Positions 1 to 64,000 of a stretch of DNA of 64,000 bases are shown here, piece by piece. Location: positions 1 to 64,000 of IMG/VR virus record IMGVR_UViG_3300023174_000038; one strand, 5' to 3'. The position numbers were made by a program, and so were the translations under genes. The stretch comes from a virus. How positions within the stretch are numbered: the stretch's first letter is position 1; each line of letters opens with the position of its first letter. The notes under the pieces were generated by a model. That model was given only the letters and a program-made list of their open reading frames with translations, was not told the origin of the DNA and ran no database searches.

Positions 1-448
1 CAAAGTATACACATCTTGGCTTAGGACCATCATCAATAGGCACACATAAGAATTGACCATTCTTCAAACGAGGTGCATACCATGTTACATCGTGATAAAT
101 GTCTACAATTTCAATTGGTACAAATGAAGGGCTAAAACTAGTTAGTGGATTAAATTCAAATGCATTGAATCCTCTATCATTAATACTAGTTAGTGGTAAT
201 GTTTCTAAGTCTCCGTGTTCTTGTTCACCAATTAATATCTGCCAATCTACTGGCATTTTAATTGTTTGATTGCCTATTCTTAATACTAATGCAGGGCTGT
301 TAAATGATTCCAAAAAGATTAATGGGATATAATGATAATCTACGTTTTGTGGATTACTGTTATCTAGTATCGCAAAGCGAAGGTCGTCAATCTCTTCAGG
401 CAATGTCTCTAAATTATAAAATTCGTTTTCAAGTGTTAATATACGCAT
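1..448 (-). CDS. Hypothetical phage protein, C-terminus cut by window edge
   Basis: The reading frame opens at ATG 448 and stays open for 149 codons to the left edge, so the C-terminus is missing. The protein begins MRILTLENEFYNLETLPEEI. It is acidic, soluble-looking, and has no signal peptide or membrane segment. I recognise no catalytic motif or family. It lies 20 nt downstream of the uvsW stop and is probably in the same transcript as the recombination genes. Function unknown. Confidence 0.75.
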   Translation of the reverse strand, partial: MRILTLENEFYNLETLPEEIDDLRFAILDNSNPQNVDYHYIPLIFLESFNSPALVLRIGNQTIKMPVDWQILIGEQEHGDLETLPLTSINDRGFNAFEFNPLTSFSPSFVPIEIVDIYHDVTWYAPRLKNGQFLCVPIDDGPKPRCVYF

Positions 449-468
449 GTTTTTATTCTATCACATTC

Positions 469-1926
469 TTATCTATAAGTCAACTTTTCTACATCAAACG
501 GGTAATTAGCCTCTTTATAAAAAGCCTTACGTTGAGTTAAATGTCGTTTGGCAAATTTACAACTACTTGTTATATCGTAGATTTGGACATGGTCTTTATC
601 CTCTGCTTTTCTAATACCTCGCCCGATAGATTGGATAACTCTAACAAAGCTCTTTCCGGGTTCAATCAGAACAAGATTAAAAATACGAGGTATGTTAATA
701 CCAACAGCCGCAACACCATATGTAGCCACGATAATCTTGTTAGTGCTTGTAGCAACTTCATCATATTCTTCTTTCCTTTCATTCATATTAGTAGCACCAC
801 TAACAAACACGCTACCGGGTAATCTACTGACAATCTCTTTTCCTGCATTAACCCTATCAACTAAAATCAATGTATTACCGGTATCATTAATACCACTGAT
901 TAAACTAGCTATCTTATCTAATCTTTCACTATCTTCTAGTAAATGTTTCAATTCGCTTTGATAGTTGGTAAACTCTTTACCATCTTGTAATTGCATGATG
1001 TTAACGTAACAACGTGCTAATACACCTTGGTCCTGCAATTCGCTTGCTGACAGTTTACCAATAACATTACCCAAACTTACATAGATGCTTTGTGATTCAA
1101 ACTTAGCTTTAGGGATAGTTCCTGTTAATCCCCAACGAATGGGTACTTTAGCAAATACACCAGTAAGCAATGTTTTTAGTGCGTCAGCTTTTGCCATATG
1201 CACTTCGTCAACCATCACACATACAACACCTTCAATGAAGTCTCCGATATCCACTTCTGCTTCACCTGCTTTTGTTTTCTTAAGCATATTGTTAAGACTT
1301 TGCCAAGTACAGATAGTATGTGTCTTACCAAACTCTTTACGATCACCAAAGTATACACCAACATCTAATCCTAGATTGATATAATCTGCTTCTGTTTGTG
1401 TTACTAATGATTTGTTTGGAACAATAACAATACTACGACCATACTTCTCAACGCTATTAGATAATGCCGCAGTCATCAGTGTTTTACCTGCCCCTGTAGC
1501 AATTTCTTGTAATGATTGGGGGTTTTCTAGGAAGTTGTTTACAATTTCAATTTGATAGTCACGTAATACTACTGGCTCACCTTCTTTAGGATGACCTTTA
1601 GGCCAGTTCTTATTTTTGAACGTATCCTCGGACACTTTGTCAAATGTAAAGGTTGTAGTGTAATCTCTTAAATCTTCTAGTTCAATATCATATCCTGCAT
1701 TGTCTAGGTAAGGAAGTATTTCAGGTAACAAGTTAATGTATGTACTACCCGCCAAACTGAAATAGCTTACCTTACCATTCCATCTACCTAGTCTTACTGC
1801 AGGTAGATAACGTGCTCCGGGTATTTCATACTCAAACATTTTCATCAGTGCTTTTCGCTCTGCTAGTTCAAGTCCCTCTATCTTTACATTCACTTCGTCT
1901 TTGACGATTATTTTACATTGTTTCAT
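469..1926 (-). CDS. uvsW: UvsW-type DNA/RNA helicase (superfamily 2)
   Basis: Predicted ATP-dependent SF2 helicase of the T4 UvsW type, which in T4 unwinds R-loops and branched DNA, promotes branch migration and switches off origin-dependent replication late in infection. At 485 aa it is close to the T4 length. Visible motifs are a Q-motif-like region near residue 122 (RDYQ), Walker A ATGAGKT at 143-149, DEVH at 240-243, motif III LTGT, and motif VI QSIGRGIRK in the C-terminal lobe. The N-terminal 110 residues match the position of the UvsW DNA-binding domain. It overlaps the upstream gene by 14 nt, suggesting coupling. UvsX, UvsY-like and gp32-like genes nearby support the assignment. Confidence 0.93.
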   Translation of the reverse strand: MKQCKIIVKDEVNVKIEGLELAERKALMKMFEYEIPGARYLPAVRLGRWNGKVSYFSLAGSTYINLLPEILPYLDNAGYDIELEDLRDYTTTFTFDKVSEDTFKNKNWPKGHPKEGEPVVLRDYQIEIVNNFLENPQSLQEIATGAGKTLMTAALSNSVEKYGRSIVIVPNKSLVTQTEADYINLGLDVGVYFGDRKEFGKTHTICTWQSLNNMLKKTKAGEAEVDIGDFIEGVVCVMVDEVHMAKADALKTLLTGVFAKVPIRWGLTGTIPKAKFESQSIYVSLGNVIGKLSASELQDQGVLARCYVNIMQLQDGKEFTNYQSELKHLLEDSERLDKIASLISGINDTGNTLILVDRVNAGKEIVSRLPGSVFVSGATNMNERKEEYDEVATSTNKIIVATYGVAAVGINIPRIFNLVLIEPGKSFVRVIQSIGRGIRKAEDKDHVQIYDITSSCKFAKRHLTQRKAFYKEANYPFDVEKLTYR

Positions 1927-2941
1927 TCTTTTCCAAGTTAACTGGTTGACTATTTACCACGTTGATTACTTTTGCTGTGTTAGCATGATCGGTATCACTT
2001 ATCAATTTGAATTTGATTACTACCGGGAACTTATACTTACTCATATTATCGTGTAGCATAAATCCCGGAGTATCATTATAACGTATCCCGGCAATTTCTA
2101 ATGCCATCTTTAAATCGTTTTTAAACTTTACATTAGTTGACAATGCTACACCCGATACAGAGACATAATCACATTTGATATTTTTTAACCAAGGCACAAT
2201 GTCACATATGTTTGTTAATTCTACTTTGGGATTATATGAGCCGGCAAATCGTTCTTCATCAGTTAATAAGATATTGTTATCAATATCTATTCCATATCGC
2301 ACTAGTTCTGCTAATGTAGATAATTCTGTATTTAAAGTAATATGTTTGATAGCTTCATTTAATGCAGAGTTAGTAGATGCTATCATATAATTTCCATTAA
2401 TACAAACTAATGTGGGTGTCCAATATTTTACATCTTTGTAATAGTCTTGTTGGTTTAATATTTTCTTAACATTATCGCTATATCTAATTTCATTGAAGAA
2501 AATTGCAGTCATACGTAATGCTAATTTTAGTGAGAAGGTACTCAAATCAGCAATATAGTATTTATTTGTATTATCCCATACAAAACTAGATTGACTAAGA
2601 TTCCTAAATGCTGTAATAAATGCTTTATTGTAAGGTGTCTTTAGAATGATATTATCATCTACAATACCTATATGAGCGGATGTATATTCATCAGTAGTTT
2701 CTACTACAAGTGTTTTCCAAGGAAGGTTTGATAAATCCTTAATGAACATTTGATTTTTTACAAATTGTCGTTCATATTTTTCAATAAGTTTATCCACTAA
2801 ATTTGATTGATTGCTAGTGATACGTTTTTTAATTAATATAATTTTCTCAAGATTTTGAAGGAATCTAATGTCATACCTACTTAATCTTAAGTTGGCAGCC
2901 ATATAATATATCAATTGTTCTTTATTATTCAATTCAATCAT
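1913..2941 (-). CDS. Hypothetical protein overlapping uvsW, HARP-like segment
   Basis: Protein of 342 aa with no signal peptide or membrane segment. Residues about 95-145 (ILKTPYNKAFITAFRNL, then WDNTNKYYIADL) resemble the pattern of HARP domains in SMARCAL1-type annealing helicases: a basic/hydrophobic strand, a helix, then a WDxxxKxW/Y-like strand. This is a visual resemblance only. The stop codon lies inside the uvsW start region (14-nt overlap), so the two are probably translated together. It could be a DNA-binding accessory of the UvsW helicase or an unrelated conserved phage protein. Confidence 0.8.
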   Translation of the reverse strand: MIELNNKEQLIYYMAANLRLSRYDIRFLQNLEKIILIKKRITSNQSNLVDKLIEKYERQFVKNQMFIKDLSNLPWKTLVVETTDEYTSAHIGIVDDNIILKTPYNKAFITAFRNLSQSSFVWDNTNKYYIADLSTFSLKLALRMTAIFFNEIRYSDNVKKILNQQDYYKDVKYWTPTLVCINGNYMIASTNSALNEAIKHITLNTELSTLAELVRYGIDIDNNILLTDEERFAGSYNPKVELTNICDIVPWLKNIKCDYVSVSGVALSTNVKFKNDLKMALEIAGIRYNDTPGFMLHDNMSKYKFPVVIKFKLISDTDHANTAKVINVVNSQPVNLEKNETM

Positions 2942-2970
2942 TCACTAATTATACAACAAATAAAACAAAA

Positions 2971-3005
2971 AATCAATAAAAAAGGAGAGACCAAAGTCTC
3001 TCAAA
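2971..3005 (-). terminator. Rho-independent terminator after the AAA ATPase gene
   Basis: A 7-bp stem GAGAGAC/GTCTCTC (2985-2991 with 2996-3002) closes a CAAA loop. On the minus strand it is followed by CCTTTTTTATTG. It lies 80 nt downstream of the AAA ATPase stop and separates that transcript from the uvsW pair. Confidence 0.85.
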
Positions 3006-3082
3006 AGTAATTAACAAAGGAACTAACGAAAAATATTAACGAAACGGGCTTATTGACATTGCCGTTACGCACACTGCAGGGG

Positions 3083-4111
3083 TTATGCTTTCATGCAAGT
3101 TGTCTTAGCAAGATTCTGCCAGTTACTGGGACTGATCTTAACTAAGTCTGCAATCTTTAAACACATACGCAAGGACACTTCACGCAATTTAGTATGATTG
3201 TCCCACATGAAGTTAATAACAGTTTGTGACTGTTCTTCATTGAAATCATAATCTTTAAACAAGCCACCATCAGCATCACGATGTACTTGCTTGATACGCA
3301 ACATCTTGTCACGATCACCGTCAATTGTCAAGTCAAGAAAGTGACAACGTGACTGCAATGCTTCTAAGTGGTCCTGCAATTTCTTAGACTTCAGATTGCC
3401 AAATTTCAAGTTAGTGATAAAGATAGCACTACCATTGAAGTTGAAAGTATTCGGGATACCTTCTTCACGCAACAAACGTGAATCACTATTCCAGCAAATT
3501 CTACGTGTCTTGCCTGAATCTAATGCTGCCTTGAGAATGTTCAAACTCAAGTCATCAGTAAAAACTGAATCACAATCATCAAAAATTAACACATTCTTTG
3601 TGTCAGAATACTTGTACAGTTGAGTATACAAACCCAATGCTGTCATAGCACCTTTAACAATTTGAAAACGCACACGTTTGCCTGCAAGTTTGTCAAACAT
3701 ACTTGCTTTTTCCATTTGTGTCTCAACACCATAACTTTTGCCGACACCGGGCGGGCCTGAAACAATCATAGCACGAATATCACCATTGATACAAGCACGT
3801 GACATTTCATCAAGAACCTCAAAACGTGTAGCAATACGGTCCATTGCTTCTTGTTCTGATTCTTTAGTTACTTCTTTCTTAAACTCTACTACAGCATTAG
3901 CCATAACTTTATCTCCATTTAAAAATTCAATATTATCAATCGTATCTACTAAGATTTTAATCTCAGCACTACGACCTGGGAACTGACCATCATTTTTAAC
4001 AGTCACATAACTACCTTTTTTACCTGTCTGAAAACCCTTAACAAGTGTGAACACTTCACCTTTAACTGCTTCATTGCGATATGAACCTGACAAAATACGA
4101 ACTGTAGACAT
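3083..4111 (-). CDS. AAA+ ATPase
   Basis: Protein of 342 aa. Walker A GPPGVGKS is at 119-126, Walker B VLIFDDCD at 174-181, and a sensor-like FITN lies further on. The first ~70 residues (motifs VFTLVKGFQTGKKGSYVTV and FLNGDKV) look like a small beta-barrel, possibly for nucleic-acid or partner binding. Such ATPases are common in T4-like phages near replication genes. No helicase, protease or clamp-loader signature is clear, so the substrate is unknown. It is the first gene behind an early promoter (4146-4174), has a strong Shine-Dalgarno (CAGGAG), and is followed by a terminator, so it is a single-gene early unit. Confidence 0.85.
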   Translation of the reverse strand: MSTVRILSGSYRNEAVKGEVFTLVKGFQTGKKGSYVTVKNDGQFPGRSAEIKILVDTIDNIEFLNGDKVMANAVVEFKKEVTKESEQEAMDRIATRFEVLDEMSRACINGDIRAMIVSGPPGVGKSYGVETQMEKASMFDKLAGKRVRFQIVKGAMTALGLYTQLYKYSDTKNVLIFDDCDSVFTDDLSLNILKAALDSGKTRRICWNSDSRLLREEGIPNTFNFNGSAIFITNLKFGNLKSKKLQDHLEALQSRCHFLDLTIDGDRDKMLRIKQVHRDADGGLFKDYDFNEEQSQTVINFMWDNHTKLREVSLRMCLKIADLVKISPSNWQNLAKTTCMKA

Positions 4112-4134
4112 AGCTTCTCCTGTGTGTTAATCAA

Positions 4135-4177
4135 TCAATACAAGTATTGTATCACGGATACCATTTATTGTCAAATT
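4135..4177 (-). promoter_or_regulatory. Early sigma70-like promoter P1 with overlapping operator-like repeat
   Basis: On the minus strand TTGACA (4169-4174), a 17-nt spacer, then TACAAT (4146-4151). The inverted repeat ATACAA-TAC-TTGTAT covers the -10 box and start site. The 43 bp are identical to 4576-4618. It drives the AAA ATPase. Confidence 0.85.
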
Positions 4178-4553
4178 AAGCTACCTTACGAAAATACATA
4201 TAGGGCAAGCCCAATGTATAGCAGAGGTACTCATCATCACCTTGAGTGTCCTCAGCTTCGTGGATCCAACGCATTGCTGTTGCACGGTCCTTGGCACCTG
4301 ACAAGATCAGGGCATCCACTCTTTTCTCAAAAGAGAAAACAGCGTTTTGTTGTGCCTGAACACGGATCTTTTCTTCACGGTCAATAACCTCACCCAACTC
4401 CTTGAACTCAGCTAGGAAGTCTGTTTCAGTCCATGCAGAAGTATCAATACCTCGGGGACGAATGCCAAAAGCATCTTTATACATATCCCAGTAGATACCA
4501 GCATATTGCTCTAAAGTTGTCAACTCTTCCCAAGACTTGAATTCTGTAGTCAT
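4176..4553 (-). CDS. Hypothetical acidic protein, 125 aa
   Basis: Soluble 125-aa protein starting MTTEFKSWEELTTLEQYAGI. It is helical and rich in Trp, Glu and Asp, with no signal peptide or membrane segment. No family recognised. It has a good Shine-Dalgarno (AGAGGA) and its own early promoter (P2), so it is likely an early host-takeover or regulatory protein. Its stop codon lies next to the -35 box of P1, a very compact arrangement seen for three successive genes here. Confidence 0.8.
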   Translation of the reverse strand: MTTEFKSWEELTTLEQYAGIYWDMYKDAFGIRPRGIDTSAWTETDFLAEFKELGEVIDREEKIRVQAQQNAVFSFEKRVDALILSGAKDRATAMRWIHEAEDTQGDDEYLCYTLGLPYMYFRKVA

Positions 4554-4575
4554 TTCGTAGTCCTCTTTATCAGTT

Positions 4576-4618
4576 TCAATACAAGTATTGTATCACGGAT
4601 ACCATTTATTGTCAAATT
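4576..4618 (-). promoter_or_regulatory. Early sigma70-like promoter P2 (exact copy of P1)
   Basis: Minus strand TTGACA (4610-4615), 17-nt spacer, TACAAT (4587-4592). It has the same ATACAA/TTGTAT inverted repeat as P1. All 43 bp match 4135-4177. The -35 box overlaps the end of the upstream 70-aa gene. It drives the 125-aa gene. Confidence 0.85.
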
Positions 4619-4824
4619 TTGGCTATCAAATTAGCGTGAATTTCATTCATTTCCGACTGTTCTACGTAGAAATCGGATCTAGGATCATAATATTGGCCCT
4701 CTTTGTTGTCATAATACAACACTCTACCGGAGAAATTGAACGGACCTTCTAGGCCATTACGTGGACCATACTTTGTACGCATTTCGTCCATCAGATACTT
4801 GTCAGCAACAACTTTGTAACTCAT
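4612..4824 (-). CDS. Hypothetical small protein, 70 aa
   Basis: A 70-aa protein (MSYKVVADKYLMDEMRTKYG...) with no recognised domain. It is soluble and Tyr/Asp-rich. A strong Shine-Dalgarno (AAAGGG) precedes the ATG, and early promoter P3 lies 28 nt upstream. The stop codon overlaps the -35 hexamer of P2. Probably an early accessory protein; function unknown. Confidence 0.75.
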   Translation of the reverse strand: MSYKVVADKYLMDEMRTKYGPRNGLEGPFNFSGRVLYYDNKEGQYYDPRSDFYVEQSEMNEIHANLIAKI

Positions 4825-4851
4825 AAGGCCCTTTCAACTGAATAAGACTCT

Positions 4852-4880
4852 ATTGTATAGCAAAATCCATTTATTGTCAA
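4852..4880 (-). promoter_or_regulatory. Early sigma70-like promoter P3
   Basis: Minus strand TTGACA (4875-4880), 17-nt spacer, TACAAT (4852-4857). It shares the AATAAATGG sequence after the -35 box with P1 and P2. It drives the 70-aa gene. The -35 box overlaps the stop codon of the methyltransferase gene upstream. Confidence 0.82.
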
Positions 4881-5875
4881 ATTTTGTACACTATGGTATC
4901 ATCGCTACTTTTAGCGTTTTTTACTATGTTCTGATTACTTTGTCGTTTGCTACTTTGAACTGTCAATACATCAATTTTGTTATATCCAAACTCAGTATGA
5001 TATTTTAATACATCATCGGCCATATCTCTATTACGAACCTTACCTACATTCCAGCAACTGACACCATTTGGATTTAGATGTTCTATACCCAATTTAATAA
5101 TCTCACGTAAGAATCCATCAGCCCAATCCTGATATGTAGGTTTAGTAGTAATTGATTGAGTTGGTTCATGTGTATATACTTCTAAATCAAAGTAAGGTGG
5201 ACTAGTCAATACTAAATCAGCTTTAGGTAATTTGTATTGTTTCATATTCAATGCATCATCACATATCAATGTGACTTTGTTTTGTATACCTAAAAAGTTT
5301 ACAATACTCATTAAATTATTATATGTTTGTGTGTTAGGTTCAAAAGCGATGTAATGTGCTCCATAACTTACTGCACCTAACATACGACCTCCCCAACCTG
5401 CACAAGGATCTAGTACTACTTCTGGCTTATATTTAATACAAGCTAGTTTCATCATTTGCGGCCTATACATTGTATTTTTAGTAAGACTACAGCAGAAGTA
5501 TATACCACGTTTTAATTCACTAAGATACGGTGTGCTATGACATTTACGATTCCATTTGAGGACTTTTTCTAAATTAGTTTGAGTCCACAAACTTCTAAAA
5601 CTTGTACCTGTACTGCTTTCAATATCATAGAAGTTAGGGCAATAGTGTTCGCTTAGTTTCATACCTAAACGTGATGTACTACTAATTGTTGTATCAGTAG
5701 TAGTCCACTTGCATAGTTGTTGCCAATCTTTTTTTAGTACATCGTCAGTGTATTGTGGTAAGAAGTTATATTGTTCTAGTTCCTTAGCCAGATTGGGAAC
5801 GGCGGCATCAAAGTCTGCGTCTGATAGATTACGTGTTGAGTAACGTACATTTAGAATATCAGCTAATGTTACCAT
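4877..5875 (-). CDS. DNA methyltransferase with TSPPY motif (probably N4-cytosine type)
   Basis: Predicted SAM-dependent DNA methyltransferase of 332 aa. The SAM-binding motif I is DPCAGWGGR (156-164) and the catalytic motif IV is TSPPY (224-228). SPPY is the form typical of N4-cytosine enzymes, though some N6-adenine enzymes have related motifs. The N-terminal 150 residues may hold target recognition. Its start overlaps by 7 nt the end of the PD-(D/E)XK-like gene immediately upstream, which is how many restriction-modification pairs are arranged. It could modify phage DNA to evade host restriction, with or without a working partner nuclease. Confidence 0.85.
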   Translation of the reverse strand: MVTLADILNVRYSTRNLSDADFDAAVPNLAKELEQYNFLPQYTDDVLKKDWQQLCKWTTTDTTISSTSRLGMKLSEHYCPNFYDIESSTGTSFRSLWTQTNLEKVLKWNRKCHSTPYLSELKRGIYFCCSLTKNTMYRPQMMKLACIKYKPEVVLDPCAGWGGRMLGAVSYGAHYIAFEPNTQTYNNLMSIVNFLGIQNKVTLICDDALNMKQYKLPKADLVLTSPPYFDLEVYTHEPTQSITTKPTYQDWADGFLREIIKLGIEHLNPNGVSCWNVGKVRNRDMADDVLKYHTEFGYNKIDVLTVQSSKRQSNQNIVKNAKSSDDTIVYKI

Positions 5876-6411
5876 TCTTCAAAACTTTTAACCCAAGGCA
5901 ATTTCAAAAAGTTTTCCCAAGCATTAGCCTTACTCCTGGTGGTATTATACATCCAATCATCATTACCGCCACCTTCTCCTCCTTGTTGCCGACTAAAAAA
6001 ATTATAAGTATCTTGTAAATGTGTTGTAAAGTCGGCTTTGGTAAACCATATTATGGTACTGTCCTCTACAGTATGAGCTACTAGTATAGCTCGTTCCCAA
6101 TCTTTCCCCACACCAAAATGATTAAAAATAAAACCGTTACTAGCATTTAATGCGCTAAATTTAATTTCAACTTTAATTTCACCCACAAATCTATCATGAC
6201 CGGGATTTTCTTTACCTCTTACGATATGCCCAAGTGAGGTCAAAATGTCTGTTAACATTGCTTCCCCGAATGCTCCTTTTGCACCCGGCTGAAGATAGGG
6301 TAATCCAGCTAATGGGGTGTTAGCCCATTTATCATTAAGTGATTTTGATATAAGACTGATTGTCTCTGGTGAAATATTAGTGTATACTGTTTCACTATTT
6401 ATTAATTTCAT
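5869..6411 (-). CDS. Putative PD-(D/E)XK restriction-endonuclease-like protein
   Basis: Protein of 180 aa from ATG 6411 (MKLINSETVY); an upstream TTG would add six residues but lacks a better ribosome site. Motifs seen are GEAML (an upstream glutamate), then GHDRF and GEIKVEIKFS, which fit the E...D...ExK layout of PD-(D/E)XK nucleases. Size fits small Type II restriction enzymes. It overlaps the SPPY methyltransferase by 7 nt and shares its transcript. The function is inferred from motif and context. Alternatives are a Vsr/Holliday-type nuclease or a non-catalytic member. The C-terminal stretch RQQGGEGGGNDDW is an unusual Gly-rich linker. Confidence 0.6.
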   Translation of the reverse strand: MKLINSETVYTNISPETISLISKSLNDKWANTPLAGLPYLQPGAKGAFGEAMLTDILTSLGHIVRGKENPGHDRFVGEIKVEIKFSALNASNGFIFNHFGVGKDWERAILVAHTVEDSTIIWFTKADFTTHLQDTYNFFSRQQGGEGGGNDDWMYNTTRSKANAWENFLKLPWVKSFEEW

Positions 6412-6413
6412 AT

Positions 6414-7235
6414 TTAAACTAAACTCCAATGTAATATTTGATAGTATTGTAACTCATCATACTTTTTAGGATAATATGTTCCTTCAATACGCAAATGTTC
6501 ATTAGTAAACATCTTATCCCAAATATGTTTTAACGGGTTTTTAGGCTCAACAGAAATCATATGTGCATTTCCGTTACTATTCTTTAGCCAGTATTCATGT
6601 TGTTTTACACGTTTGTTGCTTTTATAAAAACTTGTAATAGGTGTCAACGTAGTAATTTGTTTAAGAGGGGGTGAATCAAAAGTAGGTAATTCTAATTTAA
6701 TATCTCTTTTAAATATATCAAATTTAACATCATAATCATAGAATTCGGGCAATCTAAAAATAATAGGTAACAATTCTTCTGTAACTTTTTTATCATTGCC
6801 GTGAATAAACGTATTTAGGTCTTGTCTATATTTTGATAGTTTAACACCCTTAAGAGACCATAGCATAATTTTCTTACTAAAGTAATCTCTAATTTCAGTA
6901 GCACGAACTCTATCAGATTCTTCTACCCGCCTAAATAAGTTATCATCTAATAGACTAGTAATACCAATATAGTGTGAGCTTTTATCTTTACTATCACGTA
7001 AACGTTTCCAAGCCACACTTAATGCCAGCACATCTTCGGTAGTTTCAATAACTTCATATCGTTTTACGTAGTCACTTCTATTAATATTTTTGAATAGGTT
7101 ATTAAGATAGCTATCATCTAATGAAATAGATGACTGCGGTGATATTGAACCGATACTTATTGGGCTGATAGAATTCATTCCACTAGCTCCACCACCAGTT
7201 ATTGTTATTGTATTACTACTATTTGTATTAGTCAA
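6414..7235 (-). CDS. Hypothetical protein with Ser/Gly/Ile-rich N-terminus
   Basis: Protein of 273 aa. The first 45 residues are low complexity (repeated SISPISIGSISPQS-type pattern) and probably disordered. The rest is charged and helical with no signal peptide. I recognise no domain. It overlaps the uvsY-like gene by 8 nt and sits 2 nt from the nuclease-like gene, so it is co-transcribed with recombination genes. It might be a recombination or DNA-processing accessory. Confidence 0.78.
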   Translation of the reverse strand: MTNTNSSNTITITGGGASGMNSISPISIGSISPQSSISLDDSYLNNLFKNINRSDYVKRYEVIETTEDVLALSVAWKRLRDSKDKSSHYIGITSLLDDNLFRRVEESDRVRATEIRDYFSKKIMLWSLKGVKLSKYRQDLNTFIHGNDKKVTEELLPIIFRLPEFYDYDVKFDIFKRDIKLELPTFDSPPLKQITTLTPITSFYKSNKRVKQHEYWLKNSNGNAHMISVEPKNPLKHIWDKMFTNEHLRIEGTYYPKKYDELQYYQILHWSLV

Positions 7236-7689
7236 TTCGTATATCCTCCATGCCTGCTGTACGTAAACGTACTATATGTCCCATCTGCCATTGTTTAGCT
7301 TCAAGACCCTTCATTATACCTAACCAACGATTTCTTAGTAATGCTACTTCATTGATAAGTGTTTCAAAGTCAACTACTTCATCTTCACCATCAACATACT
7401 TTTCAGCGTCACGGCTTGTTAATGCTCTATTATACGCTTCTAAATATTTTTGAAAATGTTTTCGGCGAATTTTCCGTAATTGAATATTAAGATAGTTCAG
7501 TACTGCTTCTATCTCTTGTAGTTGATTAAATCTATGTTCTGTGATTCCGGGTAATGCGGCAATGTTTTTTTCAACATTGCCGTATACCTTTACATCACTC
7601 TTTGCCGAAATTATTTCGTTATCATAATGACTAATAAAATCGGGTATCACAGCTAAATTAGTTGTGATCCGTGTATACCAATTTGACAT
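7228..7689 (-). CDS. uvsY: UvsY-like recombination mediator
   Basis: A 153-aa, highly helical protein. The central part (LNIQLRKIRRKHFQKYLEAY) and the C-terminal helix (ALLRNRWLGIMKGLEAKQW, then MGHIVRLRTAGMEDIRI) have the length, helical layout and ending expected of T4 UvsY, which loads UvsX onto gp32-coated ssDNA. The position two genes downstream of uvsX and in the same operon as uvsW supports this. Sequence identity to T4 is low by eye, so the call rests on pattern plus synteny. The neighbouring 83-aa acidic gene abuts it with no gap. Confidence 0.6.
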   Translation of the reverse strand: MSNWYTRITTNLAVIPDFISHYDNEIISAKSDVKVYGNVEKNIAALPGITEHRFNQLQEIEAVLNYLNIQLRKIRRKHFQKYLEAYNRALTSRDAEKYVDGEDEVVDFETLINEVALLRNRWLGIMKGLEAKQWQMGHIVRLRTAGMEDIRID

Positions 7690-7941
7690 TTAGTTCCAAT
7701 CGTCTTGGTCTTCGTCTTCTTCGTATTCTTCGTAGTCATCTTCAATATCATGTTGTTCAGCGTAACCTTTCAATGCACTAAGCATTTCCTTGTCACCTTT
7801 AAACGCATCTTTGATATCGTCAGTTTCGTAGTTGTTGTCAATCAATAAATTGATTAATGTATCTGCGGCATCACCACGGTCATTGAAATCAATGTGTGTT
7901 CGTAGTGCATCCCAAACTTCAGCAACAAAATCTAAACTCAT
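7690..7941 (-). CDS. Small acidic protein between uvsX and uvsY-like genes
   Basis: An 83-aa protein with a strongly acidic tail (YEEYEEDEDQDDWN). It overlaps the uvsX stop by 4 nt (ATGA-type) and directly abuts the uvsY-like gene, so it is translationally coupled to the recombinase. Acidic tails of this kind often contact ssDNA-binding or DNA-mimic partners; no family is recognised. It could be a recombination regulator. Confidence 0.8.
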   Translation of the reverse strand: MSLDFVAEVWDALRTHIDFNDRGDAADTLINLLIDNNYETDDIKDAFKGDKEMLSALKGYAEQHDIEDDYEEYEEDEDQDDWN

Positions 7942-9005
7942 TCTGTACCCTCCTCCTCAGGTGTTACAGTACTTATCTTTGTAGATGCTTTTTGACTATA
8001 CTCAGTCATAACTTTGTCTAAGCAACTGTCAGTATTTGCTTCCCAGCCTTTACGAAACTTCTTAATGATTTCACCATCAAGTGTTGTGTAGACAAGTGAG
8101 TTACCTTCTTTTTTAACAAGTTCAGCCTTCTCAATCATATCTAGTAAACCTGAATAAGGGCTCATACCTGTTTCATAAGGAATCTTAACTTGTACTGATT
8201 CAAATGGTTTTGCATAACGTGTTTTCATAATCTTACATGCCGCACGAATACCTCGCACGTCACTAATCTTATTACCATCTTCATCTTCTTTAAGTTTCAA
8301 TTTCTTCATAGCAACAACAATACTTGATGCGTAAACAAAACCTTGACCACCACTAATTTTATCATCTGGATCAAACATATCTTGACTAGCATATGTGTGA
8401 TTAGTAGCAACCAAACCAATGTTCAATGAACCAAACATATTAACACAGTTACGAACAAGTGCTGTTAGTGCTTTAGGCTTACGACCCATATCACCTTTCA
8501 TATCACCTGCTTCAAACTGATTAACGTCAGTTGGTGTTAGTAGCATACCAAGACTGTCAAGTACGAATAGTACCTTTGGTCTATCTGTTTCTGCAAGACC
8601 TTTATAGTCTTTAACGAATGTTGATATAGTTTTACCCACATCGTCAATCATGGCCATGTTAAGTTTAAGCAACTTGCTTTCGTCAGTTGATACACCTAAG
8701 GCATGAAGCCATGCTTCGTCCAGTGCGTTCTCGGAGTCAATAAGAACTACAAAAATTCCTTGTTCTTGTGCGTGTCTAACAAGGTTTCCTGAGCAGATGA
8801 ATGATTTTCCTGCTCCTGACTCTCCGGCAAAGACAGTAACTTTACCAAGAGGAACGCCTTTATTAAAATCGCCGCTAATAAGATAATTGAGTGCATAGTT
8901 ACCAGTTGAGATCCAATCAGTAGGATCATTAAATCCTATTGATAGACCTTCAATACTTTTTGTTATGTCGCGGCGAAATTTGCTGATATCAAAAGGTTTT
9001 GCCAT
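7938..9005 (-). CDS. uvsX: UvsX/RecA-family recombinase
   Basis: A 355-aa ATP-dependent strand-exchange protein. Walker A GESGAGKS is at 61-68, Walker B PKVLFVLDSLGML lies near 145-155, and the ATPase lobe has the NHTY and SGGQGF loop motifs typical of phage UvsX/RecA proteins. It forms filaments on ssDNA and drives recombination-dependent replication and repair in T4-type phages. Length is slightly below T4 UvsX (about 390). The ATG has no upstream gap problem: it starts 1 nt after the stop of the 63-aa gene. Neighbours gp32-like, uvsY-like and uvsW complete the pathway. Confidence 0.95.
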   Translation of the reverse strand: MAKPFDISKFRRDITKSIEGLSIGFNDPTDWISTGNYALNYLISGDFNKGVPLGKVTVFAGESGAGKSFICSGNLVRHAQEQGIFVVLIDSENALDEAWLHALGVSTDESKLLKLNMAMIDDVGKTISTFVKDYKGLAETDRPKVLFVLDSLGMLLTPTDVNQFEAGDMKGDMGRKPKALTALVRNCVNMFGSLNIGLVATNHTYASQDMFDPDDKISGGQGFVYASSIVVAMKKLKLKEDEDGNKISDVRGIRAACKIMKTRYAKPFESVQVKIPYETGMSPYSGLLDMIEKAELVKKEGNSLVYTTLDGEIIKKFRKGWEANTDSCLDKVMTEYSQKASTKISTVTPEEEGTE

Positions 9006-9006
9006 A

Positions 9007-9198
9007 TTAATTATCCAATTCTAGTGCTAATGCTTCTTTGATTACCTCAAAGAGTTCTTCATCAGTAGTACAAAGAAATTTGTAATTCTTCCAATCATTC
9101 TCCGAATCTCTTCCACCTACTTCAATCATATAACCGTTAGTATAACGATTGATTGTAAATGATTCATTTACTTTGTTTAGTTTTTCTAGGTATTTCAT
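9007..9198 (-). CDS. Hypothetical small protein, 63 aa
   Basis: A 63-aa acidic protein (MKYLEKLNKVNESFTINRYT...) with an alternating strand/helix pattern. No family recognised. It has a reasonable Shine-Dalgarno (AAGGAATAT) and ends next to uvsX, so it belongs to the uvsX operon. Function unknown. Confidence 0.75.
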   Translation of the reverse strand: MKYLEKLNKVNESFTINRYTNGYMIEVGGRDSENDWKNYKFLCTTDEELFEVIKEALALELDN

Positions 9199-9210
9199 TT
9201 TATATTCCTT

Positions 9211-9444
9211 TTATTTTGCGTGTACACCATTAGTATACACACTGAACGTTTGTTTGTCTAGTATATCTGGACATTTTTCTGCGATAGATTCTAATTCCCA
9301 ATCATTTGGATAATGACGTAATGCTGTTCTTGCACGATCTCTAATTAAGCTAGGAACACGTGGTGTTTTACCTGGATCGCATAATTCTTCCAATAGTTTT
9401 TTACCTTGCTTAATGGCGCGGTATCTTTCGTCACTTGTTGTCAT
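9211..9444 (-). CDS. BPSL0761-like small protein
   Basis: A 77-aa protein. The pattern MTTSDERYRAIKQGKKLLEE, then DPGKTPRVPSLIRDRARTALRHYP strongly recalls the BPSL0761 family of small proteins in Burkholderia and relatives (from memory, not searched). That family has no known biochemical function. Its presence in a phage recombination operon hints at gene exchange with a betaproteobacterial host. A strong Shine-Dalgarno (AAGGAGA) precedes the ATG. It lies downstream of the gp32-like gene on the same transcript. Confidence 0.7.
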   Translation of the reverse strand: MTTSDERYRAIKQGKKLLEELCDPGKTPRVPSLIRDRARTALRHYPNDWELESIAEKCPDILDKQTFSVYTNGVHAK

Positions 9445-9486
9445 GGAGTTCTCCTTAGGTAGGGAGCAATTGCTCCCTATTACCTT

Positions 9487-10491
9487 TTAAGACTTGTTTT
9501 GTCTAGCACGAATCATTGCTAGAATGTCTTGTGCTTTGTCACTTGATGGTTGTGCTGTTGGAACCTTAATAGATTCGGCTGCAGCCATTGCATCTTCTTC
9601 CCATGGTGCTGAAGTTTCTGCTACGGGGGCGGTTGCGGGTGCTCTAGTTTCAGTAGTAGCTGTTTGTTTTTCCGCGGTTGCTCCTGCAGGTGCTTCTAGT
9701 CCCCAAGGACGATAGTAACTACCCCAACGCTCTAAGTCATATGGTTGACCATCTACACTTGCATCAAACATTTCTTTGATTACACGCAACTCTGCTTCGC
9801 CAGGGCGCTTTGGCAAGAACTCTGCCAAATTGTACAAACCATGTGCTTCAATAGCGGCTTGTTCTGCCTCAGTCAATGCTGACTCTTTACGTGCCCAATT
9901 ACTTGTTGAGTAATCAGCATAGCCACCTTTACTTGTTTTCTTAATGTTCAAATCAAGACCACGCATAAAATCTGTTGGCAATTCTTCCATCTCAGGATCC
10001 ATCAAACTTGCTTTAATGATTGTAAAGATTTGTGGACTGATAATGAATCTACGAATCGGATTAGCCGGTGTCTTATCATCACCAATTGGGTTCTGACGAA
10101 CAAAACCTTGAAACAAATAACTGCGTTTCTTCCAGTATTTGTTTGCTAACTCTTTTAATGTTTCATCTTTATACCAAGGACGAACTTCTGTTAAGATTGG
10201 GCACTGTGCTTTTGGGTCATACATCTCAACGCAAGGTACTTGTACTTCAATACGCTTAACGTTAGGATCACCCTTAACTCCATTGAATGGGAGTTTAATA
10301 ATTTGTCGTTCTACCCAGAAGTATGGGTTATTACTATCTGCATCAGGCAATAGACGTAATGTGGCTGTCGTGCCTTCGTCCATATTCCAGTGGGGGTAGA
10401 TAGAGTTATCTGATTGTTTCTGTGTTGAACCAGAAGTTGATTTGTTTTCTTGTGCCGCAATACGGGCACGAATCTCTGCTAATGATGCCAT
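9487..10491 (-). CDS. 32: gp32-type single-stranded DNA-binding protein
   Basis: A 334-aa protein matching the three-part layout of T4 gp32. The basic N-terminus (MASLAEIRARIAAQ) resembles the gp32 cooperativity segment; a core OB-fold contains many Trp/Tyr/Phe; and the C-terminal tail (from about residue 275) is Ala/Pro/Glu-rich and acidic. A Cys pair (CVEMYDPKAQC) may be part of a zinc site like the one in gp32. It coats ssDNA and organises replication and recombination with UvsX/UvsY. It has its own early promoter and a structured 5' leader (see separate entries), consistent with autoregulation as known for T4 gene 32. Confidence 0.85.
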   Translation of the reverse strand: MASLAEIRARIAAQENKSTSGSTQKQSDNSIYPHWNMDEGTTATLRLLPDADSNNPYFWVERQIIKLPFNGVKGDPNVKRIEVQVPCVEMYDPKAQCPILTEVRPWYKDETLKELANKYWKKRSYLFQGFVRQNPIGDDKTPANPIRRFIISPQIFTIIKASLMDPEMEELPTDFMRGLDLNIKKTSKGGYADYSTSNWARKESALTEAEQAAIEAHGLYNLAEFLPKRPGEAELRVIKEMFDASVDGQPYDLERWGSYYRPWGLEAPAGATAEKQTATTETRAPATAPVAETSAPWEEDAMAAAESIKVPTAQPSSDKAQDILAMIRARQNKS

Positions 10492-10537
10492 GATAAATTT
10501 CCTTATAAATTGAGATGGTCTCGTTTTTAATATTCGC

Positions 10538-10554
10538 CGCTTCCCTATGAAGCG
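10538..10554 (-). promoter_or_regulatory. Hairpin in the 5' leader of the ssDNA-binding-protein mRNA
   Basis: CGCTTC/GAAGCG stem (10538-10543 with 10549-10554) lies just after the predicted start of a ~72-nt leader. An A/U-rich unstructured stretch follows, then a Shine-Dalgarno AAGGA. The layout resembles the T4 gene 32 autoregulatory leader (structure followed by AU-rich ssRNA); the function is inferred. Confidence 0.5.
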
Positions 10555-10563
10555 ACTAACACA

Positions 10564-10598
10564 AGAGTTAGTATAGCATGTCTAACTCTCAATGTCAA
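10564..10598 (-). promoter_or_regulatory. Early promoter P4 with 8-bp operator-like inverted repeat
   Basis: Minus strand TTGACA (10593-10598), 17-nt spacer, TATACT (10570-10575). A perfect inverted repeat AGAGTTAG/CTAACTCT with a 10-nt centre (10564-10589) brackets the -10 box. A late-type ATAAATAC motif (10601-10608) lies just upstream, so the gene may be expressed in two phases. Confidence 0.75.
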
Positions 10599-10654
10599 TA
10601 GTATTTATCCCTATTGTGGGTAAACACATTTTTTTGTATAGGTTTTTAACCCTT

Positions 10655-12091
10655 TTAGATGTAGGGTAATCCAATGATTTTGTCCAGCATACGTGAATAT
10701 GTTTTATCCAAACTTTCAGTAAACAAGTCAAGTTGATTTTGTACTGGCTGTTCCCACAATTTATGTTTAACAACTGTTAGCCAATTTTCTACTTGTTCTT
10801 TTTTCAATGGAGTATTTTCGTCACCTAAATTATATAACATAGGTGTATATTTTTCTATCATATAATGTATTTGTTCATCTGTATACTGGGTTTCAGGGTT
10901 TTCCAAATCTCTCCAATATGTATTTTTAAATACTTGAATTAATGCAGGTAAATGTTTAGTTATCCATTCATTGTATTTGGGATTACTATACTTTTGTAAA
11001 GGTTTAAATGTTTTACCTTCGGCTAGTTTTCTACCAATCATTTGTTCTGCACCTTTAGTAATATTCTTTTCATCTGCTGGACCTTTAGCCATTTTACTTA
11101 ATATGTCGGCTTGTGGACCTGCACCAGCTGGCTCTTGCATAGTAGAATCGTTTTGTGCTTGCCCTGTCATTTTACTAGTCATTGCAGTAATTAAATTAAG
11201 CTGATCCTCAATTTTATCTTTCATATCAGAAACTGTCTGTGCATCTTGTTGTGCACCGGCTCTTAATTGATAGGTAATGTCTTTTTCTTTTTGTACAGCC
11301 GCTAACTGTTTTTTTACATTATTCATTTCATTACCAAAATCTTTAATTTGATTTTCATAACCTTTAACTATTTCAGAATATTTTTGAATTTCTCCGGCGT
11401 GTGTTTTTTGCAGGTTACCCAATTGACCTGCTTTCTTGTTAATATATTTTACAAATCTACCTTCTTTTGCATTCAAATCGTCCTGAGTTTTTTGTAACTG
11501 GTTTTCCAATCTCTGATATAACTCATCTCCGATATTTTTTTGTTTGTTTAATGTGACTATTAAAGTATTTACTTTTGCCAAATCTTTATCGTCAATAGAA
11601 GGATTGTTGGAAATTTGTTTAATTTGTGCTTCTATATTTCTAAACTTTTCTGGATCCATTCCAGGTTTATTTTTTAATATTTCTAAATCTTTTTGCAATT
11701 TTTCTAAATCATCGGCACTTACTTTTGCTTTTTGTTGTGTTTTAGCACCGCCGGTTGTTAATGTACCACTCAGTTGTTTTAATCTAGCAACTTCACGATC
11801 CGTTTCAATAGATTGTCTTTCAAAATCTTGTAACTCTTGATCCAAATCATCCACTGCACCTCTTAAACGTTCATTCTCACGTTTTTGAGTATCAATTAAT
11901 TTATTTTGAGTTGAATCAGTTTTTTCCTGAGTAGACATTTGGTCAGCAATATACAATGTCAATGCTTGTTGGCTATCATAACCAGGATATTTATTTCTAG
12001 CTCTGTATATTAAATCTTTATCAACCGGCAAACCTCTAACAGTACCTGTATTGGTTTCACGGTCTTCATTTAATAATGATGAAATTTTCAT
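10655..12091 (-). CDS. Coiled-coil protein, probable virion or scaffold component
   Basis: A 478-aa protein. Residues about 50-300 form long charged heptad-like coiled coils (repeats of DDLDQELQDFERQ-type sequence), followed by a more compact C-terminal domain rich in Tyr and Trp. The N-terminus MKISSLLNED resembles the short M-K/R-x-x-x-F/L-I/L-x-E leader of T4 internal capsid proteins. It overlaps by 4 nt the 631-aa gene upstream, which lies next to terminase. No family recognised. It could be an internal head protein or a scaffold, but no direct motif proves this. Confidence 0.75.
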   Translation of the reverse strand: MKISSLLNEDRETNTGTVRGLPVDKDLIYRARNKYPGYDSQQALTLYIADQMSTQEKTDSTQNKLIDTQKRENERLRGAVDDLDQELQDFERQSIETDREVARLKQLSGTLTTGGAKTQQKAKVSADDLEKLQKDLEILKNKPGMDPEKFRNIEAQIKQISNNPSIDDKDLAKVNTLIVTLNKQKNIGDELYQRLENQLQKTQDDLNAKEGRFVKYINKKAGQLGNLQKTHAGEIQKYSEIVKGYENQIKDFGNEMNNVKKQLAAVQKEKDITYQLRAGAQQDAQTVSDMKDKIEDQLNLITAMTSKMTGQAQNDSTMQEPAGAGPQADILSKMAKGPADEKNITKGAEQMIGRKLAEGKTFKPLQKYSNPKYNEWITKHLPALIQVFKNTYWRDLENPETQYTDEQIHYMIEKYTPMLYNLGDENTPLKKEQVENWLTVVKHKLWEQPVQNQLDLFTESLDKTYSRMLDKIIGLPYI

Positions 12092-13983
12092 TTTTTAATT
12101 CCAGCAATGTTTAATATTCTTGCTAAGTCATCGGAACCTTCGGCTACAGTCTCATTAGTTAACGGTGTATCTAATTTCTTAACAGGAGGTTTTGGAGTAG
12201 GATAGTATGCAGATTTAGCACGTTTATCAGTACCTTTGATTTTAGGATTGTCTACTCTAGGATTTACATGTTTCCATGGGTCAAGAGCATCATTATCTTT
12301 CTCTTCACCTTCACCAACTAGATCACCAATTGTTGCTGGCTTGTTAGCTTTAGGACCTTTATTACGCCATTGTCCTGCTTCCCCTGTAGCATAGTCACCC
12401 GCAAACTCACCATCTTCTGTTACAGGTTCTTCTTTACTGCTATACTTGGCACGAATATTTTGCATTGTTTTCTCACTAGCATCTTCTTGTCCGGCTTTAC
12501 GTAGTGCATCCATACCATCTTTACCATACTTCTTGTCACCCAAGTATGCCTGCAATGCACTTTCTTCAACTTCATCTTCTTCTATGGTACTCATACGTTT
12601 TTTCAACGCTGCCATACCGGCTGGACTTGTCATATTTTTTTCATCAGCTTTGGCTAAATCTTGTTTAGTAACTTTCCAATCACCACCTGGTTGCTTGCGT
12701 TGTACAGCCGGTGTGTTGATTTTTTGGTCAGCTTGATGTGCGGCGTCTAAAGCCTCATCAACTGGTTTATCTTTAGGTTCAGGTTTTTTACCAGTTTGTG
12801 GTACGCCGGCTGATTTTTGTAATTTTTTAATTAGGTCTTCTTCACTACCACCACCTAATTTGTCAAATACTTTACTTCCGACTTTCTTAACTGTATCTAA
12901 TATACCTTCATCTAAATCTTCCTCTTCAGGAATACCAGCTGGATTAAGAGCCTGTTGACCACCGTCACCTTCTTCTAAAGCAACTTCAGTTAAACTATCA
13001 GCCCATTCACTTAACTCATTAACTTCTTTCATCTCAGCTACTTTCTTGTGTAGCTTATTCAATATTGGCATTACACTTTCAATACGTGGATCTAATGTTT
13101 CTTGTACAAACAACTCATTCAAGTTATTTTCTTCACTTTCATCTTCCATTAATGGCGGAGTATATGATTCAAAGTACGCATTGTACCCACGTGCACCACG
13201 CATCTTGCTTAACGATTCTCTTAAACTTTGATAGTGGTTAATGCCTTCATTAACTAACTGTTGTGCTGATTCGTTAAACTGATTATTACGTGTAGCACGA
13301 ACAAATGCACCCATCTTATTGTATTCTTCACATAGACCGATAATATGATTCCAACGGTCATCATGTGGCATACCGCCTTCAGCTAAATGTCGGGCATATA
13401 CCTGAGCAACTCCGGGCTTAGTTGTAGGAGCAAGAATTCTTTCACCTTGTGTGTTCTCTAAGAAGATACGGTTTACATTACGATAACGTTGTTCACCCTC
13501 TTCAATTTGACGACTATGTTCAATAACAATCTTAACTGTTGGAATATTGTCATTATAACTGGCTTTCTTACCCATTGGATAGTAACCTTCTGATATTCTT
13601 TCTTGCTTTTTCATATGTTCCCTTTTTGCCATATCATATTTTAAATGGTCTCTGTTTTTAACTTCAAAACTTAATTGATGTTGCTGTGCAAAACGCTTTA
13701 GATGATTCAATAGTTTGTACCATGAGTCATCACCACCATTATCTTCTTTTTCACTATTGGCAACATCATCACCAAAGTAAATTATCAACTTATGTAATCC
13801 ATCAATAGATGCTGTTACTGTGCCATATTCTTCCCCGTCTTTAGTAAACTTAAACTGAAAGACTTCTGCTTCTTCTGGAACTGGAATTTCCTTACCAGAA
13901 GTATCTAATAGAGTCGGGGCATACCCTCTACTACGTAATAGCTCAAATAATGAGCGGTTAATTGATTCTTGATTTTTAGCCAT
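12088..13983 (-). CDS. Large hydrophilic protein of unknown function, probable structural/internal protein
   Basis: A 631-aa protein with no signal peptide or membrane segment. The N-terminal 250 residues look globular. The remainder is low complexity and charged, with many short linear segments (EEDLDEGILDTVKKVGSKVF, EEDEVEESALQAYLG, ETVAEGSDDLARIL) of repeated acidic helix-turn type. Such disordered tails with xxE sites would suit prohead-protease processing. It is preceded by a late motif GATAAATAC only 3 nt before the ATG and lies between terminase and the coiled-coil gene. Role inferred from position only. Confidence 0.72.
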   Translation of the reverse strand: MAKNQESINRSLFELLRSRGYAPTLLDTSGKEIPVPEEAEVFQFKFTKDGEEYGTVTASIDGLHKLIIYFGDDVANSEKEDNGGDDSWYKLLNHLKRFAQQHQLSFEVKNRDHLKYDMAKREHMKKQERISEGYYPMGKKASYNDNIPTVKIVIEHSRQIEEGEQRYRNVNRIFLENTQGERILAPTTKPGVAQVYARHLAEGGMPHDDRWNHIIGLCEEYNKMGAFVRATRNNQFNESAQQLVNEGINHYQSLRESLSKMRGARGYNAYFESYTPPLMEDESEENNLNELFVQETLDPRIESVMPILNKLHKKVAEMKEVNELSEWADSLTEVALEEGDGGQQALNPAGIPEEEDLDEGILDTVKKVGSKVFDKLGGGSEEDLIKKLQKSAGVPQTGKKPEPKDKPVDEALDAAHQADQKINTPAVQRKQPGGDWKVTKQDLAKADEKNMTSPAGMAALKKRMSTIEEDEVEESALQAYLGDKKYGKDGMDALRKAGQEDASEKTMQNIRAKYSSKEEPVTEDGEFAGDYATGEAGQWRNKGPKANKPATIGDLVGEGEEKDNDALDPWKHVNPRVDNPKIKGTDKRAKSAYYPTPKPPVKKLDTPLTNETVAEGSDDLARILNIAGIKK

Positions 13984-13995
13984 ATTGTATTTATC
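13981..13995 (-). promoter_or_regulatory. Late-type promoter abutting the start codon
   Basis: The minus-strand sequence GATAAATACAATATG puts the T4-late-like motif 3 nt from the ATG of the 631-aa gene, with no Shine-Dalgarno between. Confidence 0.55.
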
Positions 13996-14004
13996 TTTTT
14001 TGTC

Positions 14005-15552
14005 TTAGCTTATGACCGCAAAGAAGGGTAAAGGAGCTATATACTCATCATGGTCACGTATCTGTGTCTCTAAATTCACATGATAATCACTTAAATGCTG
14101 TAACATACGTGTTACTAATAAGCTAGCCATAATCAAATCGTCGGTATCACCTATTTTAGCAGCATAACTACCACCATGTGCTACAAATGCTTTTAGTTCA
14201 CTTATAAGACTACGACTATTTACAGTCATTTTCTTGCTCTCAACCAATGTTTTGAACTTAGCACAACTTGCTAGTTTACTTTTATTAGTTGTGTTAAATC
14301 CTCTACGTCCTTTGCCTGCTTCACTAATAAAGATGCCCGGGATATTGCTTTCGCCGTATTCGTTTAATGATATGATAGCGGCTTCCCCTATACCATTACA
14401 TTCTATACTGTAATAGATGTTATTGGGTTCATTTGTACATTCTGCTATGTATTTGCTTATTTGTGCTAAGAGTTTAATCTGACTAGGGATATCTGTTTTA
14501 TTATGTTTCCATTCACCAACTTGGGTAGTAGTGTTTGCTTCAAAAATTTGTATTGCTGACGGATCACCGCCTGTACCAAGACTTGGATCTAATCCTATAC
14601 AATAGATATTACCTTTCTTTGGCTTTTCATACCACCGAACTTGTCCTATACGACTAACAGGTTCTATACCTTCCATAGCTATCAATGTGTTAGGATTAAT
14701 CAATGTCTCATCGGCAATAATAAATTCGCACCCAATTTCTCGGTTGAAACGATCCTCGCCGAGCTGTGCTTTCATTTCGTCAGCCCACTTTTGGTCTCGT
14801 CCTGGTTGCTCACTCCAATGCGCTCTATATGCTCTAAATCCGTTAACACCAATCTCAGTGGTATTGCCAAAATCATCTTCAGTCTTGTTAGCACCTTTCC
14901 AAATATAAGCAAATTGATCCTCATCACTATTTGGTGTGCTTGTGATAATAGCTTTACCACCAGTACTTAGTGTTGGTGTAATAGCTGTCCAGAATTCTTT
15001 AGCGATACTTGGGCGAACGAACGCAAACTCATCCAAGTATAATAGAGTAATAGACATACCACGACCTGTATTTTCAGTTGTTGTAGCTGAAACTATACGA
15101 GATCCATTCTCAAAGTCTAATGACCCTTTATTGTATGTTGTTACACCTGCTTTAATGTAATCAGGACAGTTTTCATATGCATATCGTATCCGTTGCATAA
15201 TCTCCTGTGCACCTGTATATTTGTGTGCCGCAACTAAGATAGTAGAGTCCGGAACAAACATTGCATACCAAAGTAGGTAACCGGCTGCACTTGTTGATTT
15301 ACCTGATTGTCGTGGCATCAAACTAATTGAAAATCTATAGTTATGATAGGTTTCAATTAATCGTGTTTGATAAGCCCAAGGGTGATAGACCATACTACCT
15401 TTAGTAGGATGCTGTATTATAAAAAAGTTATCCATGAAGTATAGATAACCTGTAACAGGATCACAACATTTGATAAAATCCTGTAGTTCTTTATCAGTTT
15501 TGAAAACTGTTTTAGTATAAGGATTTTTTACTAGTGAAGGGGCATTACTCAT
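14005..15552 (-). CDS. terL: Terminase large subunit (gp17/TerL)
   Basis: A 515-aa DNA-packaging motor. The ATPase domain has Walker A MPRQSGKST (79-87) and Walker B LLYLDEF (170-176) followed by a coupling-type motif ITSTPN. The nuclease domain carries GLDPSLGTGGDPS near 322 and a late DTDDLIMASLL motif, the acidic residues expected for an RNase-H-like fold. Length is shorter than T4 gp17 (610) but normal for related myoviruses. It cuts concatemeric DNA and pumps it into the prohead. The ATG follows a TATAAATAC late motif by 5 nt with no Shine-Dalgarno, which suggests a leaderless transcript. Confidence 0.96.
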   Translation of the reverse strand: MSNAPSLVKNPYTKTVFKTDKELQDFIKCCDPVTGYLYFMDNFFIIQHPTKGSMVYHPWAYQTRLIETYHNYRFSISLMPRQSGKSTSAAGYLLWYAMFVPDSTILVAAHKYTGAQEIMQRIRYAYENCPDYIKAGVTTYNKGSLDFENGSRIVSATTTENTGRGMSITLLYLDEFAFVRPSIAKEFWTAITPTLSTGGKAIITSTPNSDEDQFAYIWKGANKTEDDFGNTTEIGVNGFRAYRAHWSEQPGRDQKWADEMKAQLGEDRFNREIGCEFIIADETLINPNTLIAMEGIEPVSRIGQVRWYEKPKKGNIYCIGLDPSLGTGGDPSAIQIFEANTTTQVGEWKHNKTDIPSQIKLLAQISKYIAECTNEPNNIYYSIECNGIGEAAIISLNEYGESNIPGIFISEAGKGRRGFNTTNKSKLASCAKFKTLVESKKMTVNSRSLISELKAFVAHGGSYAAKIGDTDDLIMASLLVTRMLQHLSDYHVNLETQIRDHDEYIAPLPFFAVIS

Positions 15553-15566
15553 AACAAGTATTTATA
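15550..15566 (-). promoter_or_regulatory. Late promoter TATAAATAC in front of terminase
   Basis: The minus strand reads TATAAATACTTGTTATG. It is a full match to the T4 late consensus TATAAATA. By T4 geometry, transcription would start at or beside the A of the ATG. Confidence 0.65.
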
Positions 15567-15591
15567 TGAGCAACTTAGGAATAGTATTAAA

Positions 15592-15611
15592 AAGCACTCC
15601 TAAGAGTGCTT
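15592..15611 (-). terminator. Rho-independent terminator after the SAM methyltransferase
   Basis: An 8-bp stem AAGCACTC/GAGTGCTT with a TTAG tetraloop (minus strand) is followed by TTTAATAC. It lies 5 nt after the methyltransferase stop. Confidence 0.85.
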
Positions 15612-15615
15612 GATG

Positions 15616-16332
15616 TTATTTGATATCTAAAGGTCTTTGTTTAGTAGCAACAAGACAATAAAACTTCTCATTCATTGTAGTAAATGAACTAGGATTATTG
15701 TTATCTATAGCAACAGACTGCTCTGTTGGTACATTAATTTCAAATTCAAAATTATCAAATTGATTGATAACAAATCCACAACGATCCAATAGTGCGGCTA
15801 ATTGCTGTTCTCCAAAAATACTATAATGATTCAAATTCCATTCATGTTTACGCTCACTATCGGGAGCAGGGACTTCAATATATAATTTACCAAATTGCTT
15901 AAGAACACGATTATATTCCATTAAACTGAATATAGGATATGGACTATGCTCTAATGCTTGACGTAAAAAGATGAAGTCTACACTTTCGTCATAATATCCA
16001 TCTTTTTGTGGTAAAAAACTTAAATCATATTTTTTAATTGTATGACCTTTATCTTCACAAATTTTAATATCACCTGGACTTAATGTAACCCCAGTAAGAT
16101 CGGTGTACCCGCGTTCTTTCATTTCATCCAAGAAATAACCAGGACCACAACCTAAATCAAGAATTTTTGCATCTTTTTTTATTTCAAGGGGGTCAATATA
16201 TTTTTCAACAACAGATTTGGTAAGTGCTGAATGCATTTGGCTATCACCCTCATCATATATATGAGCTGTGTATAGCCATTCGTTGTAAAATTTAAGCTTA
16301 ACTAAGTCTAGTGTATTATTAATATCAATCAT
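15616..16332 (-). CDS. Class I SAM-dependent methyltransferase
   Basis: A 238-aa protein with the Rossmann-fold SAM motif AKILDLGCGPGYFL (motif at 59-65), an acidic loop and a motif-IV-like DFIFLRQALEHSP typical of Methyltransf_11/23 small-molecule or sugar methyltransferases. The C-terminal half (EVPAPDSERKHEWNLNHYS) resembles enzymes acting on glycans or polyketide-like sugars. The substrate is unknown; sugar genes 3-5 kb away make a glycan substrate plausible. It is the last gene of its unit, with a clear terminator. It has a Shine-Dalgarno (AGGGA). Confidence 0.85.
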   Translation of the reverse strand: MIDINNTLDLVKLKFYNEWLYTAHIYDEGDSQMHSALTKSVVEKYIDPLEIKKDAKILDLGCGPGYFLDEMKERGYTDLTGVTLSPGDIKICEDKGHTIKKYDLSFLPQKDGYYDESVDFIFLRQALEHSPYPIFSLMEYNRVLKQFGKLYIEVPAPDSERKHEWNLNHYSIFGEQQLAALLDRCGFVINQFDNFEFEINVPTEQSVAIDNNNPSSFTTMNEKFYCLVATKQRPLDIK

Positions 16333-16384
16333 TTAAATCCCTGTAATTTGATATAATTACTTATACTGATTGATATAGCTCAAA

Positions 16385-16762
16385 TTATTTTCTTTTATAG
16401 CCTTTAAAAGCCTTGTGCGGACTTACTTTATTAGTATCTTCTGGTTCCATACTTCTATGGTCACGTACTAGTGTAGTAGCATCGCTAGGAGATACTGTAT
16501 TAAACGCTTGTTTCATCATTGTATGCTCTGCTTCTGTATATGGGTATGCCATATTATTTTTACCAGCAAAACTCTCATGATCCATATCTAATGATTTGGT
16601 ACTTTTGCCGTCAGCCATTGCAGCTGCCTTCATTATTTGATTTAAATGATATATTCTATCAGTACCATCATCACGAAATTTATAGGCGCCTTGTGTAGCG
16701 GATGCATGATGAGAATGCATCTTACCGCTCTTACCTTCAGTTACAAATTCAATCGCTCTCAT
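16385..16762 (-). CDS. Phage protein with capsid-targeting-like N-terminus and FKGYKRK tail (A)
   Basis: A 125-aa protein starting MRAIEFVTEG and ending VSPHKAFKGYKRK. The N-terminal pattern resembles the T4 internal-protein leader MKTYQEFIAEA, which targets proteins into the prohead and is cut after a Glu by the gp21 protease. The central region is rich in Met, His and Ser (GKMHSHHASATQG, MAYPYTEAEHTMMKQAF). The next gene upstream shares both the N-terminal and C-terminal motifs but not the middle. It overlaps that gene by 4 nt. A virion-internal role is inferred, not demonstrated. Confidence 0.75.
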   Translation of the reverse strand: MRAIEFVTEGKSGKMHSHHASATQGAYKFRDDGTDRIYHLNQIMKAAAMADGKSTKSLDMDHESFAGKNNMAYPYTEAEHTMMKQAFNTVSPSDATTLVRDHRSMEPEDTNKVSPHKAFKGYKRK

Positions 16763-17154
16763 TTTCTTTTATATCCTTTAAAGGGATTTATTGGACTAGA
16801 TTTAACAACATCAACTGCTTCTTCACTCTTATTAGTGCTGATTAATTTTTTACCACCGACTACACCTGTTTCACGCATAGCATAGTCAATATCTTTATCA
16901 ATATCTCCATCCATATATGATGAAACAATCATATTCTCTCCCCATGGAGTTTCTTTTTCAAAGTTATAAGGTGGAATACTATCTTGTTCTCTGTCTATTT
17001 GACCACGAGCTCCAGCCATTGCCACACCAAACCGATATTGTTTATAAAAATCACTATTAGGTAATCCAGGAATAATGTATGTTCCTGGCAAGGCTCTAGA
17101 CACATCAACTGACAATGCCGCTCTTTGCTCTGTAATAAATTCTTTTGCTCGCAT
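16759..17154 (-). CDS. Phage protein with capsid-targeting-like N-terminus and FKGYKRK tail (B)
   Basis: A 131-aa protein starting MRAKEFITEQ and ending SSPINPFKGYKRK. Both ends match the neighbouring 125-aa protein, while the core (AALSVDVSRALPGTYIIPG, ETPWGENMIVSSYMDGDID) is unrelated. This suggests short addressing or processing signals fitted to different cargo. Start and stop codons overlap those of its neighbours by 1-4 nt. The function of the core is unknown. Confidence 0.75.
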   Translation of the reverse strand: MRAKEFITEQRAALSVDVSRALPGTYIIPGLPNSDFYKQYRFGVAMAGARGQIDREQDSIPPYNFEKETPWGENMIVSSYMDGDIDKDIDYAMRETGVVGGKKLISTNKSEEAVDVVKSSPINPFKGYKRK

Positions 17155-18032
17155 TAGCTTTCCGTTGTTAGTATTAAATTATCTTCAGTTCCCATTAGAT
17201 AATTATTAGCATATCCGTCTAATGCAATCTCAGCACCCTGTATATCAACTGGTATAGGATATGTCACAAATGCTGATATAAAATGTTCTATACCTATATC
17301 TGCTAAAGGATTAATTAAAATTCGTACATTACCATTGGCAACATCCATGTCATATCTACAAATAGCATTACCCTCAAACAACGTTGAATGTCCACTAAAT
17401 CTTACACCAGCAAGATTATTAGTAATACTTGCAGTAAGAGTAATATCTTGCATGTCAGGTGTACCACCGTCACTTGAACGAATTTGAAAATCACCTTGAT
17501 AAAAACGTACTATAGGAACTTCAAATATAACTTGATTTGCAGCTGGACCCAATGTGTACGCAGTAGCAGTGGTCGTAGTAGTAAGAAATAGATTACTAAA
17601 GTTATTGTTAATCTTATAGAAAGCTGTTCTTAATGGATCACCGTTACCGTCGTTAGGACTTTCACCAATATTAATGTATTCTTGGTTACCGTACGGACCA
17701 AATGTTAATGAATTAGTATCAACTACGTCACCTAACGTAAGTGTAGTAGGCCCTGCTGGTTTTGTAACTCTTTGTTTTTGTCTAATTAGTACCGGATTAT
17801 TTGCCCTACTATCAAATCTATTAGTAATATAAACATTACCAATGTTAAGATTGTTGGTATTACCCGTATTAGATTGAGTTGTAGGATTGATTACTTCAAC
17901 TACTGTAGGTGAATTTGTATCGGTGGTTGGAAAAGAAAACAAATTATTAGCTACATTAGCAAAAGCCGTACTTAATGGATCTGCGTTACCATCGTTTGGT
18001 TGACTACCTGTATTAATAAATTCTTGTGACAT
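17154..18032 (-). CDS. Tail or fibre structural protein with duplicated INxGxxPNDG motif
   Basis: A 292-aa protein. I chose ATG 18032 (MSQEFINTGSQPNDG) over the longer frame because a GATAAATAC late motif and AGG sit upstream of it. Two copies of a module, INTGSQPNDGNADPLSTAF at the start and INIGESPNDGNGDPLRTAF near residue 130, are seen in many T4-like tail and fibre proteins. The rest is beta-rich with many Thr, Asn and Val. Likely a virion surface or tail component. It abuts the FKGYKRK protein B at a single shared base. Confidence 0.75.
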   Translation of the reverse strand: MSQEFINTGSQPNDGNADPLSTAFANVANNLFSFPTTDTNSPTVVEVINPTTQSNTGNTNNLNIGNVYITNRFDSRANNPVLIRQKQRVTKPAGPTTLTLGDVVDTNSLTFGPYGNQEYINIGESPNDGNGDPLRTAFYKINNNFSNLFLTTTTTATAYTLGPAANQVIFEVPIVRFYQGDFQIRSSDGGTPDMQDITLTASITNNLAGVRFSGHSTLFEGNAICRYDMDVANGNVRILINPLADIGIEHFISAFVTYPIPVDIQGAEIALDGYANNYLMGTEDNLILTTES

Positions 18033-18052
18033 GTAAAATCCTAGACCTATAT

Positions 18053-18061
18053 AGTATTTAT
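18053..18061 (-). promoter_or_regulatory. Late-type promoter GATAAATAC
   Basis: The motif lies 21 nt upstream of ATG 18032 with a short leader containing AGG, closer to the classic T4 late layout than the abutting copies elsewhere in the window. Confidence 0.55.
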
Positions 18062-18321
18062 CAAAAGCCGAACCAATTCTTCTTTGGGGCTTCAATAACT
18101 ATAGGGGTTTTACTACGTTGAATCTCTTGTAATGCTCTAATTGCTTCCATTTTAACTTGGTTGTCTGAACTCTTTGTCATTTCAATCAATACTGAAATCC
18201 TTGCGGCTTCACTCATAGTGGCGTCTCTACTTATGGATTTTTGTGCTTCTAAATATAACTCAAAGTCATTATTGGTGGCACAGCCGGCTAACAATACACT
18301 CAATAATATCAAATACTTCAT
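18061..18321 (-). CDS. Small lipoprotein
   Basis: An 86-aa protein with a signal peptide ending in the lipobox LLAGC (MKYLILLSVLLAGCATNN), so Cys would be lipidated and the protein anchored to a membrane. The mature part is charged and helical, ending in KKNWFGF. It lies 9 nt after the o-spanin-like gene. It may belong to the lysis cassette or act in superinfection exclusion. No homologue recognised. Confidence 0.78.
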   Translation of the reverse strand: MKYLILLSVLLAGCATNNDFELYLEAQKSISRDATMSEAARISVLIEMTKSSDNQVKMEAIRALQEIQRSKTPIVIEAPKKNWFGF

Positions 18322-18330
18322 AATATGCTA

Positions 18331-18591
18331 TTATTTTACGTTATCAAATATCTTTTTCTGTTCGTTATACCAATCTTGCCATCCATCTACTTTAGTTGAA
18401 CATTCATAGTAAAGTGAATAGTTATGTACAATAACTTTAAGCATTTCCGTAATAGCTACTTTATCACCTTCAATTTTTTTAAGACTTTCGCATTTCTTCA
18501 TTAATTCAGGGGTAGCATTGGGGAATTTTTGTTTAACAGGAACTACGGTTGAGCATCCGGCTAATAATAGAAGTATTAATAGATATTTCAT
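18331..18591 (-). CDS. Probable o-spanin (Rz1-like lipoprotein)
   Basis: An 86-aa protein with a short signal and lipobox LLLLAGC (MKYLLILLLLAGCSTV), followed by a periplasmic domain ending WQDWYNEQKKIFDNVK. It overlaps by 4 nt the membrane protein upstream, whose long periplasmic helix fits an i-spanin. Outer-membrane o-spanin plus inner-membrane i-spanin pairs fuse the two membranes at the end of lysis. Size and gene order fit; sequence is too diverged for a family call by eye. Two later Cys residues could form disulphides. Confidence 0.65.
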   Translation of the reverse strand: MKYLLILLLLAGCSTVVPVKQKFPNATPELMKKCESLKKIEGDKVAITEMLKVIVHNYSLYYECSTKVDGWQDWYNEQKKIFDNVK

Positions 18592-19046
18592 TTTGTAGCC
18601 GCCTTATTCAACTCAGTAGCTTGGTTATGCAAATCTATGATTTCTTTAGGAACGGGACAATTTTCAATATACTTGATAACTTCCTCTTTCTTAACTACTT
18701 CTTTATCAATATACTTGATAACATCACGACCTTTTTCACGGATAACTTTAGTCTTTTCTACAATCTTTTCTTGGATTTCAATGTTCTTATTAGCAGATTG
18801 TACTTCAGCTTGAGCCATTTTAGCTTCCATCTCTTTGACTTTAAGTTCCCACTCTTTATAGTCGGCTAATCCGCCCTCAAGATAAACGCCAAAGACAAGT
18901 ACAATAATGCTACATATTTGTATAGCAAATTGATATGTTTTGACAAAAGGAATGAATCCTAGGACGAATCCTGCTATTGTGCCCAAAATACCTAATCCAA
19001 AGATTATATGTATTGCGGCGTCGGGTAGTAATGATAGTATCCACAT
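18588..19046 (-). CDS. Probable i-spanin / membrane lysis protein
   Basis: A 152-aa protein with two N-terminal membrane segments (about 10-35 and 38-59) followed by a 90-residue charged coiled coil (KEWELKVKEMEAKMAQAEVQ and onward). Rz-type i-spanins have one N-terminal segment and a periplasmic coiled coil; the extra segment is unusual and could give holin-like properties. The stop overlaps the o-spanin start by 4 nt, as in many spanin pairs. No endolysin is seen in this window. Confidence 0.6.
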   Translation of the reverse strand: MWILSLLPDAAIHIIFGLGILGTIAGFVLGFIPFVKTYQFAIQICSIIVLVFGVYLEGGLADYKEWELKVKEMEAKMAQAEVQSANKNIEIQEKIVEKTKVIREKGRDVIKYIDKEVVKKEEVIKYIENCPVPKEIIDLHNQATELNKAATK

Positions 19047-19064
19047 AGTACCCTTATTTATGCT

Positions 19065-20129
19065 TTAAAAGAATGATTTTACTTTATCCGCTATATATTG
19101 TACTTCTTGGTCATTTAACTCTGGATACATTGGGAGACTTAATACACCCCTAGATAGTAACACACTATTACTTAATAAGTCAGGTTTGCCTAACTCTTTG
19201 CCAATTGGTAAATCACCCAACACATACTCATAATGAATTTTACTATCAATTCCGTCACTAAGCAAATGAGCTTGTAGTGAATTTCTATCGGCTAGGTACA
19301 TTACAAACTTTTGATGTGCATGAGGATCTTTAGTATCTGATAAACAATTTATAGGTAAATCCTTAAATTTATCACACCAATATTTTGCTATATCACTTCT
19401 ACGCTTCTGCCAAGCATCTATATACTTTGTTCTAACAAGAATTTGAGCACAATCTTGCTCACTCATTTTACTATTAGTACCTGCATCATAGAAATAAGGT
19501 TTGTTGTTATCTCTGTAACTTGAAGCATATAGGTATAACTTCTCATCATTAGTTACAATAGCACCACCGTTACCCGAGCTAGGTAAATTCTTTGTGGGAT
19601 CAAAACTTATTGACATACCACTACCTACCTCACCTTCACATACTAACCAGTGTTGTGCACCATCAACTATTACTCCATACGCAGTTGAATAACCTGCATT
19701 TGGCCAAGGTTTACGCCCAGCAAAACCCATCACACAATCATATATTCCACCTCTACTAGCATCAATGTGAATAACACCATTTTTATCAGTATCAGCTAAT
19801 TCAACATCCCATCCTGCTGTCAGAAAGGCATTCAATGTAGCCGGATAAGTTAAATTAGGAATACGAATGGTTGGATTGCCTTCCATAGTTTCACTATGTT
19901 TAATCTTTTTCCAACGGGCAATAATCTCTAACGCTTGTGTACCTGAATGTACAGTTATAGCATATTTTGTTTTAGTTCTGTGTTTAAGCCATTCTTCAAA
20001 CGAACGTGTATAATGCCCACCAACTAACTTCCCGTCTTTGAGGGCACGGTCTGTAGCATCTAGTAATTCATCTCTTAAATTACTGTACTGTCTTGCTAGA
20101 CCAAAATGTGCTATTACTAAGCCAGGCAT
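19065..20129 (-). CDS. DegT/DnrJ/EryC1-family PLP-dependent sugar aminotransferase
   Basis: A 354-aa enzyme starting MPGLVIAHFGLARQYSNLRD (an upstream TTG is in frame but less likely). Motifs include GTQALEI near the cofactor phosphate site, a DGAQHW strand and SFDPTKNLPSSGNGG, where Lys is the expected Schiff-base residue for pyridoxal phosphate. This family aminates nucleotide-linked keto-sugars. It overlaps the epimerase/dehydratase gene by about 50 nt, suggesting sequential action on an NDP-sugar. It may decorate phage fibres or host surface glycan, or supply sugars to the glycosyltransferases elsewhere in the window. Confidence 0.88.
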   Translation of the reverse strand: MPGLVIAHFGLARQYSNLRDELLDATDRALKDGKLVGGHYTRSFEEWLKHRTKTKYAITVHSGTQALEIIARWKKIKHSETMEGNPTIRIPNLTYPATLNAFLTAGWDVELADTDKNGVIHIDASRGGIYDCVMGFAGRKPWPNAGYSTAYGVIVDGAQHWLVCEGEVGSGMSISFDPTKNLPSSGNGGAIVTNDEKLYLYASSYRDNNKPYFYDAGTNSKMSEQDCAQILVRTKYIDAWQKRRSDIAKYWCDKFKDLPINCLSDTKDPHAHQKFVMYLADRNSLQAHLLSDGIDSKIHYEYVLGDLPIGKELGKPDLLSNSVLLSRGVLSLPMYPELNDQEVQYIADKVKSFF

Positions 20130-21057
20130 AATATCTTTCAAATCCTTCTTCTACATCTACTTTAGGATCATATCCAAAGTCTCTACGAGCGGCATCAATG
20201 TTTAATGCACCGCGACTAGGAAAATCAGCATCTTTATCTTTAACTACTAATGTGCCACCGCCTACTAACTTCAACGCTAGTTGTGCGGCTTCTAACAATG
20301 TACGACTGTGGCTCTTAGTAATATTGTATGTCTTGTTCTCTGTGTTATCACTCAATGAGGCTGCAACAATACCATCTGCGGCATCATCAACATATGTAAA
20401 GTCTAATGTTTCATTAGCACCATTGACGTTCAATATTCCACCGCGCATAGCAGTAAGCATGAACTTAGCAATCACACGATCCTCAACATCTAATGGACCA
20501 TATACAGCACTAGGACGAATGATAGTGTGGACAAGATTAGACTTACGTGTGTAATCTTTGACTAACCATTCACCTGCAAGTTTTAATATACCGTATTGAC
20601 CTTGTGGCTTACAGATTGCATCCTCGGTTACATCATCGGTGAAATCACCGTATACCATTGAACTGCTGATATAGATAAATTTACGTACATCATACTTATC
20701 ACTAGCTTCCAGCAAGTTGAGCAACCCTTCACTCATAACACGACTTCCCCATGCGGGATTTGCGTTAACTACTTTTTGTCTTGGGAAGCTAGCCATATGT
20801 ATAACAATTTCTGGCTGCTCTACATTGAATACGTGGTCAACTGATTTAGCATCACTAATATCTCGGTCGTAGATATAACTATCTACTGCTATTTTCTTTC
20901 TACGTTCAGTCATCAAATAATCAATTTCATCTTGTGGGATGATGCCATAGTTTGTTTTAGTATCCATGATAGATACTAGATGACCCTTGTCTTGCAATCG
21001 TTTAACTACATTGTGTCCTATAAGGCCAAGACCTCCTGTAACCAATATATTACTCAT
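20080..21057 (-). CDS. NAD-dependent epimerase/dehydratase (extended SDR)
   Basis: A 325-aa protein with an N-terminal NAD-binding TGGLGLIG, an active-site Ser near ISSSMVYG and YxxxK as YGILK, the hallmarks of nucleotide-sugar epimerases and dehydratases of the GalE/RmlB type. The product is probably a keto- or epimerised NDP-sugar for the adjacent aminotransferase. The stop lies inside the aminotransferase coding region (about 50 nt overlap), a strong sign of coupling. Exact sugar unknown. Confidence 0.9.
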   Translation of the reverse strand: MSNILVTGGLGLIGHNVVKRLQDKGHLVSIMDTKTNYGIIPQDEIDYLMTERRKKIAVDSYIYDRDISDAKSVDHVFNVEQPEIVIHMASFPRQKVVNANPAWGSRVMSEGLLNLLEASDKYDVRKFIYISSSMVYGDFTDDVTEDAICKPQGQYGILKLAGEWLVKDYTRKSNLVHTIIRPSAVYGPLDVEDRVIAKFMLTAMRGGILNVNGANETLDFTYVDDAADGIVAASLSDNTENKTYNITKSHSRTLLEAAQLALKLVGGGTLVVKDKDADFPSRGALNIDAARRDFGYDPKVDVEEGFERYYAWLSNSTFWSSKTVQ

Positions 21058-21382
21058 ATTTTAATTTCCAAAATGTTAATTGTTTATGTGTTAGATATGC
21101 TCTAATTTGATAGACGTGACCATAACTATATAAATCATGGTTACGATGCCAACTAGGTGCAGGATTAGAGTTTTCCATTATCCACTTACCTTGTTCTGTT
21201 TGTTGCCATTCATATATAGGTTGTGCAACCATAAGATCGGGATCTTCAACATCACCCATTCTAATAGTATGAACTAATTGAGTAATGGATATGGTTTCTT
21301 CCCCGTCATCAGACACTTGTATCTGATATTTAGGTCTAGTGAATTCGTCTTTAGACTGCCATTGTTGCTTTGATTGGGCCAT
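21050..21382 (-). CDS. Hypothetical protein, 110 aa
   Basis: A 110-aa soluble protein (MAQSKQQWQSKDEFTRPKYQ...) rich in Gln, Trp and Tyr, with a run of beta-type segments ending HKQLTFWKLKYE. It overlaps the thymidylate synthase stop by 32 nt and the epimerase start by 8 nt. I recognise no domain. It is likely a conserved phage protein translated with thyA. Confidence 0.78.
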   Translation of the reverse strand: MAQSKQQWQSKDEFTRPKYQIQVSDDGEETISITQLVHTIRMGDVEDPDLMVAQPIYEWQQTEQGKWIMENSNPAPSWHRNHDLYSYGHVYQIRAYLTHKQLTFWKLKYE

Positions 21383-22250
21383 GACTTTGATAGTTCTCTA
21401 AATGTATATCTTCCATTGTCATCTCAAAAATATTATTCTTTGTTGCATTTAACATCAATGTAGGCAATGGATATGGTTCACGTGTTAATTGTTCTTTAAC
21501 TTGTTCAATATGGTCTTTATAGATGTGTGTATCTCCTGTACTGATGACAAGTTCACCTACTTTTAGACCACAGTGATGTGCCAATAGATGTGTAAGTAGT
21601 GCATAACTAGCAATGTTAAAAGGTAAACCCAAGAACACATCAACACTACGCTGATACATATGGCAAGATAGTTCACAATTTTTGTTGACATAGAATTGGC
21701 TCATAACGTGACAAGGGGGCAATGCCATTTCATCTAACTCGCTCACGTTCCAAGAACTTAATATGTGTCTGCGCCCATTAGGATCTTCAGTTAATCCTTT
21801 AATGAGATTTGACAATTGGTCAACTTCAATCTTGTCAACTGCAAGGCGTGTGCCACCTTTGTGTGCCGAGCCCATGTCTTTTTCGGTACGGTACTTGTTC
21901 CAATGGCGCCATTGTACTCCGTATATACGTCCGAGATCGCCTTCAAATTTTGCTTTGTGTTTCCAATACGGTGCAAGCGCATTTGGCGTCCATATCGTAA
22001 CGGTACCATCTCTACTACCATGGGTAATCTCAGCCAATCTACGTTCATCACTAGAGCCTTCAATAAACCAAAGTAGTTCACCGACACAAGCTTTCCAAGC
22101 AAGTTTTTTAGTTGTAACGGCTGGAAAACCTCTACGCAAATCAAACCTTAACTGTCTAGCAAATAAAGAAATTGTACCGATTCCAGTTCTGTCATCTTTA
22201 ATTTCCCCGTTGTCTAAAATATCTTGTAATAGTTCTAAATATTGTTTCAT
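21351..22250 (-). CDS. thyA: Thymidylate synthase (ThyA family)
   Basis: A 299-aa enzyme converting dUMP to dTMP with methylene-tetrahydrofolate. The catalytic Cys is at about 180 in ALPPCHVMSQFYV; RRHILSSWN supplies the phosphate-binding arginines; the C-terminal GDTHIYKDH and the ending PIKATMAV match ThyA. Folate- and dUMP-binding segments are all present and length is normal (264-320). No intron is seen, unlike T4 td. It supplies thymidine nucleotides for phage DNA. A TGATATAAT extended -10 lies just upstream. Confidence 0.96.
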   Translation of the reverse strand: MKQYLELLQDILDNGEIKDDRTGIGTISLFARQLRFDLRRGFPAVTTKKLAWKACVGELLWFIEGSSDERRLAEITHGSRDGTVTIWTPNALAPYWKHKAKFEGDLGRIYGVQWRHWNKYRTEKDMGSAHKGGTRLAVDKIEVDQLSNLIKGLTEDPNGRRHILSSWNVSELDEMALPPCHVMSQFYVNKNCELSCHMYQRSVDVFLGLPFNIASYALLTHLLAHHCGLKVGELVISTGDTHIYKDHIEQVKEQLTREPYPLPTLMLNATKNNIFEMTMEDIHLENYQSHGPIKATMAV

Positions 22251-22252
22251 AA

Positions 22253-22265
22253 ATTATTATATCAT
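22253..22265 (-). promoter_or_regulatory. Possible extended -10 promoter for thyA
   Basis: On the minus strand ATGATATAAT lies between the upstream terminator and the thyA ATG. It has TGnTATAAT, but there is no good -35 box. Confidence 0.4.
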
Positions 22266-22274
22266 GTTAATAAG

Positions 22275-22300
22275 AAAAGCCCCGACTTATCAGGGCTTTT
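22275..22300 (-). terminator. Rho-independent terminator upstream of thyA
   Basis: Stem AAAAGCCC/GGGCTTTT around a 10-nt loop. On the minus strand it is followed by CTTATTAAC. It ends the transcript of the 98-aa and 236-aa genes. Confidence 0.75.
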
Positions 22301-22308
22301 TGATTGAA

Positions 22309-22605
22309 TTAAAGTTTACCCAAAAGTCTATCAGTTTCGGGTTGAACAGTTTCAGCAATACTTTGCACATTAAGTACAAACTCTACACTTACAATAGAAT
22401 CTTCCAACTCATTTAATTTACGACTAACAGCATCTTCTACTTGATCTGGATCTAAACCTTGTTGAAGTAACTTCTGAATGTTAATCGTTTGTTGCTTCTT
22501 ACCGGTTAGTTTAATAATTAATTTTTTAATAAACTCTACTGGTATTTTGTTCTTCTCCACATCTTCAAGGATATGCTCCCATTTATCAATAAAATCAGGC
22601 GACAT
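22309..22605 (-). CDS. Hypothetical protein, 98 aa
   Basis: A 98-aa helical, charged protein (MSPDFIDKWEHILEDVEKNK...). The central QTINIQKLLQQGLDPDQVED segment looks like a helix-turn-helix-type stretch, but no DNA-binding family is clear. It overlaps the 236-aa gene by 11 nt and is followed by a terminator. Possibly a small phage regulator or assembly factor. Confidence 0.75.
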   Translation of the reverse strand: MSPDFIDKWEHILEDVEKNKIPVEFIKKLIIKLTGKKQQTINIQKLLQQGLDPDQVEDAVSRKLNELEDSIVSVEFVLNVQSIAETVQPETDRLLGKL

Positions 22606-23305
22606 TAGTTACTTTTTTTGTATATTTTCTTTTTGCTGGAGCAGCCACTTCTGTGATAACCTCTGCCTTTTTAGTTTTAGCTTTAGTTGCCTTAGGTGCT
22701 AATGAAGGATCCAATGTTTGAGCCTCAGTAGTTAGACGTTGTGCTTCAGCTAATAAGCCTTTAGCTTCACGTTCCATTTTTTGTGCTTGTTCAATACGTT
22801 GTTTAGCTAATGACGCATCACCCAATGCATCGCCTGATGAAGCGACTACTGGTGATTGACCTTTTTGTCCACGCATTCTACGTGCTACATCAGCTGGATC
22901 TTGTAATCCACGACTCTGGTCTAATTCAGCCATACGTTTAACTGCATCTTCACCCAATTTCATTTCATCTAAAATTTTATTAAGTTCATTCAACTTGATA
23001 CGTGTGTTTGGTGCAGGTGTCATTACAATCACTTCTGTATTGACTTTCTTTAGTTGACTTTCAGCATGTAAAACTTGCAGTATTGGTCTTCCGTCTTGTG
23101 TATAACTTCTATTTAATGCATCAGCCAAATTTTCACTACTTTGTCCAATATCACTTTCAATACAACGAATTAATGAATCATGTATGTTCTTATTGATTGT
23201 TTCTGTATATGTTACCAAGCACATATGAGGCTCGCCTGGTACTTCTCGGAAAATTACAGCTACTTTTCTATCCCCGTGTTTCCCTACGTGTCTTGTAAAA
23301 CTCAT
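22595..23305 (-). CDS. Conserved-looking phage protein of unknown function, 236 aa
   Basis: A 236-aa protein. The first 110 residues (MSFTRHVGKHGDRKVAVIFR) form an alpha/beta domain. A helical middle contains LGEDAVKRMAELDQSRGLQD, then Gly/Ser linker and a coiled coil of KxExEAKGLLAEAQRL type, and finally a Lys/Ala-rich basic tail (KAKTKKAEVITEVAAPAKRK). The basic tail suggests nucleic-acid or membrane contact. I have a sense of having seen this N-terminal pattern in other freshwater and marine myoviruses but cannot name a function. Good Shine-Dalgarno (AAGGAGAA). Confidence 0.75.
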   Translation of the reverse strand: MSFTRHVGKHGDRKVAVIFREVPGEPHMCLVTYTETINKNIHDSLIRCIESDIGQSSENLADALNRSYTQDGRPILQVLHAESQLKKVNTEVIVMTPAPNTRIKLNELNKILDEMKLGEDAVKRMAELDQSRGLQDPADVARRMRGQKGQSPVVASSGDALGDASLAKQRIEQAQKMEREAKGLLAEAQRLTTEAQTLDPSLAPKATKAKTKKAEVITEVAAPAKRKYTKKVTNVA

Positions 23306-23380
23306 ATTATGTTCTCCTTGTAATATGCTTAAAGTTATTTAATAAGAAATTTGTTGTTTACAAAATTTCCATATGCCCAT

Positions 23381-23638
23381 TTATGACCATTTTAGTTCGT
23401 AAAATACTGCTTCTTGTGGATCTTCAAATGCAATACAACTAGGAGAAACTAGTTCAAGTAACCTACTACTATTACTAATAGTAGGATATGTAATACTAAA
23501 TCTACCACTCAATTTATCTAAAACCCATTGTTTAGATTCAGGTGTGCATGGGTGTGAGGTTACTATAAAATGTTTAGGAGTATGTGTCAATTCTCTTTCA
23601 CTAAACCATGTAATAGGATCCAATTGATATTCAATCAT
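23381..23638 (-). CDS. Hypothetical protein, 85 aa
   Basis: An 85-aa protein (MIEYQLDPITWFSERELTHT...). One Cys-containing turn (TSHPCTPESKQWVLDKL) is visible; no family recognised. It overlaps the 143-aa gene by 4 nt. Function unknown. Confidence 0.7.
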   Translation of the reverse strand: MIEYQLDPITWFSERELTHTPKHFIVTSHPCTPESKQWVLDKLSGRFSITYPTISNSSRLLELVSPSCIAFEDPQEAVFYELKWS

Positions 23639-24066
23639 TTTGTTAAATTATCCAACATCTTATATTTCTCCCAAGCTTCTACTACTACAGGTGTACTGTT
23701 ATCATTAGTGGGAACAACTTGCATCCACAATCCGTGACCTAACTTTGCCGGATGGTTGTATGGATAATAATGTCCGGCTGTTCTGCCTTCACTATCAAAT
23801 ACTCTAGGTTGGTGTATTCTGCCTGAATAATACAATCTAGTTGCTAATTCTGTTACTTTAGTTAAATCATAGTCATCTAATCCATAACTTGCAGGGTTAC
23901 TGGCATGAGGATTACCTTCTAGATAATATTGCTGTACTACCTGAATGTATTTTTCATGATCAGGGCATAACGTGCGTGTTACTATAAACATAACATCATC
24001 CTCGGACACTTCACCTGCCATCAAACTAAGTAAGCAACCGCCGAGGCTTGTACCAATGTACATCAT
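23635..24066 (-). CDS. Hypothetical protein, 143 aa
   Basis: A 143-aa soluble protein. Segments MFIVTRTLCPDHEKYIQVVQ and GHYYPYNHPAKLGHGLWMQV are rich in Tyr and His, giving several possible metal ligands, but no catalytic signature is recognised. It overlaps both neighbours by 4 nt and so belongs to a tightly packed run of small genes. Function unknown. Confidence 0.75.
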   Translation of the reverse strand: MMYIGTSLGGCLLSLMAGEVSEDDVMFIVTRTLCPDHEKYIQVVQQYYLEGNPHASNPASYGLDDYDLTKVTELATRLYYSGRIHQPRVFDSEGRTAGHYYPYNHPAKLGHGLWMQVVPTNDNSTPVVVEAWEKYKMLDNLTK

Positions 24067-24419
24067 ACAATCAATTTTCTTTCTTGCTTAACATAATCAC
24101 TATAAACTTTCTTCCCATTCTTTCTAATCCATTCTACAATAGGTTGTGGATCATCATTAAATGCTTCTGTAAGTTCTTTATACTTTAAAGTGCTAGTGAA
24201 TTCATAAATCTCATACGCACGTTGGCTATTAAATTTAGCACGAAGGATCAGCATTTGTAATGGAATGCCTGTAGGTTTTGCTGGAATTTGTTCTTCTTTA
24301 AGAATAGCAACAACCTTTTGCTTCTCCCATTGATTGTATCTATCCATATGATAGCCAACATCATGTAGGCTTTCAAGACCGTTACAGTCCCAAACTGCTA
24401 AGTAGTGTTTAGTCATCAT
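24063..24419 (-). CDS. Hypothetical protein, 118 aa
   Basis: A 118-aa helical, basic protein (MMTKHYLAVWDCNGLESLHD...). The ending YVKQERKLIV overlaps the next gene by 4 nt. Its ATG lies inside the 38-aa membrane protein gene upstream. No family recognised; probably a small phage accessory. Confidence 0.75.
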   Translation of the reverse strand: MMTKHYLAVWDCNGLESLHDVGYHMDRYNQWEKQKVVAILKEEQIPAKPTGIPLQMLILRAKFNSQRAYEIYEFTSTLKYKELTEAFNDDPQPIVEWIRKNGKKVYSDYVKQERKLIV

Positions 24420-24525
24420 GCTTTGATAAGGTATCTAATGCTCCGGTGAGTAGTCTAATAAAAATATAAAAGATTACTCCTAGTACTAATACTATAAATC
24501 CATAGCCAAGTATATCTAATATCAT
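24409..24525 (-). CDS. Small single-span membrane protein, 38 aa
   Basis: A 38-codon frame (MILDILGYGFIVLVLGVIFY then IFIRLLTGALDTLSKHDD) with one long hydrophobic helix of about 20 residues and a charged tail. Its ATG overlaps the stop of the VWA gene as ATGA, and its end overlaps the next ATG by 11 nt, so it is likely translated by coupling. Such micro-proteins may be holin-like, exclusion or regulatory. Coding status rests on the clean overlaps and hydrophobic profile. Confidence 0.55.
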   Translation of the reverse strand: MILDILGYGFIVLVLGVIFYIFIRLLTGALDTLSKHDD

Positions 24526-25808
24526 GCTGTTACTGGCTCATCATAGATTGCATATGTACCGAATGGGGGATTGGGATTCTTATCACCATGAATGACCCAT
24601 GTCGTATCACAATAATCTGCATCACCCCAACTACCAAAAGGATAGCCATCAGTAAAACAAATCAATCGTTTAGGTACATTGCCGATATCTTTCAAGTACT
24701 TAAAGATACAATCAAAGTCAGTACCGCCACCGCCCATTGGCTCATATTCATCAATGAGGTCCATGTTCTCACTACTGAAGTCTTTGGGGTTGTATGTCTC
24801 AGTATCAAAACAGAATACATGGACCTTATAACCATCAAAACTATTCATCATGCCACCGATTTCACCTAAGAATGCCTGTGCTTGACTATTGCTAATACTA
24901 CCTGACATATCAATTGCAATAACAACATCAATTTCTTCACCGGGATTCATGCCGGGCATGATAGCATCCATGTGCCAACCTCTACGTGAGGGACGCATCC
25001 AACTATAATCTGTACGAATAGCACTTGTCAAATTAGTTTGAATCAGTTCACGCCAAGGCATAACTGGGTTAGTATGCTGTTTAATCAAACGCTCAACACC
25101 TAAGGGTAATGAACCTGCTTCAGCACTACTTGCGGCATTGATAATAGCTTGCTTAACTTCCTGACGTACACGTTCACGTTCTTCAGGACTCATTGAAGGA
25201 CGCTTACCTTTTTTATTACCTTCACCTTCTTGATCACCGTCACTATCACCGTCACCATCCATGTGATCGTCAATCATCTGGTCAACTAAATCATCAATAG
25301 AGATTTTCTGAACATTCTTCATTAAATCATCATAGATTTCTTCTGCGGCTTTACCATCATACTTTTGCTCATATAAGCAAGGTACTGTCTTAATAAACTC
25401 ACCTACTTTGTGACGTTTCAAATCAGCATTAACAGCATAGTCATCAGCAATGTTCCAGATCTCAGGATCACGATTACCTCTACGACCCATGTGGTCATAT
25501 ACAACGTGTAACACTTCATGTCCAACTAAGAATTCAACTTCTTTGGGCTTCAACATCATAATGAAACGACTATTGTAGTAGAATTTCAAGCCATCAGTTG
25601 CCGCTGTACTACACCATTCATCAGCATTAATCAATTGCATACGTGTAGCAAGATTGCCAAAAAAACTATGACGTAACAATAGACCAATACGTGCGGTAAC
25701 TAATTTCTCACGTGCTTGATAGTCAATCTTACTATCTGTAGGTCCTACAAGATTCTCAAATTTCTTACTACGACTACGTTTCTTACTGGGATTAATTACT
25801 TCACTCAT
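24522..25808 (-). CDS. VWA-domain protein with metallopeptidase-like N-terminus
   Basis: A 428-aa protein. The N-terminal half carries a zincin-like GHEVLHVVYDH (H97, E98, H101), as in DUF2201-type putative metallopeptidase domains. An acidic linker (DGDGDSDGDQEGEG) follows. The C-terminal half is a von Willebrand A domain with a MIDAS DMSGSIS near 295 and a GGGGTDF loop. VWA proteins of this kind work with MoxR AAA ATPases as chaperone or assembly pairs; a MoxR-type gene lies one gene upstream on the same strand. It has early promoter P5 and a Shine-Dalgarno AAAGGA. The phage role is unknown. Confidence 0.88.
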   Translation of the reverse strand: MSEVINPSKKRSRSKKFENLVGPTDSKIDYQAREKLVTARIGLLLRHSFFGNLATRMQLINADEWCSTAATDGLKFYYNSRFIMMLKPKEVEFLVGHEVLHVVYDHMGRRGNRDPEIWNIADDYAVNADLKRHKVGEFIKTVPCLYEQKYDGKAAEEIYDDLMKNVQKISIDDLVDQMIDDHMDGDGDSDGDQEGEGNKKGKRPSMSPEERERVRQEVKQAIINAASSAEAGSLPLGVERLIKQHTNPVMPWRELIQTNLTSAIRTDYSWMRPSRRGWHMDAIMPGMNPGEEIDVVIAIDMSGSISNSQAQAFLGEIGGMMNSFDGYKVHVFCFDTETYNPKDFSSENMDLIDEYEPMGGGGTDFDCIFKYLKDIGNVPKRLICFTDGYPFGSWGDADYCDTTWVIHGDKNPNPPFGTYAIYDEPVTA

Positions 25809-25834
25809 ATTGGTCCTTTGTTATTTAAGTATCT

Positions 25835-25863
25835 ATTGTAACAGAGATTGTATTAATTGTCAA
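25835..25863 (-). promoter_or_regulatory. Early sigma70-like promoter P5
   Basis: Minus strand TTGACA (25858-25863), 17-nt spacer, TACAAT (25835-25840). It lies directly before the VWA gene. Confidence 0.8.
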
Positions 25864-25865
25864 AA

Positions 25866-26030
25866 TTACATTGACAGTTTGCGATAGCCTTTATCAAAGT
25901 AAATCCTTGCGTAAGGATCCGCACCTTTAGTGTACAGTTCCTCCGCTTCACTTTTGTTCAATCCACGATCTCGGGCACTTTGACCCATTGCGTAGAAATA
26001 CTTCTTGCCAGTTAAAATCTTTGTTGCCAT
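25866..26030 (-). CDS. Small hypothetical protein, 54 aa
   Basis: A 54-aa frame starting MATKILTGKKYFYAMGQSAR and ending FDKGYRKLSM. It is basic and soluble, with regular helix periodicity (SEAEELYTKGADPYARIYF). It sits 1 nt after the MoxR gene stop, has CAGG as a possible ribosome site, and ends just before promoter P5. No family recognised. Small-gene status is supported by position and codon pattern. Confidence 0.6.
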   Translation of the reverse strand: MATKILTGKKYFYAMGQSARDRGLNKSEAEELYTKGADPYARIYFDKGYRKLSM

Positions 26031-26031
26031 A

Positions 26032-27132
26032 TTAATTACCTGCGTCTACAATGTACTTGCCGTATTTCTTGTGAAAGTCATCAAAGTTCTTCAACTGACT
26101 AGGTTCAATCGGTAACTTGTATGTCTTAAGCGCAATCTTAGCACCCATAACAACTAGTTCAGTCTCAAAGTTTGCCATAATGTAACTGAAGAAATTATCA
26201 GCCATTGTGTGAAACTCTTTACTAGAAACTTTCTTTGTTTCAAGTGCATCACGCAATTCATAGCACATTGAAATTGTCAATGAGTACATAGCAGAAATTT
26301 CTTTAACTGCAAGGTCCTTAACTTTACCTGACAAAATATCTGAGGGTTCGGGCATACGACCTGCTACTTTACGATGTGCCGCAAACTTAACAGCAAGACC
26401 TTCACCGACAGCACCTGAAATCAAATTGAACAATGTATCACTATCTGTATCATCTTCATCATTCAACAAGTCACTTACAAAACACCATGTACGAGGTGTA
26501 GCAAATGCTCTGCTTGATGATTTAGCATCAAAGTCATACAAATCTTGTTTAGCGAAACTCAAGTAACCCACAACGTCTTTGTGAATACCTTTGTTTACTG
26601 CCCAGTTCTGCCAAGAAGTAAAATCTGCTCTCATTTCTAAGTGTAAGAAACGATTAGCGAGGGGCATCGGCATACGATATGTAACACCTTTGTCACTATC
26701 ACGATTACCTGCCGCAACAATCACAACGTTATCGGGAAGTACATACTTACCAACTCTGCGATTCAAAATCAACTGATAGCCGGCCGCTTGTACTGCGGGA
26801 CTTGCTGAATTCATTTCATCTAAGAATAGAACAACGATAGGGTACTTGCTTGCTAGTTCATCATCAGGCAAGTCAACTGGTGCCGCCCAATCCATCTTAT
26901 TAATATCTTTATTAAAGAATGGGATACCACGAATGTCAGTAGGCTCCATTTGTGCCATACGCAAGTCAATCATGTAGCCACCGAGTTCTTCAGTAACTTC
27001 TGCTACAACTTCTGATTTACCGATGCCGGGAGGGCCCCACAAGAAAAGCGGGCGTTTTGCTTTAAATGCTTTAAGCATTGCTTTGCGAGTTTGTACACTA
27101 GTGATAGTGAGATTATCTGATACTGATGCCAT
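26032..27132 (-). CDS. MoxR-type AAA+ ATPase
   Basis: A 366-aa protein with Walker A WGPPGIGKS (32-40), Walker B VVLFLDEMNSA (100-110), sensor VIVAAGNRDSD and an arginine-finger region near MPMPLANRF. The order and spacing match MoxR/dynein-like AAA ATPases that remodel proteins together with VWA partners. The VWA gene lies about 220 nt downstream, with a 54-aa gene and a separate promoter between. Possible roles include virion assembly chaperoning or host-protein remodelling. It has early promoter P6 and a CAGGAG ribosome site. Confidence 0.88.
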   Translation of the reverse strand: MASVSDNLTITSVQTRKAMLKAFKAKRPLFLWGPPGIGKSEVVAEVTEELGGYMIDLRMAQMEPTDIRGIPFFNKDINKMDWAAPVDLPDDELASKYPIVVLFLDEMNSASPAVQAAGYQLILNRRVGKYVLPDNVVIVAAGNRDSDKGVTYRMPMPLANRFLHLEMRADFTSWQNWAVNKGIHKDVVGYLSFAKQDLYDFDAKSSSRAFATPRTWCFVSDLLNDEDDTDSDTLFNLISGAVGEGLAVKFAAHRKVAGRMPEPSDILSGKVKDLAVKEISAMYSLTISMCYELRDALETKKVSSKEFHTMADNFFSYIMANFETELVVMGAKIALKTYKLPIEPSQLKNFDDFHKKYGKYIVDAGN

Positions 27133-27165
27133 TAAGTGCTCCTGTTGAAAATTTAATATGTATGA

Positions 27166-27194
27166 AGTATAGTATAAAACTGATTTATTGTCAA
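27166..27194 (-). promoter_or_regulatory. Early sigma70-like promoter P6 (proximal, MoxR gene)
   Basis: Minus strand TTGACA (27189-27194), 17-nt spacer, TATACT (27166-27171). Confidence 0.78.
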
Positions 27195-27203
27195 ATTTTG
27201 TGT

Positions 27204-27240
27204 TGTTGTTTATTTACAACAGTTTGGGTGTTGATAAACT
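27204..27240 (-). promoter_or_regulatory. Paired hairpins between two tandem promoters
   Basis: TGTTGT-TTATTT-ACAACA and ACAGTTT-N10-AAACTGT sit side by side between promoters P6 and P7. They would form the leader of the P7 transcript. There is no U-run, so a terminator is unlikely. They could be an operator or mRNA leader element. Confidence 0.4.
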
Positions 27241-27266
27241 GTCAGTTTTCTAGCTTCAATATGAGT

Positions 27267-27295
27267 ATTGTATCACTGATTGGATTTATTGTCAA
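27267..27295 (-). promoter_or_regulatory. Early sigma70-like promoter P7 (distal, MoxR gene)
   Basis: Minus strand TTGACA (27290-27295), 17-nt spacer, TACAAT (27267-27272). The region is similar to P1/P2 around the -10 box (GTGATACAATACT-like). The -35 box lies next to the end of the 98-aa gene. Confidence 0.78.
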
Positions 27296-27297
27296 AT

Positions 27298-27594
27298 TTA
27301 AGCAATACACTTGTATGCTCTACTTAGCATAGCTTGTAAGAGAGTACTGGCCCTACTAACATCAAAGTTTTCTTGACGATAGTGCCATTTTTTCTTACGT
27401 TCTGCAATTTCTAGTAGGTCCATTAGTTTATACTTGTCTTTTAGATCATTTGTACCCATAAGCATTTTCTGCATATCTACAATATCTAAACTGTACTCTA
27501 CCCATTTCATTGTACTATCAATCTTTTTCTTAGGGATCATTAGTGGCCCATCAATTGATTTTGTATACTTCAATACATAATTTGCTATCTTCAT
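27298..27594 (-). CDS. Hypothetical protein, 98 aa
   Basis: A 98-aa basic, helical protein (MKIANYVLKYTKSIDGPLMI...). It has no recognised domain. It has its own early promoter (P8) and Shine-Dalgarno AAGGA, and its stop abuts the -35 box of P7. Probably an early accessory protein. Confidence 0.78.
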   Translation of the reverse strand: MKIANYVLKYTKSIDGPLMIPKKKIDSTMKWVEYSLDIVDMQKMLMGTNDLKDKYKLMDLLEIAERKKKWHYRQENFDVSRASTLLQAMLSRAYKCIA

Positions 27595-27621
27595 AATAGG
27601 TCCTTAATTAAGTAAAAGTCA

Positions 27622-27650
27622 ATTATAGACCCAAAACGATTTATTGTCAA
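27622..27650 (-). promoter_or_regulatory. Early sigma70-like promoter P8
   Basis: Minus strand TTGACA (27645-27650), 17-nt spacer, perfect TATAAT (27622-27627). It drives the 98-aa gene. Confidence 0.85.
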
Positions 27651-27651
27651 A

Positions 27652-27906
27652 TTACTTCATTAAATTAGCCATTAATACTAACTTTTCTAAGTGATTGATA
27701 GCATTATTGATATCGGCTACTTTGTCATCAAGCATTGAGAACTTACCCGTTCTACGAATAGCTACCTCAAGCTTGCTTAATTCTGTAACCATTTTGTCTA
27801 TGTTTTTGTGCATACGATGTAAGTCTGGATTATAGCCAATGCCATTCATTTGACTACTTAAGTAACTACTAACTTGATTCCAATCTAATGCACGTTCTAT
27901 TTTCAT
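27652..27906 (-). CDS. Hypothetical helical protein, 84 aa
   Basis: An 84-aa mostly helical protein (MKIERALDWNQVSSYLSSQM...) with a heptad-like C-terminal half. No family recognised. The ATG is only 6 nt after the TATAAT of promoter P9 and has no Shine-Dalgarno, which suggests a leaderless mRNA or a start at a downstream codon. Confidence 0.72.
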   Translation of the reverse strand: MKIERALDWNQVSSYLSSQMNGIGYNPDLHRMHKNIDKMVTELSKLEVAIRRTGKFSMLDDKVADINNAINHLEKLVLMANLMK

Positions 27907-27912
27907 AAGAGT

Positions 27913-27941
27913 ATTATAACATGTTATGGTATTTATGTCAA
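27913..27941 (-). promoter_or_regulatory. Early sigma70-like promoter P9 overlapping a late-type motif
   Basis: Minus strand TTGACA (27936-27941), 17-nt spacer, perfect TATAAT (27913-27918). The late-type ATAAATAC (27929-27936) overlaps the -35 box. The terminator of the porin gene ends directly against the -35 box. Confidence 0.8.
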
Positions 27942-27944
27942 CAA

Positions 27945-27966
27945 AAAAGGCTCCTAAGAGCCTTTT
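27945..27966 (-). terminator. Rho-independent terminator after the porin gene
   Basis: A 9-bp stem AAAAGGCTC/GAGCCTTTT with TTAG loop (minus strand), followed by TTGTTG. Nearly identical to the hairpin after the tmRNA. Confidence 0.9.
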
Positions 27967-27985
27967 GTATAATCTTAACTAAAGA

Positions 27986-28891
27986 TTAAAAGCTATGAGA
28001 TAAACCAATACCAACTTGTTTAACATCATTTGTTTTACCACCAGCATCAACATTGCGATAAGCAACTAATACATTGGTACGCTTACTGAAAGCATAATTA
28101 ACACCTACGTTATATGCTTTAACTTCTCCTGCGGCTAAACCAGTTTTAGTAGCATAGCTACCTTTAACACTAACTTCATTAGTTACCGGAGCTGTTACAC
28201 CATAAAAATGACCTTTAGTTTTAACTAGACCTGCTTTATCATCACTTTGAATTGTAGACAATTCAAAACCAGCTAGTTTTCCACTAGCAGTTACTACATT
28301 GGTATAATCTGTACCAGATTCAAAACGTGCAACTGCGGCTGCAACAGGACCTAATTTTCCACCAATACTCCATGATGTTGCTTCTAACGTAGCAGGTGCT
28401 GTGTACATACTACGGTCATACGTAGCAAATACAGGACCAAAATTTGCGGCTAAGTAAGCACCATCACCAATACGCTTGTCACGTACATTAACTACATCAA
28501 CCGAAACGGATGAATAAAGCGCACCGCCAAATGGATCAGCGTTCTTCATAGTAATGTATTCACTGTGTTCTTTACGACCTAAATCAATACTACCAAATTT
28601 ATTAGAAAGACCAATTGTACTTTGACGATCACCTAATTGTGTTGTAGCCCCAGCTTTTGGATCATCGGCTACTACAGAAGTTTCAACAACTACTCTAGCT
28701 GTTAATCCATGTCCTAATTTTTCTTCAGCTTTGATGCCAAAACGACTTGAATCATTAACAAGAGAGTTAATTTTTACAGTACCTGTTTTAGTGCTATCAG
28801 CAAATTCACTGATTTTACCATATACTGATACTTGTGCTGTTGCAACCATTGTTGTTGCAGCCAATAATGTCGCTAATGCGATTTTTTTCAT
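27986..28891 (-). CDS. Outer-membrane general porin (Burkholderiales type)
   Basis: A 301-aa precursor with a Sec signal peptide (MKKIALATLLAATTMVATAQ) and mature start VSVYGKI, as in Gram-negative general porins. The SRFGIK, GSIDLGRKEHSEY and YNVGVNYAFSKRT segments are classic of the Burkholderia/Neisseria-type porin family. It ends HSF, the C-terminal Phe needed for outer-membrane assembly by BAM. Length is slightly short for a 16-strand barrel (340-380 is usual), so some loops are trimmed. It has a late promoter TATAAATA and a strong Shine-Dalgarno AAGGA. It probably adds or changes outer-membrane permeability, or hides receptors. Confidence 0.88.
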   Translation of the reverse strand: MKKIALATLLAATTMVATAQVSVYGKISEFADSTKTGTVKINSLVNDSSRFGIKAEEKLGHGLTARVVVETSVVADDPKAGATTQLGDRQSTIGLSNKFGSIDLGRKEHSEYITMKNADPFGGALYSSVSVDVVNVRDKRIGDGAYLAANFGPVFATYDRSMYTAPATLEATSWSIGGKLGPVAAAVARFESGTDYTNVVTASGKLAGFELSTIQSDDKAGLVKTKGHFYGVTAPVTNEVSVKGSYATKTGLAAGEVKAYNVGVNYAFSKRTNVLVAYRNVDAGGKTNDVKQVGIGLSHSF

Positions 28892-28913
28892 AAAATTTCC
28901 TTTTAAAAATAAA

Positions 28914-28927
28914 CCTGATTAATCAGG
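28914..28927 (-). promoter_or_regulatory. 14-bp palindrome in the porin leader
   Basis: CCTGATTAATCAGG followed on the minus strand by TTTATTTTT. It is placed between the late promoter and the porin ribosome site, so it might attenuate, stabilise the mRNA or bind a protein dimer. Confidence 0.5.
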
Positions 28928-28936
28928 CTAGACTAA

Positions 28937-28944
28937 TATTTATA
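28937..28944 (-). promoter_or_regulatory. T4-type late promoter for the porin gene
   Basis: Perfect TATAAATA on the minus strand, 46 nt upstream of the porin ATG. Confidence 0.6.
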
Positions 28945-28975
28945 GTAATTTTTTCTACCCATATAAAATAGTTGT

Positions 28976-29668
28976 TTACGTAATAACGTCTGCTTTAACA
29001 TGAAAAATAGCTCTTTTTACCAAACTATCTATACTATTAACTAAGGGAATGCCGTTTTTTTCTACTTCTCTAACGGCTAATGGTAATTCTGTACAACCTA
29101 ATACTACTGCACTTGCTCCACGACTAATCAAACTGTCTACTACAGGCATTAACATATTATGTGATACAACCATATCCCCTGCCTTAATTAAATCTATAGC
29201 AGGTTGTACTATGTTGTTCATTTCTTCTTGACTGGGGACAATACAATCCCAATCAATTAAACGATTTTGATATAAGCCTAATTCAATTGTAGCTTGTGTT
29301 CCCATTATACCTATTGTACCCGTAACATTTATATCACGTAATACATCAGCTACACTATCTACAATATGTAAAATAGGAACTTTAAATTTAACTAATTCAT
29401 CATACCAGTAATGCGCTGTATTACAAGGGATAACAATCGTAGTACATCCAACTGCTTTCAATACTTGCATACCTTGTAGTAAATATGGTAGTGGTCTATC
29501 ATCACCATTACGTATACTTGTGCTACGATCAGGTACACGTGGCTCATTCCATAATACAAATGGAATATGTTCTTGGTCACAAGTTGCGGGGGTTTGTTGT
29601 ATAAGTCGTGTTATATATTCCGCACTTGCTGCCGGACCCATACCGCCTAGTATACCTAGACGTTTCAT
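28976..29668 (-). CDS. Aspartate/glutamate racemase family enzyme
   Basis: A 230-aa cofactor-independent amino-acid racemase. Two catalytic cysteines are in place: Cys82 in IPCNTAH and Cys192 in LGCTELPL. The start MKRLGILGGMGPAASAEY is diagnostic for the Asp/Glu racemase superfamily (YgeA/RacX-like; the substrate can be Asp, Glu or broader). It interconverts L- and D-amino acids. It overlaps the membrane-anchored gene as ATGA and sits between a transporter and a porin, so it probably acts on imported amino acids. Alternatively it could make D-Asp/D-Glu for cell-wall interference. Confidence 0.9.
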   Translation of the reverse strand: MKRLGILGGMGPAASAEYITRLIQQTPATCDQEHIPFVLWNEPRVPDRSTSIRNGDDRPLPYLLQGMQVLKAVGCTTIVIPCNTAHYWYDELVKFKVPILHIVDSVADVLRDINVTGTIGIMGTQATIELGLYQNRLIDWDCIVPSQEEMNNIVQPAIDLIKAGDMVVSHNMLMPVVDSLISRGASAVVLGCTELPLAVREVEKNGIPLVNSIDSLVKRAIFHVKADVIT

Positions 29669-30270
29669 TTTTTGTTAAACAATAAACTAGATGCAATAAC
29701 CATAGCAGTTTGTGCGGCTTCTACATCTGTGGGTTGTTCTTTCCAACCTACACTAATCTGCCCAATGAAGACTCCGGGCTCTGCTGGTACACTGATACGA
29801 CACATATAGTTTACTCCGTATTCTTTATATACAAATCCAATAAGACTTTGTGGCTTTGTATATGGGCTACAGGGAATCTTACCTGACATCAATCCAATAA
29901 CATCGTTATTATTGTCATAGTTTTTACTAAACAACCCAACTTCTAATCCGTCATTTCTTTTATCTCTACCACCATTGCGTGTAGCTAAGTAAACAACTTT
30001 TCGTGTGTTAAGCAATGTATTGACTTCAAGAAAGGCAACCATTTCTACTTCAGTATTTTTTAATAAGAAATTATATGCGTCATCATACTTACCGTTCATC
30101 TTTGGTAATGCCTGTTGAGCACGGTAACTTGCTAAGAAGGCATCTTTTTCTGTATAAACTATCCAACCACCAAATCCTAGTACACAGAGAAACACAACGG
30201 TGAATAGGCGAAATGGACTTTCGCCTATATAGGTTAATAAACTAAAGAGAAAATCTTTAAGTTTGTCCAC
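29665..30270 (-). CDS. Membrane-anchored protein with extracytoplasmic sensor-like domain
   Basis: A 201-aa protein with one N-terminal membrane segment (about 20-37, LFTVVFLCVLGFGGWIVY) and a periplasmic domain of about 160 residues. The ending VNYMCRISVPAEPGVFIGQI, then VGWKE, has a GAF-like look (three-strand sheet core and helix), but this is uncertain. It overlaps the transporter by 14 nt and the racemase by 4 nt, so its function is tied to that block. It could be an accessory or regulator of the transporter. Not recognised as any named family. Confidence 0.75.
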   Translation of the reverse strand: MDKLKDFLFSLLTYIGESPFRLFTVVFLCVLGFGGWIVYTEKDAFLASYRAQQALPKMNGKYDDAYNFLLKNTEVEMVAFLEVNTLLNTRKVVYLATRNGGRDKRNDGLEVGLFSKNYDNNNDVIGLMSGKIPCSPYTKPQSLIGFVYKEYGVNYMCRISVPAEPGVFIGQISVGWKEQPTDVEAAQTAMVIASSLLFNKK

Positions 30271-31534
30271 CAGTAGCTACCTCTTTGTCGCAGACAAATG
30301 CTGTTACTGCAACATTGCCGTGTACGTGACTTGCTGTACGAATCATATCCATTAATGGATCAACGGCAATTAACAATACTAACACAGCTTCACTTGGTAG
30401 TTTTAATAAGTCACACACAACTGCTACTGTAGCAACTGTAAGAATACCTGTTGTACCTGCACTTGCTAATCCTGCCAAAATACTACCAAATAACACAACT
30501 GCTAGTCCCGTTAAGCCTAATGGAGCATCATAGATATTAGCAATGAATACTGTAGCAATAGCATAGTAAACAATACTACCAATACGATTGACTGTAAAAC
30601 TTAGTGGAACTGTTAGTTCAACACCACCTTTATCAAAGTGTAGTCTGTGTAATGATTCTTGTGCGTATGGAATACAAGCTAAACTACTACGTGAACTAAT
30701 AGCAACAATCAATGTTTCTTTAGTTTCACGGATAACAGTCATTAGACTTAATCCACTACGATACCAGATCATAGCAGTACCTGCGGCTACAACTAATAGT
30801 CCACCAACAAACTGTTGGAATACAAAGTCAAACATTGTTAAGAATATACCTACCCCTACCTTACCAACTTGGGCAGCAATCATTGCTAATAGAGCGATTG
30901 GTAAAAAGTAATTTAAGAATTTAAAGATACTGATACTTGCTTGTTGAATGCTTTTAAGTACTTCAACTAGCATCTTTTGACCTTCTGTTTTAAGATGTCC
31001 AAGAGCAACACCAAATATTAAACAGAAGATAACAATCTTCAAACTTTCACCATTGTTTAACGTGTTGAAAATGTTTTCTGGAATAAACTTCTCTGCCATC
31101 TTACCTGCACTTACTGCCGGTGCTACTGGCATTGGTTCTTTAAGAGTAATGTTTAAATCAGTACCACTGTCTTTGTTATTAACCAATACACCAAGTTGTG
31201 TTTTCTTTTCAGGAGTCATTTCAGTTCCTGTGACTAAAACTGTACCTACGCCAATTATTGCGGCTAAGAACATGCTACCAACAAAGCCTACAATGATTTT
31301 GCGTATTAATTGTTGGCTGCCTTCTTTTTGTAGTAAGCCAATGATACCAACTAGTATAGTTGCTAACAAGAATGGTAGTACAACAACTTTAAGTAAACTT
31401 ATATAGATACTACCAATACTATCAAAGTTAATGCTGAACTCGGGTGCGTAAACACCACTCAATATACCCACGATAATAGAACCAAGTATGGTCCACGGGC
31501 TTGTTAAAAACGTTTTTAAATGTGCGGTTGTCAT
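30257..31534 (-). CDS. SLC1/DAACS-family amino-acid or dicarboxylate transporter (divergent)
   Basis: A 425-aa integral membrane protein with the DAACS (GltP/DctA) plan: eight helices and two re-entrant hairpins. HP1 tip SSRSSLACIP corresponds to RSSSGTLP of GltPh. TM7 has NRIGS in place of NMDGT. TM8 reads DMIRTASHVHGN, keeping the substrate-binding Asp and Arg but replacing the sodium-site residues N401 and D405 by His and Asn. This suggests altered or absent sodium coupling. It lies between a periplasmic binding protein (9 nt away) and a membrane-anchored protein. Substrate probably an acidic amino acid. Confidence 0.85.
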   Translation of the reverse strand: MTTAHLKTFLTSPWTILGSIIVGILSGVYAPEFSINFDSIGSIYISLLKVVVLPFLLATILVGIIGLLQKEGSQQLIRKIIVGFVGSMFLAAIIGVGTVLVTGTEMTPEKKTQLGVLVNNKDSGTDLNITLKEPMPVAPAVSAGKMAEKFIPENIFNTLNNGESLKIVIFCLIFGVALGHLKTEGQKMLVEVLKSIQQASISIFKFLNYFLPIALLAMIAAQVGKVGVGIFLTMFDFVFQQFVGGLLVVAAGTAMIWYRSGLSLMTVIRETKETLIVAISSRSSLACIPYAQESLHRLHFDKGGVELTVPLSFTVNRIGSIVYYAIATVFIANIYDAPLGLTGLAVVLFGSILAGLASAGTTGILTVATVAVVCDLLKLPSEAVLVLLIAVDPLMDMIRTASHVHGNVAVTAFVCDKEVATGGQT

Positions 31535-31543
31535 ACTGAGTCC

Positions 31544-32362
31544 TTATTTCTTTTCAGCTTTGTAGCGATCCATTAACTTTTTAGTGTCAATATTACTGTA
31601 TTCATTTTTAATAACGTAATTAATAATGCTTAACAGTTGTAGTGATTTAGGATTTACTGCTACAGCAATATTATCTACGCTATCACTTATTGTAATTGTC
31701 TTAGTACTAATTGCGGCGTCTGGTTTCTCAAAAGCAATTTTCTTAATTTCAAACTCATCACGGTACGCAGCCGCAATATCACCCCTTGTAACTTTATCAA
31801 TGATTACATCCCATTTATCTTCTGGTAGAAATACAGCATTAGGGAAATTGATACGGGCAAATGTGTCATAGCTTGAGTTACGAATAAAACTTATTTTACC
31901 GTTAAAATCTCTAATTACTTGATATGTTTCTTTGCCTTGACTATTTTGACTTAGCCATAAACGATTAACAACTAAACTTTGTCTTAGCTTAATATAAGGA
32001 TCACTGAACCTAACAACCTGTAATCTAGGGCCGGTTACTGACAATTTGCTAACAGCAATATCGGCACGTCCGTCTCGTACTTGTTCAACAACTTCAGCAA
32101 AACTTTCTGCATCTCGTCTAAATTGTACTGGAACTCCGAGTAATACTCCAATTCTTCGTGCAATTTCAACGTCAAGACCATGGATATCATCCTCACCGCC
32201 ACTGAAGAAGGGAGGGTTATCTTTTTTGGTCATAGCCACAATAAGAACGTTTGCTTTCTTAATTGCGGCTATATCAGGGGGTAGTGGTACCGTAGAAGTT
32301 GGTAATTGTGCGTGGACAACTGAACTAATCAGTACAAATAATAATAGTAGTAGTTTTTTCAT
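31544..32362 (-). CDS. Periplasmic amino-acid-binding protein (SBP family 3)
   Basis: A 272-aa protein from ATG 32362; an upstream in-frame TTG is ignored because the signal peptide starts here (MKKLLLLLFVLISSVVHAQ). The mature protein has the SBP_bac_3 pattern: GLDVEIARRIGVLLG, RDAESFAEVVEQVRDGRADIA, and LSVTGPRLQVVRFSDPY with the conserved Arg that binds amino-acid carboxylate. Such proteins normally serve ABC importers, but no ABC gene is present; instead an SLC1 transporter follows at once. It probably captures amino acids in the periplasm for that transporter. A late-type CATAAATAC lies 6 nt before the ATG. Confidence 0.85.
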   Translation of the reverse strand: MKKLLLLLFVLISSVVHAQLPTSTVPLPPDIAAIKKANVLIVAMTKKDNPPFFSGGEDDIHGLDVEIARRIGVLLGVPVQFRRDAESFAEVVEQVRDGRADIAVSKLSVTGPRLQVVRFSDPYIKLRQSLVVNRLWLSQNSQGKETYQVIRDFNGKISFIRNSSYDTFARINFPNAVFLPEDKWDVIIDKVTRGDIAAAYRDEFEIKKIAFEKPDAAISTKTITISDSVDNIAVAVNPKSLQLLSIINYVIKNEYSNIDTKKLMDRYKAEKK

Positions 32363-32375
32363 AGTGTTGTATTTA
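32360..32375 (-). promoter_or_regulatory. Late-type promoter abutting the binding-protein start
   Basis: CATAAATAC followed after 6 nt by ATG; a TTGACA lies 13 nt further up (32388-32393) but with poor -10 spacing. There is no Shine-Dalgarno. Confidence 0.45.
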
Positions 32376-32432
32376 TGCAAGGTTATATGTCAATTGTTTT
32401 ACTAATAAAAAAGAGCCCCACAGAGCCCTTAG

Positions 32433-32511
32433 TACTGGTTACGCAAATCCAGCGACACGCTATTTTGTGTCCGATTTAAATATAGCTAAAAACCAGCGTT
32501 TAACGCCAGTA
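32433..32511 (-). other. Structured intergenic element bounded by an inverted repeat
   Basis: TACTGG (32433-32438) pairs with CCAGTA (32506-32511) at the two ends. Inside are GACAC/GTGTC and GCG/CGC hairpins. It is not a recognised tRNA: no T-loop and no anticodon arm. It could be a terminator-like or small structured RNA. Confidence 0.3.
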
Positions 32512-32512
32512 A

Positions 32513-33160
32513 TTACTTTCCCAATAAGCTGTCAACCTTAGCCTCAGCAACATCTAAACGTGCTTCAATAGCGTCCAATATTGGATCTGCTGGAGTAGAA
32601 ACTGCTTCAACAATTTGTTGTGTTACTTCAGGAGAAACTTCTTCAACACCTGTAGCTGTAGCAATTACTTCAGCAACTGCGGCTGCTACTTCTTGTGCTA
32701 CTTCTGGGGCCGGAGTTGGCATATCAGCAACTGCTTGCATAATAGCTTCTGTAATTGCTACTGGATCAACTACAACTTCTGGCTCTGCTGTTACAACTGC
32801 CATAACTGCGGCTGCAACGATTTCAGCAACTTCCTCATGAGCAACGGCTGCTGCTTCAGTTTGTGCTATAACAACGTCAGCAACAATGTCAGCGGCTTCT
32901 GCATGGTCAGCACTTGGTGATAGTGCAACTACTTCTTCAACTTCTATCGGTGCATCTGCGGCTGGGGCAGAAATAATAGCATCAATATGTTCTTGAGTTT
33001 GAACAGCAATCAAGTGGTCAACTTGTACTTCAACTACGGATAATCTTGCGTCTAGTTCTTCAATGCTTATGGCACTGTCTGTGTTAACTGTTGTTCCAGT
33101 TAGGTTGGCTAATTTGGCTTCTACAGCTACTAATCTTGCGGCTAAATCTTCAAATCTCAT
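32513..33160 (-). CDS. Ala/Val/Glu-rich low-complexity protein
   Basis: A 215-aa very acidic protein composed largely of Ala, Val, Glu and Ile. N-terminal ARLVAVEAKLANL and C-terminal ARLDVAEAKVDSLLG are similar short coiled-coil motifs that could each trimerise. The middle is a chain of amphipathic helices (AEAADIVADVVIAQTEAA type). It has a strong Shine-Dalgarno (AAGGAGA) and a GTGCCA/TGGCAC hairpin in its leader. Possibly a virion, fibre-associated or membrane-contact protein; function unknown. Confidence 0.7.
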   Translation of the reverse strand: MRFEDLAARLVAVEAKLANLTGTTVNTDSAISIEELDARLSVVEVQVDHLIAVQTQEHIDAIISAPAADAPIEVEEVVALSPSADHAEAADIVADVVIAQTEAAAVAHEEVAEIVAAAVMAVVTAEPEVVVDPVAITEAIMQAVADMPTPAPEVAQEVAAAVAEVIATATGVEEVSPEVTQQIVEAVSTPADPILDAIEARLDVAEAKVDSLLGK

Positions 33161-33242
33161 GAGTTTCTCCTTGTGGGGTTAATTGTGTGCCACCATGGCA
33201 CATAATTATTTAACAAGTATTGTGTGACAATGATGTGACAAA

Positions 33243-33953
33243 TCACGACCAATATTTAGATCCGTCTAAATTGTCCCAATATTTTTTATTGTTCCGATTA
33301 ACAAAATTCTTAACCAAATATTTACCCATACCAAGATATCCCATCTTTTTAAATCTACGACTATCCTGTCCAAAGTGATGCTTAATGATTCTAAATTTTT
33401 TTGGACTGTACTTTTTAGACAAGAAATAATCCTCAGATGTTACAAACTGTTCAGGGAATCCTCCATATTCAATAAACTTATCTCTACGGGTTAGCATAAA
33501 TGCCCCAACAGCAAATGGACTAAAGAATTTCAATGTATGATTTATTGTATTAAAAAGCGTAAATCCAATCATAGCTCTTGGGTCTTTATCATAAGATTTG
33601 ATGTTTAACCCAACAAGATCCAATTGTTTAGATTCCATAATATCTACTGCATCTTTTATTACATTATTCTTAAAGAAACGAACATCAGCATCAATGAATA
33701 AAATGTACGGCGTTGTGGCTAATTTAGCACCGTTATTTTTAGCAATAGAAACAGGGCCGCCACCAATAATTTCAACATTCAATGAATAACTATTATCTTT
33801 AATGACCTTTCTAGTATTATCAGTGGAACAGTCAGCAATGATAACTCTAGTATCACCAATATCTTGACTACGCAACGAATCTAACAAATGATGAATATAA
33901 TTTTCTTCATTCTTGCAAGGTACAACAATAGTAATTTTATCACTGAGTTTCAT
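33243..33953 (-). CDS. Glycosyltransferase family 2
   Basis: A 236-aa protein starting MKLSDKITIVVPCKNEENY; a GTG four codons upstream is possible but crowds its AAGGA. ITIVVPCKNEENYI and LFIDADVRF (the DxD metal/nucleotide-sugar site) are diagnostic of GT2 enzymes. The C-terminal part has GGFPEQFVTSEDYFLSKK, the usual ED catalytic-base motif. It transfers a sugar from an NDP-sugar, probably to a glycan or lipid. It might modify host surface LPS to exclude other phages, possibly together with the LpxH-like enzyme upstream. Confidence 0.88.
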   Translation of the reverse strand: MKLSDKITIVVPCKNEENYIHHLLDSLRSQDIGDTRVIIADCSTDNTRKVIKDNSYSLNVEIIGGGPVSIAKNNGAKLATTPYILFIDADVRFFKNNVIKDAVDIMESKQLDLVGLNIKSYDKDPRAMIGFTLFNTINHTLKFFSPFAVGAFMLTRRDKFIEYGGFPEQFVTSEDYFLSKKYSPKKFRIIKHHFGQDSRRFKKMGYLGMGKYLVKNFVNRNNKKYWDNLDGSKYWS

Positions 33954-34025
33954 TTTTTTATACACTTTCCTTCAATTTTAAATTGATTAAACTTTAACCA
34001 ATATGTCATACTTTGTAAACTTTGT

Positions 34026-34868
34026 TCACATGAGGATCGGTCCTGAAATGTCAGTTCTACCCGTCCCGGTATGTCCTTTGGGTCGTTCATATGAACTGCT
34101 AATATTAGTAATACCCACATTGTCCTTCTCCTTAGTCCAAGTAACTATTTCCCAACGTCCATCATGATGTTCTACTAATGCTGTACAACTTTCAACCCAG
34201 TCGCCATCATTCATATAGATAACACCATCTATAGTTTTTATTTCAGCATGGTGTATATGACCACATATCACACCATCAAAGCCACGCTTTTTACAATAGC
34301 CAGCAAGATTCTTTTCAAACTGAAACATAAAATCTATAGCTTTTTTTACTTTGTGTTTAAGGTATTTGCTAATACTAAAGTACCCAAAACCAAAACGATG
34401 ACGTATCCAATTGAACTTACTATTGAGCGATAAAATGAAATCATATGCTTTGTCTCCTAAAAATGCTAACCAAGGTGCTAGTCGTGTTATGCCATCAAAC
34501 AAATCACCATGTGTAACTAAATAATGCTTACCATCTATACCTATATGTTCTATTTGATTATGAATTTCTATAAGACCAAAACTAAAATCATATGGAATCA
34601 TAGGTCTTAAAAACTCATCGTGATTGCCAGCAATATAAACAACTCTAGTACCACGTTTAGCATGGCCTAACACTCTACGTACTACATTGGTATGGCTTTG
34701 TTTCCAGCGCCATTTGTTTTGCTGTATACGCCATGCATCAATAATATCACCTACTAGATAAAGTGTATCACATGTATTGTGCTTTAAAAAGTTATTTAAC
34801 CTATCAGCCTGACTATCTTTGGTACCTAAATGTACATCACTCACAAAAATAGAACGATATGTTTTCAT
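34026..34868 (-). CDS. LpxH-like calcineurin-family metallophosphoesterase
   Basis: A 280-aa enzyme from ATG 34868 (MKTYRSIFVSDVHLGTKD). Metal-binding motifs DVH (11-13), GDIIDAW (40-46), GNHDE (81-85) and GHIHHAE match the UDP-2,3-diacylglucosamine pyrophosphatase-like branch of metallophosphoesterases. Bacterial LpxH is an essential lipid A enzyme; the paralogous group includes exported-glycan enzymes, so the exact reaction is uncertain. It is next to a glycosyltransferase and may act in surface-glycan or lipid A change. A late-type AATAAATAC lies 3 nt before the ATG. Confidence 0.85.
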   Translation of the reverse strand: MKTYRSIFVSDVHLGTKDSQADRLNNFLKHNTCDTLYLVGDIIDAWRIQQNKWRWKQSHTNVVRRVLGHAKRGTRVVYIAGNHDEFLRPMIPYDFSFGLIEIHNQIEHIGIDGKHYLVTHGDLFDGITRLAPWLAFLGDKAYDFILSLNSKFNWIRHRFGFGYFSISKYLKHKVKKAIDFMFQFEKNLAGYCKKRGFDGVICGHIHHAEIKTIDGVIYMNDGDWVESCTALVEHHDGRWEIVTWTKEKDNVGITNISSSYERPKGHTGTGRTDISGPILM

Positions 34869-34880
34869 ATAGTATTTATT
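34866..34880 (-). promoter_or_regulatory. Late-type promoter abutting the phosphoesterase start
   Basis: The minus strand reads AATAAATACTATATG with no Shine-Dalgarno. Confidence 0.5.
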
Positions 34881-34909
34881 GAGAGATATGTGACAAATTA
34901 GTGACAATC

Positions 34910-35530
34910 TTATTTGTTAGCTAAAGGATTGTCCATAGCTTTTTGTATTTTGCTATCAACTTCTCTCTTTAGCGTCTCTACTTCACGGTTGATTTCTCTA
35001 CGTGCCGCAGTAAATTCACTGTTAATTTCTTTACGGGTTGATTCCATATCTTTGCGAATTTGATTAGCTTCGTTCCTTGCTCTCTCCAAGTCTTCTCGCA
35101 CAGCTTTACGCATATCACGCATTTCTGATTCTGTTTCACGTTGTGCATTCTTAACACTACGTTCTACTTGTTCAGTTACAGTTTCATTACGGCGAATATC
35201 GTTCTTTAAATCGGTTTTGATATCACGTGTGTAATCAGCACCCTTTTGACTATTTTCTTCAATAACTGCTAAACGCTTATCAAATCCAGATAAGTCTGGC
35301 GCAGAGTATTCAGCTATCTTTTTCTTCATACCCACATAGTCTTTATAGACTTCAAATGTTCCATAAAGTCCACCTAATATAGATGATACGATAGTAAACG
35401 CTACCATTAGTTTAGCTGGAGTAAACTCATACCCACCAATACTAATTACAGTATCTTTACTTGCGTATTTCTTAGCGGCGGCTTCAAGTTCATCAACTTT
35501 AGCATTTACGTTTTTAATTTCTTCACTCAT
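34910..35530 (-). CDS. Membrane protein with long cytoplasmic/periplasmic coiled coil
   Basis: A 206-aa protein with one membrane segment (about 33-62, TPAKLMVAFTIVSSILGG then LYGTFEVYKDY) and about 130 residues of heptad coiled coil rich in Arg/Glu (RDMRKAVREDLERARNEANQ). It resembles phage membrane or tail-length coiled-coil proteins, but no family is recognised. It sits 11 nt after a secreted Pro-rich protein; the coiled coil could contact it or host envelope proteins. Confidence 0.75.
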   Translation of the reverse strand: MSEEIKNVNAKVDELEAAAKKYASKDTVISIGGYEFTPAKLMVAFTIVSSILGGLYGTFEVYKDYVGMKKKIAEYSAPDLSGFDKRLAVIEENSQKGADYTRDIKTDLKNDIRRNETVTEQVERSVKNAQRETESEMRDMRKAVREDLERARNEANQIRKDMESTRKEINSEFTAARREINREVETLKREVDSKIQKAMDNPLANK

Positions 35531-35541
35531 TTTATTTTCCT

Positions 35542-37209
35542 TTATTTATATTGTAGATTCACCAAATCTTGGTGTAGTTTATCGCTAGACAATTGACGCA
35601 AAACTCTTGCGTTGTCTACATTTACTTGATTTTTGTAAATCTCTTTTGGTGCATAGAACGGTGCATCTGCTAATGCAAATGAATATGCTTGATAGCCTGC
35701 AGGTTGTGTTGCCATTCTTGCTATATCAACACCGCCGGCTAATTCATTTGGCTGAACATTTCTATTCACTGTTTCTGTCTTTTGTTCTTGTGTATTTGTA
35801 TTTTGTACAATTGGTCTTTCTTCAATTGCATCATTCAATACTGAACGTGAACCCATTTTAATACCTTCATTCTGAGGTACTTCTATTTCAGGAGTAGTAG
35901 CATTACGACCCTGCGGTGATTGTAAACTATACATTTCAGTTGATCCAAATGAAACATTATTACTCATTGTATTATTAGGATCAGAAAATATAGTTTGAGT
36001 TGGTGAACGTAGTCCTCCAAGATTGATTACACTAGTCTGTGTAGTATTTACAATAGCAACAATAGATGATTGTGAGGATGTATTTATTTGTGTAGTTGAT
36101 GATCCAGTAGTTGTCATACTGCTAGTAACACTTTGTGCAGTTAGTGAACCAGCAACTGATTCTGCTTGTTCTCGTGCTTGCTGTGCATCTTTTGCGGCGG
36201 CTGACTCTGCTGCCTGAACAACTGCCTTAGCTTCATTGCCTATTCTAGTTTGGTTACTACTAATCATACTTAATACATTACCTAGACTAGGACCGGCTTT
36301 ACTATCATCTTTAGCAGATTTATTTTCACTAGGACGAGGCTGAGATCCTGCAGGAGGAGGATTTCCTGGCGGGGGAAGGGGCCCTGCTTGTTGAGAACCA
36401 TTAGGTGGGGGAGGACTACCTGGGGGAGGAGGTGGAGGTGCGCCATCTTCTGGTGGAGGTGGGGGAGGTGCATCCGCTACTGCTACTGGAGTAGGTGCTA
36501 ATTTAGCAAGAGCATCTGAGTAACCTCTACAACTAGGTGAGTATAATGGGTTAGTAGCACAAGGGTCAACACTATACTTCAAACTAAAATTTACATTAAT
36601 AATTTCAGGACCATATGGTCCAACCCAGTAGTTGTTGTCTCTTCCCACAAATCCATACTGAGCATTACCTAAATCAGGAGTAGCATATGCTGACTTAAAT
36701 GTTTCTGACCAATAGAACTGAGTCCAACCATATCTACGATTTACATCATAGTTGTATGCTTCTACTACCTTTGTGTTTGTGTTGTTGTATATGTTTACAT
36801 AAGCCTTTAGATAATCTTGTCTGCCATCATCCCATCCATTACCGTTCTTAGCAGTAAAGCCAAAGTTAAAACCATTCACTTGTAATCCTGTGCCACTATT
36901 AGGTAGCGCATTTTTAATAGCAACAGTTTGATTTAAGTCTGTTAGTCCATATGAAAAATTAATGACATTAGACCCTGCGCCCCAGGCGGCAACTCTGGGC
37001 AATGGACCACAATAACCAGGGCCGCCCGGCTCCCAACATGTAAGCTGTTGACCAATAGTACCGGCATTTTGCCATGTACTTGTAGTAGCTGTGGCATTAC
37101 TGGTAAAATTGACCAAATTACCAGTTGTTGTTACATCCTGACTATTAGAATATCTTATTGACAATAAGACCAAGAACAGCCCCAATGCCAATTTTCTTAT
37201 AAGTGTCAT
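35542..37209 (-). CDS. Secreted proline-rich protein, 555 aa
   Basis: Signal peptide (about 1-23, MTLIRKLALGLFLVLLSIRY then SNS) and a globular N-terminal domain rich in aromatic residues and Gly (GYGLTDLNQTV-type beta segments, YGWTQFYWSE). A poly-Pro/Gly linker follows at about 250-300, then an Ala/Ser/Thr/Gln-rich helix region with Asn and Thr repeats. The poly-Pro spacer suggests it crosses the periplasm or peptidoglycan. It overlaps the next secreted protein's frame by 65 nt. It may be an envelope-spanning structure or an adhesin; unrecognised. Confidence 0.75.
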   Translation of the reverse strand: MTLIRKLALGLFLVLLSIRYSNSQDVTTTGNLVNFTSNATATTSTWQNAGTIGQQLTCWEPGGPGYCGPLPRVAAWGAGSNVINFSYGLTDLNQTVAIKNALPNSGTGLQVNGFNFGFTAKNGNGWDDGRQDYLKAYVNIYNNTNTKVVEAYNYDVNRRYGWTQFYWSETFKSAYATPDLGNAQYGFVGRDNNYWVGPYGPEIINVNFSLKYSVDPCATNPLYSPSCRGYSDALAKLAPTPVAVADAPPPPPPEDGAPPPPPPGSPPPPNGSQQAGPLPPPGNPPPAGSQPRPSENKSAKDDSKAGPSLGNVLSMISSNQTRIGNEAKAVVQAAESAAAKDAQQAREQAESVAGSLTAQSVTSSMTTTGSSTTQINTSSQSSIVAIVNTTQTSVINLGGLRSPTQTIFSDPNNTMSNNVSFGSTEMYSLQSPQGRNATTPEIEVPQNEGIKMGSRSVLNDAIEERPIVQNTNTQEQKTETVNRNVQPNELAGGVDIARMATQPAGYQAYSFALADAPFYAPKEIYKNQVNVDNARVLRQLSSDKLHQDLVNLQYK

Positions 37210-38275
37210 CTATCTTTTCCTCATCCATTTTTGGAATCTTGTCTGGATTAGCTTCCCACTGTGCTTTAGCTTGCTCACCAATCTTACCTTCATATGGACA
37301 AGGTGTGCCGGCTGCTAACATAGCATCAAATACACGACGGTCTTGACACATAGTAGCAACAGCGGCTACTTTCATACCCATATCATATAGTGTCTTAGAT
37401 AACTTTAATCGTTCACAATTCATATCACGTATTGTTCCACCTGAACTTACACCAAACACTTGTGTTTGTACACTACCTGAACTTCCTGTTGAACAAAGGT
37501 CAGCATTACCACCTGATAACATAGAAGGAGCTACAGCAGTAGGTGGAGGTTGAATCACACGTTGGGTAATTTCAGTCTGATTAATATTCTTGTTAGTTAA
37601 TTCACCTTGTTGAATATTTGTATTAACTGAATTGTTTTGATTTATATTATTATTAGTGGAAGTACTAGTACTAGTTGATGTGTTAATATTACGGTTAGTC
37701 ATATCACCCGTATTAACATTGTTATTAGTAGCTGTACTTGTACTAACATTGTTATTGTTATTAGTAGCCGTACTTGCACTAACATTGTTGTTATTGTATG
37801 TCATCGTACCAGTATTTTCGTTCTTATTAATATTGGTATTATTACTTGTACTCGTACTAACATTGTTATTGTTATAAGTCATAGTACCAGTATTGACATT
37901 GTTATTATTATATGTCATTGTACCAGTATTTTCATTTTTATTAATATTTGTAACAGTTCCACTCTGAATATTATTGTTTGTGTTTACACTAGTGCTAGAA
38001 CTATTGTTATTATTAGTATTTGTACTAGTACTATTAACAGCACTGGTACTATTGCTATTGCTGTTACTGACTGTATTACTGTTTGAAGTAACCGTACTAG
38101 TGCTATTACTTGTACTGTTTGTATCAACTAAACTTTTGGAATCATACCCGCCTTGATTGATTAATGTACTTGTACCTGTGGTTGTACCACCGCTGGAACT
38201 TGATGTGGTAGTAGTTTGTGCTTGTGTAGTGAATGCCATACCCAGCAAGGCAACTATAGCGAGAATCTTTTTCAT
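37145..38275 (-). CDS. Secreted Asn/Thr/Ser-repeat protein
   Basis: A 376-aa precursor. I chose ATG 38275 (MKKILAIVALLGMAFTTQAQ), which is preceded by AGAGG about 12 nt upstream. Residues about 30-260 are repeats of TMTYNNNN, VSTSTATNNNN and NINKNENTG type, Asn-rich like curli or beta-solenoid amyloid repeats. The C-terminal 100 residues form a folded domain with Cys residues (MNCERLKLSKTLYDMGMKVA and MCQDRR) and end in a short hydrophobic helix (GAVLGLIVNKIF). It may be an exported surface or biofilm-like protein. A late motif AATAAATAC lies upstream. Confidence 0.7.
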   Translation of the reverse strand: MKKILAIVALLGMAFTTQAQTTTTSSSSGGTTTGTSTLINQGGYDSKSLVDTNSTSNSTSTVTSNSNTVSNSNSNSTSAVNSTSTNTNNNNSSSTSVNTNNNIQSGTVTNINKNENTGTMTYNNNNVNTGTMTYNNNNVSTSTSNNTNINKNENTGTMTYNNNNVSASTATNNNNNVSTSTATNNNVNTGDMTNRNINTSTSTSTSTNNNINQNNSVNTNIQQGELTNKNINQTEITQRVIQPPPTAVAPSMLSGGNADLCSTGSSGSVQTQVFGVSSGGTIRDMNCERLKLSKTLYDMGMKVAAVATMCQDRRVFDAMLAAGTPCPYEGKIGEQAKAQWEANPDKIPKMDEEKIDDTYKKIGIGAVLGLIVNKIF

Positions 38276-38347
38276 TTTTATTATCATCCTCTAGAGATAG
38301 TATTTATTTGCTTATTAGTTGAGAAATATCACACTTTATTAAATAGG

Positions 38348-38367
38348 AAAGGCTCCTAAGAGCCTTT
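38348..38367 (-). terminator. Rho-independent terminator after the tmRNA coding piece
   Basis: An 8-bp stem AAAGGCTC/GAGCCTTT with TTAG loop (minus), followed by CCTATTT. It is nearly identical to the hairpin at 27945-27966. Confidence 0.88.
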
Positions 38368-38564
38368 ACTGAGTTTCTGTTACGAGGTATGTCTTACCCT
38401 AGGCTGCGTTTAGGCTGCCAATGCGAACTGTGAGTCGTTTGCGTTTACTTTTTTTGCTTCTACGGCCGAGTTCCCCCAACCCTAACGGCTTCTGCTTTGC
38501 CGAGCGCCTAATCTTAACTACTATCCTGTCGGTCGATCCCAAGTCACCCCCATCATAAAAACAC

Positions 38565-38605
38565 AATACCAAAGTAAATTTACACGGAATACCAAAGTAA
38601 ATTTA
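38565..38605 (-). repeat. 18-bp direct repeat inside the tmRNA intervening segment
   Basis: AATACCAAAGTAAATTTA occurs at 38565-38582 and again at 38588-38605, 23 bp apart. It lies wholly in the segment removed during processing. It is A/T-rich and may be a processing signal or a homing footprint. Confidence 0.85.
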
Positions 38606-38681
38606 TGCTCTTATGGTGGAGGTGGGGAGAATTGAACTCCCGTGTCGCCAGTGTTTCCTAAGCAGGTTTACGCTGTTCTTA

Positions 38682-39314
38682 CTATTTAGTCAACCTACCC
38701 CTAGATAGATTGAATAAAGTAATTTTATCATCATCTGGTTTTAAATAAAAGTTAATTTGGGAATTATTATACCAATGTTTACCGTATGCATTACTATTCT
38801 TATTCTTTCTGTTGTCTCTCCATTCCGATGTAGGTATCCATCCGGATGGAATTTCATTTTTGTAGTACATTTTACGATTAACTAATTCAACTGACGATTT
38901 TTCTACACACCAAACTTTTCCAAAATTAGAGTTATTTTCTTTTTGTTGGTGCTTTCTTTCTTTAAAAGTTTTATTTCTCTTTTCCATTGCAGATTGGGTT
39001 TTTGACAACTTACTTGCTCGGGCTTGTTGTTCTTGATTTATCGCAAAATTAGTTTTAGTTTGAACATTTTTAAATGGATTAGGATGTAATTGTCTGCATT
39101 TTTTACCAGCTTCACTTTGTCTAATTTTTACTAATTCTTCTTTAGGACTTAATTTTGCTAAACCCTGCCATGCAACATAATCTTGCCAACGACCATATTC
39201 TTCGTATAACTTGCGATGTGCCTCTGCATGTTCATCAATAGATAATTCTATAAGGTTCCTAGGATCATCTGTCCCGCCTGCGTGTTTAGGAATAATATGG
39301 TGTTTATGGCTCAT
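38682..39314 (-). CDS. HNH homing-type endonuclease
   Basis: A 210-aa protein from ATG 39314 (MSHKHHIIPKHAGGTDDP). The HHIIPKHxGGxDDxxNL...HAEAH pattern is the HNH beta-beta-alpha-metal fold with its catalytic His and metal ligands. The Lys/Asn-rich C-terminal half ends in a DNA-binding-like region (WIPTSEWR, NAYGKHWYNN) reminiscent of phage homing endonucleases with NUMOD-type motifs. Its stop codon directly precedes the tmRNA acceptor piece. A late-type CATAAATAC lies 4 nt before the ATG. It probably spreads itself between phage genomes and may carry the tmRNA along. Confidence 0.85.
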   Translation of the reverse strand: MSHKHHIIPKHAGGTDDPRNLIELSIDEHAEAHRKLYEEYGRWQDYVAWQGLAKLSPKEELVKIRQSEAGKKCRQLHPNPFKNVQTKTNFAINQEQQARASKLSKTQSAMEKRNKTFKERKHQQKENNSNFGKVWCVEKSSVELVNRKMYYKNEIPSGWIPTSEWRDNRKNKNSNAYGKHWYNNSQINFYLKPDDDKITLFNLSRGRLTK

Positions 39315-39327
39315 GCAAGTATTTATG
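39312..39327 (-). promoter_or_regulatory. Late-type promoter abutting the HNH gene start
   Basis: The minus strand reads CATAAATACTTGCATG; no Shine-Dalgarno. Confidence 0.5.
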
Positions 39328-39381
39328 CCTGCCGCACCCCCGTCCAAGACACTTTTCTCTTTGCTTCATACAGCAATAACT

Positions 39382-42300
39382 TCAATTGTATTTAGTATTA
39401 AAATACTCTTTTAACCAAGGCCAATCATAACTTAGTCGTAATTTATCTAACTCACCATTGACTGATTCATAGTATTCTACAGCATGTTGAGCACCTTGTA
39501 TACTATATTGGGCATAGTCTCCTTCACCAACTGTTGTCCATACTTTCAATCTGTGTCTACTAATAGCACTATCATCTAATCGTAACTTAATAGCTTCACG
39601 GAAACTAGTGCGCCATGTACTAAACTCATCTGTATTATATTTTGCTACACCTGAATTAATCTCAACAACTTCATGCTCACTATCCAATGTAAAGTCTAGA
39701 CCTTTACCCATATTACCTAATGTAATCTGTTTATTGTATGCAATCATGGCTTGGTGACCATATACTAATCCATTAACAGGGTTACTTGCATAGAAGATAT
39801 AATGTTTAGGTACTTGTAATCTATCAGGTTGCCATGAGAAATCAAACTTACTATTGACTTTTAACTTAGCAAATACAGTAAACATCCAAGATGTTTGACT
39901 AGCAATTGCGGTTGCATGATAGGCAGCAACACGACCATTGACCCCATCAACTCTAACAACACGATTTTTCAGCCCTTTAGTCACGTTCAGTAAGTGTTCG
40001 TAGTTCTCGTCAGCTATGGCTTCACCGTTACTTAGGAAGACTATATCCAGCGGCTTTGACTGTCCCATCTTTGTTGATTTAGCAATATATGGATAATCAT
40101 ACAATTCTTTCTCAACATGATCGTTAGCTTCTTTGGGTACAACAATACGTGTGCCTCCCATATTCGTAATCAATATATTCTTAGATTCAATAGACCACAT
40201 ACTGATTGGTTCATCATTAATGTCTGGTGCGATTAAATTATCACTTGTAGTAAACACAGCATAAGGGAAGTTATAACTATGTTTTTTGAAATTCAAATGT
40301 GTATCAGCATCAGTAACAAAACTAGGGGCAGGCAAACGTTTTACTTTTTGATGCTGATTAAAGTTAATCTTCTCTATATTTTCTAGCTTATCCAAATCTT
40401 CTACAAGAATACGTAATTTGTTTACATTAATAAAGAATGTATCTCCAAACTTCTGTTTATCACTAGGGAATACATGTAACTGCTCCAATGAGAATGGATC
40501 ACATATATAAGTAAAGTCAAAGTTAGTGTAATCACATATTGAACTGCATACCCAAATGTAATGGTCCTTTTTAATGCCCAACTCATATAGCATATTCTTC
40601 AATGTAGTTAAGTAATCAGTTTCATACTTAATTGTATAAACGTTTTCACGTTTAGTCTTGCTTTCAATTAATGAAACAATATCATTAACTCCGTCATTAC
40701 CATAATCAATTAAGTAAACATCATACAAACAGTTACTAGCAACGGCACGTTTTGTTTTTACAAAGTTTAAGTTACTTAGGTGTTCAATAATTTTCACATA
40801 CTTTGTATCTTCCGCAAAGGTTTCTTTATTGACCATAAACGTACTACCCCAATGACTCCATTGTGTTCCAAACACATGAACCATTGTCATTTGCCACGGG
40901 TTAGGATAATAGTTAAAATCAAAGTTAGTGTAATCTAATTCGCTATTCAGTATCCAGCATAGTTCTGTAGTAGATTTATTGATACAGCGATTGATTGTGT
41001 CTACCCAACTGTGTAGATAACGTGTCTTTTGTAATGTAGGGAATTGTAACTTAAGCTGTTCAAATCTATTAGCTGATTCTTTATTACCTTTATCCACAAA
41101 GAAAGTATCAACTTGTTTGAATAACTTAGATAGATATTCTTCATCTAATTTTGTATTCTCAATAAAACTAATATCTCTATAACCTTTTTGCCACATCTTA
41201 CCGTTAACTAAGTAGGTTTGTGTTAACTCACTGTCAGGACTACCAAACGTATTAATATTAAATGCTTGTTCTTTAGTAGGTTTCCAACTAAAATCAAATT
41301 TAGTATAATTAATATTTTTACGTAATGCCCAAAATATTTCATTGCTATGTTGTTCTATTAATGCATCAAGTGTAGTTTCAATGTAATATTGAGGGTATTG
41401 AATAATACTATCTTCTGATAATAGTATATTTTCTAATAATACTATTTCTCCATCATTACCCGGTGTTATAAATTTAGGACCATCTTGCAAGTGAATATCT
41501 TCTAATATTGTACCAAATTGATAGATATAAGGAGGACTATATGGATCTGGGTGCCAACTAAAATCAAATATAGTTTTATCAAAACCTGCAGGTATGATCC
41601 AATTAGTAAAATTTTGTTTAAGTTTTGCTATAGGATAATCCATATATTTGACCTCAGTTGCGCCATTTGCAATATATCTTGGGCCACCTATCTTATCCCA
41701 TGTGTTAGGGAACTGATAGATATATGCAGGCTCAGTACTATCTGGATGCCAACTATAATCAAATTCTTCTATATTATCAGGTATATCCCAATTAGTTTTA
41801 TTAGGCAAATACTTTGATTTAATGATATCCATGTACTTTATGTTTGTATTTTCTGTACAGCCGGGAGCAGTAAACATAGGTCCATTTGTTTTTTGCCATT
41901 GTGTTCCAAATTGATAGAATAAAGGCTCATCATCTATATTTGGATGCCAGCTAAAATCAAACTCACTAGTATCTAGCCCTGCAGGTATAGACCAATGTGT
42001 CATATCTTGTTTAACTTTTGCTATAGGATAGTCTAAGTATTTTGTTTCTGTAGCACCCTCTACTGTAAATTTAGGTCCACCTGTTTGACTCCACGTACTA
42101 GGGAACTGATAGATATATGCAGGTTCTGTATCATCGGGGTGCCAACTCCAATCAAATGACGTTTGGTCTACATTACGTGGGATCAACCAATTTGTAAATC
42201 TCCATGCTACTACTTCTGCTTTAACAGCATCAATATATTTTAATTCTGTTGCACCAGGAACTATATAGCGAGGTCCCCCTGTCTTTTGATGTATAGTACC

Positions 42301-43524
42301 AAATTGATATATGTAAGGTGGGTCATGTGGATTAGGTTCCCAACTAAAATCAAAACTATTCTTTATAACATAAGGGGGTATTTCCCAATTGTCCGTGCAT
42401 GGTTTACGTGTAGCACGTTCTTCCATGTATTTGTATTCAGTTGCTCCTTCAACAACATATTGTATAGATATTTTATCTTCTGGCTTATTCCATTGATTGC
42501 CCCATGCATAGATATAGGGAGGACTCCACGGGTCAGGAACCCATGAATAATTTATCCCATCACTATTTTCTAAATGTTCAAATCGTGTACTGTTAGGTAA
42601 CAGTTTAGCTTTCATTGATTCATCATCAATAAACTTATATTCTGTTGCTCCTGGTACATGATATTCAACAGTTGGCATAATCTCTGCTGGATATTGCGTA
42701 TTACCAAATACATAAATAAATGCAGGTTCACGCGGATCAGGTCTCCAACTAAAATCAAAATTAAACTTATCTATAGAGTTCCATATTACCCACCTATCCC
42801 ATTCAGGTAATACAGCAACTGAGTTATCCATATACTTTCGGTCAGTAGCTCCTACACAATGATACTCTACTGTGGGTTTTAACTCAGCGGATATATATTT
42901 ATTACCCCAAGTATAGATATATGCGGGTTCACGTGGGTCAGGTCTCCAACTAAAATCAAAACTTGATTTATCTACCGCTTGTATTTCTATCCAGTTATCC
43001 CATTCAGGTATTAATTCTACTACCTCAGGCATGTATTTTACATTAGTTGCATCCTTGACATGATATTCTACATAATGTTTAATTTCAGTTGGATAGAATT
43101 TGCAACCCCATTTATATATGTAGGGCGGGTCATGTGGGTTTGGCTCCCAACTAAAATCAAACTTTAATTCATCAATTTTATCTAGCACCACCCAATTAGC
43201 ATTTTTTAAATTCTTTCTGAGTATAGGCTCAACATCAGCACGATATATAATTATGTCGCTATATCGGTGTGAGCATAGCCAAGTGCCACTATCTTTATTT
43301 TGTTTATTAGGCCATACATTGTTATGTTCACTTGTCCAAACTTCGTCATCGGGTAAAAAGTCAAAGTCCCAATCCCAATCAAAATTTGTATAATCACAAT
43401 ATTCATTGATTATCCAAAAATGGTCGGTGGTACATTGTTGTCTAGCATCGGCTAAATCAATTGCATGTTTTTCTCTGGGGTGGGCGTTGGGTTTACTACC
43501 GTAATAAAATACATCTCTAAGCAT
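39382..43524 (-). CDS. Repeat protein with about 14 FDFSW modules and C-terminal glycosyltransferase-like domain
   Basis: A 1380-aa protein. About 14 tandem modules of 60-90 residues carry the core FDFSW-x-PDP-x-x-P-x-YIY-x-FG, then a GATEyKYmD-like end. Early and late copies are more diverged (YTNFDWDWDFDF first; FDFNYYPNPW and FDFTYICDPF late). The last 230 residues (PLDIVFLSNGEAIADENYEH, RVDGVNGRVAAYHAT) resemble the fold start of the glycosyltransferase-like protein encoded at 50931-51884, and contain one more FDFSW copy. The repeats therefore look derived from a piece of that domain. It stands next to radical SAM enzymes. Function unknown; a glycan- or peptide-processing role is inferred. 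Confidence 0.75.
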   Translation of the reverse strand: MLRDVFYYGSKPNAHPREKHAIDLADARQQCTTDHFWIINEYCDYTNFDWDWDFDFLPDDEVWTSEHNNVWPNKQNKDSGTWLCSHRYSDIIIYRADVEPILRKNLKNANWVVLDKIDELKFDFSWEPNPHDPPYIYKWGCKFYPTEIKHYVEYHVKDATNVKYMPEVVELIPEWDNWIEIQAVDKSSFDFSWRPDPREPAYIYTWGNKYISAELKPTVEYHCVGATDRKYMDNSVAVLPEWDRWVIWNSIDKFNFDFSWRPDPREPAFIYVFGNTQYPAEIMPTVEYHVPGATEYKFIDDESMKAKLLPNSTRFEHLENSDGINYSWVPDPWSPPYIYAWGNQWNKPEDKISIQYVVEGATEYKYMEERATRKPCTDNWEIPPYVIKNSFDFSWEPNPHDPPYIYQFGTIHQKTGGPRYIVPGATELKYIDAVKAEVVAWRFTNWLIPRNVDQTSFDWSWHPDDTEPAYIYQFPSTWSQTGGPKFTVEGATETKYLDYPIAKVKQDMTHWSIPAGLDTSEFDFSWHPNIDDEPLFYQFGTQWQKTNGPMFTAPGCTENTNIKYMDIIKSKYLPNKTNWDIPDNIEEFDYSWHPDSTEPAYIYQFPNTWDKIGGPRYIANGATEVKYMDYPIAKLKQNFTNWIIPAGFDKTIFDFSWHPDPYSPPYIYQFGTILEDIHLQDGPKFITPGNDGEIVLLENILLSEDSIIQYPQYYIETTLDALIEQHSNEIFWALRKNINYTKFDFSWKPTKEQAFNINTFGSPDSELTQTYLVNGKMWQKGYRDISFIENTKLDEEYLSKLFKQVDTFFVDKGNKESANRFEQLKLQFPTLQKTRYLHSWVDTINRCINKSTTELCWILNSELDYTNFDFNYYPNPWQMTMVHVFGTQWSHWGSTFMVNKETFAEDTKYVKIIEHLSNLNFVKTKRAVASNCLYDVYLIDYGNDGVNDIVSLIESKTKRENVYTIKYETDYLTTLKNMLYELGIKKDHYIWVCSSICDYTNFDFTYICDPFSLEQLHVFPSDKQKFGDTFFINVNKLRILVEDLDKLENIEKINFNQHQKVKRLPAPSFVTDADTHLNFKKHSYNFPYAVFTTSDNLIAPDINDEPISMWSIESKNILITNMGGTRIVVPKEANDHVEKELYDYPYIAKSTKMGQSKPLDIVFLSNGEAIADENYEHLLNVTKGLKNRVVRVDGVNGRVAAYHATAIASQTSWMFTVFAKLKVNSKFDFSWQPDRLQVPKHYIFYASNPVNGLVYGHQAMIAYNKQITLGNMGKGLDFTLDSEHEVVEINSGVAKYNTDEFSTWRTSFREAIKLRLDDSAISRHRLKVWTTVGEGDYAQYSIQGAQHAVEYYESVNGELDKLRLSYDWPWLKEYFNTKYN

Positions 43525-43542
43525 TATATTACTTAGCTGGAT

Positions 43543-45096
43543 TTATTTGTTATAATTATTTAATATATCAGATAGCCATGGTATATAATTTTCTAATTTA
43601 TGACCTCTAATGTCATCTAACCTACGGGTATCGTCAGCTAGCTTTGGTAACAGATGGCTATTATCTTTAGCAAACATATAGTTGATTAAACCACTATAGC
43701 TATGCCTAAATATATTACCCATTTCTAGTCCATATTTTTCATCTATTTCTTTGTAAAAAAATTCATATGCTTCTCGTATTTGATTTTTTACATTAACGGG
43801 TAGTACTTGTATACTCATGGGAGACGGGCCCTCTAGTACGTGATAGCTAGGCGTTTTTCTAATTCTTTTATAATTTTTTTCTATTAACCATTTAGAAATT
43901 TCTAAAAAATGATATACATTGAATATACTTATAGTAGTAGATATTGTACCATAAATAGATTTAGTTGGATTATTACCTAACACATCTAAATTTTGTTCTA
44001 GTGCATCCCAAGTACTTGGATATCTTAGATAGTATGCCAAATCCTCAATTGCATCTATACTGCATCCTATTCCTACGGATCTGAACTCTTCCCATAAGTT
44101 ATATAGCTTATTTGGTATAGCAAACATATTTGAATTGTAATCCAAATGAACACGATTGCTATGACCCATATCTATAATTTTTTGTAATAATTTAAAATGT
44201 ATTTTATTAATTGTAGGTTCGCCGCCGGTAAAATAATATCGGTCAATATAGGGAATTAGTTTTTCAATTTGATTCCAGAATTCATCCGATTCATACCATT
44301 CAAAATCCGAAGAATCAATGGTATAATTATTATTTTTTTTGATTACATTATACGTTTTTCCCCCATAAAAAGACATAGGAGCTGAGGAAGGCTTTTCTCC
44401 CTCGTATGACATGAAAACAAAATCGTCATACCACAGACTGCTATCGGTCGGGCCGCAATATCTACATTTTAAATTGCATAAATTTCCAAAACGAATATCA
44501 ATATATTTTATTGGAAACTTTTCTATATCTATACTTCCATCATTAGCAGTGTTATCAATGAATCCTGTATGTCCGTATGTATTAATACTGTGTAATCTTT
44601 TACTAGATAAACCGGTGTCTTCTTCTTTCCAACATAAATTACATGACGGATGTTTTTCTCCGCGCAACATACTTGCACGTAATTCTTTAAATACTGTGTT
44701 ATTTCGTGATTGATTTATATCAGTATTTTTAACGTTTAACATTTCTCCGTTCTCTATTAGTTTACCGTACGGGTAGTATATCTGTTGACAACAAATTCTT
44801 AAATCTCCATTTTGTTGTATGCCAGTAGAGACCCATGGTATTGGGCAAAACGTTGAATTTTTTGGAAGGTCCTGCATTTGAGGATTTATTTGATTCAGTC
44901 TTGTTTTTGCTAGCTCAATTGAAGCTTCTGAGCAATGAGGATTTTTCATACCTGCTACTATAACTTCTGATTCAACATCATGTGTTATCATAGCTGTTAT
45001 TAATTCAGGAAAATCTGTAATTGTAATAAGTTCAACTCGTTCATTAGAATCAAAACAGTTGTGAAGTTTATTAAACCAATATTCACTGGTATTCAT
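43543..45096 (-). CDS. Radical SAM enzyme with N-terminal twitch/SPASM-like domain (1)
   Basis: A 517-aa protein. Residues 1-75 are a helical N-terminal segment (ELITAMITHDVESEVIVAGM) similar in plan to that of the 774-aa enzyme. A Cys-rich twitch/SPASM-like domain follows (FCPIPWVSTGIQQNGDLRIC at 83-102, CNLCW near 152). The radical SAM core starts with CNLKCRYC (207-214), the [4Fe-4S] ligand motif. The N-terminal twitch order matches the family NCBI names N-terminal twitch rSAM. It cleaves SAM to a 5'-deoxyadenosyl radical; the substrate is unknown. It overlaps the next gene by 4 nt. Confidence 0.88.
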   Translation of the reverse strand: MNTSEYWFNKLHNCFDSNERVELITITDFPELITAMITHDVESEVIVAGMKNPHCSEASIELAKTRLNQINPQMQDLPKNSTFCPIPWVSTGIQQNGDLRICCQQIYYPYGKLIENGEMLNVKNTDINQSRNNTVFKELRASMLRGEKHPSCNLCWKEEDTGLSSKRLHSINTYGHTGFIDNTANDGSIDIEKFPIKYIDIRFGNLCNLKCRYCGPTDSSLWYDDFVFMSYEGEKPSSAPMSFYGGKTYNVIKKNNNYTIDSSDFEWYESDEFWNQIEKLIPYIDRYYFTGGEPTINKIHFKLLQKIIDMGHSNRVHLDYNSNMFAIPNKLYNLWEEFRSVGIGCSIDAIEDLAYYLRYPSTWDALEQNLDVLGNNPTKSIYGTISTTISIFNVYHFLEISKWLIEKNYKRIRKTPSYHVLEGPSPMSIQVLPVNVKNQIREAYEFFYKEIDEKYGLEMGNIFRHSYSGLINYMFAKDNSHLLPKLADDTRRLDDIRGHKLENYIPWLSDILNNYNK

Positions 45097-46403
45097 AGCC
45101 GTTCTCCTGTATGATGTTGTAACTCAGGAAAGGTTTTTTTGAAATCAGTATTTCTTTCTTTATCTAGTTTAATCAAATAACCCATATACCAGTTAACATC
45201 AAAGTCAACAGTTTCTTCTAATGCATTTTTAATTATACTTAACCTGTTATCAAATACATTTTTACAATCTTCCTGTAATTTTTGTGAAGATTTTAATGGT
45301 AATAATGTATTGTAATACCATTGCTCATACTCGGAAATTTTAATACGTAAATGTTCTTTCCATTCTTTACTAGCGGACCTTATTGAAAAGTACTCAGGAT
45401 ATAGTAAAACAATATTATGATAATCAGATTCCCAAATACTAGTGTTGTAAAACGTATGCGGGAAGAGGTCATTTACTAAAAAATATTCTAGTATATCTTT
45501 TATCCGATGTATATTCATCAGACTCCAGGTTGGAGTAATTACCCAATGACGATTACTTCCTGTTAAATTATCTTTTAATAGTTTAATATTTTTCAATATT
45601 TTATTTGCATCAGCTGGATAGCGTATGTAAAATAATCTATCCACATCAACTTCATCTAAACTTACTAATACACGTAATTTTTCCATGTGTTTCCAGTAAT
45701 CTAAAACGTCTGTTGATTTATAAGTCATTGTGGTTAAGTTAGTACTGTACACAAATTCTATTTCTCCTAATCTGTTTGATTCTTTAATATATTCTAGTAT
45801 TTCATAATGTTCAGGATGAAGTAAAGGTTCTCCACCAGCAAAATATATTTCTTCAACATTGTTTACTTGCGATTTTATAGTTTCAATGAAGCTTTCTTTA
45901 TGATTTTTACTGTTATTAAATTGATCCTCAGTATAATTAGGATCAATTGCCTTCATAATAGGTACCCATGAACTACTATACGTAGGATGGCACACTGTAC
46001 ATGCTAGATTACATAAATTGTTAAATCTGAAATCCCATTTCAAAAATTTCATACTACTCATTGTTCCATCTATAGCAGTATTATCTTCAATCAGTTCTTC
46101 ATAAAAATCTTTAAACCTATCATTAAAGCTTCGGCGTATTGTTGACGTACTTCCCCATTCTTCTTCTTTGTAGCATCTTGTACAATGTTTTGATTTTGTA
46201 TCGTTTAATATATCTCGTCTTAATTCTTTATAATTTTCATTGTTCCAAATATCTTGTATATTTTCTTTATACAAATTCCCCATACTGCCACCTAAACTGA
46301 TACAGCAGGGAAGTATATCTCCTGTTGGAACATTATGTATATGCATAAACGGAGCCATGCAAAATACTTTGCTTTCTTTAATGTGAAATGTTTTTTTAGT
46401 CAT
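45093..46403 (-). CDS. Radical SAM enzyme with N-terminal twitch/SPASM-like domain (2)
   Basis: A 436-aa protein from ATG 46403 (MTKKTFHIKESKVFCMAPFM); an earlier start would lie deep in the upstream gene. Twitch-type cysteines FCMAPF and ILPCC lie near 15-34, with GNLYKENIQDIWNNENYKEL, the classic SPASM linker, and CTRCYKEEEW at 74-83. The radical SAM core motif is CNLACTVC (131-138), with GGEP following (YFAGGEPLLH). It overlaps both neighbours by 4-8 nt. Substrate unknown; probably works in series with the four other rSAM enzymes. Confidence 0.88.
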   Translation of the reverse strand: MTKKTFHIKESKVFCMAPFMHIHNVPTGDILPCCISLGGSMGNLYKENIQDIWNNENYKELRRDILNDTKSKHCTRCYKEEEWGSTSTIRRSFNDRFKDFYEELIEDNTAIDGTMSSMKFLKWDFRFNNLCNLACTVCHPTYSSSWVPIMKAIDPNYTEDQFNNSKNHKESFIETIKSQVNNVEEIYFAGGEPLLHPEHYEILEYIKESNRLGEIEFVYSTNLTTMTYKSTDVLDYWKHMEKLRVLVSLDEVDVDRLFYIRYPADANKILKNIKLLKDNLTGSNRHWVITPTWSLMNIHRIKDILEYFLVNDLFPHTFYNTSIWESDYHNIVLLYPEYFSIRSASKEWKEHLRIKISEYEQWYYNTLLPLKSSQKLQEDCKNVFDNRLSIIKNALEETVDFDVNWYMGYLIKLDKERNTDFKKTFPELQHHTGERL

Positions 46404-48720
46404 TTGAAATTTTAAAAACTTTTTTTGATTTATTTCTATACTGTTCGTGTACCGTTTCTTTTGTTTGAATTTCAGATGATATCCAATCTTTAATATTACC
46501 TGTTTCTTCAAAAACACCATCAAAACTATAATTAACCTTTTCTCTTTCCAATCGGTATGTTTCTTTTAAGTGCGGAGTTACTGTATCATGTACAAATTTA
46601 TGTGTCAACTTTATATTATAGTTGCCATTAGAGTCTATCTCAAACGTTAGATCAGAGTCGTACATTCTAGAAATATAATCACCAAACGTATTAAAGTCAG
46701 TTTCTGCATTGCACTTAAATGTAAATTTAAAAGCTCCAAAGTACGTGTGTATAACATATAGCAAAGCAAAATATTCGTTAGTTATACTAGCAAAAAACGT
46801 GTTATCTGTGTTTCTATTCAAGTTAACATATTGGTCATATGTTATATAGTCTGTTACATTTTTAGTACCAGTAAAAGTATAAAAATCTTGTATATTGTGA
46901 TATCGTTGAGCATTAATCATAGCAGAATCAGAATAATAATTGATTATATCTAACCACACATGGTTTAATTTTATTCTTAAAAATCTATGCATAGCAGTAT
47001 TATTATCAGTATGCCATGAGTTAAATAAATTGTTATCGTAGGGTTTCTCAATCCAATTCATTCCATAATCTTTCCAATTAGTATCCCAGTGTGCAATACT
47101 TTGGGGCGGTGATGCTCCAAAGCCTGGACTTATATTATCAATCCAATTTCTACAATTGAATAGTAATTGAAAACTATGTAAGCAGTCGATTGGTTCTTCT
47201 GTGGGGAATCCTACCATCCAATTTATGTGAACAAACATCCCCGACGCTTTAGAATCTTTAAGATTATTTTCTACTTCCCATATGTCAATCTTCTTACGCA
47301 TATCATTAAGAACTTTTTGACTTCCTGATTCTACCCCATAGCTCAGACATGTGCATCCACTATCTGTAACCTTTTGTAAGAATTCAGCAGTCATTCTTCC
47401 ATCACATCTTGCGTAAGAGTTCCAATGTATTTTAATATTTCTTTCTAATATTAGATCAACCAGTTTTTGGAAATTTTTTAAATTTCCATTAACTAAACTA
47501 TCAACAAACCAAAATCTACTAACACCTAAATTATTTTGTTGGTATTCTATTTCATCTACTACTCTTTCCGGAGTCATTGATCTAAATTTCCAGAAATGTG
47601 TTTCAGCGCAAAAACTACAGTCTGCTACACACCCTCTAGACGTTTCAATGCTAACCCCGTAGCTGTGTTCGTAGTTGCTAAAATTGTAATCAGAATAGTC
47701 CGGATACGGGTATACGTCTAAATCTAATTTACTATTTACCGTCCCTATAGTTTGACTGCTACCAATATCGGTATCATCAGTTAACTCTTCCAAAAATTTT
47801 ACAAAATTTTCTTCAGCCTCTCCTATAAATTTGTAATTTATAAGAGTTGTTAATAAATGTCCGTTGCTAATAGCACCGGGACCTCCTACCACGATACATA
47901 CATCGGGCATCATATATCTTAATTCCCGTATTAGATATAGACTAGCATGGATGTTTGTATCATATAAACTAAATCCAACGACCTTGGGATTAGATTGAAG
48001 AATATTAAATAATGTTCTATCAAATACGTCCTTCAAGTCGGGCAATATAAATTCACTAAAACTTTCCGAGCTATTCCAATAAAAATATCTATTTGATGCC
48101 CAGTAGTCAATTCCGGTGGTATCATGAAGATGATGGAAAGATTCTATATTAAGATCGTACACTCTAACACTATAATCTAAATGTCTCAATAATCCTGTTA
48201 GTTTGGCGAGGTTGTAAGGTGGAAATAGTTTTCCCCAAGCTGGCGCTACTACAAGTCCAATTCTAAATTTAGAAGTGTCTGCCCATTCAACTTCTTTATG
48301 GATATATCCGGAATCTACGGTAGGTTGTTCATCTCCTAAATGTGATATTGCATGACTTAGATTTGAATCTTTTTTAAGTATATGATTTAGGATAATTTGA
48401 TCCCGATCACCGACAACCATCTTTGTTGCCTCTTCCTCTTGTTTTGCAATATCATCCGACATTAGTGTTATTCTTTGTCGTCTGTCTCTTTCACTCCAAA
48501 ATCTAGGATTATCAATTTCGGGAAATCTTAATATTGCAATTTCAATAAATGCTTTATCAATTTTAGAACTAACCGCGGCAGCCTCTACGACAGACGCCAT
48601 TGTGTCCCATTTGATCATATTTTCTAATATATAAGTTGGGCATCCTCGTGTGGATGCAACATTAATTCTTTCTAAATGATCCGCATCTTTTAGTCTTTCT
48701 TCAAAGTTTATTTTTTTCAT
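46396..48720 (-). CDS. B12-binding radical SAM enzyme
   Basis: A 774-aa protein with three parts. A helical N-terminal region (1-130, LENMIKWDTMASVVEAAAVS) may be protein-binding. A Rossmann-like cobalamin-binding-type domain follows at about 150-320 (LVVAPAWGKLFPPYNLAKL, then VVGFSLYDTNIHASLYL and IVVGGPGAIS), lacking the DxHxxG base-off motif. A radical SAM core begins ETSRGCVADCSFC (364-371) and includes NWMVGFPTEEP. Such BchE-type enzymes perform C-methylation, ring closure or other radical chemistry. The last 200 residues are unique. It overlaps the next rSAM gene. Confidence 0.88.
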   Translation of the reverse strand: MKKINFEERLKDADHLERINVASTRGCPTYILENMIKWDTMASVVEAAAVSSKIDKAFIEIAILRFPEIDNPRFWSERDRRQRITLMSDDIAKQEEEATKMVVGDRDQIILNHILKKDSNLSHAISHLGDEQPTVDSGYIHKEVEWADTSKFRIGLVVAPAWGKLFPPYNLAKLTGLLRHLDYSVRVYDLNIESFHHLHDTTGIDYWASNRYFYWNSSESFSEFILPDLKDVFDRTLFNILQSNPKVVGFSLYDTNIHASLYLIRELRYMMPDVCIVVGGPGAISNGHLLTTLINYKFIGEAEENFVKFLEELTDDTDIGSSQTIGTVNSKLDLDVYPYPDYSDYNFSNYEHSYGVSIETSRGCVADCSFCAETHFWKFRSMTPERVVDEIEYQQNNLGVSRFWFVDSLVNGNLKNFQKLVDLILERNIKIHWNSYARCDGRMTAEFLQKVTDSGCTCLSYGVESGSQKVLNDMRKKIDIWEVENNLKDSKASGMFVHINWMVGFPTEEPIDCLHSFQLLFNCRNWIDNISPGFGASPPQSIAHWDTNWKDYGMNWIEKPYDNNLFNSWHTDNNTAMHRFLRIKLNHVWLDIINYYSDSAMINAQRYHNIQDFYTFTGTKNVTDYITYDQYVNLNRNTDNTFFASITNEYFALLYVIHTYFGAFKFTFKCNAETDFNTFGDYISRMYDSDLTFEIDSNGNYNIKLTHKFVHDTVTPHLKETYRLEREKVNYSFDGVFEETGNIKDWISSEIQTKETVHEQYRNKSKKVFKISND

Positions 48721-49973
48721 TATGTTTGATTTTTAAATAATTCAAGTTGTTGCTCAGTATACTGAACTACTTCTCCTGGATTTTGCATCCCTCGTATTGG
48801 AACAAGACTTACAACACCTTTAACTCTTCCATTTGCACCCGGTCTGTTTAATAAATCTAAATTTAATATTTTCTCTTTTAATTTTAATGCTCTATCTATA
48901 TATTTAGGAGGAGCCATTAATTTTACTTCTAACCAATGGTCATCGTCATGTTCATCAAAATGTTCGCATATTACTTTAATATTTTTAACAAATCTATCTT
49001 CATCATTGTATTCTGTTAAGCCGTCAAAATGAGCACTTAATAATATGCTATTCATATATTTTGCTAGTTCCCCCCAGTATTTATGATCTCTGGTTCCATT
49101 ACTAGTTACCATAGTCCATTGGTTTTTACCTTTAAGATACTTAATAAAATCTAAAAAGTTAGGATGTAACGTAGGCTCACCGCCGCCAAAGTTCCATCTG
49201 ATGGTTTTATTATGGGCCCATTCTTCAATAATCTTATCAGCAGTGCTTATCAATAAGTCATAATCTTTATGGGTATCAGTTTTATTATGCACTCCTGGCC
49301 AGCAATAGGAACAATCATAATTACATTTTCTGCTAAGATCCCATAAAATTTGATAGGGCATAGAATAATTCAATTCAACTGCAACTGGATCACTTATATT
49401 ATCAACATAATCATTTTCAGTACGGTCTCGCCCTTGCCATCCTTCATTGTTAACAGCAAGCGTTGTCCTATGCATTTTAGTTTTGACTTTGCTTAATACA
49501 ACATCAGCACCGCAGCTACATGAATTCCACGGACATACAAACCACTCTTTAGACAAAGAAAAACTTTCATTTATATTGCCCAAAAACCCAGGTATATTAT
49601 TTTTATTTTCTTCTGTTACTGGGATTATTTTTTTATATGCCTTGCCATTCTTTTTAAATTCTGATTCTAATTTTAAAAATTCTTCGCCTGTATGCCACCA
49701 CTCAGATGGAATATTTTTTCCAAATTTATCAATCTTAGAGAATAACAATTCTTTCCAATTGTCATGATTAAAACGGTCTATGAATGAACTAGCTGTATTA
49801 CATACCCAAATGTTGCCGTCAAAGTCAATATATAAATTTTGAACTCCGGCGCTACATTTCCAATTTTGCCAATAATTATATCTGTTTGCAATTGCTTCGT
49901 CAACCGAAACTCTTATAAATTTTCCATCATCATCATATATTCTTAATTGCTTGTTGTTGTTAATATTATCCAT
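48720..49973 (-). CDS. Radical SAM enzyme with twitch-like cysteines before the core (3)
   Basis: A 417-aa protein. Near the N-terminus NWKCSAGVQNLYIDFDGNIW (residues 38-57) and later FLGNINESF, CPWN and CSCGAD (130-156) match the C-terminal auxiliary domain of the neighbouring 319-aa enzyme. The radical SAM core follows with CNYDCSYC (217-224), and GGGEPTLHP is the SAM-binding motif. The auxiliary domain is thus before the core here and after it in the neighbour. It overlaps the 774-aa gene at a single base. Substrate unknown. Confidence 0.88.
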   Translation of the reverse strand: MDNINNNKQLRIYDDDGKFIRVSVDEAIANRYNYWQNWKCSAGVQNLYIDFDGNIWVCNTASSFIDRFNHDNWKELLFSKIDKFGKNIPSEWWHTGEEFLKLESEFKKNGKAYKKIIPVTEENKNNIPGFLGNINESFSLSKEWFVCPWNSCSCGADVVLSKVKTKMHRTTLAVNNEGWQGRDRTENDYVDNISDPVAVELNYSMPYQILWDLSRKCNYDCSYCWPGVHNKTDTHKDYDLLISTADKIIEEWAHNKTIRWNFGGGEPTLHPNFLDFIKYLKGKNQWTMVTSNGTRDHKYWGELAKYMNSILLSAHFDGLTEYNDEDRFVKNIKVICEHFDEHDDDHWLEVKLMAPPKYIDRALKLKEKILNLDLLNRPGANGRVKGVVSLVPIRGMQNPGEVVQYTEQQLELFKNQT

Positions 49974-49977
49974 TATG

Positions 49978-50937
49978 TTACTTTATATCTAATTCTTTGG
50001 TGCTCATTATGTCAAAATTACAATGACACATAGTTTTATTACATAATACAGGTGTTTTTGGTACTTCAAAGGCTTCAAATATATTACCAATCTTTCCACC
50101 TACTCTACACCAACCACGATATATGTCGCCACCTAAGTCTACAATAATCTGCTCTGCACCGGCATAACAATTCCACCCACTCCAATCATTAGTCTTTTGA
50201 CTGATAAATCTATGTGCGCTAGAAACAACTTCTGTATTATCTTCTTTAATCATCTTCATGGCACCACGATAGTAATCAAATGATTTGGTATACTTAATGT
50301 GTTTAACAATCAACTCATGTTGTTTATCAAATATCTTCTTTTGAAACTCATCATAATCATACAATGTATCACCAAAATCATGTATCAACGGCTGTAATGC
50401 CATACTGATATTGCCTATACCCTTAACTTTATTAGCTACAGCATAGCAAAAATCAAACTTATCTGGACTCATCATAATGTTTACATGTGTACGTACATCA
50501 TCATGCAACAACTTTACTACTTCTACAAAGTGGTCAGCTTCTGCAAACTCAGGGTGAAAGCTTAAACATACATGGTCAAAGTATTGTTTATTATCTTCCC
50601 ACCAACGTAATGTTCTACTGCCGTTACTAATCAATCCTACTTTAGCACCTAATTCGGTGCAATGTTTACATATCTCTACAAAATGTTTGTATAGTGTTAC
50701 TTCACCACCGGTTAGTTCAAAGTAAACTTTACGCGGAGCAACTTGTTCTACTACACGTGTGATAAATTCTTTAACTTTATCTAGTTCAGGCCATTTAATA
50801 TCACCTGAATGAAGATTCTCTGGACAATAACTACATTCAAAGTTACAAGTATTACCCATACACCAATTGACTACAAACCATTCTTCATGTACAGGGTTAC
50901 TGTGTACTAACTTAATATAATTGTGTTCCATTACCAT
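49978..50937 (-). CDS. Radical SAM enzyme with C-terminal auxiliary cysteine domain (4)
   Basis: A 319-aa protein. The core motif CNFECSYC is at 31-38, followed by ELTGGEVTLYKHF. The C-terminal auxiliary domain (WNCYAGAEQIIVDLGGDIY, then GKIGNIFEAF and CNKTMCHC) likely binds a second iron-sulphur cluster. It overlaps the glycosyltransferase-like gene upstream by 7 nt. The adjacent enzyme carries the same auxiliary domain at the other end. Substrate unknown; it belongs to the rSAM/glycosyltransferase block. Confidence 0.88.
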   Translation of the reverse strand: MVMEHNYIKLVHSNPVHEEWFVVNWCMGNTCNFECSYCPENLHSGDIKWPELDKVKEFITRVVEQVAPRKVYFELTGGEVTLYKHFVEICKHCTELGAKVGLISNGSRTLRWWEDNKQYFDHVCLSFHPEFAEADHFVEVVKLLHDDVRTHVNIMMSPDKFDFCYAVANKVKGIGNISMALQPLIHDFGDTLYDYDEFQKKIFDKQHELIVKHIKYTKSFDYYRGAMKMIKEDNTEVVSSAHRFISQKTNDWSGWNCYAGAEQIIVDLGGDIYRGWCRVGGKIGNIFEAFEVPKTPVLCNKTMCHCNFDIMSTKELDIK

Positions 50938-51884
50938 CCTTCTATTTTTCTAATAACATCCATCTCTTTAACTAACGGTCCGAGATTATATTTATCAGAG
51001 CTATAGTGACGCTTGAAGAACTTGCTTTGTCCCCCGTCAAAGTGATGCATTGGCAAATCAAGTTTATCAGTTAATGCCGCACCTAATAATGCTGATTCAC
51101 GATCAGGATCTCTATGTAAATGTTCTTCCCATAATACAGTATAGTTATCAAACCATTGTACATTAGCAGGATCCCACTCAGTAAGCATAGTCATATATGT
51201 TCCAAGGCGGGCTCCATAGATAGCCCACTCACCGTTCTCTATATCACGACCGATGTTGTGCCAAATAGTTAAATTGTTTAAGTTACGACTAGCAACAGTT
51301 TCTTTTAGTGCATCAACTGTAGGTTTTGATCCACGGTCAAGAACCATTTTTACTCCTTCACGGAATCCAGCTCGCCACGCTTGAAACGGAGTATAATTAG
51401 GATAAGTAGTAGAGTAGCAGTCATACATTGTCCAATATAAGTTGTCTTTGCTGTCTAAACAAAAGTCAGCAATTCGTGAAACATCACCTTCAGTTTGATG
51501 CTCGTGTGTTTTCATTTCACGCACATAAGTTTTTGTCCAACTACTCATTCCACCATTGCCATAGCGTAGTCCATTGATGTTATTAATGGCTTTCCAACGA
51601 TATTGTGCTATCTTGTAGTTAGGATCTTTGTCAGTGAAGTCTAATTGTAGGTTGAAGAAACTTTCATCTGGCATGTTGTCACCGTCAATCAAAATGAAAC
51701 GTTCTGTGTCGCTTGCTTCACCTGCGGCTTTATGTGCGGCATCAGATCCCTTAACACTATCAACACGTTTGGCCCAAGGCACCATGTTTTTAATTTTGAG
51801 CCAAAATTCTTCTTTTTGTGGTTCATCATAACTGAGATAGATGCAGTCTAAGTCTGCTACATCAATAATATCATCAGAGTTCAT
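50931..51884 (-). CDS. Glycosyltransferase-like protein
   Basis: A 317-aa protein. IYLSYDEPQKEEFWLKIKNM, VDSVKGSDAAHKAAGEA and LIDGDNMPD (a DxD-like metal site) give the outline of a GT-A fold. The C-terminal half has WRAGFREGVKMVL, also seen at the end of the 1380-aa protein (WRTSFREAIKL). I recall similar proteins in cyanophages, usually annotated as hypothetical or glycosyltransferase. It may glycosylate a virion protein, DNA or a small molecule processed by the rSAM enzymes. Confidence 0.72.
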   Translation of the reverse strand: MNSDDIIDVADLDCIYLSYDEPQKEEFWLKIKNMVPWAKRVDSVKGSDAAHKAAGEASDTERFILIDGDNMPDESFFNLQLDFTDKDPNYKIAQYRWKAINNINGLRYGNGGMSSWTKTYVREMKTHEHQTEGDVSRIADFCLDSKDNLYWTMYDCYSTTYPNYTPFQAWRAGFREGVKMVLDRGSKPTVDALKETVASRNLNNLTIWHNIGRDIENGEWAIYGARLGTYMTMLTEWDPANVQWFDNYTVLWEEHLHRDPDRESALLGAALTDKLDLPMHHFDGGQSKFFKRHYSSDKYNLGPLVKEMDVIRKIEGW

Positions 51885-52203
51885 ATGTTTTTAATTTCCA
51901 TTTAGTTATATTATTGTAAGAGCTATCTACAACGATGCTCAAATCTTCATTAGCACAACTTGTACCTTCATCATCATGTATTAACTTAGATACAACGGAA
52001 CCGGCTATAGCGCCTGCTACTTTACCATCTACTACTCTAAGATCAGGACGACCTTGAGCATAGGTACTTGAGTCTATTACAACATAATTACCTTCTGGTT
52101 TTTCACATGTATAAAATAATACATTACCACGTTCATCATAATACAATCTGAACTCAGGCTTAATGATGGGAGGTGCTTCCCAAATTACAAATTCTTCCAT
52201 CAA
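51874..52203 (-). CDS. Hypothetical phage protein, 109 aa
   Basis: A 109-aa protein (MMEEFVIWEAPPIIKPEFRL) with beta-type segments (LRVVDGKVAGAIAG, WKLKTYEL). No catalytic motif or family named; I associate the pattern with cyanophage-like myoviruses but cannot confirm it. It overlaps the glycosyltransferase-like genes on both sides by 4-11 nt. Confidence 0.75.
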   Translation of the reverse strand: MMEEFVIWEAPPIIKPEFRLYYDERGNVLFYTCEKPEGNYVVIDSSTYAQGRPDLRVVDGKVAGAIAGSVVSKLIHDDEGTSCANEDLSIVVDSSYNNITKWKLKTYEL

Positions 52204-52946
52204 TAACTTTCTAATATTTTATCACTAAACGATTTAATGTGATAGTGAAACGGGTAAAGTTGTGGGTAAGTATTTACTCTAATCATTTTAGGTAATACTT
52301 CGTATACTAACGTGTTAGTCCAATCTTCACTGGGTATACCATTAACATATTGTTTCATATGAATCATACTCATTTCATTAAAATCAGGCAATGTAGTTTT
52401 TTCTACACCTACTATATGACATGCTATAGCATATACCCAATCAGTTGATACTTCTTCGTTTGGGTTACATTTTAATATGGCTTTATATTCTTCCCAATTT
52501 TCAAAAATATCTCTTACTACTGTATAAAACAGCTTAGCCGTTTCTGACTTTTTAAAGTATGTTATGCTATTATAAGTATCTGGTAGCATATTCTCATCAA
52601 TAAACTTTCTATATACTCTGCAATCAGATAGTTCACCTTTAAAATTTCTAATAGTAGTGGATACTACTACATCATTTATACTTAGTATATCCCACCAATG
52701 TTCTATGCTTCGGGGGATAATCATATCTGCTTCTAGTTTGATGGTTTCATCGTACGGGCTTGCTTCATATACTTGCCAATCATTTGTATAACCACCCGTA
52801 TCACCATGTGGCAACATGTCACTGGTGATAATAGTTACATTAGCATTGGGCATAACTTTTTTAATGCTTAACTCTAATGCTTTTGCACAATTAGTATAAC
52901 TAACTTTCTCAGTATCTTGTGCCATAATTACAAAACCTCTAGTCAT
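52200..52946 (-). CDS. Glycosyltransferase-like protein (GT-A type)
   Basis: A 248-aa protein. ASPYDETIKLEADMIIPR corresponds to the strand holding the nucleotide-sugar DxD motif, here changed to EAD. Neighbour 52943-53746 has DFSPYDETILLDTDYM with a proper DTD, so the two are paralogues and this one may have altered metal binding. VYRKFIDENMLPDTYNSITY is the acceptor side. Substrate unknown. Overlaps both neighbours by 4 nt. Confidence 0.7.
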   Translation of the reverse strand: MTRGFVIMAQDTEKVSYTNCAKALELSIKKVMPNANVTIITSDMLPHGDTGGYTNDWQVYEASPYDETIKLEADMIIPRSIEHWWDILSINDVVVSTTIRNFKGELSDCRVYRKFIDENMLPDTYNSITYFKKSETAKLFYTVVRDIFENWEEYKAILKCNPNEEVSTDWVYAIACHIVGVEKTTLPDFNEMSMIHMKQYVNGIPSEDWTNTLVYEVLPKMIRVNTYPQLYPFHYHIKSFSDKILESY

Positions 52947-53746
52947 GCTATTAGCTCCATAAAGTTTTCTTTATTCATAACATGAAAATCCATATTTTTA
53001 ATTGTTATATACTCTTTTCGTATTTTACCACGTTGCCAGTTGTCATACATAACAGTATATTCTGTGTTAAACACACTATCATTATCTCTATATATTGATG
53101 TGTTTTTACCAACATGTACTAAATTCCAGGGTATAATATCACGAGGACTATCACTATGCCCATTTGCTATACGTAAGGCAAGTGTTAGTGCGTAATCATT
53201 ACGATATACTCCACCAACAAAGCTATGTATATCACAGTAGTGGTCATAGTTATTTTGTACCATTTCTAAACATTCAAATATTTGTTTAGCACGATTGGAT
53301 TTTTTAAATGTAACAACGGTAGCCCACAAAGTTTTAAAACTATATGAACTTAATACTTCCTGTGCTACTCCTGGTTGCATTAAGTAACTAGTAGTATCAT
53401 GGCAACAGAAGTCATCATATATATTAAAAATTCTTAATAATTTATCTGAGTTAACCATATAATCTGTGTCTAGCAGAATCGTTTCATCATACGGGCTAAA
53501 GTCATATGCTTGATAACGTCCCTTGTTAATCCAAATATTATGTTCACGTATGTTGTTTTTATCAGCAGTGGTAACTATAACTTTGTCAAAGGTATATGAT
53601 TCTGTTGTTGGTAATGATTCTTCATCTGTAACTAATGTAACTGGAAGATTTAAGAAATGGTTAATGCGTTTAGCAGTGGCTACTGCCATGTCATAGTAAT
53701 TAAACTTGGGAGAGTTAAACGCAAATAATATTGCACCTTTGCTCAT
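52943..53746 (-). CDS. Glycosyltransferase-like protein with DTD motif
   Basis: A 267-aa protein of the GT-A type. The N-terminus (GAILFAFNSPKFNYYDMAV) is the first Rossmann-like strand. DFSPYDETILLDTDYM carries the DxD metal-binding motif. The C-terminal region VYRNDYALTLALRIANGHS includes a catalytic-base-type Asp. It is a paralogue of the 248-aa protein. Target unknown; likely modifies a phage structure or host glycan. Confidence 0.75.
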   Translation of the reverse strand: MSKGAILFAFNSPKFNYYDMAVATAKRINHFLNLPVTLVTDEESLPTTESYTFDKVIVTTADKNNIREHNIWINKGRYQAYDFSPYDETILLDTDYMVNSDKLLRIFNIYDDFCCHDTTSYLMQPGVAQEVLSSYSFKTLWATVVTFKKSNRAKQIFECLEMVQNNYDHYCDIHSFVGGVYRNDYALTLALRIANGHSDSPRDIIPWNLVHVGKNTSIYRDNDSVFNTEYTVMYDNWQRGKIRKEYITIKNMDFHVMNKENFMELIA

Positions 53747-54048
53747 CGTACAATCTCAATCTCTTTCCATTCTTTATACCAGTCAAGCATAACTTTACTA
53801 TATGTTTCTTTTAATACGTTTAGCAATTGTGCGCGGTTGACCTGTACAGGGTTATTAAAGTTATCAATTAATACAACAAAATTATCATCTAATGCATTTA
53901 AAAATGCAATAAGTTCAGGACTAGCTTTCCATAGTCCACCTTGTTCGGCAATAATAAATTTGCCATCGTATTTGTCTTTTAGTTGCGCTTTTGCGCTATT
54001 GTGATTGAAGCGGGCTTTAGCCTCGCTAATTAAGGTTTTGGTATCCAT
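53743..54048 (-). CDS. Conserved T4-type small phage protein, 101 aa
   Basis: A 101-aa protein (MDTKTLISEAKARFNHNSAK). SEAKARFNHNSAKAQLKDKY and WKASPELIAFLNALDDNFVV are patterns I recognise from many T4-like aquatic myoviruses, but its function is unknown. It overlaps the glycosyltransferase gene by 4 nt. An AAATAC late-type motif and an AGGAG ribosome site lie upstream. Confidence 0.75.
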   Translation of the reverse strand: MDTKTLISEAKARFNHNSAKAQLKDKYDGKFIIAEQGGLWKASPELIAFLNALDDNFVVLIDNFNNPVQVNRAQLLNVLKETYSKVMLDWYKEWKEIEIVR

Positions 54049-54094
54049 TAAACACTCCTAAAAGTATTTAGATAGATACTGTGCTGTTGAAAAA

Positions 54095-55045
54095 TTAACT
54101 ACCTGTTACAGTACCAGTAATACTAGGTGTTCCCCACGTGTTGGCAATATATGTAACTTCGGGTGGGCGTATAGTTACTGTAGTAGCTGAACCGGTTGCT
54201 ACAGTAAGACCATTTGGGATTTCATCCCAAACTGTGTATATAGTAACAATACTACCTACGTCACCATTACTACCTTGAGTACCATTTGTTTTAACAAAGA
54301 TATTAATGTTAGTTGATAAGTAACCAGAAGGGCCTGTACTAGCAGTTTGATAGAATACATTAGCATTAGCAGTTGACCAATTATAATATCCACTATTAGT
54401 TGATATAGTAGGGCTAGATCCTCCGCCACCTACTCTAGTTACTCCGTTATAGCTTGTACCAGCAATACTTGCAGCACCCGAAGTAGGTGAGCTTAGAACC
54501 ACAGTACCCACATTGCTTGCTAAGTTATTTAATAGCAAATTAATTCCTGAACCAGCAGGATGCGAACATGTAATTGCTAATTGTCCACCTGAGTTAAAGA
54601 AATAACGTGCGGCATCACCGTTAGCAAACGATACAGTATGAGTAAATGTGATTGCGTTAAGCCATGTTGCACCATAAGTTGCGGTATTTGCACTTGTTCC
54701 GCTTTGCGATACAGCATTTAATCTATTTGTGTAAATTGTTTGTAAATTAGTAACAACATTAGCATTATATGTAATTGTATTTCCAGAGGCCGGGGCTGTT
54801 ACACTAGTAATACTTGAACTTTGATGACTAGCTGAGTTGGATGTTCTATTAATTAAATTAGCCCAACTAGTAGCAGTAACTGTGTCACCCGTAGCTACAT
54901 TTGCTAACGCTGTTTGACCATAACCTGCACCACCACTACCTGTAGCCCATACTGTGTTTAATACATTAGCTGTGCTGCCTGCGGCTGCACCCACTAAATT
55001 ATTATAATCACTAGCTTGAATTGTTCCGTATTGTGCGTAGCTCAT
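54095..55045 (-). CDS. Tail/fibre-type structural protein, 316 aa
   Basis: A 316-aa beta-rich protein starting MSYAQYGTIQASDYNNLVGA. The Gly/Ala/Ser/Thr/Asn composition, absence of signal peptide and DYNNLV...WANLIN modules are typical of T4-like tail or baseplate-attached proteins. It lies 3 nt after the next structural gene. Specific role unknown. Confidence 0.75.
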   Translation of the reverse strand: MSYAQYGTIQASDYNNLVGAAAGSTANVLNTVWATGSGGAGYGQTALANVATGDTVTATSWANLINRTSNSASHQSSSITSVTAPASGNTITYNANVVTNLQTIYTNRLNAVSQSGTSANTATYGATWLNAITFTHTVSFANGDAARYFFNSGGQLAITCSHPAGSGINLLLNNLASNVGTVVLSSPTSGAASIAGTSYNGVTRVGGGGSSPTISTNSGYYNWSTANANVFYQTASTGPSGYLSTNINIFVKTNGTQGSNGDVGSIVTIYTVWDEIPNGLTVATGSATTVTIRPPEVTYIANTWGTPSITGTVTGS

Positions 55046-55048
55046 CTT

Positions 55049-56230
55049 TTATCCTTTAATTGAAACAAATGCTTCTACTGTTCCAACACTGTCAGTAGTT
55101 TTGTTTGCTAGAGCACGACCAATTACATTAAATGATGTTGCTTCCCCGGCTTTTGCCGCACGTGCTATGCCGTTACCAGCACTAACTAAACGTTGACCTT
55201 TTTTAACTTTTCCAGTGACTTTAACTTGTACACGACCACCAACTGCTACTGCTGGGTGAGTTGAATCATTGCCGGCACCTGCATTCATTAGATAAGCCGC
55301 AGTATTTGATACAACACCAAATACATCTTCACTTAATTCATGTACTACTGCTGTGATTTCTGCATCACCGCCCAATTCAACTACTGTGCCTGCATCATAT
55401 TGAGAGTCTGCTTCAAACCGTTCAGCCAAGTCAGCGTATGTTGCATTTAATCTTGCTCCAACCCCTAATGTCCAAATACCTGAAATTGTTCCGCCGCCTG
55501 TAATAGCTGTAGTACTTATACTGCTAGGTTGTAATGTGCCAGTATATGTTGGCAAAAATAATGCTACATTAGCATTACCATAAGTACCAGTAGGATTGAA
55601 TGGTGTTCCGTTTGCATAATAATAGTTGTCTGTTTTAATACCTGAGGTGTAAATATTACCATTAGCTACAACCATAGTATTACCACCCAAGCCTCCGTTA
55701 TATGTCCATGTACCGTTCATTGTACCAGGCGTAATATTAGAACCTGTTGTAATATTTGATGTATTTAATGTAGCAACATTACCTACTGTAATGTTGGCAT
55801 TTGCAATTGTTGCATTAGCAGTAACGGTAGCTAAACGAACAGTAATTGTATCTCCAACTAATGCATTTACTGCTGTGATATTATTGGATTGTAGATTTCC
55901 AGTAACTGTAACTGATCCAAATGTTGTTGTACCTGTACCACCTGATTGTGCTAGAGTAATCCAAGAACTTGCAGTAGTAGTTCCGTCAGCAGGACATACA
56001 CATAGTGTATTTGCATTTGTGTTATACCATAATTGACCACGTAATGGATTTGCAGGTGGAGTTGTATCTGCAAAGTTTTCCATTGCATGAACAAAGTTAG
56101 TATCAAGTGATTGACCGTAACCGGCATAATTTCTGCCCGGTAAGCCCAATGATGTACTAGTTGTGTTTATAGTACCGTCAGCAATGGTTGTTAGTACTGT
56201 TCCATCACTCTTTACAATCGTATATGCCAT
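55049..56230 (-). CDS. Tail fibre-like protein, 393 aa
   Basis: A 393-aa protein. The N-terminus MAYTIVKSDGTVLTTIADGT and QSLDTNFVHAMENFADTTPP, then LWYNT, is common in phage tail-fibre adaptors. The centre is a beta-helix-like run of Asn/Thr/Val. The C-terminus (ATYADLAERFEADSQYDAGT, VVELGGDAEI) resembles fibre-tip/peptidase-G2-like domains found in phage receptor-binding proteins. Likely part of the fibre or baseplate. Preceded by GATAAATAA late-type motif. Confidence 0.78.
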   Translation of the reverse strand: MAYTIVKSDGTVLTTIADGTINTTSTSLGLPGRNYAGYGQSLDTNFVHAMENFADTTPPANPLRGQLWYNTNANTLCVCPADGTTTASSWITLAQSGGTGTTTFGSVTVTGNLQSNNITAVNALVGDTITVRLATVTANATIANANITVGNVATLNTSNITTGSNITPGTMNGTWTYNGGLGGNTMVVANGNIYTSGIKTDNYYYANGTPFNPTGTYGNANVALFLPTYTGTLQPSSISTTAITGGGTISGIWTLGVGARLNATYADLAERFEADSQYDAGTVVELGGDAEITAVVHELSEDVFGVVSNTAAYLMNAGAGNDSTHPAVAVGGRVQVKVTGKVKKGQRLVSAGNGIARAAKAGEATSFNVIGRALANKTTDSVGTVEAFVSIKG

Positions 56231-56261
56231 ATTAAATTACCCCGATATTCTGTTATTTATC

Positions 56262-56882
56262 TTAAATTGTCACTAAGTTTGTCAAACTCTGTATTCTTAC
56301 TGTATAGTCTATTTGAATTTGCCTATTTAAACTCTTTTGTACTGGGTGAAAAATCACATGAGTTAATAATCGTGTGAGAACATTCCCGTTACTATCTGTT
56401 CCGTAGTTTGCTAATAAACCCAATTCGTCAAATACATAAGCTGAATCTGTTTGAGTGCTATTATCAAATGCATTTTGTCCTGCAGGTTCACCGTAATCTA
56501 ACAAACATTGTACTAAAATATCAGTATAAACTCTACCGGTTGTATGTGATACTGTCATTTTGTTACGTGTAGGATCTAAATTAAAAACACTTGTATCATC
56601 TACAATTTTAGCGTAAGTTTGATTATATAGGGCTGCATTTTGACCAGTTGTATTTGGGGGTAGATATGTGATTACACCTGTTTCATCTACGCTTGCACCA
56701 CCGTTCCCAAATGCCATCTGATAAATTTCACCGTAACCACGACTGCTTAATGTATCAGCAATGGCTTCAGACATGTTTTCGTAGTTAATGGCATTGTGCT
56801 TATCTACTAGAACTTCTCCGCTAATAGGGTCATAAATCTTTAAAAACCCTTCTACTTTATATGATAGTGTTATTACTGACAT
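56262..56882 (-). CDS. Tail/baseplate-type structural protein, 206 aa
   Basis: A 206-aa protein (MSVITLSYKVEGFLKIYDPI). The pattern KIYDPISGEVLVDKHNAINY, then MAFGNGGASVDETG, is frequent in T4-like baseplate or tail-completion proteins. No enzyme motif. Its ATG overlaps the 50-aa gene stop (TAATG). Role inferred from context. Confidence 0.75.
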   Translation of the reverse strand: MSVITLSYKVEGFLKIYDPISGEVLVDKHNAINYENMSEAIADTLSSRGYGEIYQMAFGNGGASVDETGVITYLPPNTTGQNAALYNQTYAKIVDDTSVFNLDPTRNKMTVSHTTGRVYTDILVQCLLDYGEPAGQNAFDNSTQTDSAYVFDELGLLANYGTDSNGNVLTRLLTHVIFHPVQKSLNRQIQIDYTVRIQSLTNLVTI

Positions 56883-57034
56883 TAGTTATCGCCTCTTGTT
56901 TGAACCAAAACTTCTTTAGTGTTTGGATCAGTTATTTTTAGATGAGATGAGAAGTAAAACCCACCGTGTTCGTCAGGTTTTGGACCATATTCCTGTACAG
57001 GTTTGGTCTTATTTTCTTCACTATTTTCACTCAT
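56882..57034 (-). CDS. Small hypothetical protein, 50 aa
   Basis: A 50-codon frame starting MSENSEENKTKPVQEYGPKP and ending KEVLVQTRGDN. It is acidic, likely disordered at the N-terminus and beta-type at the end (GGFYFSSHLKITDPNTKEVL). Overlap TAATG with the next gene supports translation. It may be a small virion or chaperone-like protein. Confidence 0.6.
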   Translation of the reverse strand: MSENSEENKTKPVQEYGPKPDEHGGFYFSSHLKITDPNTKEVLVQTRGDN

Positions 57035-57049
57035 ATATTTATTTATCAT

Positions 57050-60000
57050 TTAAGACACGTCCGTATTTAAGAAATATGCCGCTACAGTCTCACTAATCTG
57101 TAAAGGATCGCCCTCAGTTACATTGTAAACATTGCTATTCCAAGTCAAATTGTAATTTACGCTAGGTAATAAGTTACTAGACAATATACCAAATACTTCA
57201 GAATATTCTGGGATATAAGCTAATTCTCCAGTACCATTAGTGCCCCGTTGTAATCCGGAAATAGCATTTAATGCCACTGCAGTACCTGTACCCGATCCTA
57301 TTCCAGTTGCAGTAAATTCTAGTCCCGGGGTATTACTACTAGCACCAATAGCTATAAAGTTTGTAGTTCCCACTGACTGTATAACATAATTACGACCTAC
57401 TTTAAAAGTACTAGCCTGTAATACAGGATTTACAATTGTATATCTAATTTGTTCACCATTAATGTACAACAAATTACCCTCAAGGGTAGTAATAGTTAAA
57501 CTATCACCTACAGTAACATCATTGTATATTTCTAGTATTGGTGCTAAATCTATAATAACAATATCATAATTTATAGAATCTATATAACTGCTGGTAGTAT
57601 TATTATATACAACTACTCTAGAAATAATATTTTTGTCTGCATTTAATCCAATACTGATAACACCGTTAACAGCCGCCGGTGCAGTTACGTTTTGTATAAC
57701 AGTATCAGTTACTCTGGTTAAATCATTAATGTACAATGTTGAATCAGTATAGAACAATGGTTCTACTAACCAAGTTTTAGTATTAGTGTTTGCTCTATAT
57801 ACAGAGCCTGCCCCGTTTTTATTAACGTTCTGTAAATATACCAATTCATTTGGTGTAGCACTAGATACCATACTAGTAATGATTATTTCATCAGCCGAAG
57901 TGATTGGAACCAATATACTTAGATTGTTATTAGCATTTAAATATAATGAACTAGATGGGACACGATATCCGTTAATAGTAACCCATAATCTGTCAACATT
58001 ATTTTGTTCCCAATCACTGTCTACTACAAATGATTCATTTTCCCAAATATAACCACCTGATATATATGACGAAGTACCTACAACAGGATCGTTAACAGCA
58101 CTTATACCTGATAGATATGGTGTATTGTATAAATCAACTTGAGTAGTATTAATTACATGCACGTAGTATGTATTATTATTTAACTGAGTGGAACCTATTG
58201 TGCCATCTATTCTAATTAACGCATTTCCTGCTACCGGCGCACTTAATCCATGTGGTATTCCGGTAGTTACACGTACTGCAGGAGATCCACCTACATATGT
58301 AAACATACCACCGGTACCGTTACCTGGATTGAATGTTGCACCACCTAAGGTTTGTGATATAGTGAATGTACCATTATACGGGAACGTTACCGATTTTACA
58401 TAATAAACTGTACCATTTGTTAATACATTACCAAATGCCGTTCCTTTAAAAATAACAGTTTGGTCAACAATAAATTTACTAGTATCACTACATGTTAATA
58501 AATTGCCTGTACTAGACACCACAGTAACATTTGTAGTTACAATAGGGGGAGAAATTTCGTTATCAATATTAACTATATTTGCAACTGTTACACCATTTAA
58601 ACCATACTGAGTATTAAATGATTGACGATCTGTCAAATTATAACTGGTAACTGCAACAACGTCATTTACCGTAGCTCCGGTAGTCAATGTTAATGTAGTA
58701 GTTAAAGAATTAATTGAATATTCACTATTAGTTAAACGAATTCCATTTACTTCTACTATTGCATTCGTTGGATTATCTCCGCTTACATAGTTAGTTAAAT
58801 CAAACTCAGTTTGTCCTGTTGTGGCAATAAACGTTTCAAGTTCAGGAATAGTGTACCCATATTGAGCCGGGAATGTTTCCCCAAATACAGTATACGTCAA
58901 GTAATCTACTTTATCATCATATTGTGATGTGAATATCATTATTGCTGATATACCATTTGGCGATATACCAAATGTATAATCATTTGTAATAGCTATTGCA
59001 CCACCAACAGCATCCGTTAACGGTACTATGCTTCCTCCCGGTGTTGTTGAAATAGTAAATTGATTACTATCAATAATTGATTTGATATAATATGTTGTTT
59101 GAGGAATTATTACACCACCAAACATTGTATTACTGAATATTATTGATTCATTTACTGACATTCCTTCAGTAGAGTTACAGGTAATACTATCAGTGGCACT
59201 TTCGGTTTCAGTTATGCGAGTTGAATTTCCCATTACCATTTTAGTACCATTATGATAAACAATAGGATTACTCCATGTTGTTCCGCTACCCGTTTGTATT
59301 ACTATATCCATTGATCCAGTGTCACTGGTTAACTGAAATGTAGGGCCTGCTACGCCACTTACTGTAGTGTCAGAAATTGTAATTTTATTTGTTATTGTAC
59401 TAATAGTTTTTATGTAGTACTGAGTATTTACCACAACTCCACCAAATACTCCACCTTGAAATATGATTGGAGAATTTAATGTTAGACTATGTACGGTGTT
59501 ACATAATATTGTGTCCGTTACGCTATTAGTTTCAGTAGCAACAATATTAATAGGTTCAGAACCTGGTCTAATAACACCCGAACCTGCAGTACGTGTTGCT
59601 GAATAATTACAATTTAAATATATTTCATTAAATCCAGTTGTATTATTAGTTCTAATAGGGTCAGACTGACTATTAGATTTCTCTAATTGATCTCCGTTAC
59701 CTACTTCATATACTTCTAACATTAATGTATCATTTAATGGCAATGCACTATATAAACTAATTGTTTTTGTTATCCAATCAGTCGTAAAAGAATCATCATA
59801 TAAACGTATAGCCAATCCAGTTGAACTATCAACTTGAAATACTGATAACTGTGCTGGAATTTGCACTAGACCAAAGAAGCTAAAAGTTACTTGGCCAACA
59901 GTTGGGGTGATTTGAGTAGATACTACATTATACCCAACATGTTGATAAGTTTCTACATCCCAATTTGTACCAGGACGAGTTGTAACTACCATAGTTAAAT

Positions 60001-63000
60001 TATCAGATACTACCCCAGGCACTAATTCTTCTGGTCCATAACCCGCAGTAAATGCATCTCCTTGTACATCATATACCGTAGGAGATGTTATGAATAACCC
60101 TGTGTTTACCCATACAACACCGTCTTCACTTTGTAGTACAACATTGTTGTTACCTACTATTGTTAGTAGACTGTCCGTACTATTCCAAATAATAGCATTC
60201 AAATTATATGTTGTACCCGAAGATTGGCTTGTCCATGTTACACCGTTGTCCGATGATGTTAATATAGTACCCAATTCTCCAATCGCTACAAACAATCCTA
60301 AATCATCTGCGTATATAATATTAGTTAGATTATCGCTGCCGGTGCTTACGTTTACCCAATTAGCTCCATTAATAGATGTGTAGATAGTTCCATTATTACC
60401 TACTATAACTATAATATTATTACCACTAGTTACACCATTAATGTTTTCTGTAGATCCTGTCGGAGTAACATTCGTCCATGTTACTCCATTCACGCTTCTT
60501 AATACAACACTTTTCGTAATTGTCGGTATCACGCTATAATCCGGTCCATATCCTACTGCTATGAATCCAGTGAAGTTGTTAATATTAATGCCAGCTACTC
60601 CATATAATTCAGAACCAGTAACTCGGTATCTTTCAACCCAATTATAAGCATCGGTACTGGATACAATATTATCTCCTACTGCAACGTAAATATCATTTAA
60701 ATATGATACACTATTTAAACTAGTACTGGCTATAGATACTGAACTAGTTGTTAAACCAGTAGTAGTCCAAACTAAACCATCATTACTAACAAAGATAGGG
60801 GTTGCACCATTAGTAGAAGTCATTACATAGGTACCATTAAAGTAACCAATATCACTTAACCCTAAAGGTTGATTTGATAATTTATCTGAAACCCATGTAG
60901 AATTATTTTTATATATTACATCTGAATATGCGGGTGTGTTAGCTGATGCCAAATAAGTTACACCGTTAAATATAATTCCAGTAGTATCTACTTCTGTAGG
61001 ACTAAACGGTTGGTCTTGTAATTCAGTATCTAATGTATATTCTTCTGCCGGCGGAAATGCATTATCCATATATGTACTATTTGGATATGTTATACCATCT
61101 ACTAATTGTGTTAGGTCTAGTCCCGGCATATTAGCAGTGGGTTGATAATAACCAACTATCCTGTCTAATGCATTAAGTTTTCTATTATCACTTTGTAATA
61201 ATTCCCATTTACCAAATATAAATTCAGTGTCATTATTACTTACAATACATTGGTATACTCTGTTGTTATACTTAACAATACTTTGATTGAAGTAGAACGG
61301 TTCTGGCAGTAATGCATAATCTCCTGCAGTATAAGGGAAAGCTATACCGCTTACAGGGATTTGCATTAGAGGATCGCTATAAACTTCACATTCTGTTGCA
61401 GAAATAACTTTTAAATAATATTGCTCTGTAACTTCATTTGGGGTGCCTGCGCCAATAACAGATAATATTGTTCCGTCTGATTCTAACGGTAAGAATTCAT
61501 TATCTGGGTTAGCAGTAATAGTATCAATGGTGTTAACTGTCATAACCAAATCATTAGCAGGAGTTGTTCCACCTAATAGATTTCCAGGTATAGTTATAGT
61601 ATTAGTTACTGTATAACCTTCACCTGGATCAGTAATAATTACTCTATATCCACCTAATATCCAACTTACAGTAAATTCAGGCACTGCTGTAGGTGTTTGC
61701 GTTAATGTTACATTAGTAGATGTATCTGATAACGGGAATACTGATCCGCCAGGAGTAGTTGATATTTTGATATATGGTTGACCGGTTACTGTCATAATTG
61801 CACCACTATCACTAGTTAAATCTATTTCGCTACCGTTAGGTAGTTGTGATATTTTAAACTGTGTACTAGTAATTGAAGCGCCAATAACATAGTATGCAGT
61901 ATCTAACACAGTACCACCTAATGCAGTGCCAGTAAATAGTATTTGCATGTTATTATAAAAACCTGCAGTGCTAGTACATATTAACACATTTCCTGCAGTA
62001 GTAGATGTTACATCAGTTTGCACTACACCGTTGTCCACAACATAATATGTTGTACCACCAATTAAAGTACTATAATTAGTAGGGACTGTGATTGGCATAT
62101 TATTGTAAATATTATTCAATCCGCCACTAGCTGACGTTATGCTTAAATAATCGCCTGCTGCCAATGCATTATCTATTTCACGTTCTACTAGGTTACCATC
62201 AGTACCAGTTAGTCCAATATATGTTGACGTAGAACTTGTTGGATAGAATGTAAATTGTTGTCCAGTTATTTGTCCTGGGCTAACAGGTAAACCAACATTA
62301 CAAGTCATTGTTCCTGTTGCAGTAGTTAATTTAACGGTGTTTGTTTGATCCGTTGCCATACAAGTGCCAGTGGCATCAGCTAATGCAAATGTTCCACCAT
62401 TAATTACAGTAGAGATTTGAAAATTATTACTATTAATTACGTTACTTACATAATAAGTAGTTCCTTGAACTATGTTACCAAATGTTAACACAGACGAACC
62501 ACTGATAGACATATTATTAAATATTATTGGATCATTAACAGATAAGCCCAATGTTCCTTCACATGTAATATAATCGGTGCTAGCAGTAGTGTTAGTAACA
62601 TTAATAATTAATGGATCTTCGGTCGTAGATATAGTAAAGTTTTCATCATCTATTACCGTTGTAACATAATATCTTTCATTTTCAATGATGCCGCCAAATA
62701 CATTACCAGTAAAGAATACCGGTAAGTTAGTATAAAATCCACTTGTTCCGCCTAAGTTACCGGCTGTTAAAGGACTAGTTATTGTATTAATTGTACCAGT
62801 AGTATTTGTAACATTTAGTATGCCGGAATAGAATAATGTAACTACGGCTGTATTGGTAACTTCACCTACATATAATAGTAGACCGGCTGAGCTAATAGTA
62901 GCATCACCTAAAGCAAACGTCCCGCCACCTACAGTAGTTGATATAGTAATATCAGTATCATTTAAAATTTCTTTTATATAATATATAGTGTTGTTAACTA

Positions 63001-64000
63001 TATTACTTGCTCCAACCGCACCTTGAAACTTGATTGGCATATTAACATAGAAACCAACTGTTGCACCAACAGTTCCCTGATCAGGTGCACCGCCTATTGA
63101 TGGTTGAATTGTAATTATATCTGTAGCTGCTACGGTTGATATAACATTTCTTGTACGTGAACTCCAAGACAAGATTTGGTCATTAGTAACACCTTCTATT
63201 TCAAATACTGCACCTGCCGCACTGGCTAAGATAGTGTCAATATTGGGTTGTGTTGATTCTAAACTAATACTTGAACTAGATATTCTTACTGAATTATTGT
63301 ATAATCCTGCATAAAAACTGCCATAGAATTGACCAGCTTGCCAATCTATCAATTGTGAATTGTATGTTGTTCTATCAAATCTTAAAGCAATTTGATTTTC
63401 TCTTATAGGAATTGATGTTGAAACACAGCTTGCTTTTGCGCTAAGGTTTAATATATTATTATCACCTAAGCCTGTACTAAAAAACACAACACGGTCAACA
63501 TCATTAATAGCATCTCTGTAAGTGGTGTACAATCCTACGTTAAATGCAGGAGTAGATTCTAATACGTTTACATAATAATATTGGTCAACATCTAGTCCAC
63601 CAACGGCAGTTGTATTTGCACCTATAGTATATTTTATCAAATCGCCAGTTTGTAACAATGGTGAAGGTAACGTTATTGTATTTGATAACATATCAACATT
63701 ATCAGCAGTAAATGTTATTGATATAGAAGGATCTATTATAATTTCAGGTAATACAGCATAGCCATCACCCGAATCAATTACATCCACACGTAATATTGAA
63801 TCCAAATTCATCACAGCTTGTAATACTGCCGCACGTCTTGGTTCTGGATATATTGTAGTATCAATATATGCAGTTACTCTAGGAGGATTTGTGTACCCAC
63901 GTCCACCGTTTAACATTAATATAGCCGGTAAATCAATTGTAATAATTTCCCCAGGAATATGTACAGTTATAGGAGTACCATCAACACCACGAGTTAATCC
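57050..64000 (-). CDS. Giant tail fibre/baseplate protein, 5' end beyond the window
   Basis: The frame is open to the right edge, giving at least 2316 aa; a full start lies outside. Repeats of YYVxxVxxxxxFxISTTxGG and DxITCxxxxGLSVNxPIIF units fill most of the protein. Residues about 1020-1310 of the visible part contain six S-x-D/N-G-x-x-W Asp-boxes (SNDGLVW, SVNGVTW, SEDGVVW), as in BNR/sialidase-type beta-propellers. Such a propeller in a long fibre could bind or cleave host glycan. It follows late-class structural genes. Very likely a virion surface protein that determines host range. Confidence 0.78.
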   Translation of the reverse strand, partial: GLTRGVDGTPITVHIPGEIITIDLPAILMLNGGRGYTNPPRVTAYIDTTIYPEPRRAAVLQAVMNLDSILRVDVIDSGDGYAVLPEIIIDPSISITFTADNVDMLSNTITLPSPLLQTGDLIKYTIGANTTAVGGLDVDQYYYVNVLESTPAFNVGLYTTYRDAINDVDRVVFFSTGLGDNNILNLSAKASCVSTSIPIRENQIALRFDRTTYNSQLIDWQAGQFYGSFYAGLYNNSVRISSSSISLESTQPNIDTILASAAGAVFEIEGVTNDQILSWSSRTRNVISTVAATDIITIQPSIGGAPDQGTVGATVGFYVNMPIKFQGAVGASNIVNNTIYYIKEILNDTDITISTTVGGGTFALGDATISSAGLLLYVGEVTNTAVVTLFYSGILNVTNTTGTINTITSPLTAGNLGGTSGFYTNLPVFFTGNVFGGIIENERYYVTTVIDDENFTISTTEDPLIINVTNTTASTDYITCEGTLGLSVNDPIIFNNMSISGSSVLTFGNIVQGTTYYVSNVINSNNFQISTVINGGTFALADATGTCMATDQTNTVKLTTATGTMTCNVGLPVSPGQITGQQFTFYPTSSTSTYIGLTGTDGNLVEREIDNALAAGDYLSITSASGGLNNIYNNMPITVPTNYSTLIGGTTYYVVDNGVVQTDVTSTTAGNVLICTSTAGFYNNMQILFTGTALGGTVLDTAYYVIGASITSTQFKISQLPNGSEIDLTSDSGAIMTVTGQPYIKISTTPGGSVFPLSDTSTNVTLTQTPTAVPEFTVSWILGGYRVIITDPGEGYTVTNTITIPGNLLGGTTPANDLVMTVNTIDTITANPDNEFLPLESDGTILSVIGAGTPNEVTEQYYLKVISATECEVYSDPLMQIPVSGIAFPYTAGDYALLPEPFYFNQSIVKYNNRVYQCIVSNNDTEFIFGKWELLQSDNRKLNALDRIVGYYQPTANMPGLDLTQLVDGITYPNSTYMDNAFPPAEEYTLDTELQDQPFSPTEVDTTGIIFNGVTYLASANTPAYSDVIYKNNSTWVSDKLSNQPLGLSDIGYFNGTYVMTSTNGATPIFVSNDGLVWTTTGLTTSSVSIASTSLNSVSYLNDIYVAVGDNIVSSTDAYNWVERYRVTGSELYGVAGININNFTGFIAVGYGPDYSVIPTITKSVVLRSVNGVTWTNVTPTGSTENINGVTSGNNIIVIVGNNGTIYTSINGANWVNVSTGSDNLTNIIYADDLGLFVAIGELGTILTSSDNGVTWTSQSSGTTYNLNAIIWNSTDSLLTIVGNNNVVLQSEDGVVWVNTGLFITSPTVYDVQGDAFTAGYGPEELVPGVVSDNLTMVVTTRPGTNWDVETYQHVGYNVVSTQITPTVGQVTFSFFGLVQIPAQLSVFQVDSSTGLAIRLYDDSFTTDWITKTISLYSALPLNDTLMLEVYEVGNGDQLEKSNSQSDPIRTNNTTGFNEIYLNCNYSATRTAGSGVIRPGSEPINIVATETNSVTDTILCNTVHSLTLNSPIIFQGGVFGGVVVNTQYYIKTISTITNKITISDTTVSGVAGPTFQLTSDTGSMDIVIQTGSGTTWSNPIVYHNGTKMVMGNSTRITETESATDSITCNSTEGMSVNESIIFSNTMFGGVIIPQTTYYIKSIIDSNQFTISTTPGGSIVPLTDAVGGAIAITNDYTFGISPNGISAIMIFTSQYDDKVDYLTYTVFGETFPAQYGYTIPELETFIATTGQTEFDLTNYVSGDNPTNAIVEVNGIRLTNSEYSINSLTTTLTLTTGATVNDVVAVTSYNLTDRQSFNTQYGLNGVTVANIVNIDNEISPPIVTTNVTVVSSTGNLLTCSDTSKFIVDQTVIFKGTAFGNVLTNGTVYYVKSVTFPYNGTFTISQTLGGATFNPGNGTGGMFTYVGGSPAVRVTTGIPHGLSAPVAGNALIRIDGTIGSTQLNNNTYYVHVINTTQVDLYNTPYLSGISAVNDPVVGTSSYISGGYIWENESFVVDSDWEQNNVDRLWVTINGYRVPSSSLYLNANNNLSILVPITSADEIIITSMVSSATPNELVYLQNVNKNGAGSVYRANTNTKTWLVEPLFYTDSTLYINDLTRVTDTVIQNVTAPAAVNGVISIGLNADKNIISRVVVYNNTTSSYIDSINYDIVIIDLAPILEIYNDVTVGDSLTITTLEGNLLYINGEQIRYTIVNPVLQASTFKVGRNYVIQSVGTTNFIAIGASSNTPGLEFTATGIGSGTGTAVALNAISGLQRGTNGTGELAYIPEYSEVFGILSSNLLPSVNYNLTWNSNVYNVTEGDPLQISETVAAYFLNTDVS

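Follow-up and report, generated by a model that had tools for sequence, protein, structure and literature searches.

We found that two adjacent genes of an uncultured virus encode diverged paralogues sharing a conserved start and a conserved end. They are probably tandem copies of a small protein that a T4-related jumbo phage carries inside its head and ejects, and their nine-residue start (the N-tag) would be a capsid targeting sequence (CTS) cut after Glu9. The window analyzed here is the opening 64 kb of a virus record 348,701 bases long; the whole record was examined by pattern search, and one 19-kb stretch of it was read. Both genes lie on the minus strand. Gene A (16385..16762) is an open reading frame of 125 aa and an A-type member of the tagged domain family, and gene B (16759..17154), an open reading frame of 131 aa, is its B-type paralogue. 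They overlap by four bases, ATGA, in which the stop of B runs into the start of A. As had been predicted, both genes carry the same two end motifs, MRAxEF[IV]TE at the start and SPxxxFKGYKRK at the end: A opens with MRAIEFVTE (16736..16762, minus strand) and closes with SPHKAFKGYKRK, while B opens with MRAKEFITE (17128..17154, minus strand) and closes with SPINPFKGYKRK. Each N-tag is a predicted propeptide. The predicted cut in A falls after Glu9 and before Gly; in B, Gln follows, a poorer fit to the S/A/G rule. The conserved ends (the C-tags) are SMEPEDTNKVSPHKAFKGYKRK in A (16388..16453, minus strand), with near-invariant S.E, S, and FKGY columns in the A-type family, and SEEAVDVVKSSPINPFKGYKRK in B (16762..16827, minus strand).

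Exact matches to FKGYKRK followed by a stop were confined to genes A and B in the 348,701-base record, and profile searches of that record found no further copies of the A/B domain. The strict N-motif occurred in A, B, and a third gene at 287463 (208 aa), with no control matches. A looser form, M[RK]xxE[FILV][ILV]xE, was found at five places, compared with none for reversed-pattern controls; its two extra starts lie near 261-262 kb, the second inside the reading frame of the first gene. N-tagged proteins with a DUF6321-like end were seen in L255, L257, and the same record at 261485 (L601), and the L255/L257 copy contains repeated QGVAEG, possibly multiple protease sites.

The middles of the two proteins had been described as unrelated, and this part of the original prediction was overturned. 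When deep profiles of the cores only were compared, with both ends removed, 89 columns aligned at 98.1% probability (E 1.1e-13), whereas the same profiles reached 0.1% (E about 0.4) against reversed sequence; the first, shallow A/B alignments had given E values of 0.0018 to 0.08. Intermediate paralogues matched both A and B. Since the cores align without either end, A and B are diverged paralogues, and unrelated middles are ruled out for this pair by the core-only comparison and the intermediates. Predicted structure models of modest confidence (pLDDT 73 and 63) have the same succession of main elements, from two helices through a strand, a helix, a strand, and another helix to a short final strand. 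Fold searches with the B model returned nothing significant and no known fold.

The HMM family comprised 223 distinct A-type sequences, and relatives of B were found on at least 155 stretches of uncultured virus contigs. Almost all of 80 loci examined in relatives had A and B side by side and carrying both tags, and some contigs held three or four tandem copies of the tagged domain. No match to A, B, or two diverged relatives was obtained by tblastn among 50,697 records of cultured phages, and a strict tag search of PA5oct and Phosso, the nearest cultured phages, revealed no convincing gene copy. No Pfam or PHROGs family matched A or B, and our literature search found neither a description of the family nor virion proteomics of any relative. 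Certain long proteins (L597, L535, L581, L600, and others) also end in an A/B domain complete with its C-tag; some of them have a nucleotidyltransferase-like region, and the domain usually follows a protease-like site.

By sequence comparison the N-tag is a module, despite the homologous cores of A and B. In relatives it opens about 30 clusters of otherwise unrelated proteins, a count that gives no unbiased rate, as part of these loci were found via the tag itself. The tagged domains include ADP-ribosyltransferases (L254, L406, L430), acetyltransferases of the GNAT type (L465, L373), a LysM-transglycosylase (L465), a weakly kinase-like protein (L256), and many unknowns. L432 and L465 each contain a run of five unrelated N-tagged genes (acetyltransferases, LysM-transglycosylase, and others), which are candidate islands of packaged effectors. 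In the records of ten relatives, a degenerate tag pattern matched 27 times, versus twice for the reversed pattern. The tag also ends sharply: in the A-type alignment (222 sequences), position 9 is Glu with an entropy of 0, and position 10 has an entropy of 2.9 bits. Among the 469 family members, position 9 is Glu in 465 and position 7 is I, L, or V in nearly all, although the membership filter partly selects for conservation at these two positions; the residues at positions 4 and 8 are variable. Gly, Ser, or Ala follows Glu9 in 155 of 222 A-type sequences, including A of the window. Most B-type sequences have no small residue there, and Gln, as in B of the window, was found in 77 of 207. At the predicted site, B reads I-T-E and A reads V-T-E, a conservative departure from L/I.

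The resemblance to the T4 CTS noted in the original prediction is well supported by comparison. T4 IpII, whose record marks a leader of 10 residues, starts with MKTYQEFIAE. Published work on T4 (PMC9026906) reports that 10 residues are enough for head entry, that by mutation positions 4 and 7 of the tag matter for targeting and positions 8 and 10 for processing, and that L/I-x-E precedes the gp21 cut. When the tags were aligned on E-F-I, T4 positions 4, 7, 8, and 10 corresponded to positions 3, 6, 7, and 9 here; A3, F6, I7, and E9 are all conserved, the first differing in identity (Tyr in T4, Ala here). The tag occupies residues 1-9 in A, B, and their relatives, and a T4-type CTS lies within the first 10-19 residues of its precursor. 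The L/I-x-E-type site, the conserved key positions, the presence on unrelated proteins, and a gp21-type protease, all features of a T4-type CTS, were found together. The protease is a gp21-like Peptidase S77 (PF03420, 97 bits) at 98606-99037 of the record, which also encodes a T4 gp23-like capsid protein. Likely substrates allow a guess at this protease: a scaffold-like gene between these two contains 14 [LIV]xE[SAG] sites versus 2.15 expected (p <0.001), and the 631-aa gene beside the terminase contains 11 versus 2.3 expected; no significant excess was seen in eleven further proteins, among them the terminase, the portal, and the capsid protein. The capsid protein reads LLAE|SSAG at about residue 43. 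Where the A/B domain is fused to longer proteins, a protease-like site stands at the domain start in 21 of 29 copies, some of them closely related, versus 4.2 expected. Because the N-tag is modular, ends sharply at Glu9, and occurs alongside a gp21-like protease and site enrichment, it fits a T4-type CTS that would be removed after Glu9.

T4 IPI, IPII, and IPIII likewise carry a short N-terminal tag with E-F-I-x-E spacing on otherwise unrelated proteins, cut after Glu by a gp21-type protease as is predicted here. The present tag, MRAxEFIxE, differs in being one residue shorter, and A and B differ from the T4 internal proteins in having a second, C-terminal conserved tag and in forming a homologous family absent from cultured phages. 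The N-tagged ADP-ribosyltransferases of the relatives have a precedent in T4 Alt, a packaged ADP-ribosyltransferase (PMC9026906). Alt is processed by gp21 at both ends, showing that a packaged protein can undergo processing at its N and C termini alike; in contrast, the C-tag here has a conserved S.E and no L/IxE site, and A and B fall outside recognized enzyme families. The giant phages of the phiKZ type (201phi2-1, SPN3US) are jumbo phages, too, and have numerous head proteins that are cut after Glu, but they belong to another lineage, have another protease motif, and differ from the present case, in which a nine-residue tag is common to many proteins.

Both ends kept around an unrelated middle, as had been proposed for A and B, were found literally in a single case, L105. 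The third of four tandem tagged genes there (5651-6004) consists of MRAKEFVNE, an 86-residue GC-rich core, and SSEELADTNKGSALKPLKGYKR. This core is the bacterial transporter suffix domain NF033684 (NCBIfam, 59 bits), which stands between phage tags in L105 and is a free-standing gene in the bacterium. Its DNA is identical at 261 of 267 positions (98%) to a contig of a Betaproteobacterium MAG, the match extending from about the codon after Glu9 to the start of the C-tag. With a GC content of 64%, the core stands apart from the C-tag (30%) and from the contig that carries the tagged gene (34%). From this case one may tentatively read the tags as a cargo cassette, in which whatever protein stands between the N-tag of nine residues and the C-tag of roughly 22 would be loaded into the phage head and delivered, host genes being captured in this way; we consider this possible but doubtful. 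As a predicted membrane protein, the L105 core would be an odd cargo for a capsid. The swap might instead be an assembly chimera or a dead recombinant, uninformative on the function of the tags, and the 98% identity to the MAG contig, together with a MAG sample code that suggests a related sample, points in this direction. A chimera is nevertheless unlikely, because each of the two junctions preserves the reading frame and coincides exactly with a tag border; moreover, a second assembly is 99.88% identical to L105 over 6.5 kb and contains the core-to-C-tag junction.

The surroundings of the pair suggest another reading, namely that the pair consists of ordinary proteins associated with the tail or baseplate, whose conserved start is an uncut docking peptide for a tail component. 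The immediate upstream neighbor (17154..18095, minus strand; true start probably an internal ATG) has segments like the N termini of T4 gp9/gp10 and resembles a tail fiber connector (PHROG 677/8859, PF07880). Such a gene lies upstream of the pair in 67 of 68 relatives, and the order tail gene, B, A is fixed; with this gene next to A and B, a tail role may be considered. We judge it unlikely: the N-tag is also borne by enzymes typical of injected head cargo in these genomes, it ends in a prohead-protease-like site, and the fused domain copies have a protease-like site at the same boundary. Downstream of the pair, a methyltransferase-like gene (15616..16332, minus strand) is kept in 62 of 63 relatives, and the terminase large subunit (14005..15552, minus strand), which marks the packaging module and the kinship of the phage, lies within 4.5 kb in 24 of 29. 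The terminases of PA5oct and Phosso, both jumbo phages, share 48-50% identity with that of the window.

Several other genes of the window were recorded. The 631-aa protein adjoining the terminase (12088-13983, minus strand) is perhaps a protease-cut core or head protein, and the PA5oct genes in a comparable place are annotated as structural, with mass-spectrometry notes. Near the terminase, a coiled-coil-like protein of 478 aa (10655-12091, minus strand) has a CTS-like start, MKISSLLNE|D, ending in LxE; a 101-aa protein (53743-54048, minus strand) starts similarly with MDTKTLISE|A, ending in IxE. Genes apparently porin-like, racemase-like, and dicarboxylate-transporter-like were seen at 27986-31534 (minus strand), and several consecutive genes with putative radical-SAM-like cysteine motifs at 43543-50937 (minus strand).

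The C-tag is a new motif: no counterpart was recognized from T4, in keeping with the earlier remark that it has no known equivalent. It is always C-terminal and basic, and with L105 as the single exception it belongs to the A/B domain. Within the A/B clade, S.E, a further S after it, and FKGY do not vary; other clades have KPKRNKYGV or RPKDHRKK endings in the same place. The types of C-tail agreed within a contig in 189 of 208 pairs (shuffled mean 169, maximum 179), an agreement that follows clade. A strictly phage-specific C-tag is not claimed, because of this clade effect and because several contigs mix FKGY and DHRKK tails. The end motifs might be thought mere parts of one conserved domain in paralogues, with no sorting role, as the homology of A and B spans the entire proteins and the C-tag occurs almost only with this domain. 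As an account of both ends this is improbable, since L105 keeps them around an unrelated core; for the N-tag, found on about 30 unrelated clusters, it is largely refuted, and the C-tag accompanies this domain in all cases but one. Of the proposal that both motifs may mark proteins for packaging and processing in the head, the N-terminal half is well backed by comparative evidence, while the C-terminal half is weakly supported: the C-tag might conceivably be a matching packaging tag.

An origin of the shared ends at the DNA level, either as ribosome-binding or promoter-like features (AAAGGATATAAAAG precedes the ATG of A) or through recent gene conversion, would agree with the nearly identical coding of the two C-tags in the window and with the overlap of the B stop and the A start, but it is highly improbable and was ruled out by codon variation. 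Synonymous codons vary freely in both tags among the 469 family members, and in FKGY all four Gly codons and both codons of Phe, Lys, and Tyr are used; selection therefore acts on the peptide.

Under the favored reading, in which A and B are internal head proteins, a small ejected protein of the head would have been duplicated in tandem and the copies would have diverged. The first nine residues would take each precursor into the prohead core, where the gp21-like protease of the phage would remove them after Glu9, so that the mature core and the C-tag would be left inside the head. These phages would use the N-tag as a general packaging tag for a wide range of unrelated proteins. The C-tag (SxE..DT..SP..FKGYKRK here) would be a basic tail binding something common in the head, for which DNA, the core, or the portal is our guess.

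Should the cassette reading be true, L105 would represent the capture of a host gene in progress. In any case it offers a natural experiment on the tag boundaries, and a second, C-terminal tag is on offer. The N-tag would provide a sequence handle for the packaged and injected proteins of uncultured giant phages, and it indicates a large pool of candidate host-takeover proteins.

Follow-up and report, generated by a model that had tools for sequence, protein, structure and literature searches.

Four consecutive genes on the minus strand of a 348,701-base virus record (G000) form a conserved unit, in the order SBP, SDF, ANC and RAC, and the porin gene that comes next is not part of it. Our best explanation, to which we assign a probability of roughly two in three, is that these genes are an accessory cassette of large freshwater phages for amino-acid import, comprising a binding protein, a transporter and a racemase, to which the phages have added the anchored protein ANC. 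We found no description of this four-gene block in the literature.

Organization of the block

The window analysed here is a 64-kb stretch of the record, which also contains a terminase gene at 14005–15552. The five ORFs reported by the first-pass annotation are all present on the minus strand, between positions 27986 and 32362. SBP and SDF are separated by a gap of 9 nt, SDF and ANC overlap by 14 nt, and ANC and RAC overlap by 4 nt. The spacing between RAC and the porin is 84 nt and contains a terminator-like hairpin (AGCCTGATTAATCAGGTT with TATTTTT; 28912–28929, minus strand), which is probably the 3′ end of the four-gene unit. Two more terminator-like hairpins, one just upstream of SBP at 32411–32430 (minus strand) and a second at 32492–32510, probably form its 5′ boundary. 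Terminator-like sites (8 found against 3.2 expected) were used for position only, and a scan for consensus promoters, which gave the same number of hits as in shuffled sequences, was given no weight as evidence. The GC content shows no break across the block.

The porin had been described as the outer-membrane step of a single five-gene pathway. The gene (27986–28891, minus strand) does encode a Porin_4 outer-membrane porin (PF13609, E 5.7e-23), and in the window it is adjacent to the other four genes and co-directional with them. However, a porin is adjacent to the block in none of 55 related loci, and lies a few kb away in 6 of them; the Porin_4 match is absent from 7 of 11 large block-bearing records, and SDF is missing from three records that have the porin. 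Where the block is lacking, the porin keeps its own neighbours in phages (g27652/MoxR/VWA). We therefore treat it as a phage gene in its own right, outside the four-gene unit; what stands of the proposed five-gene order in related phages is the recurrence of the first four genes.

Conservation in viral genomes

Viral loci were retrieved by exact 8-residue patterns. SDF is kept in 75 loci; SBP lies directly upstream of it in 64 of 64 testable loci and ANC directly downstream in 67 of 67, while RAC is directly next in 54 of 62 and lies up to 4 kb away in another 3, counts that do not represent independent events, the loci being mostly close relatives (about 70–95% identity) and including near-duplicate contigs. 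The order of the four genes recurs across dozens of viral contigs, beyond chance, mostly with short gaps or overlaps between them. RAC is absent or displaced in 8 of the 62 loci, and is therefore less essential than the other three. SBP, SDF and ANC are under strong purifying selection, with dN/dS of about 0.07–0.08 (medians 0.076, 0.072 and 0.082 respectively; RAC 0.154).

The genes flanking the unit vary from phage to phage, and it therefore behaves as a cassette. The phage group around this record is large, with at least 600 matches in a terminase scan. A 263,709-base record of the same terminase group (G314) has no match to SDF, which indicates that the block is accessory in this group. 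When phage records were searched for near-identical copies of the region, nothing matched. In protein searches of phage records, ANC alone matched clearly phage records; those with SBP, SDF and the racemase returned mostly unannotated fragments and bacterial-looking records, which are probable contamination and were excluded.

The binding protein, the transporter and the racemase

SBP (31544–32362, minus strand) is a secreted family-3 amino-acid-binding protein of 272 residues (SBP_bac_3, PF00497, E 1.4e-17) with the signal peptide MKKLLLLLFVLISSVVHA-Q. Its profile matches are amino-acid ABC binding proteins, and it retains the T-x-x-R (α-carboxylate) and Asp (α-amino) positions typical of amino-acid SBPs. 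R113 and D202 are invariant in the copies aligned, and the ligand motifs are conserved in the phage copies and in those of the bacterial operon described below. There are no ABC permease or ATPase genes in the block, and none was recognised among its recurrent neighbours, which were read by eye. The SBP gene is coupled to a secondary carrier in all 64 phage loci and in the bacterial operons. Given the lack of ABC genes in the operon, SBP–SDF is a candidate binding-protein-dependent SLC1 transporter.

SDF (30257–31534, minus strand) is an SLC1/DAACS-fold elevator-type transporter of 425 residues. It covers positions 3–384 of the 387 in the PF00375 profile (E 4e-66), which is the full length, and matches Asp/Glu transporter structures in profile searches. 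Its only Pfam match is to SDF, on which ground the TRAP, TTT and GltS carriers were rejected. In alignments, the NMDGT motif is replaced by NRIGS (residues 316–320; 30575–30589, minus strand), with Arg at the Met position and Ile at the Asp position. A few phage copies have NRLGS or NRVGS in this region, and bacterial SDF1 has LLRxGP, with the arginine in common with phage SDF. In the TM8 motif (DPLMDMIRTASHVHGN; 30314–30361, minus strand) the substrate ligands D396 and R399 (D394 and R397 in GltPh) are retained, and are invariant in 21 diverse phage copies; the Na+ ligands Asn and Asp are replaced by His403 and Asn407. The Na+ motif is altered in every phage SDF copy aligned. With the NMDGT motif and the TM8 Asn and Asp replaced, we did not class SDF as a Na+-coupled transporter of the GltPh/EAAT type, and the arginine in the NMDGT region leads us to predict that it makes no use of the two lost Na+ sites. 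The transport core (HP1, TM7, HP2 and TM8) is among its most conserved parts.

RAC (28976–29668, minus strand) is a PLP-independent aspartate/glutamate racemase of 230 residues (Asp_Glu_race, PF01177, E 3.2e-38). Both catalytic cysteines, C82 and C192, are present and are invariant in 25 copies, and the best profile matches are solved aspartate racemases. The first-pass annotation had identified a periplasmic family 3 amino-acid-binding protein, a DAACS/SLC1 transporter and a cytoplasmic Asp/Glu racemase; the family matches agree on all three, and the block they belong to is phage-encoded, conserved in gene order and under purifying selection.

The anchored protein ANC

ANC (29665–30270, minus strand; phrog_31287) is a phage-specific anchored protein of 201 residues. 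A Pfam search gave no match, and relaxing it to E ≤ 10 gave no convincing family. On the basis of the AlphaFold model (pLDDT 88) and Foldseek, it is predicted to consist of a short cytoplasmic N-terminus, one TM helix and a periplasmic GAF-like domain; Cys134 and Cys157 are invariant in the alignment. The periplasmic domain of T4 holin T (6px4/6psk) is among the top PDB matches of the model, with a TM-score of 0.64–0.65 on the target, and phage holins were also matched by Foldseek.

The corresponding sequence signal is weak. G000, S13 and Ci1 all lacked a match to the PF11031 profile, which recovered the T4 positive control at 1.3e-119, and hhalign of ANC against T holin profiles gave 20–49% in local mode, which is weak, and 92% in global mode. 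The global profile score of 41.5 compares with a maximum of 28.2 in 60 block-shuffled controls. The signal came from the family profile only: taken by itself, one T4 T sequence produced none with the ANC profile (3%). The cysteine pattern of ANC is unlike that of T holin. In its predicted fold and architecture ANC resembles T4 holin T, and it is probably a distant relative of the T-type holins. The earlier description of an anchored, sensor-like protein missed its phage-specific family and its GAF-like, T-holin-like architecture, as well as the position of a paralogue near lysis genes in several phages.

In several phages a paralogue, ANC2, lies beside endolysin genes, with GH19 or GH24 endolysin genes near some copies. 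In nearly all fully covered loci of the main ANC2 group, the ANC2 gene overlaps by 4 bp the gene for a small secreted protein with two cysteines, which is absent next to ANC1. A structural test of this small partner as a homologue of T4 RI did not confirm the idea, showing no fold match to solved RI. In two loci (L187 and L038), ANC2 and a GH19 endolysin come directly after the block. The GH19 endolysin of G000 lies some 280 kb from the block; in this record no further ANC-like or T-like gene was found, and a search for RI-like genes gave nothing above background.

A bacterial counterpart

Several genomes of one Burkholderiales family contain an operon SBP–SDF1–RAC–SDF2, without ANC. A Burkholderiales MAG contig has an SBP–SDF pair that is 66% identical to the phage pair and that groups with the phage clade in trees (support 100/99). 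The long-branched SDF tree is compatible with transfer between the phages and the Kiruna MAG in either direction. The Burkholderiales operon, which is carried on chromosomes, is likely to be the parent of the phage block. Neither this operon nor the altered Na+ motif of SDF had been noticed in the first-pass annotation.

Proposed function and alternatives

We propose that the cassette derives from a Burkholderiales-type SBP–SDF–racemase operon. In the periplasm, the secreted SBP would catch an acidic amino acid of the Asp/Glu type and pass it to SDF, which as an elevator transporter would carry it inward without the two lost Na+ sites. RAC would interconvert D- and L-aspartate (or glutamate) in the cytoplasm, so that both enantiomers become usable or a D-amino acid is produced. 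ANC is the phages' own addition, and its role is probably to adjust lysis or the state of the membrane, or else to regulate the transporter. The gene order, its conservation, the selection, the bacterial operon and the residue changes are observed, and the fold of ANC is predicted; we infer the substrate, the coupling, transport itself, racemisation and its direction, and any link to lysis.

The holin-like features of ANC suggest a different emphasis, in which the block is a lysis-control module: SBP, possibly with SDF, would be an amino-acid-sensing arm gating ANC as a T-like class III holin, the burst would come earlier or later according to extracellular Asp/Glu, and the racemase and transporter would set the signal. 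This fits the helix and GAF-like domain of the ANC model with its matches to T4 holin T and other phage holins, the global score above all shuffled controls, the ANC2 surroundings (the small two-Cys gene, the endolysins near some copies and the arrangement in L187 and L038), and the lack of any other ANC-like or T-like gene in G000. It fits poorly with the unmatched PF11031 and low local hhalign probability, with a small partner that does not match RI and is missing beside ANC1, and with the distant endolysin of G000; moreover, GAF folds generally score nearly as high against the ANC model. We consider it unlikely. The bolder proposal, that the phages have joined a binding-protein-dependent SLC1 transporter that lacks the normal Na+ sites to a racemase and a holin-like periplasmic GAF protein, and that the resulting device senses or controls acidic amino acids in the envelope and times lysis by them, is speculative and we think it improbable; if true, lysis would respond to nutrients, which differs from the lysis inhibition that superinfection triggers.

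With its Na+-ligand positions altered, SDF could also have become a receptor or have degenerated. As a receptor or scaffold rather than a transporter, it would form a periplasmic acidic-amino-acid signalling complex with SBP and ANC. The changes to the Na+ motif and both TM8 ligands in all phage copies aligned, the motif change in bacterial SDF1 and the sensor-type domain of ANC are in its favour, but the conserved core argues against decay, the substrate Arg and Asp are retained, and the racemase gene linked to it in phages and bacteria alike points to metabolism; we regard this as distinctly unlikely. The five-gene nutrient route is largely refuted by the separate distribution and neighbours of the porin and by the hairpin before it, and has very little chance of being right. 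Finally, all the genes except ANC have cellular homologues, as would suit host DNA or an artefact at a contig join, but the block recurs in dozens of other viral contigs with no break in composition, includes a phage-specific gene and has different phage neighbours in different phages; contamination at an assembly join, which had been raised earlier, is ruled out.

Comparison with known systems

Phage transporter genes are usually reported one at a time, as single porin or transporter AMGs in which a host-type transport gene is carried by a phage, and the porin in the window is of that kind. The block is instead an operon, conserved as such, in which a binding protein and a carrier are joined by an enzyme and a phage-specific component; a conserved and selected import operon with its own binding protein and racemase would show phages taking over a complete uptake step. 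It has in common with the Burkholderiales operon the three families, their order, the SBP motifs and the TM7 arginine, and differs in lacking SDF2 and in having ANC between SDF and the racemase.

With the SLC1/DAACS proteins (GltPh, GltTk and the EAATs), SDF shares the full-length family match, the elevator-type core and the TM8 Asp and Arg; it differs in having NRIGS for NMDGT, two replaced TM8 Na+ ligands and an SBP as operon partner. SLC1 transporters are not known to use an SBP, and the occurrence of the SBP–SDF pairing in bacteria too suggests one more class of secondary transporter that depends on a binding protein. Because SLC1 is the archetype of the elevator families, the SBP–SDF pair would directly test whether the elevator mechanism permits partnership with an SBP. 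This question was asked by the authors of the work on TAXI-GltS, a binding-protein-dependent secondary transporter with a TAXI protein as SBP and GltS as carrier (PMC12344293). The two systems are alike in combining genes for a periplasmic amino-acid SBP and an elevator-type glutamate transporter with no ABC partner (PMC12344293), and differ in that the block has SBP_bac_3, an SDF/SLC1 carrier and a racemase, and occurs in phages and bacteria.

T4 holin T is a class III holin (PF11031) with the antiholin RI (PMC11413866). ANC is predicted to share with it the short cytoplasmic N-terminus, the single TM helix and the periplasmic GAF-like C-terminal domain, and its paralogue ANC2 has a small secreted partner gene, as T has RI; by contrast, ANC does not match PF11031, has another cysteine pattern and sits in a transport operon, the likeness being a predicted one. 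A holin-like insert in such an operon suggests that the supply of amino acids and the timing of lysis may be connected, in a way that can be tested.

Gene layout and conservation of the unit

The window covers positions 1 to 64,000 of a virus record that is 348,701 bases long. The five consecutive genes reported by the first-pass annotation are all present on the minus strand at the positions it gave: a family 3 amino-acid-binding protein (SBP), a transporter of SLC1/DAACS fold (SDF), an anchored protein (ANC) and a predicted racemase (RAC) at 28976–32362, and a porin at 27986–28891. Four of the five are assigned to Pfam families (SBP_bac_3, SDF, Asp_Glu_race and Porin_4); ANC, which is 201 residues long and lies between transporter and racemase, has no Pfam match and is a member of phrog_31287. 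SBP and SDF are separated by 9 nt, while SDF and ANC overlap by 14 nt and ANC and RAC by 4 nt. The 84 nt between RAC and the porin contain a terminator-like hairpin, and two more lie close upstream of SBP. No break in base composition was seen across the block.

Close relatives were collected from viral contigs, giving SDF in 75 places, SBP in 69, ANC in 45, RAC in 31 and the porin in only 17. Gene order was scored in the SDF loci whose contig reaches far enough. SBP is directly upstream of SDF in 64/64 loci, ANC directly downstream in 67/67, and RAC directly behind ANC in 54/62 (within 4 kb in three more), where the sample consists of close relatives with near-duplicate contigs, so that these counts are not independent events. 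The order SBP–SDF–ANC(–RAC) noticed earlier is thus kept in related viral contigs, and the conserved unit is four genes. The flanking genes on both sides vary from phage to phage, and the unit therefore behaves as a cassette. Median pairwise dN/dS against the window copies is 0.076 for SBP, 0.072 for SDF, 0.082 for ANC and 0.154 for RAC: these are functional genes under purifying selection. Literature searches found no description of the block.

Compared with one relative (L031), the block at 28976–32362 is 97% identical in ANC, 94% in SBP, 90% in RAC and 83% in SDF, which suggests recombination inside the cassette. The block occurs twice in the record containing this relative (IMGVR_UViG_3300027749_002876; 524,565 bases; L031 and L072), once on each strand with about 195 kb between the copies; the record is either a chimaeric assembly or comes from a very large phage.

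The porin stands apart from the unit

The first-pass annotation counted the porin as the outer-membrane step of a five-gene pathway. This is not supported: it is directly beside the block in 0/55 related loci and a few kb away in 6/55, and most porin-bearing contigs without the block keep it with its own neighbours, g27652, MoxR and VWA. Contig L200, in the order MPE–GT2–porin–g27652–MoxR–VWA, has the arrangement of our record minus the block, with 1.2 kb between GT2 and porin that may hold an ALA-like gene. A Porin_4 match occurs in 4/11 large block-bearing records, and SDF is absent from three records that do have the porin. The median dN/dS of the porin against the window copy is 0.45. Just downstream of it, ahead of small genes and MoxR, are two perfect 12-of-12 sigma-70 promoter matches (TTGACA-17-TATAAT; 27941–27913 and 27650–27622, minus strand).

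Predicted working of the unit

We propose, with a probability of roughly two in three, that SBP would capture an Asp/Glu-type amino acid, SDF would import it and RAC would interconvert its enantiomers, with ANC as a regulator or holin-like component added by the phage.

In SBP the Arg and Asp residues that bind α-amino acids are retained, and the protein shares with bacterial operon SBPs, with minor variation, the signature K-L-S-x-T...R and R-D-E-F-E. The two catalytic cysteines are present in each of the 25 RAC copies aligned, and the predicted enzyme is nearest by profile to solved aspartate racemases. SDF can be aligned to aspartate/glutamate transporters over most of its length, and the TM8 Asp and Arg, ligands of acidic amino acids, are invariant. 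Two TM8 Na+ ligands are replaced, and the NMDGT hallmark of Na+-coupled members reads NRIGS in the window and is near-identical in other copies. Bacterial SDF1 proteins have LLRxGP here, and the motif arginine is therefore common to phage SDF and its cellular relatives. Arginine is able to replace bound Na+ in other carriers such as CaiT, and by analogy may stand in for Na+ in phage SDF. The simplest reading of SBP and SDF is a binding-protein-dependent secondary transporter, because an amino-acid SBP is directly upstream everywhere and the block has no ABC permease or ATPase gene.

ANC and a possible role in lysis

The AlphaFold model of ANC (pLDDT 88) has a long N-terminal transmembrane helix and a C-terminal α/β domain with two invariant cysteines. 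Foldseek matched it to GAF domains and to T4 holin T, whose periplasmic domain was one of the top-ranking hits with the highest target TM-scores; hits in the viral library were proteins annotated as T/class III holins and phage proteins without a name. The sequence signal for homology with T holins is weak but above controls: the global score is 41.5 (maximum 28.2 for block-shuffled profiles), and in local mode hhalign gives 49% and a T score of 35.5, against at most 18 for unrelated profiles. PF11031 did not match ANC, with T4 as positive control. By architecture, ANC is a phage-specific, T-holin-like protein, and hole formation is putative.

The block's ANC is the sole ANC-type gene of the whole record, which has a GH19-type endolysin at 311,204–311,824. 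A direct link of the block to lysis timing is possible, but we judge it much less likely than amino-acid capture, import and racemization. Cronobacter phage S13 (KC954775) and Citrobacter phage Ci1 (OR515478) are T4-like and have a phage lysozyme gene. PF11031 (holin T) had no match in either, and the ANC homologue of each is a candidate for the missing holin.

A second branch, the paralogue ANC2, was found in 50 viral loci. Within its main group, almost every locus with full coverage has ANC2 sharing 4 bp with the gene for a secreted two-cysteine protein of 89–114 residues (L187:10748–11778; L038:4100–5127; L002:5833–6851; L309–L349). This overlapping pair is widespread in freshwater phages, and in several lies near endolysin genes (GH19 or GH24); in block-bearing contigs L187 and L038, the block is followed directly by ANC2, partner and GH19 endolysin. 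The partner's predicted fold matched neither T4 RI nor anything else. ANC2 and its partner are possibly an undescribed T/RI-like lysis pair.

Host, origin and comparison with known systems

A phage-encoded tmRNA (38319–38717, minus strand) matches beta_tmRNA (RF01850) and tmRNA_permuted (RF04321), with the predicted tag ANDSQFALAA, and points to a betaproteobacterial host. The window also encodes a cluster of several radical-SAM proteins (43543–50937, minus strand), of which one carries a B12-binding domain.

A pattern-limited scan of a genome collection gave one strong match: a contig of a Burkholderiales MAG carries an SBP–SDF pair with 66% identity, adjoining xanthine/CO-dehydrogenase type genes and without ANC or RAC. 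The same contig has two more, divergent, SDF genes (L210:7284–11226, minus strand), next to a gene for a mechanosensitive-channel protein that carries a cyclic-nucleotide-binding domain. In the SDF tree the MAG copy groups with the phages (support 100/99) and bacterial SDF1 forms its own clade (95/98); the branches are too long for the tree to give the direction of transfer between phage and MAG.

An SDF profile search over 301 genomes of the MAG's family found SBP–SDF1–RAC–SDF2 operons in several of them, with identities to the window genes of about 32–36% (SDF1), about 36–39% (SBP) and 33–40% (RAC). The two SDF proteins of these operons (L234–L242, L254–L260) differ from each other, both have altered Na+ motifs, and together they may make up a single transporter or act as carrier and sensor. 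The phage unit, which lacks SDF2 and has ANC in addition, is best read as a relative of this bacterial operon. TAXI–GltS, reported in 2025, is a binding-protein-dependent secondary transporter of the same logic, although its SBP and its carrier are both different from those of the phage pair (PMC12344293).

Follow-up and report, generated by a model that had tools for sequence, protein, structure and literature searches.

The window analyzed here is a stretch of 64,000 nucleotides (positions 1 to 64,000 of IMG/VR record IMGVR_UViG_3300023174_000038) within a 348,701-base (348.7 kb) virus record that may be incomplete. A terminase large subunit (14005-15552) is among its phage genes, and the source is a giant freshwater phage. 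The minus strand also carries a phage-encoded tmRNA gene (38319-38707; tag ANDSQFALAA) and a run of radical-SAM proteins (43543-50937), one of which has a B12-binding domain (46396-48720). We focused on a minus-strand cassette that begins with the gene of a family 3 solute-binding protein (SBP; 31544-32362), which encodes 272 amino acids with a signal peptide and matches Pfam PF00497 (SBP_bac_3) with an E value of 1.4e-17. It is followed after 9 nt by the gene of an SLC1/DAACS-type carrier (30257-31534; 425 amino acids; PF00375 [SDF], E = 4e-66), then by p201 (29665-30270), whose product is predicted with AlphaFold2 and Foldseek to be a membrane protein similar to T4 holin T, with a periplasmic domain of GAF-like fold, by an Asp/Glu-type racemase gene (28976-29668; PF01177, E = 3.2e-38), and by a Gram-negative porin gene (27986-28891; PF13609, E = 5.7e-23). 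The SBP-SLC1 pair is common to dozens of relatives of this phage and to some bacteria.

A first-pass annotation of this DNA had described the pair at 30257-32362, with an SBP gene starting 9 nt before the carrier gene. Both genes do lie in that span and the 9-nt spacing holds, but it is the end of the SBP gene that lies 9 nt before the start codon of the carrier, and the cassette reaches further, into p201 and the racemase gene, whose reading frames overlap (14 nt between carrier and p201, 4 nt between p201 and racemase). The porin is a possible outer-membrane entry step; it lies near the cassette in some relatives only (L002-L005 and L028). On the other side, just upstream of the SBP gene, there is a low-complexity Ala/Val/Glu-rich protein (32513-33160, minus strand) with no Pfam match, and related open reading frames adjoin the cassette in several phages.

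The annotation had also stated that no ABC permease or ATPase accompanies the pair, and our searches agree. A profile search of the 348,701-base record, which may be incomplete, gave no ABC permease (PF00528), and the SBP of the cassette is the sole SBP_bac_3 protein found in that record. No ABC ATPase motif was found at any of the 75 viral loci retrieved from IMG/VR with the carrier (a scan with the SBP retrieved 69) or at 16 of the 17 assessable bacterial loci described below, so that these loci do not have the makeup of ABC importers. Neither DctM nor DctQ is among the genes that follow the SBP gene in the window, which Pfam assigns to SDF, p201, racemase, and porin, and the cassette is thus not a TRAP system either.

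Late promoter, p201, and racemase

The sequence CATAAATA, a T4-type late promoter -10 element, occupies 32370-32377 on the minus strand, 15 nt before the ATG of the SBP gene. [TC]ATAAATA occurs in the 70 nt that precede the SBP gene in 45 of 56 distinct viral upstream regions, mostly 13 to 15 nt before the ATG, and no distinct viral locus has this pattern upstream of SDF, p201, or racemase. On this pattern, the phage operon, including the holin-like gene and the racemase gene, is predicted to be under one T4-type late promoter. The late promoter-like element TATAAATA is rarer in the window than expected by chance (3 observed versus 14 expected), and all of its copies (15559-15566, 28937-28944, and 35543-35550, minus strand) are just upstream of genes, namely, those of the terminase, the porin (53 nt before it), and orf206; we take them as predicted T4-type late promoters of this jumbo phage. 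In many relatives, TATAAATACTATT directly precedes the SBP ATG, suggesting that their late mRNAs are nearly leaderless.

In an AlphaFold2 model (pLDDT of 85.7), the product of p201 shows a single membrane helix at its N terminus and a periplasmic domain resembling GAF, and Foldseek matches it to T4 holin T (PDB 6px4) with an E value of 4.3e-5. In a structural ranking 6px4 came first with a Z score of 12.6, a tie with GAF domains, which reach 12.3. None of the 23 members of p201 matched any holin family of Pfam at E values up to 10. Where p201 occurs alone, its surroundings vary: in L190 it lies in a lysis-gene context, beside a weak Rz1-like and a weak GH19-like match, and in other phages beside replication or terminase genes. 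Compared with the T4 holin T/antiholin RI system, p201 appears alike in topology, modeled periplasmic fold, and predicted late expression, but differs in the missing Pfam match and the tie with GAF domains, and we identified no RI homologue. Taken together, we judge it quite probable that p201 is T4-holin-like.

The racemase in the window passes the NCBIfam model for cysteate racemase CuyB (NF052483) with 211.7 bits against a cutoff of 190, which gives a predicted identity, and it also passes the cutoff for general amino acid racemases. Both catalytic cysteines, in the motifs CNTAH and GCTE, are invariant.

Conservation and coinheritance of the pair in phages

In each of the 65 viral SLC1 loci for which 1 kb or more of upstream sequence is available, the SBP gene is located directly upstream of the carrier gene, which argues that the adjacency is not due to chance; p201 is located directly downstream of the carrier gene in 70 of 71 viral loci. 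For spacing and distance correlations, we used the 41 distinct phage loci in which all four genes are complete. The SBP-carrier spacing in these ranges, with a single exception, from -4 to 15 nt, and the overlap of the carrier and p201 genes from 8 to 38 nt. When protein distances are compared, the SBP and the carrier show a correlation of r = 0.86, by far the highest value for any gene pair of the operon, while carrier and p201 reach r = 0.52 despite their gene overlap; the values are lower for SBP or carrier with racemase (r = 0.36) and for p201 with racemase (r = 0.39). Given that linkage alone would not favor SBP-carrier over carrier-p201, this points, at the level of sequence covariation, to the SBP and the carrier as a functional unit, with p201 and racemase being exchanged more freely. 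A share of this coinheritance could stem from physical linkage, although the overlapping p201 gene is without such a signal. The SBP, the carrier, and p201 have dN/dS values of about 0.08 to 0.09 and are therefore under strong purifying selection.

The position of p201 raises the question of whether the pair is mainly a solute sensor (transceptor) that signals to this holin-like protein and sets the time of lysis, as RI does on T. T4 antiholin RI binds the periplasmic domain of holin T and thereby governs lysis inhibition (PMC11413866; PMC8385771). A sensor of this kind would fit the modeled fold and topology of p201, its place directly downstream of the carrier gene, which it overlaps in most phages, and the shared late promoter. 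However, p201, which the bacterial systems are without, changes for the most part independently of the pair (r of about 0.52) and occurs alone in other phages, and the joint operon may reflect late timing only. We therefore regard the sensor as improbable, and give as little credence to its fuller form, in which the pair would sense or import an amino acid from lysed neighbors and set phage lysis time via the translationally coupled T4-holin-like protein. If it were true, a transporter devoid of ion coupling would place lysis under the control of a small molecule.

Matches in a collection of annotated phages were all below 60% identity, with the carriers at 23 to 27% among the matches listed; where annotated, these carriers were labeled gltP, gltT, or dctA, and they are not from the SBP-linked clade. 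The viral contig IMGVR_UViG_3300027749_002876 (524,565 bases) contains two copies of the cassette (L028/L077 and L069/L078), with identities to the window of 95 and 94% for the SBP, 84 and 82% for SLC1, 98 and 72% for p201, and 91 and 65% for the racemase.

Bacterial relatives and the carrier clade

The closest relative of the pair is found in a Burkholderiales metagenome bin, where the adjacent genes encode an SBP with 65% and a carrier with 66% identity, on a contig that also has bacterial metabolic genes. A pattern scan based on a tight SLC1 alignment (A1) gave this single near bacterial relative, and broader profiles (A5 and A6) were needed for more distant ones. Profile searches yielded clade members in 3 of 300 Burkholderiales genomes (E of 1e-45) and in 5 of 369 genomes of the class, with more in a phylum sample searched with a broader profile, whose threshold canonical carriers pass as well. 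The bacterial loci come from Burkholderiales, other Pseudomonadota, and one Bacillota genome with two carrier copies. Because canonical SLC1 proteins pass an E value of 1e-50 with A6, the E value alone cannot define the clade, and we defined it by tree, motif, and neighbors; its members had been gathered by carrier similarity, irrespective of whether an SBP was present. A maximum-likelihood tree of 123 proteins, obtained by a quick search and with some long branches, places the SBP-linked carriers on one branch (SH-aLRT of 99, length of 1.49), within which all phage carriers make up one clade beside the Burkholderiales bin.

An SBP gene adjoins the carrier gene on the same strand in 15 of the 17 assessable bacterial loci of the clade (one further locus lies at a contig end); the two members without it are L321 and the second copy in L316. 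Among canonical SLC1 loci, only 1 of 73 (L284) has an SBP_bac_3-type neighbor, so that SBP linkage differs between clade and canonical carriers with a Fisher p of 1e-12 on a conservative set of 57 controls. L284 is a canonical GltP-like gene outside the clade with a typical ABC-type SBP as its neighbor. The pairing, whose absence elsewhere would have spoken against the first-pass annotation, is thus found in both phage and bacterial genomes. Fusions of SBP and SLC1, which that annotation had proposed to look for, were not found; long open frames, e.g., one of 726 amino acids in G057, were rejected as such, since they proved to be overlapping reading frames in G+C-rich DNA.

Several bacteria have the pair within a longer operon of the order SBP-SLC1-racemase-SLC1. 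In Gemmobacter aquarius the genes are annotated as a transporter substrate-binding domain protein, a cation:dicarboxylase symporter, an amino acid racemase, and another cation:dicarboxylase symporter; in Cupriavidus sp. P-10 and in Paraburkholderia phymatum STM815, where the operon is on a megaplasmid, they were assigned by HMM matches. Behind the racemase or the first carrier, bacterial operons frequently have a second SLC1 copy that has diverged strongly (L327, 6032-7336; L328, about 5990-7268; L329, about 5982-7260; L145, 2753-4183; L132, 9828-11237, minus strand); it may act as an exchanger or as a partner subunit. On the sequences compared here, the pair is judged to be bacterial in origin and to have been captured by phages.

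These distributions bear on the idea that the two are separate auxiliary genes, with the SBP boosting an ABC amino acid transporter of the host and the SLC1 carrier working alone on the same substrate. A boost of this kind to host phosphate uptake has been ascribed to phage PstS, SBP_bac_3 proteins normally serve ABC systems, and lone SBPs do occur in phages, e.g., a PstS-like open reading frame near the cassette in L217 (8758-9732, minus strand). Nevertheless, the pair predates the phages and persists in bacteria with no ABC genes next to it, its two members covary far more than neighboring genes do, and the tie to an SBP is limited to a carrier clade without the canonical coupling sites described next, all of which makes separate roles rather unlikely.

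The carrier belongs to SLC1/DAACS (TC 2.A.23) by its PF00375 sequence match and its fold but is without the NMDGT-type TM7 motif. The AlphaFold2 model of a phage carrier is weak (pLDDT of 69.8) and served only to confirm the fold; its top Foldseek matches are all SLC1 structures, the first being PDB 9bgy, a reconstructed uncoupled aspartate transporter. We compared 50 clade members (27 phage and 23 bacterial rows) with 72 canonical carriers in GltPh numbering. In GltPh, the NMD motif and its surroundings bind Na1 to Na3 and the substrate (PMC12668577; PMC5110648), and we took from PMC12668577 both the Na+ signature ([S/T]92-93, N310, [M/S]311, [D/E]312, [D/E]405) and the H+ signature (L311 and N405, with S279E as the putative protonation site). 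The Na+ signature is present in none of the 50 clade members versus 16 of 72 canonical carriers, and the H+ signature in none of the 50 versus 39 of 72. The NMDGT motif is replaced by N-R-I-G-S in the window and by N-R-[ILV]-G-S in all 27 phage rows. Arginine at position 311 (27/27 phage and 18/23 bacterial rows) thus stands, in most members, where Met311 ligates Na2 in GltPh. All 27 phage rows also have Asn at 405, His at 401, and Ile, Leu, or Val at 312, and all phage carriers have Leu at the S279 position, with no S279E. We consider the carrier, from these residues, to be probably cation uncoupled; loss of the known coupling residues does not prove loss of coupling, and the carrier may have a different ion site.

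An ordinary Na+- or H+-coupled glutamate carrier with an unrelated SBP beside it by chance would be of the kind seen in L284, where a canonical GltP-like gene adjoins an ABC-type SBP. At a chance adjacency of about 1 in 73, set against pairing at 65/65 viral and 15/17 bacterial loci and coupling signatures missing in 50/50 clade members, we find this highly improbable.

Other features of the pair relate to its ligand. All 27 phage carriers keep R276, D394, R397, and T398 in HP1 and TM8, the last three of which participate in amino acid substrate binding in GltPh; bacterial clade members vary at the substrate residues, with R397 in 9 of 23. The SBP matches amino acid SBPs of ABC systems (best PDB match with an E value of 8e-16), and PF00497 together with a signal peptide, read from the sequence and apparently cleavable, places it in family 3. 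In the phage alignment (A2), its R113, D202, and K106 are invariant, R113 and D202 presumably being the positions that usually hold the carboxylate and the amine of the amino acid. Based on the SLC1 pocket, K106 of the SBP, and the racemase, we infer that the ligand is most likely acidic, i.e., Asp, Glu, or a close analogue such as cysteate, in the L or D form. The periplasmic 3-4 loop of the carrier, with 55 to 75 residues in most clade members (outliers of 47 and 91) versus 41 to 57 in canonical carriers, is a candidate docking site for the SBP.

Proposed mechanism and relation to known transporters

The reading that we favor, and consider likely, is that the pair, bacterial in origin and captured by phages, takes up an acidic amino acid by way of an SLC1 carrier that depends on the SBP and is probably uncoupled from cations. 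The SBP would catch the amino acid, most likely an acidic one, in the periplasm and hand it, through contact with the carrier, to an elevator-type SLC1 protein without the three Na+ sites and the H+ site, which would move it by the SLC1 elevator without Na+ or H+, or with a different coupling. In most members, the arginine at the place of the Na2-ligating Met could serve as a cation built into the protein. Instead of a sodium gradient, the SBP and the conversion of the substrate inside the cell by the racemase would account for high affinity and direction; the racemase would change the imported enantiomer and could so keep the gradient inward. The system would have arisen in bacteria, often as SBP-SLC1-racemase-SLC1, and a freshwater jumbo-phage group would have acquired the pair from a donor of the Burkholderiales type and placed it, together with a T4-holin-like gene, behind a single late promoter. 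The gain for the phage may be an amino acid fed to the cell late in infection.

The same components might also form an exchanger module, in which the carrier, the second bacterial SLC1 protein, and the racemase swap D- and L-amino acids while the SBP sets the periplasmic pool. The frequency of the racemase and the second SLC1 copy in bacterial operons would suit such a module, as would the loss of cation sites. We hold it to be quite improbable, given that SBPs are normally components of import and that the phage cassettes are without a second SLC1 gene.

As a predicted SBP-dependent uptake system, the pair resembles TRAP and TTT transporters in that a periplasmic SBP would serve a secondary carrier, not an ATPase, and in that the carriers are for organic acids. 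It differs from them in its permease, which is of SLC1 type (PF00375) and not DctM/DctQ or TctA/TctB, in its SBP, which is of ABC family 3 type and not DctP or TctC, and in having neither a small membrane subunit nor the Na+ signature. With SBP_bac_3 ABC amino acid systems, it shares the SBP component but not the permease and ATPase genes. The carrier is like other SLC1/DAACS proteins (GltPh, GltTk, GltP, DctA, and EAATs) in sequence, fold, and the substrate residues of its phage members, and unlike them in its missing NMDGT and S279E, the Arg at 311 of most members, the longer loop, and the SBP that nearly always adjoins it, a pairing unreported for SLC1.

SLC1 carriers uncoupled from both Na+ and H+ have been characterized (Ext-Int and Anc-Int; PMC12668577). 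Their cation-independent transport, together with 9bgy as the top structural match, makes them the likeness for the phage carrier; the difference is that reconstructed Anc-Int keeps the Na+-site residues, and no binding protein is mentioned there. The BCCT protein CaiT owes its independence of Na+ to an Arg that takes the place of the ion (Kalayil et al. 2013, as cited in PMC13270143). As the folds are unrelated, the parallel to the SLC1 clade is an analogy only.

The logic proposed in the first-pass annotation, an SBP with an unrelated secondary carrier instead of an ABC or TRAP system, is thus well supported genetically, because the pairing is conserved, the genes travel together, and the carrier clade is tied to an SBP. 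Our analysis adds to it the lost cation-coupling residues, the racemase and holin-like genes under one predicted late promoter, and the bacterial origin. To our knowledge, no SLC1 carrier is known to use an SBP, and SBP-dependent secondary transport is known to us for TRAP and TTT only. A review of the field (PMC8276074) deals with ABC and TRAP systems and refers to TTT, and our search of the open literature, outside which most subscription journals lie, found no report of a system of SBP and SLC1/DAACS. The SBP-linked SLC1 pair has the appearance of a third, so far undescribed kind of secondary transporter that depends on a binding protein, and the case for a third class would be strong if assays confirm SBP dependence. 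Were an SLC1 member to depend on an SBP, permeases working in this mode would extend to a third family, unrelated to the other two, which includes the human glutamate transporters. With all known cation sites lost and often an Arg for the Na2 ligand, the role of cations in SLC1 would become testable in a natural cation-free relative. For the phage, the strong purifying selection on the pair, together with its place in a late operon that has a holin-like gene, suggests that amino acid uptake may matter at the end of infection.

Follow-up and report, generated by a model that had tools for sequence, protein, structure and literature searches.

A repeat protein family of large T4-like phages, apparently built from part of a GT-A glycosyltransferase domain

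In glycosyltransferases of the GT-A fold, the second half of the domain usually contacts the acceptor. Metal-independent GT-A enzymes that lack DxD also exist, and in some of these a basic residue stands in place of the DxD motif and metal. The ruler of the WbdD system, in turn, is a coiled coil. Among phages, T4-like pelagimyophages and cyanomyophages carry a hypervariable host recognition cluster, in which tail fibres are mixed with cassettes of glycosyltransferase, sugar-enzyme, and radical SAM genes (PMC7029224). A phage carbamoyltransferase for 5-hydroxymethylcytosine has also been described; it sits with thymidylate synthase and belongs to DNA modification (PMC8670742). The gene analyzed here lies at the end of a cluster of the former kind.

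The FDFSW repeat protein is a large protein of 1380 residues. It is encoded by an intact open reading frame with an ATG start at positions 39382-43524 of the window, which is the whole stretch of DNA analyzed (64,000 nucleotides) and is part of a phage record of 348,701 bases. This gene, like every other window feature given below, is on the minus strand. An iterated module profile recovers all 14 of the modules that a sequence-only reading had counted, with E values of 3e-7 to 2e-28, beginning at residues 34, 108, 173, 240, 310, 375, 444, 507, 574, 638, 728, 854, 987, and 1224. Nine of them form the array of short modules. An N-terminal module precedes this array, and a transitional module (l87), the long modules l125 and l134, and a copy within the C-terminal domain follow it. 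The FDFSWxPDPxxPxYIYxFG motif, which the same reading had assigned to all of them, is strict in only about 10 of the 14; the core of the first copy has diverged to FDWDWDF, that of the copy at 854 to FDFNYYPNP, and that of the copy at 987 to FDFTYICDP. The consensus drawn from 589 distinct short modules across the family reads ...W....ID...FDFSWhPDPtdPPYIYqFGnQW...Y.VPGATE.K; conservation reaches 100% for W, 99% for D and for P, and 98% for Y. With homologous modules set head to tail, and with whole modules gained and lost among relatives, the protein is a tandem-repeat protein.

Structure prediction with AF2 indicates that the two ends of the protein differ from its middle. In a model of residues 1 to 440 (pLDDT 89), the N-terminal module (residues 1-104; 43213..43524), whose limits also follow from VIA-align and from its constant spacing, is weakly GT-A-like (best Z 5.5, 3.4 Å over 97 residues), and it is the only part of this model that matches nucleotidyl- or glycosyltransferase folds in VIA-align. 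It is followed by the array of nine short modules (residues 105-700; 41425..43212), delimited by profile, spacings, indels, AF2, and consensus. These modules have a period of 63-70 residues (about 66) and are predicted to be all-β, with a pLDDT of about 95. Foldseek finds no PDB match for them, which does not make theirs a new fold, and a search of PDB chains gives no sequence match to the protein.

A second model, of residues 636 to 1380 (42 sequences, mean pLDDT 84.7), covers the remainder. Residues 804-932, 933-1065, and 1155-1300 each show the GT-A order β-α-β-α-β-β-β-α-β, and VIA-align places all three with the GT-A fold at Z scores of 9.8-12.2. The first long module, l125 (residues 804-932; 40729..41115), scores 10.7 against Aq1419 and about 10 against MobA. 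The second, l134 (residues 933-1065; 40330..40728), scores 9.8 against a β-1,4-galactosyltransferase and matches l125 in profile comparison at 1e-37. A linker region that is partly β in the predicted secondary structure (residues 1066-1154; 40063..40329) leads to the C-terminal GT-A-like domain and its helical tail (residues 1155-1380; 39382..40062). This domain contains the last FDFSW copy and aligns with B4GALNT1 (Z 12.2, 2.9 Å, 143 residues) and WrtF (Z about 10-11). The best Foldseek matches here are the tandem glycosyltransferase enzymes LH3 and K4CP. The GT-A fold predicted for both long modules and for the C-terminal domain bears out the glycosyltransferase likeness seen from the letters, and the C-terminal domain is indeed homologous to the neighboring protein (50931-51884; blastp 2e-11, family profile 2e-14) to which the sequence-only reading had likened it.

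The short modules appear to be derived from part of a GT-A domain. Their strand order in the AF2 models is that of the long modules past the DxD position, and profile-profile comparison sets the short module over its full length against the second half of l125, in register (E 6e-12, 73 columns), from the strand preceding the DxD position through the TKYVK strand. The best of the shuffled, reversed, and unrelated control profiles reaches 0.016, and deletion of the FDFSW motif still leaves a match of 1e-5. Module l87 (residues 701-803; 41116..41424), defined by its profile matches, bridges the two kinds on this sequence evidence, with E values of 4e-16 to the short modules and 9e-27 to l125. Because the short module aligns over its full length with the second half of long GT-A modules, the idea that the array is a multiplied part of a GT-A domain is supported. 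The closest source would be the internal long modules, not the C-terminal domain from which the sequence-only reading had derived the repeats. A direct sequence link from the short module to the C-terminal domain is confined to the 21-column motif (E 2e-5), and since l125 matches the C-terminal domain no better (0.013) than controls do (0.006), the link between array and C-terminal domain rests on the common fold and the motif. The fold is ordinary and its use unusual, in that a piece of an enzyme domain has apparently become the unit of a repeat protein.

The C-terminal domain has lost the DxD motif. Its active-looking neighbor retains DGD, which in the blastp alignment is opposite FA and a gap in the C-terminal domain; the AKL of FAKL at this place is invariant in a family alignment of 42 relatives. 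By inspection, the DxD place reads NExCD in the N-terminal module, SELD in l125, and SxCD in l134, and SEL of l125 is invariant as well. A canonical DxD or equivalent acidic metal motif is thus lacking, by alignment in the C-terminal domain and by inspection in the other GT-A-like modules. This absence argues for pseudo-enzymes but, since metal-independent GT-A enzymes exist, falls short of proving that catalysis is lost.

The array is old. Its modules are mutually 25-63% identical, whereas orthologous modules of close relatives are 72-97% identical to those of the repeat protein in L031, L001, and L003 and mostly 61-97% in L004 and L008. Most of the array therefore predates this clade and has been mostly stable within it, contrary to the earlier suggestion of a recent central expansion. 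The observation behind that suggestion, that central copies are the most alike, survives in a weak form: modules 6 and 8 are indeed the closest pair (63%), but modules 2 and 3 come next (55%). Other members of the family did expand recently: modules within one array reach 93-98% identity in L018, L021, L026, and L036, and in some relatives the recent growth went by blocks of four. The array has a dN/dS of 0.10-0.16 against six relatives, similar to that of other parts of the protein, and thus is under purifying selection and is functional rather than decaying.

The number of short modules differs among related phages. Complete relatives have from 1 (L153, 846 residues) to 30 (L067, 2784 residues) between fixed ends, against 9 in the window, and length differences between close relatives correspond to whole modules (-63 residues in L004; -67 and +68 in L002; -135 and -63 in L009). 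The longest arrays have a period of four modules. In that of L067, with a spacing of about 68-65-65-70 residues, modules four or five apart are often 74-87% identical, and the best pair is 88% identical. The arrays of L067, L070, L016, L021, and L032 repeat one set order of four module subtypes with this period. Because of this recurrence, expansion in these five went by blocks of about 269 residues; a block may be one superhelical turn.

A first scan of IMG/VR for relatives gave 74 loci, and a profile of the C-terminal 745 residues gives at least 594. No relatives were found in GenBank phages (INPHARED), in plasmids, or, for the two peptide patterns used there, in the bacterial and archaeal genomes scanned. 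T4-type gp23 and terminase are present in all six records of the family tested. The family is thus phage-only and occurs in large T4-like phages known from metagenomes alone. No Pfam family matches the protein, and text searches of the literature returned no paper on such a protein. PHROGs gives a single weak partial match (phrog_5929, E 0.0011, residues 784-850); a portal protein reading of this match was rejected, as the stretch is a predicted GT-A module. The architecture is strict. In complete relatives the module spacing runs 31 (lead), 74, n short modules, about 87, about 125, about 134, 225, and about 170 residues (tail); the lead (about 31) and the spacing of about 74 at the N-terminal module are constant in 48 of 51 relatives. 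In terms of the predicted structures, this is an N-terminal GT-A-like domain, 1-30 short modules, and fixed longer modules, three of them predicted GT-A.

In the window, the repeat gene is the last of a series that runs from a tail-fibre-like gene through a GT-A-like gene and five radical SAM genes. The tail-fibre-like protein (393 residues; 55049..56230), encoded at the cluster's opposite end, has PHROG matches to virion structural and tail fibre families and a Peptidase_G2-like C-terminus slightly under the Pfam cut-off. The GT-A-like gene (50931..51884) is the DGD-containing neighbor, a cassette gene found also in L004 and L018. The radical SAM genes (43543..50937), assigned by Pfam, lie directly upstream of the repeat gene; two have SPASM and one a B12-binding domain. 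They are variable members of the cassettes and not a fixed neighbor: among 108 other upstream proteins of relatives there are 32 radical SAM, 12 B12-binding, and 5 DegT proteins, along with several epimerases and sugar-nucleotide dehydrogenases (UDP-glucose/GDP-mannose dehydrogenase), methyltransferases, and aldolases. The usual neighbor is a NodU/CmcH-type carbamoyltransferase, which in 51 of 68 relatives immediately precedes the repeat gene, mostly with a gap of 8-10 bp, and is present somewhere in the upstream DNA examined in 59 of the 68. The phage record of the window has none, and thus this partner is not obligatory. The gp23 genes of the six records, the tail-fibre-like gene, and the variable cassettes together mark a host recognition cluster. 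Within this fast-changing cluster, whose products seem to make or decorate sugars, the repeat gene stands last and is among the few that are fixed.

Immediately downstream of the repeat gene is an HNH endonuclease frame (38682..39347; PF01844). In this T4-like jumbo phage it adjoins a permuted tmRNA gene of the betaproteobacterial type (38344-38717; RF01850, 91 bits, tag ANDSQFALAA), which suggests a betaproteobacterial host. Two proteins rich in N/T/S or proline, with signal-peptide-like starts (37145-38287 and 35542-37209), have genes that adjoin the repeat gene and are conserved in L001, L002, L004, and L048; they are possibly part of a surface structure. Positions 30257-32380 encode, as judged by eye, a dicarboxylate-symporter-like membrane protein (425 residues) and a periplasmic solute-binding-like protein (278 residues), with 91-95% identity in L001 and L002. 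In other jumbo phages a secreted-looking protein (MKKIAIATLL...TAQVRLTGK), porin-like by eye and of proteobacterial appearance, is encoded near the repeat gene (L017:15221-16102, L003:14378-15256). On the other side of the cluster, a frame of 2288 residues (57050-63916) has no Pfam or PHROG match.

The reading that we favor, at a probability of about 0.5, is that the repeat protein is a multidomain pseudo-glycosyltransferase, a putative non-catalytic scaffold or acceptor-binding track for the tailoring of phage glycans. GT-A-like domains at the N and C termini would frame an array of truncated modules that is elastic in length. Every one of these short modules would have lost the N-terminal nucleotide-binding β-α-β-α half and kept the second half, in which the strand preceding the DxD position leads into the long, conserved loop with FDFSWxPDP and then into further strands. 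Since only the acceptor-facing half would be kept, the array would be suited to keep a glycan, or the carrier of one, beside a changing set of tailoring enzymes; the carbamoyltransferase, radical SAM, and sugar-nucleotide enzymes and the real glycosyltransferases of the adjoining cluster would build or decorate that glycan. The number of modules may set reach, avidity, or product length, perhaps as a length gauge. Inactivity of every module, binding of an acceptor, and the roles of scaffold and ruler are what we infer for the protein as a whole.

Three other explanations were considered, here in order of decreasing probability. The protein could be an active, metal-independent multidomain glycosyltransferase whose array serves substrate channelling or processivity. 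This is possible but on the unlikely side: the nearest folds are those of real transferases (B4GALNT1, WrtF, K4CP, and LH3), the K of FAKL and the SEL of l125 are invariant, and the gene cluster is glycan-like, yet the C-terminal domain lacks DxD at the aligned position, and the canonical motif is missing from each of the several GT-A-like domains of the chain (by inspection for those other than the C-terminal one). We find it doubtful that the protein is a virion or tail-fibre component, with the array as a variable-length spacer whose modules bind host surface sugars and with a cluster that modifies the protein or the host surface. GT-A-like domains at both ends, the lack of any fibre-family match in Pfam or PHROG, and a tight coupling that is to the carbamoyltransferase gene and not to structural genes speak against a tail role. 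In its favor one could cite the tail-fibre-like gene that starts the cluster, the suitability of a variable array as a spacer, and the hypervariable host-recognition clusters of related T4-like phages, where tail fibres occur together with cassettes of glycosyltransferase and radical SAM genes (PMC7029224).

Least of all, and very improbably, the FDFSW array would be a polypeptide substrate of the adjoining radical SAM/SPASM enzymes, its repeats crosslinked or otherwise modified. The window does have five radical SAM genes directly upstream, SPASM occurs in two of these, and D, W, P, and Y are invariant in each module. However, the radical SAM genes come and go in the cluster and are not the fixed neighbor, and the modules are predicted with high confidence to be folded; their match to half of a GT-A domain gives a structural reason for the conserved residues.

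The repeat protein and its relatives provide a natural series of 1-30 short modules, nine in the window, in a protein apparently built from an enzyme fragment. GT-A-like long modules of the same family are still in the chain, so the passage from an enzyme to a repeat scaffold can be traced. More tentatively, and as a possibility rather than an expectation, the protein might represent a novel class of repeat protein whose unit would be one GT-A half, in which an acceptor-binding track gains or loses units singly or in fours and gives phage glycans a tunable length gauge. This is a large unannotated phage family, and a common one (at least 594 loci), that can now be named, having no Pfam entry and the one weak partial PHROGs match. 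Its tie to a carbamoyltransferase and sugar-tailoring cassette offers a handle on the products of T4-like hypervariable host recognition clusters.

Several known systems share features with this one. The repeat-gene cluster is like that of pelagimyophages and cyanomyophages in belonging to T4-like phages and in its mixture of tail fibres with glycosyltransferase, sugar-enzyme, and radical SAM cassettes; in contrast, the available text on the pelagimyophage cluster gives no match for carbamoyl and contains no such repeat protein (PMC7029224). The usual partner of the repeat gene and the carbamoyltransferase for 5-hydroxymethylcytosine are both phage-borne PF02543/PF16861 proteins. The former, however, has sugar-nucleotide and radical SAM genes as neighbors, not thymidylate synthase, and thus resembles the "unmodified" contigs of that study, where glycosyltransferases flank the enzyme (PMC8670742). 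The likeness to the WbdD-type O-antigen chain-length ruler (PMC3482155) is an analogy only, in that the length of a part would set the length of a glycan; the ruler in the repeat protein would be a β repeat array. A further group is that of the GT-A enzymes B4GALNT1, WrtF, K4CP chondroitin polymerase, and LH3, which are like the long modules and C-terminal domain in predicted fold; LH3 and K4CP also have tandem GT-A domains in one chain, as here. Unlike these enzymes, the repeat protein lacks a canonical DxD, most of its modules lack the nucleotide-binding half, and half a domain is present in 1-30 copies.
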